Below, in pieces: positions 1-64,000 of a stretch of DNA of 64,000 nucleotides. The DNA is from Ectocarpus siliculosus (taxonomy: Eukaryota; Sar; Phaeophyceae; Ectocarpales; Ectocarpaceae). Both the position numbers and the translations under genes were made by a program. The DNA lies in NCBI GenBank assembly GCA_000310025.1, contig FN649751.1, positions 4,975,485-5,039,484 of the forward strand. The letters are read 5' to 3'. The number at the start of each line of letters is the position of its first letter. Positions within the stretch are counted from its first letter, which is position 1. The notes beneath the pieces were generated by a model. That model was not told where the DNA came from. It did no database searches and saw only the letters and a list, made by a program, of their open reading frames with translations.

Positions 1-386
1 GGGCGGCAGCCGAGTGGCCACCTCACTCAAACGGAGGACCAACTCCTCCACAGTGCCCTGATCGCAACCGAGGCGGTTGCGGTCGAACACCCGCCCAAGG
101 TCCAGCGTTGCCCCTGCTCCCGGCATAGCGCCGCGTAGCACGGCAGAGCGTAGGCCGCCGTGGTCGCGTCCACAAACGTGACCGTCTGGCGGTCGGGCCG
201 GGGAGGCAGCCCAGGCGGAGGCGGGGAAAGCGGTCCCATCGGCGCGCTGGCAGCCGCTGGGGCCGCGGCAGCCGCCGCCGGGGCAGCAGCCGCTGAGGAA
301 GCAGGCGCCGCCGCTGAGGAAGCCGTTGTAGAAGAAGCAGCCGCCGAAGCCGCCGCCGTGGAGCGCCGCGTGTTGCGAGGCGGCAT
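1..386 (-). CDS. N-terminal part of an alanine-rich protein, cut by window edge, probable frameshift
   Basis: The minus strand is open from an ATG at 386 and begins with a basic patch (MPPRNTRRS), followed by about 45 residues of Ala/Ser/Pro low complexity and then a more ordinary segment (DRQTVTFVDATTAAYALPCY). That frame ends at position 27. A second minus-strand frame, open from 126 to the window edge, reads much more like protein (DLGRVFDRNRLGCD, then VEELVLRLSEVATRLPP). A one-base frame change near 110-125 would join the two, so this is either a sequencing or true frameshift, or a missed splice. An in-frame ATG at 482 is an alternative start. I do not recognise the family; a retrotransposon gag-like protein is possible but unsupported. 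Confidence 0.4.
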
Positions 387-1289
387 GTTACGACTCTCAA
401 GTATATCCCTCCTCCTCGATAGCTCCGGCGTATTTCGGGAGAGAAAAGGGGGACTAAACAAGGTGGGGTCATTTTCCAACATCCTTTCTGGAATATCTGA
501 CTCTTCCCGATTTCGTTCCGAAATCTAGATGCGTCTCAAATCCGAGATTACTCTAGCAAAATATGCTCTTTGTGGTGAGAGATGTGACATGTCCGTGGGC
601 GCGGGTCAACCCCATTATTTTATTATTTTCCTTTCCCAGGGGTGGGGGGTTATGTTTCGGACTGTGCTGTTTCTATTTCTAGCAGCAGAGACTGTGTCTA
701 ATTAGAAGTCGGGATTTGGTCTCTGTTTTGTTTATCGTGACCACCATCACTGACCCTCAAAAGCCAGGCGGGTAGAGGGCGAGTAACCCCACGCCCCTCC
801 ACCATAGCTTCTTGAAATGAGCGAGCGAGCGATCGAACGATGTTTTATGGGGATCGAAGGAAGAAAGCACTGCCTGCTCTGATGCACTGTGTGAGAGTGC
901 CAGCAACAAACACGGGCGGTATTTTAGTACAAATTCCGATGGTTCCACCAATCCATGAGGAGTTGAGACTCACCGATGTTATATCCGCTAAAATGCTACC
1001 GTTGAGGTTTGACGTAAGGGTAGAACGGCCGGCCACGTCCAACGGCGAGTGAAGTAATCAATACTGCTACCGTATTGGTCTGATTTGCAAACACGGCATT
1101 GCATCCAATTGAAACCCGCACGTTGAGCAAGCCTGACCCGTACACGGACACGAGCGTACTTCATCAACACATGGTACTACCGAGAAAAGTCCTTTGACGA
1201 CTTCCACTGCCTGCAGCCACCGCCACCCTCGAGGGCTGCCTCGCCTTACACCGACACCGACACTCGTGTTTAATTATTTGCCGCCGCCG
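387..1289. other. intergenic region between divergent genes
   Basis: This stretch separates the minus-strand alanine-rich gene from the plus-strand PLP enzyme and probably carries both promoters. The missing 5' exon or exons of the PLP enzyme may also lie here, but I could not find a segment that encodes the expected N-terminal arm. Confidence 0.4.
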
Positions 1290-2605
1290 ATGGACCAACA
1301 GGACAGAGGCTTCTCGTACTCGCGCACAGCCAACCCCACGGTAGCGGCGCTAGAGGCGAAGGTGGCCGGGTTGGAGGGGGCGGCGGGGGGCGCATGCTGC
1401 GTGGCGACGGGCATGGCGGCAACGGTGACGGTGATGTCGGCCTTCCTCAAGGCTGGTGAGCCGGGCGTCAGCTGCTATTATACACCATCTGGTAGTGGTG
1501 GTAGTGGCGCCGAAGGTGGCGCTATAGTGATAATGTGTCGTGTCCAGGTTACTGTCACGCCAGCCTGCTGCTCCGAGGCCTGTGAGCGGGGGGAAATTCT
1601 TGGAACTTTTCTTTCCTGACGTAGTGCCGATCTCTCGCATTCGTCTTTCTTCTCTCAAGGGGGCAACGAACAACGAAGGAGAAAACACACACCCAACCCC
1701 ACCCATGACAATCACAATCACAACCACGACAACATGGTGATGGAACGAAAAAAACAGGTGACCACTGCGTGATCACGGAGTGCTCGTACGGGGGCACGAA
1801 CCGGGCGGCTCGGGTGATGTTCTCCGACCTCGGGGTGACGTTCAGCTTCGTCGACTTCAGGGACCCGGAAGTCGTTAAGGCGGCCATCCGACCCAACACC
1901 AAGCTCATCTTCAGCGAGACGCCGGCGAACCCGACCCTCACGCTCACCGACATCCGGGTGAGAATGTGGAGAAGGACGGGCCGGGGCGGGGGCGGGGGGT
2001 CACGCTCTTGCTATTTTCGCCGCTTTGCGATTCTGACACCAAGATTATTGGTTGTTCGCATCCATCATCTAGAGCGTTTGCAAGCGTGTGTTTTCGGATC
2101 ATAGGTAGTTTTTGTTTTGTCTCAACGCCTCCATAGCACCCTAAGGAACACGTGTATTTTTTGTTGGAGTGGTCGTGGCTCTCGGCGACCTTCCGTTGGA
2201 ATATGTCACGCTGTTGTCTGGACTAAGCTTTACGCATCGTCCGCTCATCCCCCCCCCCCGCGCGCGCCCGACTCCACCCCTTGCCATACGCTGCATGTGT
2301 TGTGTTGTGGTCGGGTTGTTGCTCGTGTCCCTTGGCTTCACTCTCCTCCCCGGCTTGGACCGCTACACCGTACCGGATTGGAATATGGATTATACCGTGC
2401 CGGATTGGGATTGTTCGGGTCTGTCGTTTCTTTACGATGTAGGCCGTCAGCGCCGTTGCGAAGGCCGCGGGGGTCCCCCACGTCTGCGACGCCACCTTCT
2501 CGACGCCGATCATGACCAGACCGATCGAGCTGGGGGCCGACATGACACTCCAGGTGAGAAGACAGGAAAGGGTTGGTGGAGGAGGAGGAGGAGGAGAGCC
2601 GGAGA

Positions 2606-2647
<42 letters not shown>

Positions 2648-5539
2648 GAGAAAACAAAAACATCACGAGCGGAGAATCCGCGTGCATAACCTGCCGTACT
2701 GTTATCACCTTTTACGGTCCAATCCCCGTCGATGTTGTTGCACGTGTCACGTAAATCGCCCCCCCCCCCTCCCGACGCCGCCGCCGCTTGCACTCCTGGC
2801 GTTGATGGTGGTGATATGTTTGACCAATCAGAGCTTGACCAAGTTCTACGACGGGCACAACGTTACCGTCGGCGGAGCGGTTGCCTCTGCCACGAAAGAA
2901 ATCAACGAAAAGTTGCACTTCTACAGCAACATCCACGGCAACATTATCAGGTGATTTGATTGCCGTGTGTGTGTGTGTTTGCTATTAGCATCGACCGCGC
3001 TAGCCGGCTGATCAATGAAATGACGCCAGTCTTGTGGTAAAAGGATAAACGCGAACGAACAAGCCTTCTAATCAAAGGGTTGTGTGTGTGTAGGTGCTTG
3101 CGTGATCGGGTTGTGAGCTGTGTGCGTTGTCGTTTGAAGATGGAGTGGTGGGACCGCGTTGAGTCTTTTTGGTTCTTGACGCTACAGCACCGTGTACCAA
3201 GCTACGAGCAAGCTACCGCCGCGCCTTCGGGTGGAGCCGACCTTTCGTGTGCGCAAGACAAAACGTGAACCGACCGCGTTCGACTCAGCAGACCCCCAGG
3301 CTAGCCTTAATGCTGAGACAAGACCTAGACCTTCCACCCCTTTGCCGGCCACCCTCGGCGTCGTGTTGCCGCCCGCCCTGCCTCCTGGATGGATGCCCTG
3401 CAACCTTACGTGTGCGCTCGGTGCGCGTTTTTATTATTATCATCGACCGCGCTAGCCGGATAACAATGAAAGACGTCAGTCCCCGCGCGGTTGAACACGG
3501 AAAATGCTTCTAAAGGCCTTGATCTGGTACGCATGTGTGCGTGTTTCTTTTCTTTCTGCCGCAGCCCGCAGGCCGCCTTCTACATCCTCCAGCACAGCAA
3601 GACCATGGGCTTGAGGTTCCGTCAGCAGTGCAAGACAGCGCAGGCCGTGGCGGAAATGCTCGAGAGTCACGAAAAGGTAACGAAAGAAAAATGGCAACTC
3701 TTTCGTGTATGTACCTGACTGGTGTGCGTCAGTTGAAGCGCTCCCTTGAAGCGTGTGCGGGATATCAACGGGTGCTCGCAGGTGTCAAACGTCTAGGTGA
3801 TGGGAGAGATATCACCCTCCAAGCATGTCGTGAGGGGATTGGGGCTTACACGGGGGCGGGGGCGGGGGGGGCTCATCTCGGCATGTACCACGCAATCATG
3901 TTGGTGGTGATAACCCGAGTTTTTCACGTCTTTCTATCTTCATGCATACCTACATGCAGCTTTTCGTGGCATGCCTCCTTTGTGCGTCAGGTGGCTTGCG
4001 CCATCGGCTGGTTGGGGGGGAGGGGGGGGCGTCCACCTTTGCCGTTTCTCGGCTACTATTGTAGCATGCATGGATGCATGCATTTTATCGATCATCCTGT
4101 CCGCAACCCCGGAAACGACCACCCTTCTCTGTATGTCACGTTTCATGCGTACATAAAAGACAGTTCTCTTCTTACCCTCTCCGGCGCCGAACCCCTCCAC
4201 TAGTATGTGAACTGCTGCTGGGAATCAAACCTCACACCGCCTCCAAAACACCCCCCCCTTTTCACCGACCAACCGCTCTCTCGAGTGGCCGTAGCTCAGA
4301 GTCTCCCTTGCGGCTTGGTGCCCATACCCTCCCCCCCCCCTCCCCCCTCCCCTCCCCCCCGAAAAACAGGTGGACATTGTTCGCTACCCTGGACTGGCCA
4401 GCTTCCCCCAGAAAGCTCTCGCCGATGCACAGCACGGCAACGGCATCCACGGGTCCATGCTCTGGTTCGAGGTCAAGGGCGGGACGGAGGCCGGGCGCAA
4501 GCTCATGAACTCGGTGCAGCGGCCATGGAGCCTGTGCGAGAATCTGGGGGCAACGGAGTCTATCCTCACGTGCCCGGCGGTCATGACCCACGCCAACATG
4601 CTCAAGGAGGATCGGTGAGAGAGAGAGACGGGGGGAACGGTGGACGGGTCCTTGCTTGATGACGACGGAAGATAACGAGCAAGATGGTATGGTCTAGAGG
4701 GAATACCGGACAAGATGGTGTCGAGAAAGTATCGAACAAGATGGGTGTTGGATCTAACCTTTTAGCATCCCAACAGGCACAGCGGCACACACCCTCGGTG
4801 TTCGCGTTTGCGTCCCTCAACGCGGGCTCGTCGGGTGTACCCACCCCTTGGCGGCGACAGCGCTGTCGACGTTCTCTTAATGGATGTTGCACACGTCCCG
4901 CGGGTGTGTACTCTGCTGGGTACCCTTGCGGCCAATATCTCCGCTCCAGTTCGTTTTGTAGCGAGTTGCGCACCATTTGTAGGCCACGCCATTTTTCGCC
5001 AGGATCTCGGGGGTGAGCTTTTTCGGCGCAAGAATTTCGTCTTTGCCCACCGTTGTGTTTTAGCTTGTACCAGAAAGAGACACAGATACACCTGGGGCAA
5101 ACACCATTGGGAACCCGGATGCAATCGTTGTCGTTGCTGCCGTGGTTGTTTCCGCGAAAAGAAAAGCCCGTGTCCAGTAACCCTCTTCCCTAATCTTAAA
5201 AGCAAGGCAGCAAATTTCCGCGGTGAAGAGCTATATCCCGAAAACATGACTCAAACAAAGGGAGGGTGCAATACTTTCTTTCGTCGTAGGTGTTGGGTAG
5301 GGTGGGAAAGCTACGCAATGCGAAATACACGCGTGGCTAGTTGGGTCGAGGTAGGCTCAGGTGCTGCCGCACGCCGTGGAAGCCACGTAGTATTCTCATC
5401 GCCCTTCCGCCACCGTATTCGTACTCGCTTGGTCAGGTTGAAGGTGGGCATCACGGACGGCTTCGTACGCGTGTCCTGCGGGGTGGAGAACACGGACGAC
5501 CTCGTGGCGGCCCTCAAGAAGGGCCTAGACGACCTCTGA
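1290..5539 (+). CDS. PLP-dependent Cys/Met-metabolism enzyme (cystathionine gamma-synthase / methionine gamma-lyase fold), 7 exons
   Basis: Exons are 1290-1455, 1758-1957, 2443-2553, 2832-2950, 3565-3676, 4370-4614 and 5437-5539. All introns are GT-AG and phases match throughout, giving 351 residues from ATG 1290. Family hallmarks appear in order: YSRTANPT (phosphate-binding Tyr/Arg region), SETPANPTL, VCDATFSTP with the Asp that contacts the pyridine nitrogen, SLTKFYDGHN with the Schiff-base lysine, and a C-terminal GITDGFVRVSCGVE. Members form tetramers and make or cleave C-S bonds of cystathionine, methionine or homoserine esters; which reaction applies here cannot be read from sequence. 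Full-length members have about 390-400 residues, so roughly 40 N-terminal residues are missing. Either an upstream exon was not recognised or ATG 1290 is internal: the frame stays open back to about 1194. Introns contain (GA)n and poly-C tracts. Confidence 0.88.
2604..2644. repeat. (GA)n microsatellite
   Basis: An uninterrupted GA/GAG tract lies in intron 3 of the PLP enzyme gene. Open frames across it on both strands are low-complexity artefacts. Confidence 0.9.
2978..3490. repeat. intronic direct duplication, two ~55-bp copies
   Basis: The segment around 2985-3036 recurs at about 3433-3487 in the same intron; both contain ATCGACCGCGCTAGCCGG followed by a diverged CAATGAAA..GACGYCAGTC. The copies are about 450 bp apart and non-coding. 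Confidence 0.6.
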
Positions 5540-6744
5540 TCGCATCTCGTCGCCTCGCATCACGTCGCATCGGTGTGACTGTCTGACTTGGTCGTCGACG
5601 CGAGGCCAATCGACCGATGACTTTTGCTTGATTGGCTGGAGTTTTGATCGATGGGGTGATTGGGAGATCTCTCGCACACGCACGGGAGGCAGTAAACGTA
5701 CGGAATCGCAAGCGGACATTCATCTAACAGCTGGTCAAAGTTTTTTTTTTCCGTCAGAGCGCCTAGAGGCACCGGGGGGTTGACTTACTGAGTGATGTGG
5801 TTAGGGCATTGGCGTGTGTGTGAGTCGTGCCGTTTGTTTCTGCTTTGGGAGGGTGTATTCTAACGCGGTGAGTTAAAGGGTACCGGGTCTTGAGGGGCAG
5901 AGCTTGCACAAGTTGCGAGCGTCCCTCAAGTCGCCCGTTGGGTGTCGTGGCTGTGGAATCCAGAGCGGTTCGCACAACCATGCGAAGCTGACCACCTTGG
6001 CGCACTGCATGCGCCTTGTGGTAATACTGCTGAGAGAGGGGCAAGTAGCCAATCCCGGTCGTGGGTCGGTCACCCGACAGACACGTCCTACGTAGTGCTA
6101 CGGAGGATGCGGTTGGTGAGGCAGAAACAGATGTCCACTAAAATGAGTCGAGATTGGTATGCGGATTGACTGTCGTGTATAGTATTATCCCGCGTTGGTA
6201 TTATTAGTGGCAGTGGACAACAGTGTGTTGCCGACCCCACGTTATGGTTCTCGTGTACACACGAACGTTGAGAGAGAGAGAGAAAGAGTGAGAAAAATGC
6301 CCTCACACAAAATGTGTAGTGTATCCAAGGGAGTTGATTCTGTTCCAACTGTAGCATGGCGCCGGTTTGCTTACCTGTGGCGTTTGACCGAACGCCGGGT
6401 GGAAGAAAAAATATTCGGCGATGCCATTTGCTCCACCAAGCAGATCTCCGTCCAAAGAGCTCCAAATGACCTCAAACTCATTGCATCGTGTAGGTATCGG
6501 CTACAGCTACGAAGCTACTTGGAAGCTGAATTGGACCAGTGGCTGCAGAGATATGCTGGAAGAGGGGGGTTCCGAAGCATCTCAGCGTGGCAATCGTCTC
6601 GTAACTCCGCCCACACAGCTCAAATTGACTCGAAACCTTTGTATCGTGTTTGCACGGTCCATACCGTTCACACAAGCTATTGGTCACCCCCACATCCATA
6701 TGTTCCTGCAGAGATGTGGTCAACAGGGGGGGGGGCGCAGCATC
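5540..6744. other. downstream region of the PLP enzyme, no gene recognised
   Basis: This stretch follows the PLP enzyme stop codon and should include its 3' UTR. It contains a short GA-rich tract near 6270-6290. Open frames are short, lack family resemblance and overlap on both strands. Confidence 0.4.
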
Positions 6745-6860
6745 TAGGGGGGGTGTACTCATACTCATACTCATAGTCGTGCATGCCGTAGTCGTTAGAC
6801 CATTGACCTCGCATACCTACAAAGCCGGGACGGAGCACGCCGGGTTCACCGGACCAGGCT
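6745..6860 (-). mobile_element. 5'-truncated LINE 3' end with short tandem tail
   Basis: The sequence resembles, in the same orientation, the 3' end of the LINE at the right edge of the window (63361-63440). Both carry GCCGTAGTC, then GACCATTGACC, then GACGGAGCACG. On the minus strand the copy ends in about three ATGAGT units (read as TACTCA on plus), a typical LINE tail. Only the last ~35 codons and the 3' UTR remain. Confidence 0.6.
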
Positions 6861-8883
6861 TTCACATCACCAAGTGCGAAGCACCGTGAGGCATTCGGCG
6901 AGTCGCATGAAGGGTGCGCTGCATCCTGCTAAGGGTGTTCGGCATCTTGTGCTTACTTCCTTGCGTACGAATGACAGCTGCGTATGACTTAATTTATTTT
7001 CTGGTGCTTTCACTTCCAGAGACAGTTAAAGCACGGTGTAACTGCCTCGAGGACGCTTGACCATTTTAACACAACGTGGTGCGATCATCCCCCGTTGCGC
7101 GGAGTGAGGGTTCTCGACCCCGCACAACATGATCTACTCGACCACCATTATGGTTATGGCAAAAAAGAAACCAGAGGTAAAAAAAAACGGTAACCTGGTT
7201 GCCGAGTTCACGAAGTGAATCGGCTTGTTTTACAACGTCGTTGCCAAGCGACGAAAACCCAACCCCGATGGCAAACATCTAGGGGGGGGACTAAATGTCA
7301 TTAGTCCCGCAATACCTCCCGTCACATAGCTGAACCACGCCTAACCGTGAACGTACCATACTGGCACGGCTCACAGCTATTATACAAGCCATCGGGAACC
7401 CCAATCGGACTATTGGGCGTGGAGAAACACCCATCCACTGGGGCTCAGTGGCTCAAAGGCCGGTGGAGCAGACTCCACAGGCCAAATTCTATCTACAGGG
7501 TGTCGTTTGCCCTACGAAGACTTTTGCATTGTGTTGGCACGGCCCACAGCTATCATACAAGTCATCGATAAAGTCATTCAGATCGGTAGACGCAGAGAAA
7601 CGCCTACCCACGGGGGCTCGTATGATAGCGCACAGGACACCCTGCAATGTCATGCTTCTGATTCGATCAAACCAGAAAGACATGCGTGTCGGAGTCAAGA
7701 CTCGGCTACACACCGGAACTTGGGAATCCGAAAGCCCTACCAACGAATGTCATGGGCAAGAATGGATGAGTGAACATCGTGAAGACCGTGTTTCCGTGGA
7801 GCTCAATCTCTTCATCGACCCGTACGATCTTCCTTCGGGATGTCACATAATTTCTTTCAAAACTCTACAAGGGGTAACAACATGTGCTCGACAAGGAGAT
7901 GAAAGGAGAAACTGAGCCTCGACCCGATTTTTTTTCTCCCAAACCGTACCGTACGACGAAAAAAAACTTCAAAAACTTAGGGAACACAAATTATTCTCAA
8001 ATTGCGCCCTGGGTATGAGGAATAAATTTTTTCGTGCACCCTATTGCTGTTCATTTAAAACATGGTGCGGCGTATTCTCACCCATAAGGAGGAACCTGGG
8101 AGGCCAAAATTGGATCCAGGAACGATGTTGTGGTTGGCCAGTCAGAACATAATTCCGACTTCCCTGTTCCCTGTTTTGGGAAGGGGGCAAAAAACATATG
8201 AAAACAAAGCGACCGCATAGGGAAACAAAACGACCTCCCGGAATCAACCACCGCCGCTCCATTGCGACACGAGGTCACCCCTTACACTTCGTATTCTTGC
8301 ACCCAATTCTCTGTGACGGCACAAAACTGCACGATTTGCAGATTATTGGTTGTCAGCAGCGACGTACTGGTTAGCATGTAGGAAATGGCACATTTAAGGC
8401 CTCCCACTATTGAGCACGATGGTCCCTCTTCATGGACAGAATGCCTGGTGGAGCAGGCCGGTGGTCCCTCTTGGTCCTACAGATCGCCACCGTATTCGGA
8501 AACCCTATGGGTAGCGTTCCTGCTCTTACCATTACCACCTGTGCAAGAAAAATGTGTTGGAAATCCATCGTATGGTGCCCATTATAGCCTGCAAGAACAT
8601 CTCTTTATGTGTGATGAGCTCCCGCCCTACCACATAAGCTACCGGAATGCCTACGTGGGACTCTAGGGACACAGGACAACCACCCCCTCTACCAAGTTCC
8701 GGTGTTTCGGGTGAACTTGACGGACAGGCACGGACAAAACACGGAACAACGAGATGCTCTTTCTCCCAAGTCGAAATATTCTCTCCAGGTGATATCCAAC
8801 GGTGGTCTGAACCCTGTGGGTACAAAAACGTCCGCACGGGTGGTTTCATGTGCATGCGCTGCATCATCTAACAAGACCGATGT
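6861..8883. other. non-coding stretch with degenerate local duplications
   Basis: A motif around GGCACGGCCCACAGCTAT followed by ACAAGYCATCG occurs near 7360-7410 and 7535-7570, and a weaker copy lies near 6650-6690. These mark decayed direct repeats about 170 and 880 bp apart. The last few hundred bases lie downstream of the ROCO stop codon and may hold its 3' UTR. I see no convincing gene. Confidence 0.4.
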
Positions 8884-11800
8884 CTAGCGAGTTGGAGCAG
8901 CAATCGAACGCGAGTCCAACCACTTTTGAACGTTTTCGTTCCTAACCCACACCATACCGCCCCTCCCGTCCGGAACACGCTTCATCTCGTCCCTGAAGTC
9001 GATGTAGCCATCACCATCCCGAGTGTTCTTGACCCTCTCAATTTGTTCCTTGTCCATGAACTTCTTCAGCGCTTCATACGAGGCCCTCGTATCCCTTTGC
9101 AAATCTGCGCCGATGTTGTCGTCACCCAAAACAGCACGAAGGAGAGCCTCGTCGTCGAGGGTGCGGTCGACTAGCTCCTCGACCAACCCATCTTTCACGT
9201 CCTTGAGGAAATCTGAGATATCCACGTGCAGCCCTGTCGTTGCGTTCAGCGCCACCTTCGCGGTCACCACGGCCACCTAAAGGAAGGAAGAGAGGGCACG
9301 ACCAACAGGACAACAAAAAATCCACCAAAGCTCATCATCGCTGACGTTTCAAAGGATTAAGCCACGAACCACAGCCTTGATAATCACCTGCAGCACGTAT
9401 TGCATGGGAAGAATTGTTCGTGGGAGTGTGACCTCAACTACGTAACATAATGGGCTGGAAAATGTAGAACCCATGTGCAATAGTGCCTCTACTAAACAGT
9501 GTTGTCTTGCCTGAAGCACAGGAGATATTTTCTTCACCCAGCTTCGCGTCTCCTTAAATCGATAGCCTTCGCCACCATAGCCGCACGGCACCTGGGTCAT
9601 GTCGACCGGGCACAAGAACTGCAGGGTCATGTCCTTCTTGCCCACGCCACAAAGTTTGCTAAGCATACTCTTCCTCCCACGAGCCTTCGACGCGGTGCCA
9701 TCAGATCCAACCTCCTTGACGACCACAAGTCGCGGGTAACGGTAGTTCGGGGCCTGCAAGTCCCTGAGGCGCATGAGGCTCTCCTGGGTGCTCTCTAGCA
9801 CCTTGTCTAGCCTTCCCGATATCATGCCTAACCTGTCCTTCACCTCGTCCTTCACGTCACGCAACTCGGTCTTGGTGTCATCGAACCCTCCCTCCATCTC
9901 AACCTTCATCTCGTTGAATCCTTCCTTCATCTCGCCCTTCACGCTGGTGAGTCCTCCTTCTACCTCGGCGAATCCCGCTGTCATCTCAACCTTCACTTCG
10001 TTGAGTCCTCCCTCCACCTCAACCTTTACCTCATTGAACGCCCCCTGCACAGCTGTGGCCATGCCATCGATCTTTCGAATCAACTCGCTCTCCTCCTTGG
10101 AGCGATCGTGCTGCGTACAAACATGACGCACGGACCGGCACGGGACGGCCACATCTCAGCGGCAAGGCATATAGCTTAAACAGATGTGCGCTCCCACGAA
10201 AATAACCACAATCCTGGTTCACAGACGTTGCTGAGACGCCATGAGCCAGGCAGGGTGGCCAGGGGGTTGCAATATGGAATACTGTAGGCCATGTCAGCAT
10301 ATGCCTCCAGCGCACCCTTTCCGAAGGGTGATGCACACTTTTTGACAAATGTTTCAAGCTTCCATGGAAGTCAATATTCACTTTCATGGAAGTGATCACA
10401 TCTTCCATGGAAGTTGTGATCACTTCCATGAAAGTATGTATCACTTCCATGCAAGCGGTACATACTTCCATGGAAGTCATATCGCTTCCATGGAAGCGTG
10501 TGTGGCAGCTGTGTATAGGTTTAGTGCTCCAGCTTCCATGGTTATTTCATGGAAGCTGAAAAGCACTTCCGTGGAAGTTCATGGAAGTTGACACGCTTCC
10601 ATGGGAGGATTCTGTTCCAGCCGAAAATTGCTTCCATGGAACTTGCTTTTTTCACTTCCACGAAAGCTCCCATGTAGGTATTACTTCCACGGAAGCTCTT
10701 CTTTTGTTCGCAGCGTTATGCTTCCATGGAAGTGGTTACTTTTGTCAAATAGTGTGGAAGATCGTTTCCGAACCAGGGCAAGTTGATACACGTCATGGAA
10801 GTGAAATTGTACCGCCGTTATTACCGATACTATTGGAACGTGATGGTGTCGTACACGGTAAGCGAGGAGCGAAGGAACACGGCAACATCGAGACTATGCC
10901 TCCGATTTTTCTCTCTACCCCACACAAGACCAAGCTACCGAACATACAAGCCGCAGACCAAGCCGGTCAGCGGACAAATGCCCGGTGAGGGTGACGGGTG
11001 GGTGGGCTTCGAGGGGAATCAACATTGTAGATCATTCGAAGGAGATCATACATAATCTGAACGTAATCTAGTCGCTCGATATTCAAGACCTACGAAATGA
11101 ATCACCGCACGCTATGAGCAGCGGCGTAAAATTACGCCAATACTTGAAGACAAACCGAATCGCCGACAGGACACCGAAACAGGCCAGAGCTCGATGCTAG
11201 CGGGTTCGTCCGCTTTGGTCAACAATGGGCACAGTTTGTAAATGGAAGAACTCAAAAACTGATGTCGGTTTTTCTTCATGGGATCATACCGGAACACACG
11301 TTGATGCGGAAAAATCGCTCCGATTGCTTCGGTTGTTTAATTATTTTTAACCGGAGACGTGCAATCCGTTCTCACCGTCGGGCAAGTGAAGGAGTACTGA
11401 CTCTCAAGGTCGTTGAACCTCGCCTTCACCTCGTTGAAAATCACGTCTGCCGTGCGAAAATGAGAGGAAGAAGTAGATCAGCATGGCCTAACAGTTACTC
11501 TCTTGCTCACGACGAGATACTCGCAAAGCGGATGCCCCCATGGGTAGCCCGCGAGAGGTGACGACAACGGTTGAAACTTGACCGGGCCGGAGCCATCGAG
11601 TTCATTCCTCCGTGTTGCCTACATTGCACTACGTACAACGATGTCGTAAGCACGAGAGTCAGCCTCAATGATGACCCCGGCAGGGTGCAGACAATGCAAC
11701 AGAAATACAATCTCGTGCGATTCCAACACTCATACAATCTATCAGTAGACCTACGGCTGGACTCACGGATCAACGAGGACAACCAAATGACGCTGAAGTA

Positions 11801-14800
11801 AGCTGGAAGGAAAATTGATCAACTTCAGCAGAGAGCCGGTCGTTCTTTGTTTTTCGCACACCGCCACAAGAACAATCTCAGTCTACCATGCTAGTCGCCA
11901 CTCGTAGAATGACTCTACCGAGCTGTACCGGTTCTGTGCTCGATTGCTATATAGGAACGCTCGCAGGTCTGTTGCAGCAGAACACAGTCATGTAATACAG
12001 GTTCGCCCGTTGTGATTTGTTCAGATCGCAGAGGGCGAGGATATTCCAGGGGATCGAAACAAAAATACGGGTATCTGATGCGATCTTATCAAGTATGGCA
12101 CAAGTCGGAGCTGTCGCGCAGGGGTGTGCCTGCAACTAGCGGAACCAAACAATTGAAAGTTACCGTTGGGGTGGTGGCGATCGCACAAGTGGCAGACATC
12201 GTACGCATGAAGAAACGCAAATCGAACACCTGTGGGCTCACTCGCACTTGTAACGGGACTCCAACCTCGACATTGGTCGTACATACCTCGGTCCAGGCGG
12301 ATGTCGACGAAACGCAAGAGATCGATAGCCGCGGCCCCGAGCCCTCCGGTATCGGCACTGCATTGTGGGCATCTACTGCCTTCCAGAAATTTGTCTCCAT
12401 CTCTAGTCGCCTGACAAGTGGGACGCAACATCTTTTACCGTCAATGTTGCAAGCGTAAAAGTAAGTTCGCATCTCGACCCGATTTTTGTCTCGAACACGT
12501 TCATGTCTTGGAAAATGATGGAACGCCGATAAACCCACCCGGAAGCGACGCCCTGCAGCAACATAATCACGCAAGTCCAATACGTGAAAACACTACCGCC
12601 TTTGCCGCACGCACGATTTTTCCCAGAATCGACTATTCCCAGAACGGGGTGTTTCGAGCGACCAAAAGTGTACCCTGCTTGGGCATTCATTGGTCCACAG
12701 ACTATACGCGTGTTGAGGGCTTACCTTGTTCACAAAGAGCATCCCGTCACCATGCTGAGGGCATTCCAGATAGCCCTTCCAGCCCAGTCCTGGAAAATCC
12801 ACCAGCATCAAGCTCACCGCAGACATGACGTATGACGTCGCCCCCCACGGGCCTGGGGTGCTGACATCGCCGAAAATTTGAGCAATAAGCTCGTTGTCGG
12901 TGGACGAGTATTCCACGACCACAGCGAATGTCCTGCGCTCATCTTGGACGCCGAGGCCGCCATGCACAAGCACCCCGTATCGCCAGAATGTCTGCACACC
13001 ACCAAGACCGCAGCACCGTGTCAACACCTTTTCGATCGCGCCAGGCGGTACACCGAGGAAAATCTTCCAACTGGCGCGGAATGCCGGGGTGAGCCCCGAG
13101 CAGAAGGTATCGATCACTTTGCCCACACTCTCGGGGCGGTGTGGCTTTAGCCTCAACAGAACTACCAGGCCCTCAGCAGGATCGTTTTCGAGTGGGAAAA
13201 TGAGACCCAAGGATGCAAGAGTCGGCAGCACATACTCGGACAGACCATTCGGCCAAATGGCATACGCCAACCTCGGTTCAAGCACGCCCTCCTTCTTGAG
13301 CCTGTCCCACGAAGCGATGTCTGCTGAATCGTCGAGTGTGATACGTGTGTCGCCCGTGTCCCCAAGATTCACACGGCCGTCAAACATCTCTTGGTCCTTG
13401 TGGTTGAGTAAGGGCTTGAGGATTCTCGCCAGCCAAACGACGTCCAGAAAGACAAACTTCTCGTGGGGAACGAGGGATCCGTCGAACTCCCTGCGTGCAC
13501 AACATTGTGAAGCCAAATGTTCGAGTTGGAAAATCCGCCCGGGAGGAATCCAAAGTCCAAAATCCAGGCGGAGTCTTCGAGGGAAGCATCGTTACAACGT
13601 CTTTTCCAACAAAACCAACAGAATACTCGAGACCTAGACATACTAGCTTGCTAGAGATCCTGTACACCGAACTGCAGCGATGCCGTGCCTAACATTGGCT
13701 CTAGGGCGTGGTGAAAAAGGAGGTCGCCATATTGAAACGTCGATTTGATCCATTCCATTTACCTGATCGAGAGAGCTCCTTCCAAAGCATTCTCGGCGTT
13801 TGTGACCGTGATCCCTCTTCTCCCAAGCCCATCAACTGTTTCCTGCCACTTGGCGCTGAGTTCCTCAACCGTGATCCCCTGATACACGGTTGTCTTTGCT
13901 GTTTCCGTTGCACCTCTGTCACTGTCAGGGGACTTGAGTATTACCATCTCCACCGGATCTCTGGGAAAGCAGCATTAACAAAATAACAAGGTTCAAAACG
14001 CATTCATACCTCCGGACTGTGCGTCTCGTCGGCGCTCGTGGCACGCCAGTGTTCGAGGACTGCATCCATACCTCTGCATCGTACGGGATACTAGTGCACG
14101 TAGGGCACACACCAGCGTATCGAGATTTCTAACGAAGGCCACTCGCAACAAAAACGTGTAGGCCGAAGAATCGAAAACGTGAATTTGACGGGGCATGGGT
14201 CCACGGAGCTACGTTTCGCCACCATGACCAGCGCCGAGGAGGACGTACTGAATAGAGGTCAGCGCGGGTGTTTAACGTAGTGGGGATTCAACCCCACCCA
14301 AAACGTTAGGTGAGCAAAGTGTCCACATCCCCTCCGGCTTCGACATACGAAGGTATCCATAGTTGGTAGAGCCCAAGTGTGACTACATGATAAAGCTCAC
14401 CGTCCATGCTCGAGAGAATCCAGGAAAGTGAGGGCGATATCCCAGCTGCGAGGAAGAACCATCTGGACGCCTCGGAGCCCACCTTTGTCAGGCTTGTTGA
14501 CGAGCCGGTAAATCAAACTGGGCGAGGGTTCACCGCCTCCCACATCTCGCCAGTCGCACGCCCAACAACTCTTCGACAGGAAGTTCTCACTGCTACTCTC
14601 GCCATGCTCACCAGCCCCTACTGGGAAGCAGCTCGTGAGGCAAACACCGGGCTCCAACCTAACGGACAGCATATTACGGCAGGCCCAGCTCGAAAGCCAC
14701 CTTCGACAGGCCTTCTCCATTCTTCTGCCAATTTCCCAAGCGTTCCCACCGGCCAGGTCGCACTTAGTGGCGACGAGAATGACTTCGGTGTCGGGAACGC

Positions 14801-17090
14801 GTCGAGATATCGATCGAAGCCAATTGCATACGCGCAATGCTTCCAGCTTGCGGCAGTCTTCTTCAACCTGGTCAATGTTGTCGCTTCCTAGCTGCTCTCC
14901 GAACTCCCCCGCGTTGCACACAAGCACGCACACCGACCGTGGTGTCAAGAACATCTGCAGCAGCCCCGTGTAGGCAACCTGTCCAGGGAGAGCAATGTGA
15001 GCTAAACATCAAGCAGCATCGACCACTTGGCCTCTCGTCCCTGCGGAGTGTACTTCGTCCCAATTTAAGCACAGTCCCAAATCGAACTATTCGAGACCCT
15101 CCGAGACCGGAGCCACCTCCGAATCGAAAGCCAGAATGCACTATATATATGCCACAAAACAACGCAGAGCGGGTGGGGAACCTTCCATTCGGCGCACTAA
15201 ATCAAATATTTACAGAGTATGGTCCATTTGCGAAATCTCAGTTCCTGCACACCCACGAAACAACATATTCTTGTCTTTTGCACACTCTGTATTAAAAGGG
15301 TTGAAGTACCGCGGGAAACATCCGTTAGCACCTGCACTATGTAGCTCACAGATTAGATTATACTTTTACAAACTTAGGAATTGTACCCCTAGCGCAACAA
15401 CATCTTCGTGCCAACTGTCCAGCGGCCACGCCAGATCAGGGTTGTCAACTTCGTGGCCTCAAATCTCCGACCCGACGACACGGAATCAAATGTAGCAGCT
15501 CGTCCTCTCCACCACGGTACCATCACGAAAATGATTGGAGGGTTCTCACTGGCTTCGGGGAACTCGCAAGGGTGCGCTTCGAAGGGCGCGAGTTTGGATG
15601 GAATTATTCAGGGCCGGCCATCAGCACCCTACCCAAACAACGTCGGCTGTTCTCAAGTTTCCCCCGACTGAGGCCTTACCCATTAACAAATTCGCCGAAC
15701 GTGCCGAGATGAGCACCAATTTCATTGCCGCCCCGTGACCCCCCAAGACGCTACACCCGTGCTAAACCGCACCCGGGTGATCCACGTCATAGGCCCGTCG
15801 TGAAACAAGTACTTTAGTGAAACATACAATACGTCAAGTACTTGAATATATTCAGCATCGCGTGAGACAACAGTCGCTGGGGGTACAAGCTGCAATTTTT
15901 TGAGAGCACGATTTCGCTCTGTCTGGCAGTTAGTGCTACACGCAGTCATCCCTCGCACGTAGGGCAGATATCGAATTCTCCTGGGCGACGGTGCCAAGCA
16001 TTACCTCTGCCAAGCACCCATCCTAAAACACTTCAGCATGAACAACCCGTCACCTGTCCAGCGCAGTCGTACACCCGTACAGATGAGCCTTCTAGCTCCA
16101 TGGACTCTACGTCTGCAAGCACTGTGCTATTTTCCTTCCACTCGCCCGTGAGAGTTGCTTTATTGGCCTTCATGCTTTGGCGCAAGCTGCCACACATAAA
16201 GAGAGTTTCCAACAAATACGCAGCACGAATGGTGGAGAGATAAGGAAGAGGGTCGCTTGGGCGCAACAAGGTGAATTCGCCGCGGTTGGTTTGCGACAGC
16301 CTATATTCGACAGCATGCTGATGCGCGGGAGGAAGAGTAGCGTTGGTCTTGTACCCCCACGACCATTCCTTTTCACGGTGACATTCAACCCTCTCATTTG
16401 GGCACAAATACGTGGAATATGTATACCGCGATGGTGCGAGTGTTCGCATCCCACCCAACCGTAGACCGATTGTCGTAACTCGATTACGCCACCACTAAGA
16501 GAGGTTCGGAACATGTCGTCAAGAACGCCCATAGATCTCTCGGCAGGTTTCGGCTTTGGAGTGATCGAGCTATGAGGGTCGGTAGAGGGGGTGCGATCAC
16601 TCGCGCACAGGTTCGGTATAAGACCAAAATGAATCACAGCCACCCAAGGAGGGTTCCAAGACATGAAACGGCCTGTGGCTGCCGCTCGTCGTGAATAAAC
16701 CAAACGATTCTGTGGTGAAAACAACCAATGAGCGGTTGTGGCTCATCGAACTGCGTGTGATACGATTGAAGCCAACCACTGTTTGGTGCAAGTGCAGTAT
16801 TGGGCAACAGCAGGGTCATCACATCACCGACCTCGTTTTCCCTGCTCCTTCCTGCCCGACAAGAACAACCTTGACGCCGCGGCGCTTGATCCTGCAGTGC
16901 TCAGCATACAGGTCTTCGAAATATCCTCTGATACTCTTCGGACCTTTGGCCACGATCGACTCTGGTGGCTCAGCCCATGGGTTCTCACTCAGGCTGAGAC
17001 TGGGACCGATACCCGTGTCGTTCAGTCCCTGCGCTTCAACACTATCGAAAATGTCAAGCAACCGGCATAGCTGGCTTGGCATTGGTCCAC
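8884..17090 (-). CDS. ROCO-family LRR-GTPase, Roc-COR and C-terminal part, 9 exons
   Basis: Exons in transcript order are 16832-17090, 16054-16186, 14401-14978, 13763-13960, 12725-13490, 12287-12410, 11376-11446, 9511-10110 and 8884-9276. They join in frame with no stop (about 1040 residues). Exon 1 carries the P-loop GQEGAGKT, and the intron cuts just after it. Exon 2 ends with the switch-II motif VYDCAGQ. Exon 3 has the base-specificity motif ATKCDLA. Exons 4-5 match the COR dimerisation domain (HEKFVFLDVVWLARILKPLL and onward). Exon 6 has a CPQC pair. Exon 8 has 11-residue amphipathic repeats (GGLNEVKVEM, EGFNEMKVEM), probably coiled coil. The protein should be a GTP-binding signalling scaffold; no kinase domain follows. 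All borders are GT-AG except the exon 8 donor, which reads GC. Fit to the brown-algal LRR-ROCO proteins is from recall of the family. Confidence 0.88.
10359..10732. repeat. cluster of the 12-bp palindrome CTTCCATGGAAG
   Basis: Five exact copies start at 10359, 10402, 10465, 10485 and 10721, and about nine further copies with one or two changes lie between them (for example ACTTTCATGGAAGT, ACTTCCGTGGAAGT, ACTTCCACGGAAGC). All sit in the ROCO intron between the 71-bp exon and the coiled-coil exon. Spacing is irregular (20-60 bp). Outer flanks also keep symmetry (A/G before, T/C after). Confidence 0.9.
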
Positions 17091-19417
17091 CTAGCGAGTA
17101 ACATAGAGAATGCAAAGTTTGATGAGATGATCATCATCTCGAGCCACCAGTGATCACAAGGTCAGAGGGTAGAGGCTACAGCAATACGCTGCCGTCTAGC
17201 ATGCTCGCAGTCCCCGCGCACAACCTAATCAGCTTTCCCTTGTGGTGGGTGCAAGATGGACGACCACGTTGAGACGTTACCGGACGAGACGGTGCAGGTA
17301 TGAGAGGTGGGTCACGCAACAGTGCTACAGTATCACCGACACGCAAGACCATGGTTACCGACGACGGACGTCCCACGTCAATCTCGGTGTGACAGGTATG
17401 CTACAAGATGGTGCGCGATGTATCAGGCCCTTCATGGGTACCACCAGAGCCCACAAGAGACTGCGTCTGCCGTTCAACCCAAACAGTCATTCCTAACATG
17501 GTACACCTTCCACACGAGGTGCAACAAGCTGAGTAGTCCATTCTGGCTCTGCTGCTGGCATCGAGGACAACCAGCATCAGTACGCCCGCGTGCCACTGCG
17601 GTATACCAACCCACGCCTACTACAGATAGGCCCACCCGCAGAAGACAATGACTGTGTCGAGGATACCGCCTTCCATACGTTGCTGAACGAAGGCTTACCT
17701 GGCATGCTGTGACCTCGCTCTTTGTGGTCGACGTCTTGAACGTTTTGTGTGTGGTCCCAGAGAGCTGTCACGCGAACCGAAGTTGCCAAGCAGCAGAAGA
17801 CGCAGGCAGTCGCATAGAGCCGCGGAGCCAGAGTACGCCGGGGCAGCACATGTAGGGGTGTTGTCGAGGTGTAAGGTTGTAGACATCCTCGGGAAACATA
17901 CAGCGCACTAGTTCAGAGGGATGCATGATCGCATTTTACCACAGCGAAGGGCATATGTCCGTAAGCCCACCACGCACCACGTGAGATTAGTATTGGCTAT
18001 CCCAGTGCCGACACAAAAAAAGGTGGCACTGCACATGGCCGTTTACCATGGCTCCAGCATGTGCGCCGCTGTTAATTCCGAGTCGTGTGGGGGCATCCGC
18101 CTCTATGTACGAGCGTGGGTAGAGTTTTGTTTTTCTCCGTCCGCTTGGAACTCATGTTTTTCACCCAAAAGTGGGTGAAACTACGTTGCAAGAACTACAT
18201 ACCGAGTAGGTGTTCAACCCACATGCAACTGCAAGAAGAACAGATCGCGCAAAATCGGGTGGATGATTCGTGAATGAGCAGGCGGTCGTGGTATGGTTGT
18301 CATCGCTGTTGTGTTTATGGTGCGCACCAGCCGCTGCCTGGCGCCGTCATCAACTACATTTGCTGTCTTTGAGGTGAACAGTCAGTGTTGTCAAAATACC
18401 GTGCCCAAGCCGGAATACAGGCCAATGCCCGGCCAGGCATATCCAACAGGCTCAGTTAATACAGAATGTAGAGCGCAAGCGCCACGTGCTAAAAAATCGT
18501 TGCTTGAGGCGGAAACTCCAGCACAAGTGTGTGTGTGTGTAGCGTAATTTAGCAGTAAATTAGTCCGCAACACTCCAACCCTGAGTACGGGTTGTAGTCT
18601 TCAGTCATGTTTCCTTCAAGAGTGCAACAAACATACCGGTCACCGGTGGCCAATTCACATATTTCGAGAAGAAAGGTTCTGACGGCGATGTCGTGAGTTC
18701 GACTTTCATAAGTCAGTTAACCTTGAGGTTGTGTCTAGCCGAACCAAGCGCTCTGTTCATGAGTACACTCGAGAGAAGGAGATGATGGGCCTATATATAT
18801 CGCCTTATGAACATGAAGGCGACCACAAAGGATGAACGCTTCACAGTGACCCTCTATGGGGGCTTTTTCAGTACAAAGTGAGAGACAAGGCCATGGCGTA
18901 GAGCATCAGACGACAAAGAACCTTATGGCAACACAAAAAAACGGCACAGGGCGCTCTAGGACAACACCAAAAACACGTCAAGCCTCTCCAAACTGCCCAA
19001 GGGTATGCAAGGGCATTTATTTCGCCGACTTCTCTCATTCCAAGCGTTCAAATGTTGAAGAGGCGATGGGCGACCAACCTGCTGTGCCGAACAAAGGGTA
19101 TGAAACATTTCGTGGTTATCCAAGCTCAACAAAAGCACACACGAGGGGCATGGGTGAACAACGTGTGGTGATACAAAGCGCAAACACATCTCGCCCGGTT
19201 GACGTTTGGAGAGGAGAACTTGAGAGAGCTTTCTGAAAATGAAGGCAAACATAGAAACACACACAGGTATTTTGAATGGTTGTGCCGGCTAGCACGGGCG
19301 ACCCTTGTAAAATACACCCAATTGTCCCATGGCCCGCCAAAACAACATAACCGCTCATCCCAGTTCATCGCAAAGAACGCGCCACCCCGTTGTGCTGGTA
19401 CACAGGGGAACTATTTA
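17091..19417. other. putative ROCO intron or 5' flank, no gene recognised
   Basis: Short scattered open frames occur on both strands and none shows family features. If the ROCO gene is continuous this is the 3' end of its giant intron; if not, it holds the promoter of a Roc-COR-only gene. Confidence 0.35.
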
Positions 19418-20475
19418 CAGTAGTGGTCCCGATATAGTGGCATGTAGTGGCAAGAGAAAAACATGCCACTATTCAGGGCAATGCCACTATTCGATGTGAT
19501 GGCAATAATGTCGCTATTGACTAGTCAATAGTGGGATTATTGCCACAATATCGGAGAATAAGCTTTGATGATTACGCTACGGACAGTTGTTGGATCTTCG
19601 TTTGTATGTATCTAGGGTCCCTCTTTTGTTGTGTGCACCAGTATCCGCATGAAAACGCAGTTATCTGCCTATCACGGGTGCATTGACACTTGATCGTCCT
19701 TGTGACAACGAGGCCTTCCGCGATCGCACCCTACCTTTGTGTGCAGGCGGACTGCAGAAACAAAGAACATTAATTTTTTTTGTCTTGTCTGGCCATCCAT
19801 GATGGGGTTCAACACAAGCAAAACACACATGTTGAAAACATCAATGTACGTGAAACCAACCGGAGCACCCAAGTTGAAAACGCCGATCACTTCCCACTCC
19901 GCATCAATCCCAATCGTCACGATGCTTTGCACCTGTAGGCCTCCACCGACCTAAACCACTACACTATGACTGGGCAAACGCTCTGATGTCCAACTGCCGT
20001 GCCGATCTAGCAGGATGTGCTGTGAAGAATGCCATCTTTGCCTTACGGAGAAGATGCCCGGCCTCGCCAATGCCGCACGACTCCGCGTACTCTTCTGGAG
20101 GACCAAAACCCAGACAGTTCTGCGAACGATGGCGGCGCCTTCATCCCTCCAACCCCCTCACTCTCAGAATCTTCGGTGCTGTCTAGCTCTACCTCGTCGT
20201 CCGAAAAGGTGTCCTCTTTGACGTACATGTTGCCAACCTTCTACAAAAAAATCTCCCTTGCGTCTTCGGACAGAGTTTGCGGTGAAAAACAGGGAGGCTC
20301 AAGCGTTTGAAATGCCACTATTGGGGGGGGTGATATGCCCAAAAATGCCACTATGAGGGGTCCTCAATAGTGGGACAATGCCACTATATAGGGGTGAGAT
20401 TGTGACAAGAGATTTTGATGCCAATATTGAGGGTATTTCACTATTCAGGGTGCCGCTATATCGGGACCACCACTG
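19418..20475. mobile_element. DNA transposon with TIRs and TA target duplication (Tc1/mariner-like, non-autonomous)
   Basis: Left end CAGTAGTGGTCCCGATATAG (from 19418) and right end CTATATCGGGACCACCACTG (to 20475) are inverted copies with one or two mismatches. Both are flanked by TA (19416-19417 and 20476-20477), as expected for the IS630-Tc1-mariner superfamily. Inside each end are more palindromic GCCACTAT..ATAGTGGC units. The ~1.06 kb interior has no intact transposase. Minus-strand frames at 19672-19932 and 20043-20228 (the latter acidic, SDDEVELDSTEDSESEG) may be remnants or captured sequence. Confidence 0.75.
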
Positions 20476-22010
20476 TAGTGGAATAGATGGAGTCAGTGAT
20501 CGAACCAAATCATTTTTGAAAAGGGACCGAGTCGATGATGGCATTTCGACTTGCGCACGCTGTCACCTAGTCTGGCAGCAGATTGAATGCTGTAGCCAGA
20601 CCGGCAGAGTACAACCGCTTAGCGATGCCCGCCAAGTGACCGCGACCGCTCATCCACATCGAAAATAAGCGTCGTATATTCGTACATAGATGGGATCGAA
20701 TAGTAGACGAATTAAGCCTGTGGTAGAGCCTATCCGGCGAACCAATGAGGCAAAAGGGGGCACACAGATTCGCCAGGAAAGCACAGACGCAAGTGCTGCC
20801 GCGGCTGCGCCATGCCCGCCCAACTCCTACGATCACTACTCCCAATGCATGGCCAAACACATGCGCTCTCGTGTGCTGCTAGACACGGGAAGAAAAGTAG
20901 GGATGCCCGTTACCTCTTACCGGTCAAATAGTAAAACACAGGCAAACGTTCTGCCGGATATGCAAGGTCGAAATATACTCTGCGGGACCTCCTGCTTGCG
21001 GGTCCCCTCCAGCTCTTCCGAGTTCGGAGCTCAGACTCACCGCAGCAGGCCACACACACACACGGAATTCTTGAAGCTTGTCCCATCGAAGGTCGCGAAG
21101 CATTTCGTGGACGACGCACAGCATCTTTCACTAATACTACAGAACATTTTTTTTTCCTTTTTCCTTGGTCTTCACTTCAAAAATCAGCGCTCACAATATT
21201 TGTGCCGCTACTCCAACCCGTGGTCACAGAGAAGGATACCTCTCCTGGAGCCTCCCTACTCACCCCTCTTGCCCCTCCTGCGGTGCTTTGCCTTCGATTC
21301 TTAACGTGTAACGTAAGAGTGCAGAAGAGTGCAGCACTCTCTTCCCTCTGTGTACACACGAACTAGCACTTCCCACACAAACAAATGGCGGTAACAACAT
21401 CAAAGTAAAACACCTACTAAATGAAATTCGGGGTCGCGTCCCCAAACGATAAAAGCAGCAGCAGCACACGAATGAATACAAACGGTTGAAAACCTTGGCC
21501 ATGGTAATTTTTCACCGGTAGCTAAAGTGAAAGCTGGTTTCCGGTATTTTGCCGGTCGGCAAGGCTGGTTGTTCGGGGTAATTGTGATGGCAACTCGACG
21601 AGTATCGTCGCGTTGCCTGTCTGAAGCTTTCCAGTTTTTTAGCCGTTAAAATGTCGAGGGCGCACACCGCGACACGCTCGCCCACCGAGCACAACAAAGA
21701 GTTCTATACACAGAGTAGATGTGACACGAGATATCACACCCCCCGAACAATTTTTAATTTTCAAAGCTCGATTACTCCACAGCAGAAATCGTGGCCGGGC
21801 GGCGTTGGCACCGATAGCTTTCCGAAACAAACCTATCGTTTGACATCCTCGTCGTCGTGGACTAACATTATTAGCTGTAAGTATTGATGATGCGACATAT
21901 TATATCACCTACTACTGCCGGTACATGCCATGCATAAGAACAACGAGCACCCTCCATACGCCAGTAGCAAGTTACTGCTGTAGTAGTTGAATTGAAACCT
22001 CTCATAATAC
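20476..22010. other. non-coding, putative ROCO intron
   Basis: I see only short overlapping frames and a few poly-T and CA tracts. No motif or repeat stands out. Confidence 0.35.
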
Positions 22011-22530
22011 CTTGACCGCCTTTCCACCGGGTGCACCCGATCTTGGCTATTCACACCCCCCCCGGAGGAGTACCCGGTTTTTCTTTCCCCAACCCGAAAA
22101 TGGCTGGGCTGTTCGACCAAAACCCATGCACACAAGTACACGTCAGCAACGCCCTGCCCTCGAATTCGGACCTTCTGACGGCCCGGCGGGCGGAGGCAGA
22201 CCCCCCGCCGGCGGTGGAAGTCTCCCTTGGGGGAAACGGCAGGCGGTCTGTGCAAATGATCGAGAAGAAGAAAGAGCTGGATGAAAACCTCGCTCACGAG
22301 ATGCGACACACACGGGACTCATCTCAAGAATAGACATATTTCTCTCCCTCCCGCTACTTTCTCATTATTGGCGACAAACGAGGGCCAGTGGTGTGCGTCC
22401 GACCCGTGGTTGTGTGCATGGGTTTTGGTCGAACAGTCCAGCCATTTTCGGGTTGGGGAAAGAAAAACCGGGTACCCCTCCCGGGGGTGTGTAGTCAAGA
22501 TCGGGTGCACCCGGTGGAAAGGCGGTCAAG
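22011..22530. mobile_element. foldback element with ~125-bp inverted arms
   Basis: The left arm 22011-22136 (starts CTTGACCGCCTTTCCACCGG) and right arm 22410-22530 (ends CCGGTGGAAAGGCGGTCAAG) are inverted copies with small indels, separated by ~273 bp. The spacer keeps an open plus-strand frame to 22333 with a protein-like charged C-terminus (QMIEKKKELDENLAHEM), which could be a captured gene fragment. A related GGGTACCCGATT..GGCC motif is repeated to about 22652. Confidence 0.7.
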
Positions 22531-22689
22531 GTCGGGAAGGGGCGGGCGTCGGCCAATCAGATGGTGGCATGCGGTCGCTCCCAGCAGCATCTTGTAGGGG
22601 TACCCGATTATGGCCATGTTTGGACCGGGTGTACCCGATTTTGGCCACTGCTCTAAAAAAAAAGTGCTGCAAGAACTATCCATGGACGA

Positions 22690-22870
22690 ACCCAGCAGTG
22701 CCGTTGTTGTTGTCTTCACAATTCACTACAAAAACCGTTCGTTCTGTTCTCTCTACCCAGTACCTTCTTGTACCTTCTTCGTCTGTTCGTACTACTATGT
22801 ATGATAGTCTGACACTTGACGCGGTCGATTCCCGCCGTGGTCACAGGCTAACTTATACCCATAAAAGTTT
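22690..22870. repeat. dispersed repeat, second copy at ~54955-55105
   Basis: Both copies run from GTTGTTGTTGTCTTCACA through CTCTACCCAGTACCTTC to GACGCGGTCGATTCCCG and TGGTCACAGGYTAACTTA. At 54.9 kb the repeat lies directly upstream of an acidic minus-strand ORF, so it may be the terminal or promoter part of that repeat family. Confidence 0.6.
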
Positions 22871-23499
22871 TACGAAAATAAAATGGACCCGAAGAAGGGT
22901 CCGCAGGTCAACGACAGATTAGTCTAGGACCCTCCGCTCGCTTCAATATACGCTATGCGAGGTAGTAACTATAGACTGGATTGAAGCAATAAAGGGGCAA
23001 ATGAATGTTAGAGGTGACCTCACGCGCACCCGAAAAAACCGTCAGTCTTCGACCGGCATATCTCACTACGCCCATCCATGCGCATGCACTTTTTTGTGGC
23101 GAGGGACTCCATGCTTTCAAGACTCATCTCGTTGATCTGTTTTTTTCGTTTACATACATGTAGTGCGCACGTCACACCCGAATGAAAAGGAGACCACACC
23201 CAGAACGCGCTCTTCCGCACGCTGGGAAAGAAGCCGGGACTAAATGAATGCGGACGCCAGAAGATACGCTTTTCACAGTAGGTTTCCTCTCCGAAACGAA
23301 AGAACCGGACGGAAGAGAGGGGAAAAAAGAAAAGAGGCGTAGGACGCGTTCCCCGTCATGGTCATTTCATAAGAGTCGTATTGTGGTAGTGGCAGGAACC
23401 TCTCTCTGCGATCAGGTCAGAAGACCACCAGTCCCCAGAGCTCTTCTGTTGCACCCACCCATGGACGCAGCAGTAGTAGCGCATGTCCTGTAGTAGACA

Positions 23500-26400
23500 A
23501 CTACTGCTGAAAACATTGGAGACCACGAATGAATCATACCGACAGGTGGGTCGTGGGTGGGCGGGGGACCCTAAGAAACAGTCAGACTCAGCAATTTTAC
23601 ATCCTCACAGTTTCTTGCAACCAAGGACGAAGGGCGATAACAAAAGAGAGACCGCCAGCGACAGGAAATAAAGAAGAAGTGGAGGAGAGCAGAGCTAAGA
23701 AACAAGTGAAGAAACAAGACCCCCTTGCCGCTCTGACCCACTGGAAGCTTTCCATGTACCGCAGCAAACAGCAGGGGCACCACCCACTACCCCACATGCA
23801 GTAGCCGGATACATGCACGGACTGGTACGTAGTAGAAGTTTAGTCTCTTTCTCCGGCAAGAACAATAACGCCCGGGCGAACTTGAACTTGTAGTCACAAA
23901 AAATAGCGTCATGATGACGTCATCCATTCTGCTTGCCATGGGAGATGCGCATCGTTAAACGCGAGGAAGGCGTTAACTCTTCGCATAGAATATGCTGCCG
24001 TAGACCCTATATCCCTCAAGCTCAACCACAACAACCACAGCTAGACCCGATACATGGAATCGAAAAAAAAACTGTTTTCTTGGTGGCGAAGCGGACCCTC
24101 TTTATTGTGACTCTCCAACTGCTGTTCGTGGATGGCGACGACATGGCGACACAGACGGACAAAATCTAGGGTTTGACGTCGGTCTTATCCGCCGCAGGAG
24201 GTGGAAGCTATACTCAAAGTTGGGGAGGGGTCGTGATTTGCAATTCCCTACGGAACCATACTTGAGGCGCCATGAGATTTGCACTGCCGTAGCCGAGGTT
24301 ATTTGTCGGCAGGGAAACATAAAAACAAAATCTTCGGCGGACAAACAAAATCTTCGGCGGACCGGACCCTCTTTTTTTCCAACTGGCCAACTGTTGTTTG
24401 GATGGAGAGACAATTTCCGGTCTTCTTGTCCGCCACAGGAGGCCGAAGCTGATGCTCAAACTCGGGGAGGGGTCATGGTTTGCGAGTCCCTACCGAACCA
24501 TACTCGCTCGGGGCACCACGTCATGGACATGACAAGAAAACCATCCCCCCAACGAAAACTGCTGAAATTCATGGATGGGTGGGTGAGTGGGGGACCCCAA
24601 AACAATGAAACAGTCGCGGAGTTCGCGTTGTTCTGGGGCTCTACCGGCGAAAAACACCGTCGACGCTCTGAACCGCTGGAAGCTGTCACACAGCACTGCA
24701 TGTGCGGCGAACCGTAGGGGCCATGCGCATCGCTTGACGGAAAGAGGCGGCGCCCATTGCCTCACATGCAGCAGCCGGGTACACGGGTAGCCCCTTACTC
24801 AGCAAGACGCAAACCGATTGCCGTTGACGTTCGATGTTATTGGGGACCCTAACGGCGAAAATGCAACAGAGAGAGAGAGGAAGATAGACTAAAGGAAGAG
24901 AGACTCGAGAAGACAAGGCATGAACTCTCGTCGAGAAGACAATCACTCTCTTCCCTCTGGTCCACCGCAGGCTTGAACACGTGTAACGAACGGCGACATC
25001 CGAAGTGCGCTCAGCAACAACAAACACGACAAAAGAAAAATAGTCGTCGTTTCCGAACTGCTGTGGAGGTACTGTAAGTTGGTGGAGACTTTCTTTCTTT
25101 TCTGGTATGAAGTGGCAACGAAGAACAACACGACTATCTGTCTGTTGTGTAGACTAGAAGGACGACGGACGAACTATTATCTCAATGCGCTTGCCGTCGC
25201 ACCGCTACCGCTATACGAACGAGTAGACTGTTGTCAAACCTGACTACGATAACCGTACGACCATTGCAGCACATTCCGACCACAACAGCAGAAACCGCAG
25301 CAGCAGCAGCCGCATGGGTCACTCAAGAACAAACGCAAAATAAAACTAAATGTGGCGCGCAGCACGCAGGACCCTTTTTCGCTGTTCAACCGGCCGTTTC
25401 CATGGCGAAACAGGCAAGGAACAGTCAAGGCCGACTCTTGCCGGCCACAGGAGGCGGAAGCCGCTCAAACTCGGGGACTGCTCATGACTTGCGATTCCAA
25501 ACCGAACCATACTCGAGGCGCCACGAGATTTGCACTTTAGCTCGAGATCAGCATTTTAGACCGGGTCGGGCAGGGGTGGGGCATGCGAATGAAACTTCCA
25601 CGGATATTGAACGATGAGACTGAAGCTAAAGCTTCAAAACTCCCCAAGCCTTGGACGTGTCGGTGGGCATGGTACAATAGGATGTGGTGGTGTGTTGACA
25701 AGTGGAATGGACGGGATGCGAGTAAAAAGTCCGGGGCCCAGTCATGAACATGGTTAGGTAGGGCCGCTGGAACATGTCACATAGCACTGCATGTCCATCA
25801 TTAGGTAGGGCGCCAAGTCCATTGCTTGACATAAAACAGGTAGCGCACATCGCCTCTCATGCAGCAGCCCGGTGCACCGGTAGTCTCTTACTCAGCAAGA
25901 TGCGGAACCACTGCGGTTGACGTAGTTCGATATTGTTGGGACCCCACCGGCGAAAGGCGAGAGAGAGACAGGTAGACTAAAAGAAGAGAGCGGAGAGAAG
26001 ACAACGCATTCACTCACTCTCGTCCCTTTGGCCCACCGCAGGCTGTCAGACATCTGTACCGAACGGCGGTATCCGAAGTGGGCTCAGCAACAACAAACAC
26101 AACAACCACAAGTCGCCGAGTTGGAACTAGACTAGAGTAGTGCGGACTTTCATCCTTCTGTGACGAAGTGAGAACAAAAAACATGACTACACGGACGAAC
26201 TAGTCCATCCGCGATAGATGTGCACCGTTGCACAGAGCAGCACTGTTGGTTGTCATTCCTCCCTTTCTGTTGTAAATAAGATTGTTGTGCTGCCATCCAC
26301 CTTATCGCTCAAGTTACGACTGACTACGCAGCAGACTCAAAAAGCATCAACACCCTTATTCGATGTGCCACCCATGCATACGCCGCTTAGACTAATACGA

Positions 26401-26965
26401 TGCATACCACCCATGCAAATGCAGCAAGAGAGAAAACCACCCACTGCACCACGGAGTTGGAGAAGGGCCTGTTGTTGTCTGTCTCAACTGTTGTGCTGCT
26501 GTTGCTTTTCATGTATAACGACACAACAGGTGACAAAGTAAGCGACGCGCATCGCCTGCTACGCGACGCGTGCACCCCAAAGGGGCAGACACGATAGCCT
26601 TCTTCAACGTTGTCTGAAGCAAAATTCGGCAACAGCAGCATGGTCACTCAGGAAAAAAAAAAAAAGATTGTGGCGCGCAGCACGCAGGACCCTCTTTCGC
26701 TGTTCAACCGGCCGTTTCCATGGCGAAACAGACAAGGAACAGTCAAGGCCGAGTCGTGTCGGCCACAGGAAGTGGAAGCTGCTGAAACTCGGGGAGGGGT
26801 CATGGTTTGCGATTGCCTACCGAACCATACTTGGGGCGCCACGACATTTGCACTGTAGCTCGAGATCAGCATTTGAGACCGGGTCGGGCAAGGGGTGGGG
26901 CATGCTAATAAAAGTTCCACCCACCCACGGATATTGAAATATGAGACTGAAGCTAAAGCTTCAGA
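23500..26965 (+). repeat. tandem non-coding repeat family, units of ~0.85-1.2 kb
   Basis: Unit 2 (25345-26200) and partial unit 3 (26640-26965) are close copies; shared marks include GGCGCGCAGCACGCAGGACC, CCGGCCGTTTCCATGGCGAA and ACTGAAGCTAAAGCTTCA. Diverged relatives lie at 24080-24310 and 24345-25160, and the CACATGCAGCAGCCGG module recurs at about 23800, 24765 and 25860. A 19-bp tandem (ACAAAATCTTCGGCGGAC) is at 24320-24360. No frame is conserved between copies, so these are non-coding; decayed LTRs are one possibility. Confidence 0.65.
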
Positions 26966-27377
26966 ATGGACGTCCTTAAAACATCGTGCCAGGCAATGGA
27001 ACCAGTGTGGTAGAATCGACTGTATCAAACACTCGTACGATCGAGGTTCGAAAATAAACAGCAGAGGAATGTGAATGGTGAAGTGAAGGTATACTCTCTG
27101 TTTCCCATTTTGGCGCCGGTAGCAAGGGTACACGCGAAATTCCGGACACGTAGGCCTCACCCGGGAGGGGGAAATTTCGAAACGTTACCATGAAAAATCA
27201 CCGAAAAGCATCCGACGTGAGTATTAGCGGCCTTCGGACAAGGGACTACGAAATAATCCAGCCCACACGGACAAGTTACTACGCTGCAGATCTGGTACGT
27301 AGGCACATGCAAGCACAGCAATGATCGAGTGTCTTCCAAGCGTGCATCTATCAGATAGATGATGCTAAGATGTACAG

Positions 27378-27418
27378 CATATCCACTATGCTACCTGACT
27401 TGTAGCATAGTGGATACG
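27378..27418. repeat. hairpin, 17-bp stem with short loop
   Basis: ATATCCACTATGCTAC and GTAGCATAGTGGATAC face each other across a 7-base loop. It may be a terminus of a small element or a structured RNA segment; nothing else supports a function. Confidence 0.6.
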
Positions 27419-27734
27419 CTACATATTAATAGATGCAGTGTACAATGTGGGTACAGGGCTGCCAAGACAACCCTGGGGACAGCGCTGGGTGTAGGCTACC
27501 TCGCAGCGGTCACCAGGCCCACATATGACATACGTACACAGAGGAACCAGAGACCTCAGCGAAACGCTCTAGCCAATAACCCGGGGGTCTCCGGTATATA
27601 TATGTCCCCGCCTCAGCGAAAATGCCTCAGCGTAAAATCCGGGGATACCTGCCACGTGCCTCCTAAAAAAATCACATACACACCAGCGACCCCAATTTAG
27701 ATTTGAGGGCCCGGTAAGTCAATAGACCGCTTCG

Positions 27735-28745
27735 GAAGTTTTTTTTTGGGTCAGACAAACTGCTCATACAAAAAAAGGGTCAGATTTTTTGGAATGTGTA
27801 GCCGGTAACGGTTTTATTTGTCTGAGGCTGGCCCACTTTTCTCCCGCGGCTCAGACAAAAGCCTCTCTCCACCCTCACTTTATCTGAGGCGAGGGCTCCT
27901 GTTCAAATAGGTGCAGATTTTTTAGCAGCAACAGCGTCGTAGTGTAGTAGGAACCCACAAGATGGTATCGCAGGGTACAGACAGACTCGTCCGAGCCTCC
28001 TGTCACCACACCACGACCACTGGACGACGGACCTACTCCTCCTCCGATGCTGGCGGTGTGTGTCTCCAGCATAATATGTGGATGTATGAGGTGATCGATG
28101 GGGAAGGAACCGACCAAGGGTGGGATGAGACAAGTGTCATCAGCCTCAAAATAGAGCAACTCTCTTGTCTACAACCAGTTCACGAGAATACCCAGACCAT
28201 GAGCTGTAGGCCACTCGAACTCCTGGGAGGTGGCCCAAAAGTTGCCTTGTGTTACTCTCTATCGGCTCCACGCCCTCTAGACAGCTGCTGCGGTTTGCAA
28301 TGCTGCTTAAAAAATCGCTGTGTAAGAAGTGTGAGGGTGACTGTACTCGGCTCAATCAAGCTGTGCCGCTGCTGCTAGCTGCCGCTGCTGCTGCTGCTGC
28401 TTTTGAATGAACCCCCACCCCTCTCTTTCGCAAGCGGCTGAGAGTTTGCTTGCAAGAAGCCTTTACACGGGGTACTTCTCTGCGGTGGCAACACCCCCGC
28501 TCGATGCTCCCGGCACCTTGGATGATAGCAGCAGCCAACCAAGCACAACGACACCTCTTTTCGTTCGTGTAGACAAAAGGGAAGAAGCGGCGTGGGGAAC
28601 GGTGCACGCGAGTCTTTCGGCCAATCAGCGGGGGGGCCGTTGCCACGTCATGCCGACAAAAAATCTGAGCCTCTTTTCGGATCTTTTGAATCCAATTTTT
28701 GTCTGGGCAATTTTGTCTGACCATTTTGTCTGACCAAAACGAAAC
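27735..28745. mobile_element. candidate ~1-kb TIR element
   Basis: GGGTCAGACAAAC..AAAGGGTCAGATTTTTTGG at the left and CAAAAAATCTGAGCC..TTGTCTGACCAAAACG at the right look like imperfect inverted ends. The interior has a CTG microsatellite (about 28364-28403) and no transposase. The ends are A/T-rich and imperfect, so this call is weak. Confidence 0.3.
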
Positions 28746-29958
28746 AATTTGCCGAAACTCCCCAATAAAGCACCTGAACGGCAAAAAACGCCTCGCTACG
28801 GGTGCCTGCCTCGTGCAAGCGAAGCGTCAAGTTGATCCAATCGTGATTTCATGGGCTACGGCAAAGTTCGCTTTCGGGCCCTGTGTGTTTTGATGTATTC
28901 ATGTTGAGACGACCAAACACCGACACAGCCGAAGGGATAGCAGACGTCATCAATCAAGCCCAGACGTGCTGCGTAAAAGACGGACGATGAGCCAGCTGGC
29001 GCCGCTGGGATTCGACCAAACAATATGCGTGGTTTCCACCTTCCGACACGGTGGTGAGCACTTCACTAATAATGGATTCGGTGAGGCCTCCAACCGCGGG
29101 CGGAGGTCCATGCCTGTGGATACTCCTCCGCCCGTGCTGAGCGCCGTGGGGGCATATCCCGCAACGATCGCAACACCTCGTGCGTGCTGAGTGTGGGGTG
29201 GACGGGATGGTCTCGAAATGATCCTGTTTCTATGCGTTCTCTCGAGGCTTCGGGAGAGAACGAGACATGTGATCCCTTTCTGTACTTGCCTCCACAAAAA
29301 CGTTTACCCCACGTAGTTCCATTATTTGTGCCATATTTGAATCTTTCGATAGGGTACCGACTTTATGAAGGTATTCTCTTCCTCGGAGTGGATCATTTGA
29401 TACAAGTATTCTCTCCTGCGTTGACCCGTGGTCCCGCCCAACCTTCGTTATGTTTCCCAACCTTAGTTTTGTTTCGATTCCTCCTGTGACCATTGGCTCA
29501 GGTCCGCATTTAGTAGAGACTCACCCACAACTTACGTTAACTGTTCCTATCGGCATGCACGCCGACCAAGTAGCCGCAACGTCAAGTATCCGAGATGGAG
29601 AAAACACGAGCAGATGCGAAAGTCCACGCAACGGCGCGTCGGCATACATACCTGGATCCCAACGGTACCTTGGCCACGAATCCCTCGAACTATCGGGAGC
29701 TCTACTGTAGCGCGTTGCGGCGCTCTGCCTCTTCCGTCAACCGCTAATCCCACAAGGGACTCTCGTTGCGAGCTCCCTACTAGAATGGTTCATAAATTCA
29801 GCTGAAATGGGGCAATATAATTTTATCGTTTGTTTAACCCTCCAGAGACCGTTTCGGCCGCTTAGAAGAAATAACATGAAGAGAAGCCCGCTTACACGTG
29901 TCCCCAAGAAATAGCGCGACCAACTAGGCAAACGCTCGCTAGACTTATTCATATTCCC
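28746..29958. other. non-coding, nothing recognised
   Basis: Only short overlapping frames are present on both strands. Confidence 0.35.
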
Positions 29959-30315
29959 ATGTGCCTGAAGGACGACTTCGAGATGTTCGAAGCAGAGCAC
30001 GGATCTACGGACGCCGAGCCATGCTTCTTCGGAGTCCCGGAAACAACTTGGATGGAAACAGTGAAGGTGGACCGGCGGGTACCGTGGCATACAGGGGTAC
30101 TGCAGGGAGCTAAGAGGTTCATGGCCTCCTGGCACAAGAAGGAAGAGGAGGCTAGCCGACAACGAGCGCTCAAACGAAACAAGAAGACCGGCAACAACAC
30201 GGACAGGGCAACCACCACGGGGGCGGATGGGGTACAGCAGGCGGACGAGACGGCGAGGAAAGACAGGAAACGCGAAGAGGCGGACCGAGTGGCGCGAAAC
30301 ACTGTGCCGAATTGA
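29959..30315 (+). CDS. open frame upstream of a LINE reverse transcriptase, basic/charged
   Basis: The frame gives 118 residues, with an N-terminal DDFEMFEAEHGSTDAEPCFF segment and a strongly charged helical C-terminus (EEEASRQRALKRNKK and ARKDRKREEADRVARN). It lies some 25-50 bp upstream of recognisable LINE ORF2 sequence on the same strand and could be an ORF1-type nucleic-acid-binding protein or the end of an adjacent element. I do not recognise it with certainty. Confidence 0.35.
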   Translation: MCLKDDFEMFEAEHGSTDAEPCFFGVPETTWMETVKVDRRVPWHTGVLQGAKRFMASWHKKEEEASRQRALKRNKKTGNNTDRATTTGADGVQQADETARKDRKREEADRVARNTVPN

Positions 30316-30339
30316 ATCCTTTTACTTGACTTATCCCCC

Positions 30340-31307
30340 CCCCTCGGCAACGTCAAGCAGATGTGGCAAGGTATTAGTGGGATGGTAAAAAAGACCGCGC
30401 AAGGGGGGGATACAGGGGTAGCAACTTTGCGAGGTGTGAACGGTGGATTGTCAGCAGTGGGAAGGGAAAAAGGGAAGTTCAAGCAGGACACTACAAGAGA
30501 CTTGGAGTGCCTTCGGAGAATAAAGCTTTTGACCAAGTGTGGAAGAAGGAGGTGGACGAATGGGCCCAGGAAGAAGAAGAAACATCGAAGGCAGACGTCG
30601 GGAACGTAGAGCTAGAGAAGGAGCTCACTGAGGACGAGGTTGAGGAGTGTGTGAACGTGTGAACAAGTTGCAGTGCCACAAAGCAGCAGGGGCGGATGGG
30701 ATAGTCAACGAGTTCATGATGTTTGGTGGGAAGGGGATGATACAGCTGATGGTACTGCTGTACAACTGGGTGTGGAAAAACGAGTATGCGCCAAGTACAT
30801 GGAGGGAAGGAGTGGTTGTGAATGTGTTCAAGAAAGGAAACAAGATTGACCCAGGAAACTACACGGGGATCACACTGTTGAACACAGTAGGAAAAGTGTT
30901 CTGTTAGCTGCTGAACGATAGGATAGTGGGAGTATTGGAGAAGGAACGTAGCATTAGTGAGGGCCAGGCAGGTTTCCGAAAGAAGAGGTGGTGCGTAGAC
31001 TACGCATTCACGGTAGGGAGAATCATCCAAGGTAGAAAGAGGGTGGGGAAGCCGACGTACTGCTTCTTCCTGGACGTGAAAAAGGCCTACGATACAGTGT
31101 GGAGAAATGGGCTGTGGAAACAATTGTCCAAGTACGGGATCAAGGGGAAAATGTGGAGAGTGCTGAAGAAGATGACAGAGTGTACGAAAAACGCGGTCAT
31201 GCTAGACGGAGAACTGTCAAAATTCTTCGACATTGAACAGGGGGTCCCACAAGGTTGCACGCTGTCCCCAACATTGTTCCAGGTGTTCATCAACGATCTG
31301 TTGGAAG
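30340..31307 (+). mobile_element. dead LINE fragment: ORF2 linker and reverse transcriptase, truncated before the catalytic YADD box
   Basis: Non-LTR reverse transcriptase blocks appear in order: KAAGADGIVNEFM, WREGVVVNVFKKG, GNYTGITLLNTVGKVF, EGQAGFRKKRWCVDYAF, then motif A FFLDVKKAYDTVW and motif B GVPQGCTLSPTLF. Frame changes near 30488 and 30656 and an in-frame TAG at 30905-30907 break the ORF. At about 31307 the LINE stops abruptly and LRR-cassette intron sequence begins, so motif C and everything downstream are absent. The C-terminal segment at the right edge of the window appears to belong to the same LINE family. Confidence 0.85.
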
Positions 31308-31460
31308 TCGTATGCAGTTGGCGGGACAGAATCTACGGAGATCGATATACTAAACCAAACGTACCCACTCACGCTGAAACGGTCGCGAAAGAGCGCTATC
31401 AAATCACGTGTTCACCCACCGCTTAGCTGGATGCCGGAAATATTCAGTGCTGAAAGGTGA
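31308..31460 (-). pseudogene. truncated LRR cassette with exon remnant
   Basis: From ATCTACGGAGATCGATATAC onward the sequence matches the cassette copy at 34337-34500. The minus-strand exon remnant (about 31420-31458) keeps the end of an LRR (HLSAL, then IQLSG) with its GTGGGT donor, but the first half is missing and the middle has a deletion. It marks the left edge of the LRR array. Confidence 0.7.
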
Positions 31461-31591
31461 GTCCCGGAGACCGAATGTGAAATACTATTTTGACTTTTCA
31501 AGAACGACACGCACGCCGCATGAATCATCGGCATCGGCGGGATTCATCCAGAATCTGAAAAAAAAAAAAAATCCTGCGGAAAGTATCTCAC

Positions 31592-31663
31592 CGCTGAGGT
31601 GGTTGCCCTGAAGGCAGAGGTGCTGTAGCGCTGAGAGGTTTCCTAGCTCGGGCGGGATGGGGC
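31592..31663 (-). CDS. LRR exon, 72 bp, minus
   Basis: One complete 24-residue plant-type LRR (GPIPPELGNLSAL, then LQHLCLQGNHL). It has a TTGCAG acceptor, a GTGAGA donor and phase 1-1. It is the last intact minus-strand LRR before the LINE and the long gap to Roc. Confidence 0.85.
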
Positions 31664-31740
31664 CTGCAAGCAGAAGAGCATTACGAATTAGCGGGAAATA
31701 AAAAAAGGAATAACCCGGCTTCCTTTTTTCTAGATCATCG

Positions 31741-31794
31741 ATCTCCGTAGATCTTGTCCCGCCCACTAGTGGGTGGGACAAGATCTACGGAGAT
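31741..31794. repeat. 54-bp near-perfect palindrome at a cassette junction
   Basis: ATCTCCGTAGATCTTGTCCC and its inverse meet at CCCACTAGTGGG, with only one mismatched pair. Each half is the ATCTACGGAGAT intron motif that recurs through the array, so this is a head-to-head join of two cassettes. It separates the minus exon at 31592 from the plus exon at 31850. Confidence 0.9.
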
Positions 31795-31849
31795 TTGCAG
31801 TATTCCTGATTTTTTATTTCGAACTTCTCTCCATTCGAAATTCATGCAG

Positions 31850-31921
31850 GTGAAATCCCAGCGTTGCTAGGACAGCTCAGGAACCTGCAGGTGCTCATGC
31901 TCTTTAGTAACAAGCTCACAG
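31850..31921 (+). CDS. LRR exon, 72 bp, plus
   Basis: Complete LRR (GEIPALLGQLRNL, then LQVLMLFSNKL) with ATGCAG acceptor and GTGAGT donor, phase 1-1. It lies opposite in strand to the cap and Roc exons, so it cannot be spliced into the minus-strand gene as it stands. Confidence 0.8.
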
Positions 31922-32086
31922 GTGAGTATCTATGGCGGATTTGAGTGCGTCGTGGTGAAGGATTTTTTTCGCGGCCTGATTCCACCGATGAATCCCGCGT
32001 ACGCGTTGGCAGGACCGTTTTTCTAGACACCGGGTGATTAATTTTGTTTTCTCCCGCCAACTTCTTATTTGTTTTTCGTCTGGCAG

Positions 32087-32158
32087 GCAACATCCCGTCA
32101 GAGCTTGGAGATCTCCGACAGCTGCAGGTGCTGTTACTTAGCGACAACCACCTCACAG
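32087..32158 (+). CDS. LRR exon, 72 bp, plus
   Basis: Complete LRR (GNIPSELGDLRQL, then LQVLLLSDNHL), TGGCAG acceptor, GTACCT donor. It belongs to the GNIP subfamily together with 35099 (plus) and 35276 (minus); flanking introns also match. Confidence 0.8.
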
Positions 32159-32293
32159 GTACCTATTTTATATTGATGGTCGGCTTAATTATTTTCTAGC
32201 ATTGGTCCATGGATGAATCTCGCCGATGCATACACGGGATTCATCTTGAAACTCCATGGGAATTTTTTTCAACACATCTAAAGAGTGTCTCAC

Positions 32294-32365
32294 CGCTTAG
32301 CTGGTTCCCGTAGAGGTGCAGATCTTGAAGCGCTGCGAGCTTTCCCAGCGCCGGCGGAATGGGAC
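32294..32365 (-). CDS. LRR exon, 72 bp, minus
   Basis: Complete LRR (GPIPPALGKLAAL, then LQDLHLYGNQL), TTACAG acceptor, GTGAGA donor. It is one of four closely related copies (34202, 34565, 35497) that differ mainly at exposed positions. Confidence 0.85.
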
Positions 32366-32526
32366 CTGTAAGTGGAAGAAGGAAAACGGAGTGATGGTTG
32401 CGGGTCAAAACAAAAATAATGCCCCGGCTTCTAGACCAGTGAGTGGACGCCAACTAATACGCGGGGTTCATGCATGTCCACAACTCGAAGGAAAATAAAA
32501 CGCGTTTCGAATTGTGTTCAACTCAC

Positions 32527-32598
32527 CATCTAACTTGTTGCGGCTGAGGTAGAGGTCTTGCAGGGCGCCAAGATTTCCTAGCTGCGGCGGGATATGGC
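32527..32598 (-). CDS. LRR exon, 72 bp, minus
   Basis: Complete LRR (GHIPPQLGNLGAL, then LQDLYLSRNKL), TTACAG acceptor, GTGAGT donor. It encodes the same protein as the inverted copy at 33546-33617. Confidence 0.85.
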
Positions 32599-32676
32599 CT
32601 GTAAACGAGGGAGTCAACACAAGGTAGTTTGGCAGGGTACAGAAAAGTTATCCCTCCAGTTCTGAAATTTCCTACC

Positions 32677-32776
32677 NNNNNNNNNNNNNNNNNNNNNNNN
32701 NNNNNNNNNNNNNNNNNNNNNNNNNNNNNNNNNNNNNNNNNNNNNNNNNNNNNNNNNNNNNNNNNNNNNNNNNNNN
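32677..32776. other. assembly gap of exactly 100 N
   Basis: The gap lies inside the left arm of the palindrome. The intact right arm covers the same interval in about 52 bp (33416-33467), so 100 N is probably a placeholder length. Confidence 0.95.
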
Positions 32777-32834
32777 CGTACCCACTCACGCCGAATCGGT
32801 CGCGAAAGAGCTATCAAGTCACGTGTTCACCCAC

Positions 32835-32906
32835 CACTTAGCTGGTTGCCGGAAAGGGCGAGCTCCTTCAGTGCTGAAAGGTGCCCCAGCTCCAATGGGA
32901 TGGGCC
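32835..32906 (-). CDS. LRR exon, 72 bp, minus
   Basis: Complete LRR (GPIPLELGHLSAL, then LKELALSGNQL) with GGAG acceptor and GTGGGT donor. The inverted copy at 33286 differs by one residue (Ala to Val). Confidence 0.8.
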
Positions 32907-33024
32907 CTCCAAGAGGACGGGTGGAACGGAGTACCTGAGCGGGACAAAAAATGTAACCCCCCGCTTTCTAGAATAACGGTCCCGCCTACTGCATACACGG
33001 GATTCATCCCGCACGACTTCTCAC

Positions 33025-33096
33025 CGGTCAGCTGGTTATTCGAAAGGTAGAGAGACGTCAGTGCTGCGAGCTCTCCCAGCTCCGGGGGAATGGGCC
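33025..33096 (-). CDS. LRR exon, 72 bp, minus
   Basis: Complete LRR (GPIPPELGELAAL, then LTSLYLSNNQL), TCCAG acceptor, GTGAGA donor. The same protein is encoded by the inverted copy at 34076-34147. Confidence 0.85.
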
Positions 33097-33285
33097 CTGG
33101 AGCGAAGTGCAAGCAGGAATTCAGCGGGAATTGAGCGGGGGAAAAAATAAAAATTACCCGGCTTCTAGAAAAGCAGTTACTCACACTAAATGGACGCCAA
33201 CGCAGTAGGCGGGACCGATGTTCTAGAAAGCGGGGGTTACATTTTTGTCCCGCTCAGGTACTCCGTTCCACCCGTCCTCTTGGAG

Positions 33286-33357
33286 GGCCCATCCCATTGG
33301 AGCTGGGGCACCTTTCAGCACTGAAGGAGCTCGTCCTTTCCGGCAACCAGCTAAGTG
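33286..33357 (+). CDS. LRR exon, 72 bp, plus
   Basis: Inverted near-copy of 32835-32906 (variable part LKELVLSGNQL), with intact GGAG acceptor and GTGGGT donor. Confidence 0.8.
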
Positions 33358-33545
33358 GTGGGTGAACACGTGACTTGATAGCTCTTTCGCGACCGATTCG
33401 GCGTGAGTGGGTACCTTTGGTTTAGTATATCGATCTCCGTAGATCCCGTCCCGCTAACTAGTAGGCGGGTACGAAATTTCAGAACTCGCGGGATAACTTT
33501 TCTGTACCCTGCCAAACTACCCTGCGTTGACTCCCTCGTCTACAG

Positions 33546-33617
33546 GCCATATCCCGCCGCAGCTAGGAAATCTTGGCGCCCTGCAAGACCTCTACCTCAG
33601 CCGCAACAAGTTAGATG
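33546..33617 (+). CDS. LRR exon, 72 bp, plus
   Basis: Inverted copy of 32527-32598 with the same protein (LQDLYLSRNKL), CTACAG acceptor and GTGAGT donor. Confidence 0.8.
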
Positions 33618-33805
33618 GTGAGTTGAACACAATTCGAAATGCGTTATATTTTCCTTCAAGTTGTGAACGTGCATGAATCCCGCGTATTAGTTGGCGGGAC
33701 AGGATCTACGGAGACCAGTTGTCTTGAAAACAGAGAGGCGGATAGAGTAAAAAAAGGTTTGTTGGCGTCCACGGCGCAGGCGATATCCATGTATGCATGT
33801 CTCAC

Positions 33806-33877
33806 CTGCGAGTTGGTTGTTTTGGAGCCAAAGTATCTCCAGCTTACCAAGCCCTCCCAGCTCCGGCGGGATCGCAC
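33806..33877 (-). CDS. LRR exon, 72 bp, minus
   Basis: Complete LRR (GAIPPELGGLGKL, then LEILWLQNNQL), TTGCAG acceptor, GTGAGA donor. I found no close inverted partner in the window. Confidence 0.85.
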
Positions 33878-34075
33878 CTGCAAACAAGTAATATACGTTT
33901 GCGGGGGAAGTAGAATTTAATCACCCGGCTCTCTCTTTTCGAGATATTCGATCTCCGTAGATCGTGGTGCGTTGGCGGCCATTTAGTGTGAGTAACTGCT
34001 TTTCTAGAAGCCGGGTAATTTTTATTTTTTTCCCCGCTCAATTCCCGCTGAATTCCTGCTTGCACTTCGCTCCAG

Positions 34076-34147
34076 GGCCCATTCCCCCGGAGCTGGGAGA
34101 GCTCGCAGCACTGACGTCTCTCTACCTTTCGAATAACCAGCTGACCG
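34076..34147 (+). CDS. LRR exon, 72 bp, plus
   Basis: Inverted copy of 33025-33096 (LTSLYLSNNQL), TCCAG acceptor, GTGAGA donor. The upstream intron is also copied back to about 33970. Confidence 0.8.
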
Positions 34148-34201
34148 GTGAGAAGTCGTGCGGGATGAACCCCGTGTATTACATACACGGGATTCTTACA
34201 G

Positions 34202-34273
34202 GCCCCATTCCGCCGGCGCTGGGAAAGCTCGCAGCGCTTCAAAGTCTGTACCTCCAAGGGAACCAGCTGAGCG
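34202..34273 (+). CDS. LRR exon, 72 bp, plus, GC donor
   Basis: Complete LRR (GPIPPALGKLAAL, then LQSLYLQGNQL), TTACAG acceptor. The donor reads GCGAGA where related exons have GTGAGA, a minor but usable class. It follows 34147 by only 54 bp, far shorter than other introns here, so a cassette join lies in between. Confidence 0.75.
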
Positions 34274-34441
34274 GCGAGACACTGTTTAGATGTATTGAAA
34301 AAATAATTCCATTAATTTTCAGGATGAATCCCGTGTATGCGTTGGCGGGACGGGATCTACGGAGATCGATATACTAAACCAAACGTACCCACTCACGCCG
34401 AATCGGTCGCGAAAGAGCTATCAAGTCACGTGTTCACCCAC

Positions 34442-34512
34442 CACTTAGCGGGTTGCCGGAAAGGGCGAGCTCCTTCAGTGCTGAAAGGTGCCCCAGCTCC
34501 GATGGGATGGGG
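34442..34512 (-). pseudogene. chimeric LRR exon, 71 bp, frame-breaking
   Basis: The exon matches 32835-32906 (LKELALSGNPL) up to its first bases, but its acceptor side is replaced at about 34510 by the downstream intron of a different cassette (AAATTCATGGGAATTTTTTT). The nearest AG leaves 71 bp instead of 72, so inclusion would shift the frame. Confidence 0.75.
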
Positions 34513-34564
34513 CTTCTTGAAAATTCATGGGAATTTTTTTCAACACATCTAAACAGTGTCTCAC

Positions 34565-34636
34565 CGCTTAGCTGGTTTCCGTAGAGGGACAGATGTTGAA
34601 GCGCTGCGAGCTTTCCCAGCGCCGGCGGAATGGGAC
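34565..34636 (-). CDS. LRR exon, 72 bp, minus
   Basis: Complete LRR (GPIPPALGKLAAL, then LQHLSLYGNQL), TTACAG acceptor, GTGAGA donor; a close relative of 32294, 35497 and 34202. Confidence 0.85.
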
Positions 34637-34870
34637 CTGTAAGTGGAAGAAGAAAAACGGAGAGATGGTTGCGGGTCAAAACAAAAATAATGCCCCGGCT
34701 TCTAGACCAGTGAGTGGACGCCAACTAGACGCCAACTAGTGGGTGGGACAAGATCTCCGGAGATTAGTTGTCTTGAAAATAGAGCAGCCGGTAATTTGTT
34801 TTTTTGTTTCCCGCTTGTCTAGAAGCTTGTCAAATTCCTGATTTCATGATTCGCATGATCCTTTGTGCAG

Positions 34871-34942
34871 GGCCCATACCCAAGGAGCTGGGAGCCCTCA
34901 CGGAACTGAATGTGCTTTGGCTTTACAGCAACCAGCTTACAG
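34871..34942 (+). CDS. LRR exon, 72 bp, plus
   Basis: Complete LRR (GPIPKELGALTEL, then LNVLWLYSNQL), GTGCAG acceptor, GTGAGA donor. The GALTEL framework resembles the first LRR after the cap in this family (from recall). No inverted partner is seen. Confidence 0.8.
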
Positions 34943-35098
34943 GTGAGAGGCGAGGGCCACATACATTTTTTTCAACAGCCAAACCTACCGCTTTTAGAAT
35001 GAGTCCCGCCGTTGCGTTGGCAGGACCGTTTTTCTAGACGCCGGGGGATTAATCTTGTTTTTATCCCGCCAAATTCTTATTTTCCCTTCGTCTGGCAG

Positions 35099-35170
35099 GC
35101 AACATCCCGCCAGAGCTAGGAGATCTCCGACGGCTGCAGTGGCTGCAGCTCAGCGAGAACCACCTCACAG
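35099..35170 (+). CDS. LRR exon, 72 bp, plus
   Basis: Complete LRR (GNIPPELGDLRRL, then LQWLQLSENHL), TGGCAG acceptor, GTACCT donor. It is the left half of the 35.2-kb palindrome. Confidence 0.8.
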
Positions 35171-35275
35171 GTACCTATTTTACTTTGATGGTCGGTTTTG
35201 TTTTTTTTCTGGCATTCATCCATGGACCACTGCTAGAAAATTTTGAAGCCGACCATCAAAATAAAATAGGTGTAT

Positions 35276-35347
35276 CTGTGAGGTGGTTGTCGCGGAGCCA
35301 CAGCCTCTGCATCTGTCGGAGATCTCCTAGTTCTGGCGGAATGTTGC
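35276..35347 (-). pseudogene. LRR exon, 72 bp, minus, donor site lost
   Basis: Complete LRR (GNIPPELGDLRQM, then MQRLWLRDNHL) with TGGCAG acceptor. The donor position reads ATACAC where both relatives have GTACCT, so splicing out of this exon is probably impaired and the exon may be skipped. The reading frame is otherwise intact. Confidence 0.75.
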
Positions 35348-35496
35348 CTGCCAGACGGAGGGAAAACAAAAAGTTGGCGGGAGAAAACAAAATTAATCCC
35401 CCGGCGTCTAGAAAAACGGTCCTGCCAACGCCATACACGGGATTCATCCTGAAAATTCATGGGCATTTTTCTTAACTCATTCAAACAGTGTCTCAC

Positions 35497-35568
35497 CGCT
35501 TAGCTGGTTCCCGTTGAGGTATAGATCTTGAAGCGCTGCGAGCTTTCCCAGCGCCGGCGGAATGGGGC
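35497..35568 (-). CDS. LRR exon, 72 bp, minus, first after the cap
   Basis: Complete LRR (GPIPPALGKLAAL, then LQDLYLNGNQL), TTACAG acceptor, GTGAGA donor. It is the LRR exon nearest the cap on the same strand, with a TIR element between them. Confidence 0.85.
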
Positions 35569-36098
35569 CTGTAAGTGGAAGAAGGAAAACGGAGTGATGG
35601 TTGCGGGTCAAAACAAAAACAACGCCCCGGCTTCTAGACCAGTGAGTGGATGCTCTCTTTTTTTCTGGTACGATTTTTTGGGTGATCACCCCTCAACTCT
35701 TGCCCAAGACAGCCAAAACGGGAGAAGCTATTCCTCAACGGCAACGCCTTGGATTGGGGCGCGGTTTTTTGTGTTGTGGGCGCACAAACCAAAGCTAAAT
35801 ATCGCCAGAAACAGATTATTGGGTTCAAGGGGGGAAAAATGGAGCATCGGCGGAAAAGTACTCTAAATATCATACGTTTGCGGCAACCAAATTGCGGAGG
35901 AAAAAAACTGATCCGGTGTTTCCTTGAGTGTGTTCTACAGACTGGTGTCATGCAATATGAAGAGTCAACTCTCCACCAGGAGCCAGGAATACGTACTCCC
36001 ACTTTCTTGTCTTTATTGAAGTCAATTCCAAATCGGCCACCGAGGTTGTGCAAAAAAAAACATTTTTTTTGGTGGTCTGCGCGCTGTTTTTTTTTTGT

Positions 36099-37353
36099 CG
36101 TTAAGGCTTAGTCTTACGGTGTGATTATTTCCGGATTGGATTTTGGGGGGGGGTCCTTTTCTGAGCCAAAACAATAATTTGGGCGTCTTACGGGTAGGAA
36201 AATGGCATTTTTCAACAGCCCAAAATCCAACAGGGCAGTTTCCAACAACGATTCCGGCCGGCCTGTTAGAAAATTGGCCCATTTTCCAACAGCGACCCTG
36301 TTGGAAAATCGTTGTTAGAAATGGGGGGGTGTACCCCCTGGTCACACCCCGATCGTGCCAGAACGAGGAATTACACCTTCTGCTGGCCAAACAGAGGCCA
36401 GTATCATGAGGTCATGCACAAACCCTCTGCAGGTATCTAAAATTCAGGGCGTTCTGCGTCGTGTTGGCCGCACACGAGCCGATAACGTCAACCCTGCCAC
36501 ATTGCTCCGCTGACGTTCCTGCCTTTGGGCCGAAAAGAGCCGTTTTTGTGCCTGCTGCATGTGTGACCAGTCAAAACACACGCCAGAGAGAGCCTTTATG
36601 CCGTCGACATCCACAAACTGCAGCCAGTGGCGTGTGATCATATGCGTACCCTCTGCTCGCGTCCCAGAAACAGATCATAATGTCCAGTTTTGATTGCACA
36701 CGGGCTGTAAACGTGAACCGAAGTGCGTTGCGGTGTTGACTTTTTGACTTTTTTCTTGTTCCGCCGCGTGTTTGCTCCGTGTGTCACCCGCTACCAGTCC
36801 ACAACACATGCCAGAGATAGGCTTTCGGCCGACGACATCCACAAACTACTGCCAATGGAGTGTGATCACACACAATCGCTCTGCCCGCGTCCCAGAAGCA
36901 GAGCGTATTGTCCAGTTTTGATTGCACACGGCCTGTAAACGTGAACCGAAGTGTGTTGCGATGTTGACTTTTTTGAACGTTGCCTTTTTTTTTCTGGTTG
37001 CTCCGAGCGTGATCAATCCACAACGCATGCCCGAGAGAGGCCTTTGGCCGACGACATCCACAAACTGCAGTCACTGGCGTGCGATTATATACATGCCCTC
37101 TGGAGGCGACACCAAAACAGGGCATTTGGTGTCTTGTTGGTCGCACAAGAGCCAAAACCGTGAACTGAAGCATGTTGTGACCCGCAACGACTTGAATCGG
37201 CCCTTTTTTTCCCCCGTGAGAAAAAAATCTGTCTCGAGGAACCGTAAGACGTTCGTATGGATCCAGATCATTTTTCCCTTGCAGACCACCCCCCCCCCAC
37301 CGAGAGAAAAAAAAATCTCCGAAATAATCACGACGTAAGACTCGGCCTAACGG
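36099..37353. mobile_element. DNA element with ~36-bp TIRs inserted in the LRR array
   Basis: The left end (36099-36135, TTAGTCTTACGGTGTGATTA) and right end (37317-37353, inverse of GAGTCTTACGTCGTGATTAT) match at about 85 percent. LRR-type intron sequence resumes just outside at about 37380. The interior has tandem repeats and no transposase, so it is non-autonomous. Another hairpin pair built on TTTCCAACAACGATT lies near 36240-36320. Confidence 0.65.
36420..37170. repeat. tandem array, 3-4 diverged copies of ~220-230 bp
   Basis: The GACATCCACAAACT block starts at about 36606, 36834 and 37051. TGTCCAGTTTTGATTGCACA occurs twice and the GTGAACCGAAGTG block also recurs. The array is internal to the 36.1-37.35 kb TIR element. 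Confidence 0.8.
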
Positions 37354-37516
37354 CGTAATCTCGAGGTCTAACTGTCTGGATGTGTTGAAAAAAAATCGCA
37401 TGAATTTTCAAGATGAATCCCGTGTGGGTGAGTAGGTGGCTTCTAAGCCGGGTTAATTATTGAAGTTTTCAAACCAACTCCTTTAATTAACCCCGCTGTG
37501 TACATTCCCCTCGAAG

Positions 37517-37612
37517 GATCTATTCCCGCGGCGCTGGGAGCTCTCAGCAAGCTGGAGTGTCTGTTAATTTTCAATCTTTAGCGTCTGTCAATCTTTGACA
37601 ACAAGTTAACCG
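37517..37612 (+). pseudogene. LRR exon with 24-bp internal duplication and stop, plus
   Basis: The exon is 96 bp (72 + 24). It starts as a normal LRR (GSIPAALGALSKL) and ends normally (IFDNKLTG), but the middle is partly duplicated (CTGTTAATTTTCAATCTTT next to CTGTCAATCTTT), which puts a TAG in frame. Splice sites (GAAG acceptor, GTGAGG donor) look intact. Confidence 0.75.
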
Positions 37613-37803
37613 GTGAGGGAGTGCATTTTTTTTTCAACGGCATTCTAGAAGGCTACTTGCCAACGCCAAAGGGAGGACACGCGTTCTATAATAGAAGCTG
37701 TAAGCTGTATCAAGCATCTCTTTCTCCACGAATTCGTAAGGATGGTCAAGCACATTTATCTCTAGAGGAAAGCACGTGAAGAAACAAATGCACAAGAACT
37801 AAC

Positions 37804-37978
37804 CTTGGAGGTTGTTCGCCGCCAGGCCAAGCTTGACCACTCGGCCCTGGCCGTTAACTTGGACTCCATCCCATGTCGCTAGCTCGGCATCTGTGCCCCA
37901 GTTGCCTCTTCGGCTCCATCCATACCCGCAGGTCAAACGAAACAGGGCAATCAATGCTTCACGGTCCGTGGAAGCCAT
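37804..37978 (-). CDS. N-terminal cap exon of the LRR-ROCO protein
   Basis: An ATG at 37978 opens MASTDREALIALFR, a tryptophan-rich segment (GYGWSRRGNW), then ATWDGVQVNGQGRVVKLGL and NNLQ, with the GTTAGT donor after 37804. The W-x-GV...GRVVKL-L...NNL-G pattern is the classical N-terminal LRR cap of plant-type LRR proteins and matches the start of brown-algal LRR-ROCO proteins (from recall). The 175-bp exon ends in phase 1, as needed by the LRR exons. No signal peptide is visible, so the product is probably intracellular. The promoter should lie above 37979. Confidence 0.88.
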
Positions 37979-40900
37979 CGCTCAGGGAACCTGCACGGAG
38001 TTGATATATGTAGCGACGCGGCTAATCTCAATCCCGCCAACACCCCGCCAACTTGCCTGCGATTTGGAGTCCAGTCAAGTCACCACACCTCCCCATCCCC
38101 ATCACCAATGATGAGGGAGAATGCGGGAAGAATGAGCAACCAGCCTTGTACCGAACTTGCAAAAGACGCCCTGCTACTGCTATACAGCAGTCTGAAAAAA
38201 GCTGTGCACTGCACAGCAGTGCAATGGACGGTGTTGCAGAGATTTCGATGAATTGCGTGAGAGAAGCTCTGGTTCGGACATAGTAGACCGTTTATATGCA
38301 GAGCATGCGCTTCCCGCGTTCCCGCGAACGCGAACGCACGTGATTGTTTCGGTTGGCAGAACAGTATTTATTTTCTGTCTTGCTTGTTTCTGCTAGCAGA
38401 TTTGGAAAAGACTTATGTGACTACAGGCCGATTCAGCTCCGTTCTCAGCTCCGATCACTTTGCGTGCCGAAAGATCGCCGTTGTGCCTCGGCTAAGAGCA
38501 AAAAACATACATAGAGACCAGCAGGGAGACACAGGCAGCCCACCCCAAAAGCACGCTTATCAGCAATGCGCACAGGACTCACATAGTACAATACTATTCA
38601 CCCGTGCCTAATCTCTCTGACGTGGGGCAGATATCCTTTCCAGATCCAATCTACTGCCTACCGGCTGTCCAAGATTCAAACGCAAAATACCACCACTGGT
38701 ACATACAGCACCCTGAACATGTGATCAACCCGGTGCCGCATCCGCGTGGGAGAGCACAGAAAGCGCACACCGGAGCCGATGCTAACGTACTGCCTCGGTG
38801 CTTGATGTTGTTGTGATTGCGGTGCGTGTGGTTCCCAATATTGGGAGTGAAGGGTGGTTCGTCTGCTGTGTACAAAATTTCGCTCAAAGGCAAGGGGTTT
38901 CGGGACTACAGCTCCGATCACAGCTCTCTATTTGTAGTACAGAACAGTTAAATTTATCACGATTTTTATGCATTTTGTGCGATAGTGGATGATGGTCTCG
39001 ATTCTCTGATGAGCGGGCCGTTTTTTTGTCGATCTGGCGCTTCTGTGAGGCGGTTTCCCGTCAGCGTCTTCGCGTCTAGCGCCGCTAGCATTTGCGCTTG
39101 CCGTATGCTCTGTCCAAGGATGAGGTGGAGAAGATGTGCCAACAGGTATTGCTTGCACAGGTACATCCTCTGTGCGGATGGTTGCTGTCGGAGACAGGCA
39201 TGCACACCTGCTCAGAAACTACTGCTGCTGTACAGCAGTCTGTTTCTCTCCGCATAGCTGCTACTGCTGTACAGCAGTAGTACTACTGTACTCCTGTTCG
39301 TCACCCTTACATATACCGCGTCCCCATCCCTGTGAGCCCCACACATGGACCCACTGCTGCACCATCCTTGCCGCCGTGATTTACGGGTGTACACGCATGC
39401 TTGGAAGATCTTTGACCGCAGAGAGCCAGTTGTGGGGAAAAAAACAAAAAAAAATCAAATTAACCCAGTCACGTAAGGGTTAAGTAAACATGTAAACGCT
39501 CACACTGAGCGCTTGTCGGTAATTGGAAGGGAAAATACATAGTACAGCTAGCCACGGCATTCTTTCCAGATGGAATGAACACCTGAGCACGCCTCCACCG
39601 AAAAGAAGTGTACCACAGGTATTGTACAAAGGCAAGTGCCAGGAAGTGAATTACAACAATGTGCCAAACAAATCGGGAACTCACCAACCAGCCAACGACG
39701 GAGTAAAACGGGTCGCTGGGGAGAGTGCGGTATCTCGCTTGCCGTATCACGCTCCTCTCGTTTGCAAAGCCACCACTCTAAGACTTTGAACCAAGAGCTC
39801 CGGCAACCCCTCCCCTCGTTTGTTGTTTGATCCCGTCCCAATCTAAACCTCGTGGCTTGATGTATACTATAGGTAGGATTGATGTGGGCGTGTGTGCGGA
39901 GAAATCACAGCTGGCGTGATGCAGGATGCCATCTGCGGGCCCCCTCAGAGGGCTCCTTTTAGGTCATTTTAGGCACCTTCCAAACCCTCTTTCCCGTCCT
40001 CTCCTCGCTGCAAAGTGTGTGTGCGTGTGCGTGTGTTGGCAGGTAGAAGGGTGGTCTGGTTGCTCTGGCCGCGTGGTTGAGTTGCATGGAGTTTACTTCA
40101 ACAGCAGCAGCACATGATAATAACATTATGAGTCTCAGGGTACCGGGAGGGTGCTGAATCCCCCCGCATTCGGGGGCCGATCCAAGAAGACCAGCAGAGC
40201 CGTATCTATGTAGCAGCAGCCTCGTCGTCGGCGCCAGACAGAATTGAACCTCGGTGTACTACTACTGTTATCGTACTCACAATTTAGGTTCTGGTGCATG
40301 TTGGGTGTTTGCTAGCTCTGTGAATGTATCACCGGAGCTGCCTCGCGGTAGGGCAAGACGCTCGAGCAAGCAGCAGTAGTAATAATTAATACGGAGCTCG
40401 GTGCAGCACACGCCGCGCCCGAAGCCAAGATTTGTACTTGTTCTACTCCGAATGTACTAACATGAGTCTCCAACGGGTGGTTTGGATAGCTGAGGTCCTG
40501 GATGTTCTTCAGCTGTAGTATCGCTGCGGATAATAACTTGTTGTGGTCTAGACCACAATCTAGACGCCTGGTTACCTCCATTTTGAAGTTTTTTTTTTTT
40601 TTGCTGTTTTTTGTCTGCCGTCAAGGACGGTGCTTCCGCGCCCCGTGTGGCGAAGTGTCAGTGTGCATGACAAATGGCAAAGAAGCGGCAGCAGCGGGGC
40701 TTCCGCTGACACTTCCCTCGACAAGGTGGCAGCACATGGGGGGTTTCAAATGTTGGACGGAGCTGGACGAACGAGTGATCTGCGACTGACTGCTGACGGG
40801 TCACGGTGGCGTCCTTCATCGTCGCGGCCCCGCTGATGAGGTGGGAGAGCGCATCTGTCGCCAGGCCGACTGCTGTTGTTGTTGTTGTGTGTTCGTGGAT

Positions 40901-43900
40901 TGCATGCATATGCATACGCGGAACGTACAGTTTGGAGCTGCCAGAGGGAAGAAAAAGGCGCTTTGTACAACATGGTGATTGGACAGCCGTCGCCGATCGG
41001 CCAGCACCCTCGACGGGCTACGGCAAGGTATTCTGCATCATCCTATTAAATACTCGCAGAACGTCGTCGTCGACCGTCGACCGTCGACCGTCGACCGTAA
41101 TTTTACTTGAAAATAGACTGCGGTCGAAAAATATGAAAAAAAAATCCCGCATATTGGCATATTTTTCAGTTGTTGTGTAACTGGGTGGAGCCTTGGCGGG
41201 TATGAGTACAGTTGTTGTGTGCCTAGATTGAGTCTTTGGCGGATATGAGTACGTCGCCGACGATGTATAGACGCCATCCGAGGATTGGAGGAGGGCCCTC
41301 ACTGCATAACGCGTCGGAGAGAACGGCAGTCCAGCAGATGTACACTGGAGGACTGTCAGCAGCTGGTGATCAGGACATATGCGCCCATGTGGTCTACGTG
41401 TCCAGCCAGCAGCAGTTATATGTAATACAGCAACAACACAGCACGAAACGGCACAGCCGCGCATGCATCTTCATCATATCACTCCACCAATTCCTTCACC
41501 TTTGGCGGCGCGTAGAGGGCGAACGCGAGTACATACTAATACGGTATGTGCTACATTGTAGCAAGGATTGGTAAAGATCGTGCCCACCATATGGTGCGTC
41601 CAGCAATCCACAACCACAACACCGAGAACGACAGGGAACCAACGGAACATGAAGATCGGTTCTCTGTTCTCCCAATAACGGTCCCGACAGTCTCGCCGAA
41701 AGTTGCGACCGGTGCACGCGTACACACCATCACACGCCTCTACCCCTACCATCGACTACAAGTAAACGTTTCAGCATCACCAAGTGTGATGCCATGCTGT
41801 CCGTCACCGATGGACGACATGCCACTACCGACGAAGACGACGAACGCAGGCGAGTACACACCATGTGCCATATTGCGGCAAAGATCGTATGCATTCAGGA
41901 AAGAATACTACCGCGTTTTTCGACAACTTCAAATACGTCCAAGCCAAGGAGACGGACTCATATGGAAAAGCAACGACCCGTTTATAGTGCGAGTGGTGCA
42001 CGAGGAAGCACGCCAACATCCAACCGTCGGTCCTCATATCTGTTCGAAAAGTAGCGCCGGCAGTCGATCAGCAGCATGAGCTCCTGACCACACATTTTGA
42101 GCGATGTACATCCCGCGATCGTGTCCAGTCCCTGCTGGGGCATATCATGTCGGCGGGAACACAAGGCTTCAAGGACAGAGCTGGGTCCGCGATAGACCGC
42201 CCACAATCCCCATAGTTGCATGGACGAACGTAGCCGCCATTGTTTTTGCGGGCGCCGAGAGCGAAATGGGTGACATAGTGGTATGCTGGAGCTGTTGCTA
42301 GTGTGATGGTCGCAAAATACCGTTCTCTTGCGCAAGGCTTTGGACAGACCTGAATCCATGCCGAGAGCCAAGTAGGTGACCTACAGGTATGCTGGAGCTA
42401 TTGCTACAATGATGATCGCTAAGAACGTTCTCTTGCGGTCAAGCTCCTCCTTTGGGTCAGGCTGCCTCTATCAAAGGACGAAAGTTCTCCGTTTTGAATA
42501 ACAATAGCGATTGCTTTGTCTCCTAGTCTATAGAAGATCGCCACTACGATGTGTGCAGCTGGACTATCAAAAAATAATATTTCTGAGCGCTACCCCGGTC
42601 TACTCTTGTGTACCCATACCCGATACTAACAGCGACCGGATCCCTGTTGCAGTACAATACAAACGGCTGAACAACGCAAGTACTCCATCACTGGGAAACA
42701 GTAGCAGTCTCGCTGTAGTTTGTGGAAATCCTAGCGCGCTGGGTGACCAAGAGGCGCAGACTGTTTGAAAAGGCGCAAATGGAGACTGTCCGCAACAGCT
42801 TGACCAAAGCACACGACCAATGAATCGCTACACTCGACGTCCCTTTCGAACCTAGCGTAGACAAGGAACCGAAGTTTTGATGTCTCACCAAGAATCGCTG
42901 CCTTACCTTTCCGATGCCACGCCCTCAAGACCCCCAAAGCTCCGATTACCACCCCCCAGTTGTCGTGTCCCACTCTGACTGGTATGGTTTAGGTTGCGGA
43001 GGGCCGGGGCATTTCTCCCCTGAAAATCAGACGCTCAGCGAACTGGTTCCGAACGTCTCTATTTTGAATATTGTTGGGAAAAGTTGAAGTTGCAACGTTT
43101 GGAAATGAAATCATATGAAGCTAAGTTGGGACCAGTTCACAATCGACCCGATTCAAAATTTTGTTTTACCCAAGTCGATCACTTCCTGTAGGCCCATCGC
43201 CCCTATATTTTCGAAAGAATGACGAAGGAATGCATCCCAAGCCAATCACCTAGCAAGGAGCTAAAATGGGTGGGTTCTGCCGGGTCGAGACGTCCCAAAT
43301 CTATCCCAAATCTATTTAGTTACAATACGTTTAGACGGCAGTTCGAATGTTGGTTTTCCAACACTACAGTACACTCCCGTACAACTATAACTCCGCCACC
43401 ACTGCTCCATCGAAGAGCATCCTGTAGGTCGCGACGTCTCTAGTTTACGTGGTAAGTCTCGCAGCCGTTTCACACGCTTGAACGTAAGCGCAAAAACAGG
43501 CAGCGGAGGCGGAAGACGCACGATCTTCCAATACGGCTCCTGTGATCGATTTATCTCCTCCGCTGTGTGTCCCGCTTCAACCTGTTCATATGGAGAATGT
43601 TACCGTGCAACGTCGTGGAAGTCCTCAAATTATTACGGTGCTCCAGGTCGAACCCGTGCTCTTTGGGTAAGCCTGTCAAACCAAGCAGCCACCGACGAGA
43701 TAGGGTAGGCTGAGAACTTCCCGGCTTTTTACACCATTGGGCACGAGTACTAGTTGAATAATATCGGTCGGCGTAGACTGACTTCCCTCCCTTGTGCTCT
43801 GTCGAACACGAGGAAGGACGGAACGTCTTCCGTTTCATGAGGAGTGACGTCTCCGAGGTGGACGACAGCACATTTGTACACGAACGCGATACTGTTTTGC

Positions 43901-44039
43901 CTTGTCTGGTGCCTGGACTGTTTGTTGACGTCCGCCCCATAACTTCCGCAAAACGAGTTGTCGCATCAACAACAAGGTGCACAGCGAGACCATTCCCATT
44001 ACCAAGTGTCTGCTCACCAAATATACAGCGGTTGGTGGC
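37979..44039. other. promoter side of the LRR-ROCO gene, then non-coding DNA
   Basis: No gene is recognised. Small repeats are visible: the palindrome ACTGCTGTACAGCAGT and variants near 38174, 39227 and 39263; a 7-bp tandem (CGACCGT x4) at 41071-41098; a short tandem at about 41160-41250; and a ~105-bp direct duplication (42260-42345 and 42365-42440, sharing TATGCTGGAGCT). A minus-strand frame at 43551-43982 is open but unrecognised. Confidence 0.4.
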
Positions 44040-44190
44040 GGGGGTAGCAGTAGCACTGGTGGTGATTCGAACAACAATTCAGACCAGGGCGCGGTACGGG
44101 GAACCGCCGGAAGTGGCAGCGGACGGGACTCCGACCACAACTCAGACCAGGGCACGGTACGGAAACCACAGGAACCAAGCGATGCTTTCA
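44040..44190 (+). repeat. two ~65-bp tandem repeats, possibly coding
   Basis: ACTCAGACCAGGGCRCGGTACGG recurs at about 44077 and 44142, preceded by Gly/Ser codons. In the plus frame 43977-44204 it reads NSDQGAVRG and later NSDQGTVRK. It lies just upstream of the recombinase and may be the tail of another ORF of that element. Confidence 0.5.
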
Positions 44191-44261
44191 CCAAGATCGG
44201 TTGATTGTGAGTAAATAACTTTGGTGTGGCATGAGGCCCGCCCCCAGCCTCATTCCGAGCC

Positions 44262-46638
44262 ATGGCCTCTTCTCGCGCCAACAAGCGCGCGAAAGTTTCG
44301 TCGTCAGCTCAAGAACCTGTAACGACGCTCGACAACACGGCATTCAATGAGAAAGACGCCGCCGAATCGAAAACGCTCACGAAAATGACTTTCCGGTGCC
44401 CGGTCACGATCGACAACGTCTTCAGCGCGCCGACGCCCACGCAGGTCAAGGTGTTCTACGAGTCCAGGAGCAGCAAAGGGAAACCTTTTGATCACTTGCC
44501 CAAAGGCGAAAAGCTTGCCTGGACCGAGTCGTTCCACAATAACAAGACGTTGATGGGATTCATTGTGTACACCCAGCTTTTCCCCAAGCTGTTGCAGAAC
44601 ATAATTAAGCTGAATGCCGCAACGTATCATTGGGCGCAGTTGGACAGCTTCTCGGAAAAGGGGAGGATCAAACTCGAACAACGTCGCAACGCCGTAGACA
44701 GGCTCAAGAGAAATGGCTCCACGCGCTCGGTCTTTATTGGACTTCCGTACAGGGTGGACACTTCGGCAAACATACTGGCCTTCATGAAGATGAATGTGGA
44801 GGGAGAGGACGAGAGGTTCAGTTTTTTTACCAAGCGCGAGTTCTCCATGATTTTTTCGAAGCGGGGACAAGTCGGCAGTTCGTCTGTATACGCCTCGTGC
44901 TCCATGGCGCTGTCCCTACTCTGGTTTGCAACGGCGGTTTTGGCCCGGCCCTGCTGCCTCGAGTCCATCATCCTACCACTCTTCGTCACGGAAAGGCGAG
45001 CGATGGAGCAGAGATTCAAGTGCCCGTCGCAATTTTTCGACGGGCCCATCCAAAGCTTTCAAACCAACTGGAAAAAGGTGTTCGCCGCCATCGACACGCA
45101 TCATCGGAACATCAACTACACGATGCTCGAGAAAGCGTGGGAGCACAAGTACATAAAGGGTGTGCACATTGCCGATGTCTACGCCGTGTTTCGAGCAACC
45201 ATGACGGCCCCAGATGACATGAACAGCATCGCGGCTTTGGTGCGATCCTACAAACAACATTCGAAGCACGGGGTCGAATCCGGGGCTGTGGTCGGCGTCA
45301 TTGATGTCATCAGGGACAAACCGGTCGAAGCCATTGGTAAAATCGACGGCGGGGTTCTAGGCAGCATCTTTTCTACCTATGGAGAGACGGCGTGCCTCAA
45401 GGTCCAAGCGGAGTGAAGCAGGCTGGAAGGAGGGTCGTCTCTGTTTGACGACAGTGTCAGCAACAAGCTAAATGAGATTTTGGCACACTTCGATTGCGAG
45501 CTGTGGAAGGCACGAAAAAAGGACAAGGTGGAGCGGGTCGTTGCTACGAACATGGACCCCGCCGGCATGAACAAAAAGATTGAGGGAGGGAAGATGCTCG
45601 ACCCCACAGACCCGAAATCAGTTGATCTCATGCACACAATGCTAAAGACTATCTCGGGGCAGGTTTGGAAACCCCTCAAGAAATTGATTGGGAAAGCGCT
45701 GGGGGCAAGCCTCGAGTACCCGGCCGCCTTCCTGCGCATTACACAGGAAGAGGGAGAACAGCTGTACAAGCACGTGCTAACTGCGGGGGTTACGTATCGT
45801 GGCTAACCTCTGTACACTTCTTCTCCTGAGCTTCTCGTGCCAGCGCTCGCAGGTGCTGCGAGAAGCAACCGTCGACGAGTTTGTACTCGTGCCAGATGCG
45901 ACGCACTACAAGTTTTCGTTCAAGAACAGAAGGTTCAAACCTGCATCTTCAGGAGGGACCTCGTCCGCATCGCCTGTGTCACACTTTATGCTGTCGCCAG
46001 ATCAGTCCATGATCACACGGTTCATAGCTATCGTGGGACACAGGTTTTGCGGCACACTATGCTTAGACAATGAAGCCAGGAGGCTGTTTGTCAACACCAA
46101 GGGTCAGAGCTGGACCCAGAAAGACGTATCGTCGCGCTTCAAGAGAATTGGCATGCATTGGTTGGGCATCTCCAATTTTGGACCTCATGTCTGTCGAACC
46201 TTTTGGTCCACGCATGCCCTTCACTCTGGACAAATCAGTGGCTCGAACTTGGAGAACTTCAGTAGCTTTCTACAAGTTTCGAGCACCACTCTGAGAAACA
46301 GCTACATGGCGGCATCAGCGAATACCGCAGCGCACACCGTGGGTAGTGAAGTGTTGGGGGCGGTAGTGAACTCCGCTTGCACGGGAGAAACGACAGAGAA
46401 GGGCGCGCGGCCGTACGGGAAGAAACTGAGCGCTAGGAGACTTGAGTTTGCGGGAGAGATTCGAGCCTCTCTCGCGAAGTACAGTTGTAGTGGTAGACTG
46501 CTGTTTCGTGCTCTTTTGCAGAAGAGGGACGCTTCGCAGCTTGTAGAGGGAGAGAAATGGTTCCGTTGGGAGAATACGTTTTTCAGTCAGAGGGATGAAC
46601 GGCTGTTTCAGCGGTTTGTGGATAAGGTGAACGCTTAA
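44262..46638 (+). mobile_element. tyrosine-recombinase (YR) gene of a putative transposable element, one stop and one frameshift
   Basis: The frame runs from ATG 44262 to TGA 45414-45416 and stays open in the same frame to about 45800. One base shift near 45799 then leads into the catalytic domain, which ends at 46638. The C-terminal part shows the YR residues in order: Arg in CQRSQVLREATVDEF, Lys in FKNRRFKP, H-x-x-R in HVCRTFWSTH, and the likely nucleophile Tyr in STTLRNSYMAAS. Such enzymes cut and join DNA through a 3'-phosphotyrosine. The N-terminal ~500 residues (basic start NKRAKVSS) should bind DNA. Size and YR-only content suggest a Crypton-like element, but no zinc finger (GCR1_C) is evident. 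With two lesions it is probably inactive, unless the TGA lies in an unrecognised intron. Confidence 0.72.
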
Positions 46639-47639
46639 CTACATTTTACGGAACCTGTCAGTGAAGAAAAGCCCCGCCATTTGGGGCGAGTGTCAAAACC
46701 TTTTTGTTTTCAGCAATAGTTGGATGGGTGGCAGGGAGGAGTTACTACGGCTGTAGCTCGCGTGGTTCGACCGTGCACAAGGCAGAAGTGGGGGTTGTGA
46801 AGCTGTTGATACACAGCTGTTCCACACATCTATTTTCAGTCATTTTTCTATCCGACAGGAGGATCTCAAAAGCTTCACAAACGTAAAGCACGCGTAGAGC
46901 ACTTGTGCCGTTCGCGCAATACCACGTATCACCCTTCTCTCCTGATGCTGCCACCGCTGCCGCCGCAGACAAAAGGATACGATCACGCACGCACACGCAC
47001 ACACCTCAATTCTTCATGCAGCTCACCTTCATATTCGGTTCAGTTTCCATGTAGGCCTGAGTCATAGCCACAGCAAAAGCACAATCCCCACCAACCCACC
47101 CTGCATTCCATCCCTCCCTCCCTCCCTTTCCCTCCAGCACGTTCGAGATGGCGCACCCGTTGGTTCCCTCAACGGCCCTGTAGGCGTATGCGCGTAGTGT
47201 TGACCAAGCGACACCCACCGTGCTACATCGATTGTTCGCAGGCTGCCACCTATGAAGAGGATGGTCAACCGGCCGAAGGTTCATTTGGTGGCTTGTCCAG
47301 CTGCGTGGTGTAGAATTGGAGAAGAGCGAAAGTGCACGTTGTATTGAAAAAAACAAATTATGAAAACACCATTTCTCTTCACCCCTTCGCATCTCACGGA
47401 CAGGTACAACAGCAAGCGAGACGGCGCGCTCCTCGGGTACGAGAAAGAGAATGGGGGAAATCTGAAAGAAAACGTCAAAGCGCAGGAAAACTCGGGAGAA
47501 CCACGGGATCGTGATCGGTCGGTAAGTCGGGGTCGTGACCGGTACATATAAATTGCACACGGCGAAGACGGGTAGATAGGATGTCGGCCATGGGCTCGGC
47601 CATGTTGTCCCGCATTCTTTTGAAAATGAGATCGAGTAG
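46639..47639. other. non-coding flank of the recombinase
   Basis: A short hairpin (GCCCCGCCATTTGGGGCG at about 46670) follows the recombinase stop. Low-complexity CA and CCCT tracts lie near 46985-47005 and 47107-47133. A minus-strand frame (47010-47290) reads reasonably (LEGKGGREGWNAGWVGGDC), but I cannot place it. Confidence 0.35.
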
Positions 47640-50600
47640 AGCTGACATCTCAAAACCTGGCCATCAGATTTCAAAATCTGGCTTTCGCAAACTATGTTGA
47701 GTTTTCATAAGTCTGTGAAACTGGTCTCTTGGAACTAAACCAGTCTTCTGGTGACATGACTTGACACCCTAAACTCGACCTTGACATAAAGTTGAAGATA
47801 TACTCTGCAATGTACCGCATGGATAGGAAGTGACACGGTCAGCAGAGAGCTGGCATATCAAACCAGGCCACTGATCTCAAATTCTGGCCTTCGCAAACTA
47901 AATTAAATTTTCCGAAATCTGTTAACATGGTCTCTCACTACATCAACCATTGTTCTGATGACATGACCAAACACACTAGCCCCTACCTTGAGATGTACTT
48001 GTAAAAGTACGCTGTACTGTACCACATGGATAAGAAAGTACTGTTAAGTGGACTGGGTCGATGTGCGACAACACGGGCAGATGTGCGACAGAACGAGAAC
48101 TTGCCAGAACCGATGGCCGACAACACGGCCGAGCAGCCAAGACGCGCGACAGAATGAGAACTTGTCAAAACCGATGGCCGACAAGACGGCCGAGGCGCGA
48201 AGACGCGCAACAGAACAAAACTTGCCGGAGCCGATGGCCGACATCACGGTCGAGCAGGTCAGCGACAGCACGCGCGGCGGCGTTTGGCTATCCATGCGGT
48301 ACGCTACGATGTATGTCTACGGGGATATCTCAAAGTAAGTGGTTACGGTATCTGATCACATTATCAGAAGACTGGTTTTGGTATCAAGAAACCAGGGATC
48401 ACAGATGTTGGAAGGCTCTAAGAAAGTTAGAATCTGAAATCTGATGGCCTGGTTTTCAGACGCCCGCTATCAACTTCATCTATCTTTCACATGAATGTGG
48501 GACAAACCGGCCGAGCCGATGGCCGACCACAACACGGCCGATGCGCGACTGAACGAGAACTTGCTCGAACCGACGGCCGGCAACAACACGGCCGAGCCGC
48601 GAAGGCGCGCCACAGAACGAGAATTCGCTCGAACCGATGGCTGGCAGCTACACGACCGAGCCGCGAACACGCGAGCCACAGAACGACAAATTGCTCGAAC
48701 CGACGGCCGGCAACAACACGGCCAAGCCGCGAAGACGAGCGACTGAACAACAAATTTCTCGAACCGATGGCCAGCAACAACACGACCGAGTCGGGAAGGC
48801 GAGCCACAGAACGAGAACTCGCTCGAACGGATAGCCGGCAACAACACGGCCGAGCCACGAAGGCGAGCGACAGAACGACAAATTGCTCGAACCGACGACC
48901 GGCAACAACACGGCCGAGCCGCAAAGGCGCGCGATAGAACGAGAACTCGCTCGAACCGACGGCCGCCAACTACACGACCGAGCCGCGAAGACGCGAGCCA
49001 CAGAACGACACATTGCTCGAACCGACGGTCAGCAACAACACGGCCGAGCCGTGAAGGCGCGCAACAGAACGACAACTTGCTCGAACCAATGGCCGGCAAC
49101 TACACGGCCGAGCCGCGAAGGCGCGAGCGACAGAACGACAACTCGCTTGAACCGACGGCCGCCAACTACACGACCGAGCCGCGAAGACGCGAGTCACAGA
49201 CCGACAAATTGCTCGAACCGACGGCCGGCGACTACACGACCGAGCCGCGAAGACGCGCGACAGAACGACACATTGCTCGAACGGATAGCCGGCAACAACA
49301 CGGCCGAGCCGTGAAGGCGCGCAACAAAACGACAATTTGCTCGAACCAATGGCCGGCAACAACACGGCCGAGCCGCGAAGGCGCGCGACAGAGCGACAAT
49401 TTGCTCGAACCGACGGCCGGCAACAACACGACCGAGCCGCGAAAGCACGAGCCACAGAACGACAAATTGCTCGAACCGACGGCCGGCGACTACACGGCCG
49501 AGCCGTGAAGGCGCGCGACAGAGCGAAAACTTACTCGAACCGACGGCCGGCAACAACACGGCCGAGCCGCAAAGACGAGCGCCAGAACGAGAACTCGCTG
49601 GAACCGATGGCCGGCAACAACACGGCCGAGCCGCGAAGACGCACGACAGACCGAGAGTTTGCCGGAACCGACGGCTGACAACAACACGACCGAGCCGTGA
49701 AGACGCGGGACAGAATGATAACTTGCTCGAACCAACGGTGATGCACAACACGGCCGAGCCGCGAAGACACGCCACAGAACGACAACTTGCTCCAACCGAT
49801 GGCGGACAACAAGGCGGAGCCGCTAAGACGCGGGACAGAACAACAACTTGCTCGAACCAACGGCCAACCACAACACGGCCGAGCCGCGAAGACACGCCAC
49901 AGAAGGACGACTTGCTCCAACCGATGGAGGACAACAAGGCGGAGCCGCGAAGACGCGCGACAAACGACAACTTGCCGGAAGCGATGGCCGGCAACAACAC
50001 GGCCGAGCCGCGAAGACGCGCGAGAAACCAAAACTTGCTCCAACCGATAGCCTACCACAACACAGCGGAGCCGCGAAGACGCGCGACTGAACAACACGTT
50101 ACCGGAACAGATGGCGGACAACCCGGCGGAGCCGCGAAGACGCGAGACAAAACGAGAACTTGCTCGCACCGATAGCCTACCACAACACAGCGGAGCCGCG
50201 AAGACGCGCGACTGGACGACAACTTGCCGGAACCAATGGCTGGCAACAACACAGCGGCGCCGCGAAGACGGGCGACAGAATGACAACTTGCCGGAACCAC
50301 GGCTGACAACAACACGGCCGAGCCGCGAAGACGCGGGACAGAACGACAACTTGTTCGAACCAACGGCCAACCAAAACATGGTTGAGCCGCGAAGACGCGC
50401 GACAAACGAAAACTTGCTCCAACCGATGGCCGGCAACAACACGGCCGAGCAGATGTCCGACACAACGACAACTGGTTCGAACCGATGGCGGGCAACAAGA
50501 CAGCCGAGCCGAGAAGACGCACGACAGACCCAGAGTTTGCCGGAACCGATGGTCGACAAAACGGGTGGCCGCGACAGACCGAGAATTTGCCAGAATCGAT

Positions 50601-53600
50601 GGCCGACACCACGGCCGAGCCGATCAGCGACAGCACCAGCGGCGACGTTTGTCTATCCATGCGGTACTATTTACAACGTATGTCTACGGGTATATCTCAA
50701 GGTCAAGGTTAGGGTGTCTGGTCACATCATCAGAAGACTGGTTTCGGTATCAAGAGACAAATTGAACATTGTTTGTGAAAGCCAGAACCTGAAATCTGAT
50801 GGCCTGGTTTCGAGACGCCATATCTACTTTACCTATCGACGCACGACAGAACAACAACTTGCCGGACCGATGGCCGGCAACAGCACGGCCGAGCTGCGAA
50901 GACGCGCGACAGAACGAGGATGTGCCGCAACGGATGGCCAACAACACAGCCGAGCCGCGAAGACGCGCGACAGAACGAGAACTGGCCGGAACCGATGGCC
51001 GACATCACGGCCGAGCCGATCAACGACAGCACGAGCGGCGGCTTTCCCCTACCCATGCGGTACGCGACAATGTATGTCCACGGGTATATCTCAAGGTAGA
51101 GGGTACGGTGTCTGGTCACATCATCAGAAGACTGGTTTTAGTATCAAGAGACCAGTTTCACAGATGTTGTAGAGTTGAATGTTGTTTGTGAAAGCCAGAG
51201 TCCGAAACCAGACGGCCTGGTTTTGAGATGCCAGTTATCTCCTTGATCTCTCTTGCAAATGTATGTGGGACAAATGGCCGAGCCGATGGCCAACAACACG
51301 GCCGATGCGCGAAAGACGCGCGACAGAACGAGAACTTGCTCCAACCGATGGCCGGCAACAGCACGGCCGAGCCGCGAAGACGCGCTGCAGAACGAGAACT
51401 TGCTCGAACTGATGGCCGGCAACAACACGGCCGAGCCGCGAACACGCGCCACAGAACGAGAACTTGCTCGAACCGATGGCCGGCAACGACGCGGCCCTGC
51501 CGGAAAGACACGTCACAGAACGACAACTTGCCGGAACTGATGGCCGACACCACGGCCGAGCCGATCAACGACAGCACGAGCGGCGGCGTTTCTCTACCCA
51601 TGCGGTACGCTACAATGTATGTCTACGGGTATATCTCATGGTAGAGGGTACGGTGTCTGGTAACATCATCAAAAGACTGGTTTTAGTATCAAGATACCAG
51701 TTTCACGGATGTTGGAAAGTTGAATGTTGTTTGTGAAAGCCAGAGTCCGAAACCAGACGGCCTGGTTTTGAGATGCCAGCTATCTCCTTGATCTATCTTG
51801 CAAATGTATGCGGGGCAAATGGCCGAGCCGATGGCCAACAACACGGCCGATGCGCGAGAAGACGCGCGACAGAACGAGAACTTGCTCGAACCGATGGCCG
51901 GCAACAGCACGGCCGAGCCGCGAAGACGTACGACAGAAAGAGGACGTGCCGGCCCTGATGCCCGGTAACAACTGAAAGGCAACAACAGAACGAGACCTTG
52001 CTCGAACCGATGGCCGGCAACAGCACGACCGAGCCGCGAAGAAGCGCCACAGAACGACAACTAGCTCGAACCGACGGCCGGCAACGACACGGCCGAGCCA
52101 CGGAGACGCTCGACAGAAAGAGACCTTGCCGGGACCGAACGGCAACAACACGGCCGAGCCGCGAAGACGCGCAACAGAAAGAGGACGTGCCGGAACCGAT
52201 GGCCTGCAACAACAGAACGAGAACTTGCTCGAACCGATGGCCGGCAACAGCACGGCCGAGCCGCAAAGTAGCGCCACAGAACGACAACTTGCTCCAACTG
52301 ATGGCCGGCGACAACAGAACGAGACCTTGCTCGAACCGATGGCCGGCAACAACACGGCCGAGCTGCGAAGACGCGCGACAGAACGATAACTTACCGCAAC
52401 GGATGGCCGACAACACAGCCGAGCCGCGAAGAAGCGCGACAGAACGCGAACTTGCTCGAACCGTCGGCCGAGATCACGGTCGAGCCGCGAAGAAACGCCA
52501 CAGAACGAGGACGTGCTCGAACTGATGGCCGGCAACAACAGAACGAGAACTTGCTCGAACCGATGGCCGGAAATGACACGGCTGAGCCACGAAGACGCGC
52601 GACAGAAAGAGACATTGCCGGGACCGAACGGCGACAACACGGCTGAGCCACGAAGAAGCGCCACAGAAAAAGGACGTGCCGGACCTGATGGCCGGCAACA
52701 ACAGAACGTGAAATTGCTCGAACCAATGGCCGGCAACAACAGAACGAGACCTTGCTCGAACCGATGGCTGGAAACGACACGGCTGAGCCAAGAAGACGCG
52801 CGACAGAAAGAGGCCTTGCCAGGACCGAACGGCAACAACACGGCCGAGCCGCGAAGACGCGCGACAGAAAGAGGACGTGCCGGACCTGATGGCCGGCAAC
52901 AACAGAACGAGGCCTTGCTCGAACCGATGGCCGGCAACAGCACGGCCGAGCCGCGAACTCGCGCCACAGATCGAAACCTTGCCGCAACGGATGATCGACA
53001 ACACGGCTGAGCCGCGAAGACGCGCGATAGAACGAGAAGTTGCTGGAACTGATGGCCGGCAACAGCACGGCCGAGCCGCGAACACGCGCCACAGATCGAA
53101 ACCTTGCCGCAACGGATGATCGACAACACGGCTGAGCCGCGAAGACGCGCGACAGAACGAGAACTTGCTGGAACCGATGGCCGGCAACACGGCCGAGCCG
53201 TGAAGACGCGCCACAGAACGAGGACGTGCCGGAACCGATGGCCGGCAACACGCGCCACAGAACGAGACCTTGCCGGAACCGATGGCGGGCAGCGACACGG
53301 CCAGGCCGCGAAGACGCGCCAAACAGCGAGAACTTGTTCAAACCGATGGCTGGCAACAAAACGACCGAGCCGCGAAGACGAGCGACAGAACGAGGACGTG
53401 CCGGAACTGACGGCCGGCAACACGCGCCACAGAACGAGAACTTGCTCGAACCGATGGCCGGCAACCACACGGCCAAGCCGCGAAGATGCGCGACAGAAAG
53501 AGAACTTGCTCGAACCGATGACCGGCAACAACACGCCCGATGCGCGAGAAGACGCGCGACAGAGAGAACGTGCTGGAACTGATGACCGGCAACACGCGCC

Positions 53601-54090
53601 ACAGACCGAAAACTTGCTCGAACCGATAGCCGTCAACAGCACGGCCGAGCCGCGAAGAAAGCGCCACAGAAAAAGGACGTGCCGGAATCGATGGCCAACA
53701 ACAACAGAACGAGACATTGCTCGAACCAATGACCGGCAACGACACGACCGAGCCACGAAGACGCGCGACAGAAAGAGGACGTGCCGGACCTGATGGCCGA
53801 CACCACGGCCCAGCCGATGTCCGACAGCGCGAGAAGATGCCCGAACCGACAGCCGCCAACATGGCCAAGCCGATGAGCAACAGCACGAGCGGCGGCTTTT
53901 GCCTATCCATGCGGCACATGATAGAGTTTTTCTATCGCTACGTCTCAAGATAGTGGTTAGCGTATTTGGGCACATCACCAGAAGAATGGTTTCGTACAAA
54001 AGATACCAGTTTCGCAGAATTCGGAAAATTCAATATTGCTTGCGCCGGCCAGAATTGGAAATCTGACGGCCTGGTTGTGAGACGCCACCT
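47640..54090. mobile_element. foldback-like composite element: inverted ~185-bp modules enclosing 64-bp tandem arrays
   Basis: A ~185-bp module occurs seven times. Two copies are inverted at the left (47640-47826 and 47847-48030). Five are direct (48290-48470, 50655-50820, 51051-51236, 51596-51780 and 53905-54090). Shared marks include CCATGCGGTAC, AAGACTGGTTT, AGACCAGTTTCACAG and GGCCTGGTTTTGAGAYGCC. The outermost copies face each other, so the whole 6.4 kb has inverted ends, like foldback elements with tandem-repeat arms. Arrays of a 64-bp repeat fill the spaces. No transposase is present. Confidence 0.8.
48500..50640. repeat. 64-bp tandem repeat array (minisatellite)
   Basis: The unit contains CTTGCTCGAACCGATGGCCG, then GCAACAACACGGCCGAGCCG, then CGAAGACGCGCGACAGAACG. 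Similar arrays lie at about 48055-48285, 50835-51045, 51260-51590 and 51800-53900, some 75-80 units in all, with shortened units (loss of the GCCGAGCCGCGAAGACGC part) common in the last block. As 64 is not a multiple of 3 and the unit lacks stops in most frames, it produces long spurious ORFs on both strands. Confidence 0.9.
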
Positions 54091-54630
54091 TTTATACTTG
54101 ACACGGCTTTCAAAACAATGGGTTGGTTCCGCGACGGGGAATGCTCTTGTTTGGAACGTTACAAAGAGCGCCATTGATGCGCGCGCCAGGATCACCCAAA
54201 CTGTTATGTGTTGTAAGCATCAAATGGCTCTGAGTCGCCGTAAACTCGAGCTCCACATCGAGCCGGTGCTCGTCGACTCCCAACACCATATTTCAACTTG
54301 TGCAGGAATGGTACAAACGCTTACAATAGGTAGGAATACGGTACCACGACGACCAAGTGTATCTGTTCGTGCAAAACAAGGAGCGTTTGTCGAGCCTTAA
54401 AGTCACGGAGCTACTGGATGGATATGTCGTCATTAAAAAAAAACGTCCACATTTTCTAAGAAATCGGGAGCGAGACCAGTACGTGGAAATGGTGAGGCTA
54501 GTTTAACGTCAACAGGAAACTCGCATACCGCGCACCGCTGGTCAAGCCAAATCGCTTCCCCCTTTTCAAGAAGAAACTCTTGCGATAACGGGCGGGACAT
54601 GATGCACACACAAGACATTAAAACCTGCAT
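54091..54630. other. non-coding, part of a diverged repeat copy
   Basis: The portion around 54520-54600 resembles 60296-60350 (shared GCACACCGCTGGTCA-type core and CGCTTCCCCCTTTTCA), so this is the 3' flank of the acidic-protein repeat family. Nothing else is recognised. Confidence 0.4.
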
Positions 54631-54990
54631 TTAGAGCAAGAAATACCCGAGAGAGCTGCAACAACAGAACCCGAAAGCATATTCCCATTCCATGAAATCA
54701 AGGACCCTCGCGAGGTTGCGCGACACGGCCGGGGCGAGGTGGTCGCTCAGCCTCCTGGTGCGCTTGGCCCATGCACGAATGAGGGGGCCCACGGGACCGC
54801 TGTTGCTGCTGCGGCGGCGGCGGTCAGTCTGTGCTACTTCCGCATCGGCTGCGTGAAAGGCGGGCGCCGGTTCCTCCAATTGTGTGTCTGTGTCGCTATA
54901 AGAGACATCGTGGACGACGGGAGCCAGCTCTTCAAGTTCGGTGTCTGACCGGGCCGTGATTGTTGTTGTTGTTGTTGTTGTTGTCTTCAC
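54631..54990 (-). CDS. small acidic protein with LEEPAP repeats
   Basis: The 119-residue frame opens with a Thr run encoded by a trinucleotide microsatellite, followed by two related segments (DTELEELAPVVHDVSYSDTD and TQLEEPAPAFHAADAEVAQT) and a basic C-terminal part (AWAKRTRRLSDHL) ending in a Cys/Phe-rich tail. Related copies lie at 60.4-61.3 kb on both strands. It is upstream-flanked by the dispersed repeat shared with 22.7 kb, so the family is probably repetitive, perhaps carried by an element. Function unknown. Confidence 0.5.
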   Translation of the reverse strand: MKTTTTTTTTITARSDTELEELAPVVHDVSYSDTDTQLEEPAPAFHAADAEVAQTDRRRRSSNSGPVGPLIRAWAKRTRRLSDHLAPAVSRNLARVLDFMEWEYAFGFCCCSSLGYFLL

Positions 54991-55105
54991 ATTAAAAACC
55001 GTTCCGATCTCTCTCTACCCAGTACCTTCGTATGTCCGTACTGATCCAGCACTCGACGCGGTCGATTCCCGTGGTCACAGGTTAACTTACCCTAAAAAGG
55101 TACAC
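54955..55105. repeat. second copy of the 22.7-kb dispersed repeat, with (GTT)n
   Basis: It starts in a GTT run (54958-54983) and shares CTCTACCCAGTACCTTCGTA-type sequence and GACGCGGTCGATTCCCG with 22690-22870. Confidence 0.6.
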
Positions 55106-56782
55106 TGATTGCTTGGAGTTGGTAAGGTCGTTGACCTCACCGCCAACGACAGTGGTTCTCATCCTGATTTTTATGAAGAAGTCGTGCGGTAAGATCCTCC
55201 GATACCCAAGCGTGTGTATTCACGCTATTGGGTGTCTGCTGTTGCACACAAGACAAGGTATCATTGCCACACCATTAGAGAGGCGGAAAAAGTGTTGTTT
55301 CCCAAACCCACACTTTGATCATTCCAAGACAAAAACGAGCGCGCAGAACACACGCATATACAATGAAACATTTCCCGCTTTGCCGCCAGAACTGCAACTT
55401 GGGCGGGAAGGAGGACCTCATGTATTTAGTTTGGCAATGATAGTGTATACATCGTGTTCACGTACACATCTCCCAATACACGTGTTTCTATGTGAGCCGG
55501 AACGAGGGGGTCGATGAACCAAGCCAGATCAATCTGCTGCTGTATTCTTTGTTCTCAACACATGGATTCCACACACACCGCCAGTCACGATAGATTAAGA
55601 TGAGAAAGGGGGGAGAGGTCCAATCCAGGGACAAAACTCGTGTGTTTGAACGAGACAGCACGTGTGTGGCGGTATGCGGTGTGGCACACTTGTAGGAGCA
55701 CATGCAGTAAGATGGACCAGCAGCATAAAAGGGGCAAAGGTCTTTTAACACTCACGAAAAACAAAACCAAGTACACATATGCTCGTCAAACCTCCGCTGT
55801 GCGTGGTTGTGTCGAGAACAATAGACCCCTTGCCCCGTTTTCATGAAAAAACGAAAATAGTTCGTTCTGTTTTTTTTCTGGATTGATCTTTTTCTCACCT
55901 GAAGGTTATGTGGCCCACGTCGGGGAGGCAATTGCCGCCAAATCTCCATGCATCCTTGGCACGCCGGTTTCGTCCATGTATTCTCTAGCTGCAAGACCCG
56001 CCCATCACCCATCACACACACACGCATTCGCATCCACGTCGATCCAAGAGCGGCGCCGAAGAGGGGCATGGATCTAGAGCGCGGGAAGTCGTTTGGGGAG
56101 AGCGGGAGGAAACCTGTGGCGGAGGAAGGGTGTAAGAGAGAGAAAGCGCGGAAAAATGGCGAGGAACACAAAATTCGCACAACGGCAAACGGAAAAATAC
56201 AACACTACTTAGGAGAACAATATGCAAACCGAGACTGCTTTCGCGGCACGTTTTTACACATTTCAATATCTACAAATGTCACGGAAAAGCGTAGGAAAAG
56301 CGCATTCGCCAACCAGACCATGGCATTAACAAGCATTTTCCGGCACGCAGAACACAACTAGTTGCCGTCGCTGACACTGAAAGTACTAGTACTGCTGATG
56401 CTAATGCGAGAGCGGTGGGAGCAGAAAAGCAAACCACCAACTCAGCAAAGGGAAGAAATTTTTCCGAGGTCAATCAATGAAGGCGTGTATCGTGCCACAC
56501 CCGTGACAAGATCAGAAAAAATACAACGAAATTTGAACCTCACCTGCGGTGCTTTTCGACAAGAGATGCTTTGCGGAAAAGAAGGACCACAGCCGGGCAC
56601 AAGATAGATCCCCTGAGGATCCAAACGCGCCACCTAGCCGCACCTAAAACAGGGCACGCGTGAAGAGTACGGGTAGTCGCGCGTGGCGTGCTTCTTCCAA
56701 ATCTGTGTAGAAAGAGTGTGTGTAAAAGCGCCGGGAAAGGGCCGGGGACTGGTTTCACAGACAAAGAACTATCTACTCTCTC
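55106..56782. other. non-coding, nothing recognised
   Basis: Short frames overlap on both strands and none has recognisable domains. Confidence 0.35.
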
Positions 56783-58107
56783 AGACCCATGTTTATGGTC
56801 GCCAAATCTTTGAAAAAAATCTTCAAATGTTGTCAAACATTTGCGTGCGAATATCTGCCAGAGGAACATTTGAGTACCGTTTTTATGGGCAAAAAAATCT
56901 TTATCGTGTGGTTTCTCGAAATGCATCGCACGTGCGGCGGGAATCGTGGTCTACTGCTACCTATGGTCTATGACGTATATATATGTACAACTTCTTTTTT
57001 AAGGTCATGGACCATAGACTGCTACCAAACGATTTGTGACAGACAAACCACAAATGCGTCATGGAAACTGAATGGAACGAGCTCGCCAAGGGCTCCCCAC
57101 AACCCTTGATGCACTGAGCTGATGCTGTGCCCGCCAATATGTGGCGATAGCGCTCCGGGCGTGCGAGAAAAAATGTTCTCGGTGTCAAAAAGAGACCAAA
57201 ACGTGCGTCAGCGCTTCCCAACGGCAAAAAGTCGGCCGCTTGAGAGGACACGTGAGTACAAAACTATCCAGCTCTCGTCCTCTAGACCATCGATTCATGT
57301 TTTGTCTTCTTGGGTGTCTTCTCCATCAACGACTCTCATCCGGTTGTGCGTGGGTTGGCAGTGGCCGCGCTCAGCCGGCAGGGAGGCACATCGTTATGCG
57401 CGCAAAGTTGTGGACACAACGTTTTTTTCGGTCTATTTTTCACTTGAATATAGAGCTCTTGTTCCTCCGTCCCAAAAAAGACTTTTTCAACACATCGAGT
57501 TCACAGCGACGCGCCTCCCTGCCTGTTGAGTAAGTCCACTGCTGAACCACGCACACCCGGATGAGAGCCGTTGATGGAGAAGACACCCAAGAAGACAAAA
57601 CATGAATCGATGGTCTAGAGGACGAGAGCTGGATAGTGTTGTAATCACCTCTCCTCTCAAGCAGCCGACTTTTTGCCGTTTGGAGACACAAACCACGCTT
57701 TCTCCGTGCCCTCCAAACCACCCCTGTCTGTTTGTTTTGTAGTGCACGCTTGACGAGCTCCCGCCATGTATCAGCCGGCACAACATTGACACGGTGACTC
57801 TAGGGTTGTCCGGATCCCTCTATGAGCTTGCTACGTTGAGTGTGCGCTACGCAGTGGTTGGTGTTGAGGACGGAAGGGGCGGTCGTGTACTAATCCCGCC
57901 GCTCTTGGGAAACATTTTCGCGACCTGCCCCATTTCAAAATGTTTGAGAATATTTTGTCAAACGAGCGACTTTTGCCCCATTTCAAAATGTTTGAGAATA
58001 TTTTGGCGGAGATTTTCTCCCATAAACAGTGAAACAAAATCTTTGTCCGCAAATGTTTGAAAATATAAACATTTTCGCAAAGATTTGGCGACCATAAACA
58101 TGGGTCT
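56783..58107. mobile_element. DNA element with perfect 30-bp TIRs
   Basis: The 30 bases from 56783 (AGACCCATGTTTATGGTCGC and the following CAAATCTTTG) are exactly inverted at 58078-58107. The symmetry continues more weakly inward (CAAACATTTGCG on both sides). A tandem CCCCATTTCAAAATGTTTGA (57925 and 57973) lies near the right end. No transposase frame is seen. I could not define a target-site duplication. Confidence 0.75.
57121..57789. repeat. nested foldback with ~270-bp arms
   Basis: Left arm 57121-57388 and right arm 57509-57789 are inverted copies (for example GAGAGCTGGATAGT, AGAAGACACCCAAGAAGACA and GCCGACTTTTTGCCGTT against their inverses). About 120 bp separates the arms, so nearly the whole interior of the host element can form a hairpin. 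Confidence 0.8.
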
Positions 58108-59017
58108 CAAAGCCAGAAAAATGATAGCAATCCACAAACAACGCACAACAGCTCGTAAGACCCCGCAACAGGGGCGATCATCGCTTTTGAATACATGTTT
58201 GATCATCTAGTATTTTACTTCAAATGAAGAGCACTAACCGTGGCACCAACCGCAACAGACTCAGAGCCGCCCAATCAGCAAGCACGCATAGCATTCCACC
58301 CACTCTCTCTGCGCAAATACAGGCAATGATTTCTTCTACGAAAGGCAGCAGAACCTGCGCCAGAAAAAAACATCGCACTAAAAAGCACGATAGTGATTCG
58401 TGCGCAAAAGAAAATCATTGGTTCAGCAGCGCGTCAAAATCAACCCGATTTCAGAAGGCGGTGGAATGCCAACATAACTCGTACACACCGCTTTCATCGC
58501 CAGAATTAGCAGTTGTAGTAGCATCACCACGGCTGAGACGCAAAATATTGATAGCTTGTTGGGCACCACCCGTGCACGAGAACGACGGCGGTTAAGCTAT
58601 GCCTCGATAGTTGAAGTTCTTCTTTTTCCGCTATAGCCTGCACGGTGCGATGAATCCGCGCTTGTCCCACACAAGAGAAGCGGAACGACGTTCACCTTAA
58701 CCGTAGCCCAGCAGAAATGAGCTAATATCGCGAGCCAAACGTCAGATCGACGCGACGATCGCCGTGTTGCCGGATCTCGGATCGGAGAAACGAAGACGCG
58801 AAGACACGAAGACGCACATGCGTCTCATAACAATAACTTTCGCGTCTTCGATCTGAGAAGGAATGTGTGTTGACCAAGACTCTGTGGCTAATTACAGGCT
58901 AGAGAAGTCCATTTTACCGCTTTGTGTATGGGTTAGGAAAACCTACACTTGTCACCACCGTTCGCCACCACCCCCGTGCGTCTAGATGAGCTAAAATATT
59001 TTATGATGCTAGTTTAA
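58108..59017. other. non-coding upstream region of the orphan ORF
   Basis: A hairpin-prone stretch with repeated CGAAGACGC and its inverse GCGTCTTCG lies at 58790-58853. It may include the promoter of the gene at 59018. Confidence 0.4.
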
Positions 59018-59848
59018 ATGGCGCTGCGTCACAGGAAGCTCAGGGTGAAGGCGAACCCATCGTGCTTTGACATGAGCACCTTGCTGGAACCTGTCCGTAT
59101 GGAGTTTCCGAACCTTATTTACCTAGGTATATGGTATGATGACGGCAGTGTGTACGTGTACGCGCAAAGCGCAGAGCGCATGTCCGTCGTCATGCTTACC
59201 AAAGTATTGAAGGACCACATGGTTATAACTAACATCGCCCCGTACTCCGCTCCTGGGGGCGAGCTGCAAGAGGAGTGGCGATCTAAACCTCTTCGTGCAA
59301 ACAAGAGCATAGTCGTCAACGCCGACACTACTACCGCTGTATACGTGCACCCTCTGGGCAAGGAGTCTCTTCAACACATCACCAGCGAGTTCATCGCGGA
59401 TTTGCTGAAACCCCTTCCTGGACTCTATGTCTTCTACAAATTTGGGTTAAAGCTGTACTCGTTAGAGCAAGACGTGAACTTCCGGGCACGCAAAGGGTAC
59501 AACAAGGTCAGGTTGTGTTGTAGCCACAATGGATGGACAACCGCCCCAAAGAAAGAGGCATATGACGAGATCCTGCAAGTCCTAGTTAGGAAGACCCGGG
59601 AAGCTGTAAACAAGGTCACCGGCAAAATCTCGCCTCACGACATCGATCATTTCGAGAAGCGCGCAGAGAGTATCCCTGACCACAAGGATTCCCCCGTTCC
59701 CGAGCAGAGGAAGTTGTATGAGAGAAGGAGGAACAAGGTGCTGGACAACATCGCTGTTACTGTGACCGACAAGTTGAGAAGGCTGAGTAACTGGAGCGGC
59801 AAGGAGCGCAAGCTCGTCTACAGCGCGCCGCCCACGAAGCCCGCTTGA
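59018..59848 (+). CDS. intact single-exon ORF of 276 residues, unknown function
   Basis: The frame runs from ATG 59018 to a TGA after ...PPTKPA. It looks like real protein: a basic N-terminus (MALRHRKLRVKANPS), a mixed alpha/beta body (LIYLGIWYDDGSVYVYAQS, LPGLYVFYKFGLKLYSLEQD), a Cys pair in RLCCSHNGW and a charged C-terminal third (EQRKLYERRRNKVLDNI). No signal peptide, membrane segment or motif I know is visible. It has no introns, unlike the other genes here, and lies among repeats, so transfer from a virus or transposon is possible but not shown. I do not recognise the family. Confidence 0.6.
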   Translation: MALRHRKLRVKANPSCFDMSTLLEPVRMEFPNLIYLGIWYDDGSVYVYAQSAERMSVVMLTKVLKDHMVITNIAPYSAPGGELQEEWRSKPLRANKSIVVNADTTTAVYVHPLGKESLQHITSEFIADLLKPLPGLYVFYKFGLKLYSLEQDVNFRARKGYNKVRLCCSHNGWTTAPKKEAYDEILQVLVRKTREAVNKVTGKISPHDIDHFEKRAESIPDHKDSPVPEQRKLYERRRNKVLDNIAVTVTDKLRRLSNWSGKERKLVYSAPPTKPA

Positions 59849-60371
59849 CGTACGAGTCATACCGATCGCTACACTTCGCTGATGGCAGACATTAATACCA
59901 CGACTTTTCGCGGTGACGTCTTGTCGGTCTGCCCGTACAAGGGAATTTGTGGTTGATTACACATTGCTCGGCACCATGTTCGCCAATTCAAATCACGTGC
60001 TCAAACCACGTACTTGCTTTTGCAAGGCACGGGGCACAGCCATCATCTTTCGCGCGGGGTCGCTCTCGGCCTGCAGTGTACACGCACACACCAGTGACTC
60101 GCAGAGAGGTGTTTTACCTTTTGGATGGGCCTCGAGCAGCGACGATGCTGCGAGATTTTTGCGTCTCGCCATCGTGTAAAATGAGTGTCATTTCAATGTT
60201 TCAATATCTTCCACACCTCGCAGGCCATACACTCTACCCTCCTCGCGCAACACGCGATGAATACATCCAAGCAGGCACTCTAAATCACCTTGACGTCAAC
60301 AGCACACCGCTGGTCACGCCATATGGCCGCCCCCTTCTCAGGCAACCGCTACGCAATCAGGAAGCTTCGTC
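59849..60371. other. non-coding spacer
   Basis: It holds the downstream region of the orphan ORF and, from about 60290, sequence related to 54520-54600. Confidence 0.35.
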
Positions 60372-60650
60372 GTGGTACTCAAGGCGACGCGCGACCAGCT
60401 TAGAGAAGTAGTCGCTCAGCTTCCTCACGCGCTTGGCCCGCGACCGGGTAAGCGTACGCGGCGGTGGCCTACAATCTTTGCTACCTCCGCACCGGCTGCG
60501 TGGAAGGCGGGCGCCGGTTCCTCCAATTTTGTGTCTGTGCCGCTATCGGAGATGCCGTGGACAACGGCAGCCGGCTCTTCAAGTCGTGTCTGTGACCGGG
60601 CCGCTAGTGCTTCCGTCATCCGATATTTCGGAGTTTCCCATCCTGGTTTT
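60372..60650 (-). pseudogene. inverted copy of the acidic LEEPAP gene
   Basis: On the minus strand it encodes a related segment (DTKLEEPAPAFHAAGAEVAK) followed, after a frame break, by RAKRVRKLSDYF-like sequence matching the basic part of the 54.6-kb protein. It faces the plus-strand copies at 60.7-61.3 kb head to head. Confidence 0.6.
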
Positions 60651-60719
60651 TATCATTTGTAATGTGTGCGTGATTGCGAGAGTCTGTTGTGGAAGAAGAG
60701 CGGTGCCCAGACATTGGAT

Positions 60720-61005
60720 ACTGACAGCAACACGGCCCGATCCCAGACACTGAACTTGAAGAGCCGGCTCCCGTCGTCCACGACATCTCCGATAGTGACA
60801 CAAGACACAAAATTGGAGGAACCGGCGCCCGCCTTCCACGCAGCCGGTGCGGAGGTGGCAGAGATTGTCCGCCTGTGTATTCAATACGTTTCACGGCCAG
60901 CAAGCGGAAGCACGTCCTTGTTTCATGCGTGGGTGCTGGGCGCACGCTTTTATTCTACATCTCGGAACGTGTGTTTCCACACGACAGACTTCCGAAAAGC
61001 CCAGG
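60720..61005 (+). pseudogene. partial copy of the acidic LEEPAP gene
   Basis: It keeps DTKLEEPAPAFHAAGAEVAE and the following IVRLCIQYVSRPASGS segment but has lost its start and an internal codon stretch. It is a direct ~310-bp tandem copy of 61006-61338. Confidence 0.6.
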
Positions 61006-61338
61006 ATGGAAAACTCCGAAGTATCGGATGACGGAAGCACTAACGGCCCGGTCACCGAAACCGAACTTAAAGAGCCGGCTCCCGTCGTCCGCGACATTTT
61101 CGACAGCAACACAGACACAGAGTTGGAGGAACCGGCGCCCGCCTTCCACGCAGCCGGTGCGGAGGTGGCAGAGATTGTCCGCCTGTGTATTCAATACGTC
61201 TCACGGCTAGCAAGCGGAAGCACGCCCTTGTTTCATGCGTGGGTGCTGTGCGCACGCTTTTATTCTCTATCGAAAACGTGCGTTTCCACACAGCACGCGC
61301 TGCTCTTCCACAACAACGTGCTATTTACTAACGAGTAA
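61006..61338 (+). CDS. small acidic LEEPAP protein, intact copy
   Basis: The frame gives 110 residues: MENSEVSDDGSTNGPVTE, then two related acidic repeats (ELKEPAPVVRDIFDSNTD and ELEEPAPAFHAAGAEVAE), then a hydrophobic-basic C-terminus (IVRLCIQYVSRLASGS). It may be functional or a recent copy of a repeat-borne ORF. Function unknown. Confidence 0.5.
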   Translation: MENSEVSDDGSTNGPVTETELKEPAPVVRDIFDSNTDTELEEPAPAFHAAGAEVAEIVRLCIQYVSRLASGSTPLFHAWVLCARFYSLSKTCVSTQHALLFHNNVLFTNE

Positions 61339-62944
61339 TCGTGTGAGTCACAGTTCTACGAACCCAACATACCTCCGTGTGTCTACTGTACCCGTATGTG
61401 ACTTGCACCTACGGGAATGTTCCCCGAGTTTCTCTCGTTCCGAGACTTCTCCTCGGACCAATACCCACGGGGAATTGTCCCGATTCCCGTCAGCTGAACC
61501 ACGAGGAACAGGTGCAACGGACCAGGGACCAGGAGGACTGTTCCCTCGGCACGTTGCCTGCCCTTTTGTCCGAGACAGGAGGCGAGGGCTTGCCCCTCGC
61601 CCCCCTGCTCTCACTCTTACTTCCGTCCCTGATCTCCCCCTGAGATCTGCCTCTTTCCATACTTCTGTCTTCTAAGAGGTTTCCCTTGTGTCCGGTGTCT
61701 GTCTACACAGCCCACAACCCATGGCCGTTGCTCACGGAGAACACCTGTATCCTACAGGAGTTGAGGGATCGCACCCTCCTACGGTGTCTTTAGAGAACCA
61801 ACCCTTATCTAAGGGCTATTGTTATCGACCAACAAAACACGAAAAAAAAAACGAAACCGTGTTTTCTTGAACATATATCGAGGCGTTTTTCCCCGAAAGC
61901 GTGAAAAGGAGTCGTTTTTTTTTGGGGCTTGCTCGTGTTTTTGACAGAAGCATCGGACAAGCGCACCGCGGGCGCTGTAACATCACTGAGAACGCTAGAA
62001 AGACCTGCCAGACTCACGTCCAGGTCTGTTGTGGAGATGGACAAGCGGCAGAAGCGGCGTTCAGTCCGTTCTTGGTCCAAAACTAGACATTGCGTGGTGC
62101 TCTCGTCTTCACCTGCTGCTGTTGGTGCTGGGGAATTTTTTTCGATCACACATAGCAAACACGGAAACAGTAGAACGAGTACAGCAGCACCACCACGACC
62201 TCCAAAGTGCTGATTCCTTCGGTTCGGCTGTCTATATGATACCATCTCCCGGCGCCGTGCTGCTTCGTGGGTATTGGGTGCTTGGGTGCTGCTCAATAAG
62301 GTGTGTGGGAGACGTGTGCCACCTCACCAAAATGCCGTTGGAAAAATTGCGGCGAGATGATCTGTTTTTGGTCGGACACATCAACATCAATCCACGGCGC
62401 CACGCAGCAGTAGAGCAACAGGGCCTCCAACACGCTAATTCTTTCGGATTGGCCATCTATATGATGCTGGCCGTCAGCGCGGCTGCCGCCCTATGATTGT
62501 TGAGCTCGTCTACCTTTGGGTAGGTGGTGGTCAAAGATGGGAGTCGCAACCGTGAAAAATGAGCTGGCAAACTGAAGAAATCGCAAGCAACACCCAGGTT
62601 GCGACACTCTGCCGTGCGCCTGTTGTTGCTGAAAACTGAAAACAGCAGGCCGGGTGGACGGGATCTTTCTAAGTGTGTTGTCTTCTATGCCGGGTGCTGC
62701 TTATTGCGCTTTTATCGCTGCTCTATGGTGAGCAATACCATGTCAACCTGTTGTGTGCCGAGCAAAGCGTGTATTCAGGGAAGGAAACGTACTTTTTGCG
62801 ATGACATCACGAAAAAAACAAGCAAAAAAAAGTCGGGTTTTCTTTTAACCGTTCCGTTTAAAAAAGAACGATTTCGACGTTGCGTTAATAATAACCCTAA
62901 TCGCTTTCAATTTTACCCAGAAACGAATGTCAGAAAAAGACTGG
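61339..62944. other. mostly non-coding; internal duplication at 62160-62490
   Basis: In the plus frame 62029-62496 two diverged repeats are visible (DLQSADSFGSAVYMI and GLQHANSFGLAIYMM) about 240 bp apart, so a decayed repeat protein is possible. The rest shows no recognisable feature. Confidence 0.4.
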
Positions 62945-63022
62945 CGTTCGTCGGGATTCGAACCCATGACCTGGCGTGCATTGATTGACGTGGGTACCAA
63001 CTGCACTACCGGGGCGACCGGC
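62945..63022 (-). other. tRNA-like segment (tRNA pseudogene or SINE head)
   Basis: On the minus strand there is a good A box (TAGTGCAGTTGGTA, about 62995-63008) and B box (GGGTTCGAATCCC, about 62953-62965) at near tRNA spacing. The acceptor arms do not pair and the anticodon loop is not standard, so a functional tRNA is unlikely. Confidence 0.4.
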
Positions 63023-63369
63023 AGTGTGTGTGACGCTGGTGTGCTCCGCAGCTACTCCGAGTATCATGAAAGAAACAGCAGCCACGATCCTCTCTCCTCA
63101 AATTGCTCACCGGACCCAGTGTCCTTGGCGGCCACCAACGACAAAACTCAATCTTCGTCGCGTGCTGGAAGTCTTGGTCAAGGACTGCCCTCACCAGGTC
63201 ACAAGTTCGCGCTCGGGGGCACACGACAGCAATCGCAGTGACCCCTTCGCGTGCTTCGTGATCGGAGGCCGGCCTGTTAGGATTGTAGGTTCGAGCAAGG
63301 GCGCACAAAAACATTTTTCCGACACCTAACCCCCAAAACGTTTTTTGGGGCCCTCCGGGGGGGGCGTAC

Positions 63370-64000
63370 TCATTTGTTGCTTGCCGTAGTCATTTGACCA
63401 TTGACCACGCGTCCCTTTCGAGACGGAGCACCGTTCCTACACCTACTAGAGACACCACCAACATTTGGGAGCTCTTTACGTTTCTGCCACAAACTCCATA
63501 AAAGTTTCTTGCACATCTTATCCCCGTCCTCTAGGGCCTCTTGTGCCCACCATCTATCCCCAATTATCGCGATCGTTTTTTCGCTGTTGTCTAATCTACC
63601 AAACTTGTCCATGTCACACCCTCTCTGTCTCATTTCCTCCTCGAGATCCTCTCTTTCCTTCGTGTACAACTCACACTCCCCAACTATGTGGGGTCTACTC
63701 TCCTCCGATTTGCCACATGGACATGTGTGTCTATCCTCCTCTTCCTCTCTCCTACGGCTGGTATACCTCTTCCTCCGTTCTGGCAAGTCCAGATCGCCTA
63801 CTCGAAATTGCAATTTCAGCTTTTTCGCATAGTCCATGGGGCCGTCCAAGTACGTCTTCATCCCTATCCCTTCTTTCAACTTCCCGTATATCTCCAAGTG
63901 GTCTTCGCTTCGTACCTTCTTCCGAAGGGTTGCCTCCTCCATACTCTCTAGCATCTCCTTGACTTTCGTCTTGAACCCCCCGAACCCTTCCGTGTCCAAC
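63370..64000 (-). mobile_element. LINE ORF2 C-terminal end, cut by window edge
   Basis: About 209 residues are open on the minus strand, ending in ASNK. The segment has RVGDLDLPERRKRY, a Cys/His knuckle (CPCGKSEESRPHIVGEC), a charged helix and DRWWAQEAL, the usual C-terminal tail of this class of non-LTR retrotransposon. The frame is intact within the window, so this copy may be younger than the broken one at 30.3 kb. The 3' UTR continues to about 63330. Confidence 0.75.

Follow-up and report, generated by a model that had tools for sequence, protein, structure and literature searches.

Zambounis et al. are said to have proposed in 2012 that the exons of brown-algal receptors are shuffled, perhaps somatically. 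The closest described genes, to whose family the gene studied here belongs, are the brown-algal LRR-ROCO genes (Teng et al., 2024; PMC11378527), in which, as in the present locus, 72-bp single-LRR exons in one phase are combined with the order cap-LRR-Roc and with variable residues 14, 16, 18 and 19. The exon-shuffling results and discussion of that later work mention neither exons on the opposite strand nor cassette borders, a junction site or breakpoints, and still cite neither rearranged loci nor a recombinase; alternative splicing is proposed there as a simpler source of diversity.

The window analyzed here is a stretch of 64,000 nucleotides of the Ectocarpus siliculosus genome (contig FN649751.1, positions 4,975,485 to 5,039,484), and all data come from a single individual and a single assembly, which has some gaps; several LRR arrays contain N runs. 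The features of the locus are collected in Table 1. As the initial annotation held, cap and Roc lie on the minus strand, which the cap exon defines as sense; Roc was located with the Roc ORF of another ROCO locus (E about 1e-6 for 16995-16825 and 6e-7 for 14984-14676) and by a weak Pfam match. Both the succession cap-LRR-Roc along a single strand and the 72-bp single-LRR exons in one phase are those of the brown-algal LRR-ROCO shuffling group, and at other loci where the coordinates of cap and Roc are close together the two are likewise on the same strand. No COR domain was matched in the minus-strand ORFs scanned within the window, and genome-wide COR-A was matched at a single place, which lies on another contig. 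The cap search gave 67 further cap-like matches genome-wide and a single cap in the window, on the minus strand, so that the window has no plus-strand cap, as had been noted.

A weight-matrix scan over both strands of the window, together with reading of the sequence, reproduced the annotated set of 19 one-LRR exons and a remnant between 31.4 and 37.6 kb, ten of the exons being on the minus and nine on the plus strand. The scan gave 18 ungapped 72-bp exons, with scores of 57-95 against less than -14 for shuffled windows; the nineteenth, on the plus strand, is 96 nt long because of its 24-nt insert. Sixteen of the 19, again the number first reported, have exactly 72 bp and AG/GT or AG/GC borders; the other three, 34442-34513 (acceptor AA), 35276-35347 (donor AT) and 37517-37612, are broken. 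The exons are built of 2 nt, 23 codons and 1 nt, in agreement with the phase 1-1 originally assigned to the intact ones, which is "phase 2" in the naming of Teng et al. (PMC11378527).

Table 1. Features of the LRR-ROCO locus (positions in the window; sense is the strand of the cap exon).
Feature	Position	Strand	Evidence
Roc domain, second part	14676-14984	-	tblastn with C483 Roc ORF (L006); weak Pfam Roc, E = 0.0067
Roc domain, first part	16825-16995	-	tblastn with C483 Roc ORF (L006)
Remnant of sense LRR exon	31420-31460	-	sequence
Sense LRR exon, intact	31592-31663	-	weight-matrix scan
Head-to-head junction, near-perfect 54-bp palindrome, core TA	31741-31794	.	
Antisense LRR exon, intact	31850-31921	+	weight-matrix scan
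Junction core	32003-32004	.	
Antisense LRR exon, intact	32087-32158	+	weight-matrix scan
Junction core, tail-to-tail	32228-32229	.	
Sense LRR exon, intact	32294-32365	-	weight-matrix scan
Junction core	32455-32456	.	
Sense LRR exon, intact	32527-32598	-	weight-matrix scan
Assembly gap, 100 N, within array	32677-32776	.	sequence
Sense LRR exon, intact	32835-32906	-	weight-matrix scan
Junction core	32990-32991	.	
Sense LRR exon, intact	33025-33096	-	weight-matrix scan
Junction core, head-to-head	33202-33203	.	
Antisense LRR exon, intact; inverted twin of 32835-32906	33286-33357	+	
Whole antisense cassette enclosing exon 33546-33617	33463-33690	+	228-bp identical match on contig C4
Antisense LRR exon, intact	33546-33617	+	weight-matrix scan
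Junction core, tail-to-tail, core TA	33688-33689	.	
Sense LRR exon, intact	33806-33877	-	weight-matrix scan
Antisense LRR exon, intact; inverted twin of 33025-33096, 98.6% over 212 bp	34076-34147	+	
Antisense LRR exon, intact, GC donor	34202-34273	+	weight-matrix scan
Junction core, tail-to-tail	34339-34340	.	
Sense LRR exon, acceptor lost; truncated copy of cassette at 33286	34442-34513	-	
Sense LRR exon, intact	34565-34636	-	weight-matrix scan
Junction core, head-to-head	34737-34738	.	
Antisense LRR exon, intact	34871-34942	+	weight-matrix scan
Junction core	35014-35015	.	
Antisense LRR exon, intact	35099-35170	+	weight-matrix scan
Sense LRR exon, donor AT in place of GT	35276-35347	-	weight-matrix scan
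Junction core	35430-35431	.	
Sense LRR exon, intact	35497-35568	-	weight-matrix scan
PIPPALGK-type cassette tail fragment without exon	37371-37425	-	DNA match G000:C26:5012855-5012909
Antisense LRR exon, broken (24-nt insert, in-frame stop)	37517-37612	+	sequence
Cap exon (MASTDREALIALFRL...LAANNLQ/G), first coding exon of LRR-ROCO gene; sets sense strand	37804-37978	-	sequence

The unit that is shuffled is a cassette of about 234 bp, in which the 72-bp phase 1-1 exon and its two splice sites are flanked by a half-intron on each side. Exactly one exon is contained in 643 of the 650 exon-containing matches at an identity of at least 85% (351 plus, 299 minus) and in all 42 matches at at least 97%, of which only 3-7% have collinear neighbours; this low collinearity excludes haplotype duplicates as the origin of identical cassettes. 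Cassettes of 279 and 243 bp that are 100% identical sit on different contigs, and the antisense cassette of the window at 33463-33690 has a sense copy on another chromosome (C4:2034807-2035034) that matches it at all 228 bp. A solitary cassette outside any array (C26:5699430-5699643) ends exactly at the core on its tail side and is truncated at its head, and two further candidate places run into N gaps. The TACTAC-like sequence on both sides of this solitary cassette is suggestive at best of a target-site duplication, which is not claimed. In the proposed arrangement of inverted cassettes, therefore, the flipped orientation is confirmed but the unit is the single-exon cassette and not the block: one two-cassette inverted duplication is present in the window (32448-32950 with 33242-33696), yet multi-cassette matches are so rare genome-wide (7/650) that local block inversion was rejected.

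Mixed strandedness is genome-wide and inter-chromosomal and, contrary to the initial annotation, is not a property of one ROCO locus. LRR exons occur on both strands in 16 other cap-proximal stretches; overall 85 of 226 are antisense, in random order, and the orientation of one cassette is independent of that of its neighbour.

The cassettes join at the palindromic site TCCCGCCNAYGCRTNGGCGGGA, and both of their ends are marked by short inverted repeats (GCRTNGGCGGGA...), so that they have terminal inverted repeats at fixed borders, as do TIR DNA transposons and MITEs. The border motif was obtained by a motif search on a narrowed region of the cassette heads; an inner intron motif, TTCTAGAAGCCGGG, located about 65-75 nt before the exon, was found by the first motif search on these heads. 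The core of the junction site is AYGCRT, with GC or TA as the central dinucleotide, at which homology stops (median offset at either end, +1 to +2 nt); this dinucleotide is not assignable to one partner because it is common to nearly all sites. Breaks at most 6 nt from the core account for 73-78% at an identity of at least 97%, against 22-24% with shuffled core positions. Of the 131 junctions at which both half-sites are present, 99 have a single core that the adjacent cassettes share exactly; this applies to all four junction types, and a minority of junctions is longer by one or a few bases. With one array left out at a time, the count was 102 of 186 intervals (shuffled intervals, 0; permutation mean, 9.9), and conservation drops to background beyond the roughly 22-bp palindrome. 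The two-base core made a serine recombinase a candidate for the enzyme; a genome search for serine resolvase (PF00239) gave one weak partial match only.

Antisense exons are intact in 71% of cases versus 95% for sense exons; 25 of 85 antisense and 7 of 141 sense exons are broken (p = 6e-7), and in the former the odds that a splice site or the frame is damaged are raised about eightfold. In sense-antisense pairs, pN/pS is 0.36 in the framework and 2.7 at residues 14, 16, 18 and 19; because the signature of expressed LRRs is preserved in these pairs, flips are recent and recurrent on the evolutionary scale. Since antisense exons are less constrained yet were recently sense, present silence with use after a flip is a fitting description on that time scale, and the best reading is that these copies are silent and recyclable and may be reused. 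The silent reservoir suggested initially thus survives on the evolutionary scale, with faster decay and recent sense history in its favor, but not as the product of inversion alone; the debris suggested as its alternative applies only to old arrays without junction sites.

Movement or transposition of cassettes at the palindromic junction would explain the discrete units, the junction site, the breakpoints, the random orientation, the identity across chromosomes and the selection pattern better than local inversion alone. Judged from the sequence, the LRR exons are probably (about 0.75) transposon-like, frame-neutral cassettes that are moved singly and land either way. They would be copied or moved one by one, within and between chromosomes and in either orientation, and joined end to end at the common palindromic site, presumably by an enzyme acting there, such as a transposase or a site-specific recombinase. 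A sense insertion would add one LRR and leave the frame unchanged, and an antisense insertion would be silent because it is concealed in an intron and spliced away, so that insertion in either direction would do no harm. The silent exon would then start to decay, and would re-enter the protein if its cassette flips or is copied back. Because the cassettes could have moved long ago and their inter-chromosomal identity could since have been maintained by ectopic gene conversion, this identity is no proof of present-day movement.

If exons were shuffled in the ordinary way, through homologous recombination of the unequal or ectopic kind and with no dedicated site or enzyme, the inverted copies would be neutral by-products, which are tolerated since a 72-bp exon of phase 1-1 can vanish in an intron. 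The relaxed antisense constraint suits this explanation, and multi-exon tandem duplication does occur, in the LRR array L052 and in the one TPR array read, which grew in this way; unequal crossing over suits the latter but not the LRR arrays. However, mainly same-strand multi-exon duplications with scattered breakpoints would be predicted, and the movement of single exons, their random orientation and the breaks at one palindromic core, which is conserved unlike the adjoining intron, make this quite improbable. It is also unlikely that the palindromic junctions extrude cruciforms that break centrally and are resealed by end-joining, general repair then shuffling the fragments without a dedicated recombinase: although the breaks fall at the palindrome center and some junctions are slightly longer, usual end-joining is less precise than the single shared core and constant spacing at most junctions, and breakage alone leaves the copies on other chromosomes unexplained.

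A programmed inversion or exchange of cassettes under developmental or infection control, with the antisense exons as an immune-receptor reservoir, would agree with the conserved site, the random orientation, the earlier selection of antisense exons as expressed LRRs and the hypervariable residues, but is very unlikely, because germline mobility with selection yields the same pattern equally and because neither a regulator nor a recombinase nor somatic variation was seen in this one assembly, beyond the weak partial match of the resolvase search. The antisense exons themselves could be in use, as a convergent plus-strand gene or as pairing partners in the pre-mRNA that steer alternative splicing, which has been reported for LRR exons (PMC11378527); inverted twins with 94-99% complementarity do lie 0.3-1 kb apart. 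The missing plus-strand cap and the roughly eightfold odds of breakage render such use highly improbable. Artefactual assembly of repetitive arrays, suggested by the gap in the window array and the N runs elsewhere, can hardly be the source of the antisense exons, because gap-free arrays are alike (10 of 21 antisense in L044), in the same assembly the TPR arrays keep to one strand (1/96 off-strand), and misassembled sense exons would not be broken more often.

Cassette mobility, the preferred reading, would explain the reshuffling of candidate immune receptors by a route of receptor evolution that is safe in both insertion directions. Because the unit, its borders and its joining site are now legible, the shuffling question becomes testable at one defined 22-bp palindrome.

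Among known systems, the variable lymphocyte receptor loci of lampreys and hagfish (PMC3308329) likewise have many LRR modules near the receptor gene in forward or reverse orientation; those cassettes are unspliced donors copied in a gene-conversion-like manner into an incomplete gene, whereas each module here is an entire exon, equipped with splice sites and a specific border site, and sits in a gene in which many sense exons are already present. Introners (PMC9860276) resemble the cassettes in that they are short and non-autonomous, in many cases bear terminal inverted repeats and are tolerated in genes through splicing, but they become introns and are themselves spliced out, whereas in the cassette a coding exon lies, together with its splice sites, between half-introns. 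Exons are also mobilized by TIR elements in soybean CACTA elements (Tgm-Express; PMC1947982) and Pack-MULEs, whose cargo consists of host fragments captured in large elements; in the present case the cargo is a single exon and nothing else, and the elements build the array, to which, unlike dispersed ordinary MITEs, they are almost confined. The Tetrahymena LRR genes with 90-bp exons (PMC6564038) share equal-length exon arrays in one phase and large-scale multiplication, which was ascribed to ectopic recombination and retrotransposition in a text that uses neither "inverted" nor "opposite". A tentative and rather doubtful extension is a eukaryotic system comparable to integrons, in which a dedicated enzyme would insert, excise, flip and trade single-exon LRR cassettes among receptor genes via their palindromic ends, in the germline and perhaps somatically, and would thereby renew the recognition repertoire.

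Single-exon LRR units are interleaved on both strands of the window, and this mixing is not a peculiarity of its locus. The array at 31.4-37.6 kb carries ten LRR exons on the minus strand and nine on the plus strand, and the sixteen intact ones are all phase 1-1, in agreement with the initial annotation. That annotation had also placed the cap exon (the first coding exon of the LRR-ROCO gene, whose strand is called sense here) and a Roc-COR region on the minus strand; the cap exon and two Roc pieces were recovered there, but a COR domain was not recovered from the minus-strand ORFs scanned in the window. Between the array, whose 3′ end it adjoins, and the Roc exons stands a LINE-like reverse-transcriptase frame (Pfam RVT_1, E = 2e-19). 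The array itself is broken up by a 1.7-kb non-LRR stretch with internal repeats, which lies between the broken exon at 37517 and the first intact sense exon. A long minisatellite of 61-64-bp units, overlapping a 749-aa open frame, has no relation to the array.

Features in and around the ROCO locus of the window
Feature	Position	Strand
Cap exon	37804-37978	minus
Roc piece	16995-16825	minus
Roc piece	14984-14676	minus
RVT_1 frame	30908-31426	plus
Non-LRR stretch	35650-37400	
Minisatellite	48085-53803	
749-aa open frame	51780-54029	minus

In the window and sixteen 10-kb stretches adjoining cap exons, 141 of 226 LRR exons lie in the cap orientation and 85 in the opposite one. The strand order looks random: 107 strand switches were observed along the arrays against 96.7 ± 6.4 expected, and the four neighbour combinations have the frequencies expected for independent orientation. 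The TPR exon clusters that the Pfam hit table lists for this assembly keep to one strand (minority strand, 1/96), so the mixing of strands belongs to the LRR arrays and is no general feature of the assembly. The single TPR array that was read (G000:C27:3074000-3077600) has grown by multi-exon tandem duplication. It consists of ~743-bp direct repeats, 92-97% alike, on one strand only, and contains GCGGGA five times at a spacing of about 710-770 bp.

The unit of the LRR arrays is one exon with its half-introns, hereafter a cassette. When arrays were compared all against all, 650 exon-containing matches reached 85% identity or more, and 643 of them held exactly one exon, as did 42/42 at 97% identity; the flanking cassettes also matched in only 3-7%. 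Identical cassettes of 243-279 bp occur on separate contigs among unrelated neighbours; the antisense cassette at 33463-33690 of the window shares 228 identical bp with a sense cassette on contig C4, but its own twin 1 kb away is only 95% identical to it.

Both cassette ends carry one motif read inwards (upstream MYGCGTnGGCG, downstream AYGCRTnSGCGGGAY), above threshold in 132 and 152 of 224 cassettes, respectively, compared with 4 and 2 after shuffling; as similar motifs served as seeds for both searches, the likeness of the ends, though not the breakpoints, is partly by design. With redundancy weighting, the conserved stretch measures about 22 bp, TCCCGCCNAYGCRTNGGCGGGA, with no more than background conservation outside it, and homology between related cassettes stops at the centre of this palindromic site. 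In 99/131 junctions, neighbouring cassettes share one central dinucleotide, the core (GC at most sites, TA at some), with no bases gained or lost, and exact sharing is seen in head-tail, head-head and tail-tail joins. With a junction motif trained on all other arrays, 102/186 intervals qualified, compared with 0 in shuffled sequence and 9.9 ± 2.8 in permutations. The border sequence, allowing up to 3 mismatches, has eleven matches in the 189-Mb genome, all inside LRR arrays. A second conserved motif, TTCTAGAAGCCGGG, lies in upstream half-introns, some 65-75 nt ahead of the exon (34002-34015 of the window, for example), and may serve in splicing or as a subterminal binding motif; the array has 18 copies of TTCTAGA, and the rest of the window none.

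A lone cassette amid unrelated sequence (C26:5699430-5699643) has a tail end that starts exactly at the core and a head end that has lost its border, and at one further place a head end begins at the core within unrelated sequence, followed by an N gap. Other matches in DNA searches with cassettes or exons were mainly in or near known arrays; therefore, cassettes either target existing sites when they move or persist mainly at such sites.

Antisense exons are broken more often (25/85) than sense exons (7/141), and they are intact in 59/75 cases in arrays rich in junction sites as compared with 1/10 in arrays with few or none. One array without sites (G000:C8:1166300-1176299), in which 7/8 antisense exons are broken, appears to be a relic of the same process. 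In the nearest exon pairs whose introns share at least 85% identity, changes are concentrated at residues 14, 16, 18 and 19, which Teng et al. (2024; PMC11378527) report as positively selected. The pN/pS values for the framework and these residues, which are estimates from pairs not fully independent and not formal tests, are 0.49 and 3.6 in sense-sense pairs and, close to these, 0.36 and 2.7 in sense-antisense pairs; in the ten antisense-antisense pairs the framework is relaxed (1.86, from few changes). Relative to introns, the mixed-pair framework value is 0.41, not the ~0.8 expected with an unconstrained antisense branch, which indicates that antisense exons were expressed for most of their separate history.

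The simplest model fitting all these data, namely the units, their borders, random orientation, inter-chromosomal copies and history of selection, is a family of small elements that end in inverted repeats and each hold one frame-neutral LRR exon as cargo. Such elements would insert at, or recombine through, one another's junctions in either direction. A sense copy would lengthen the receptor by one repeat; an antisense copy would be spliced out with the intron and drift, and could probably be reused after another move. An enzyme presumably acts at the junction site, although breakage at the palindromes followed by repair is a real rival for this step. Cassettes may still be active, but similarity between separated cassettes may be maintained by ectopic gene conversion, which would make moves appear younger than they are.

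The LRR-ROCO family and exon shuffling within it are already known; in the literature surveyed, which did not extend to Zambounis et al. (2012), the cassette border, junction site and both-strand arrangement were not found for any alga. Lamprey VLR loci (PMC3308329) likewise hold LRR modules in both directions, but there the modules are copied into an incomplete gene. Introners (PMC9860276) are nearest in logic, with the roles of exon and intron swapped relative to the present cassettes.
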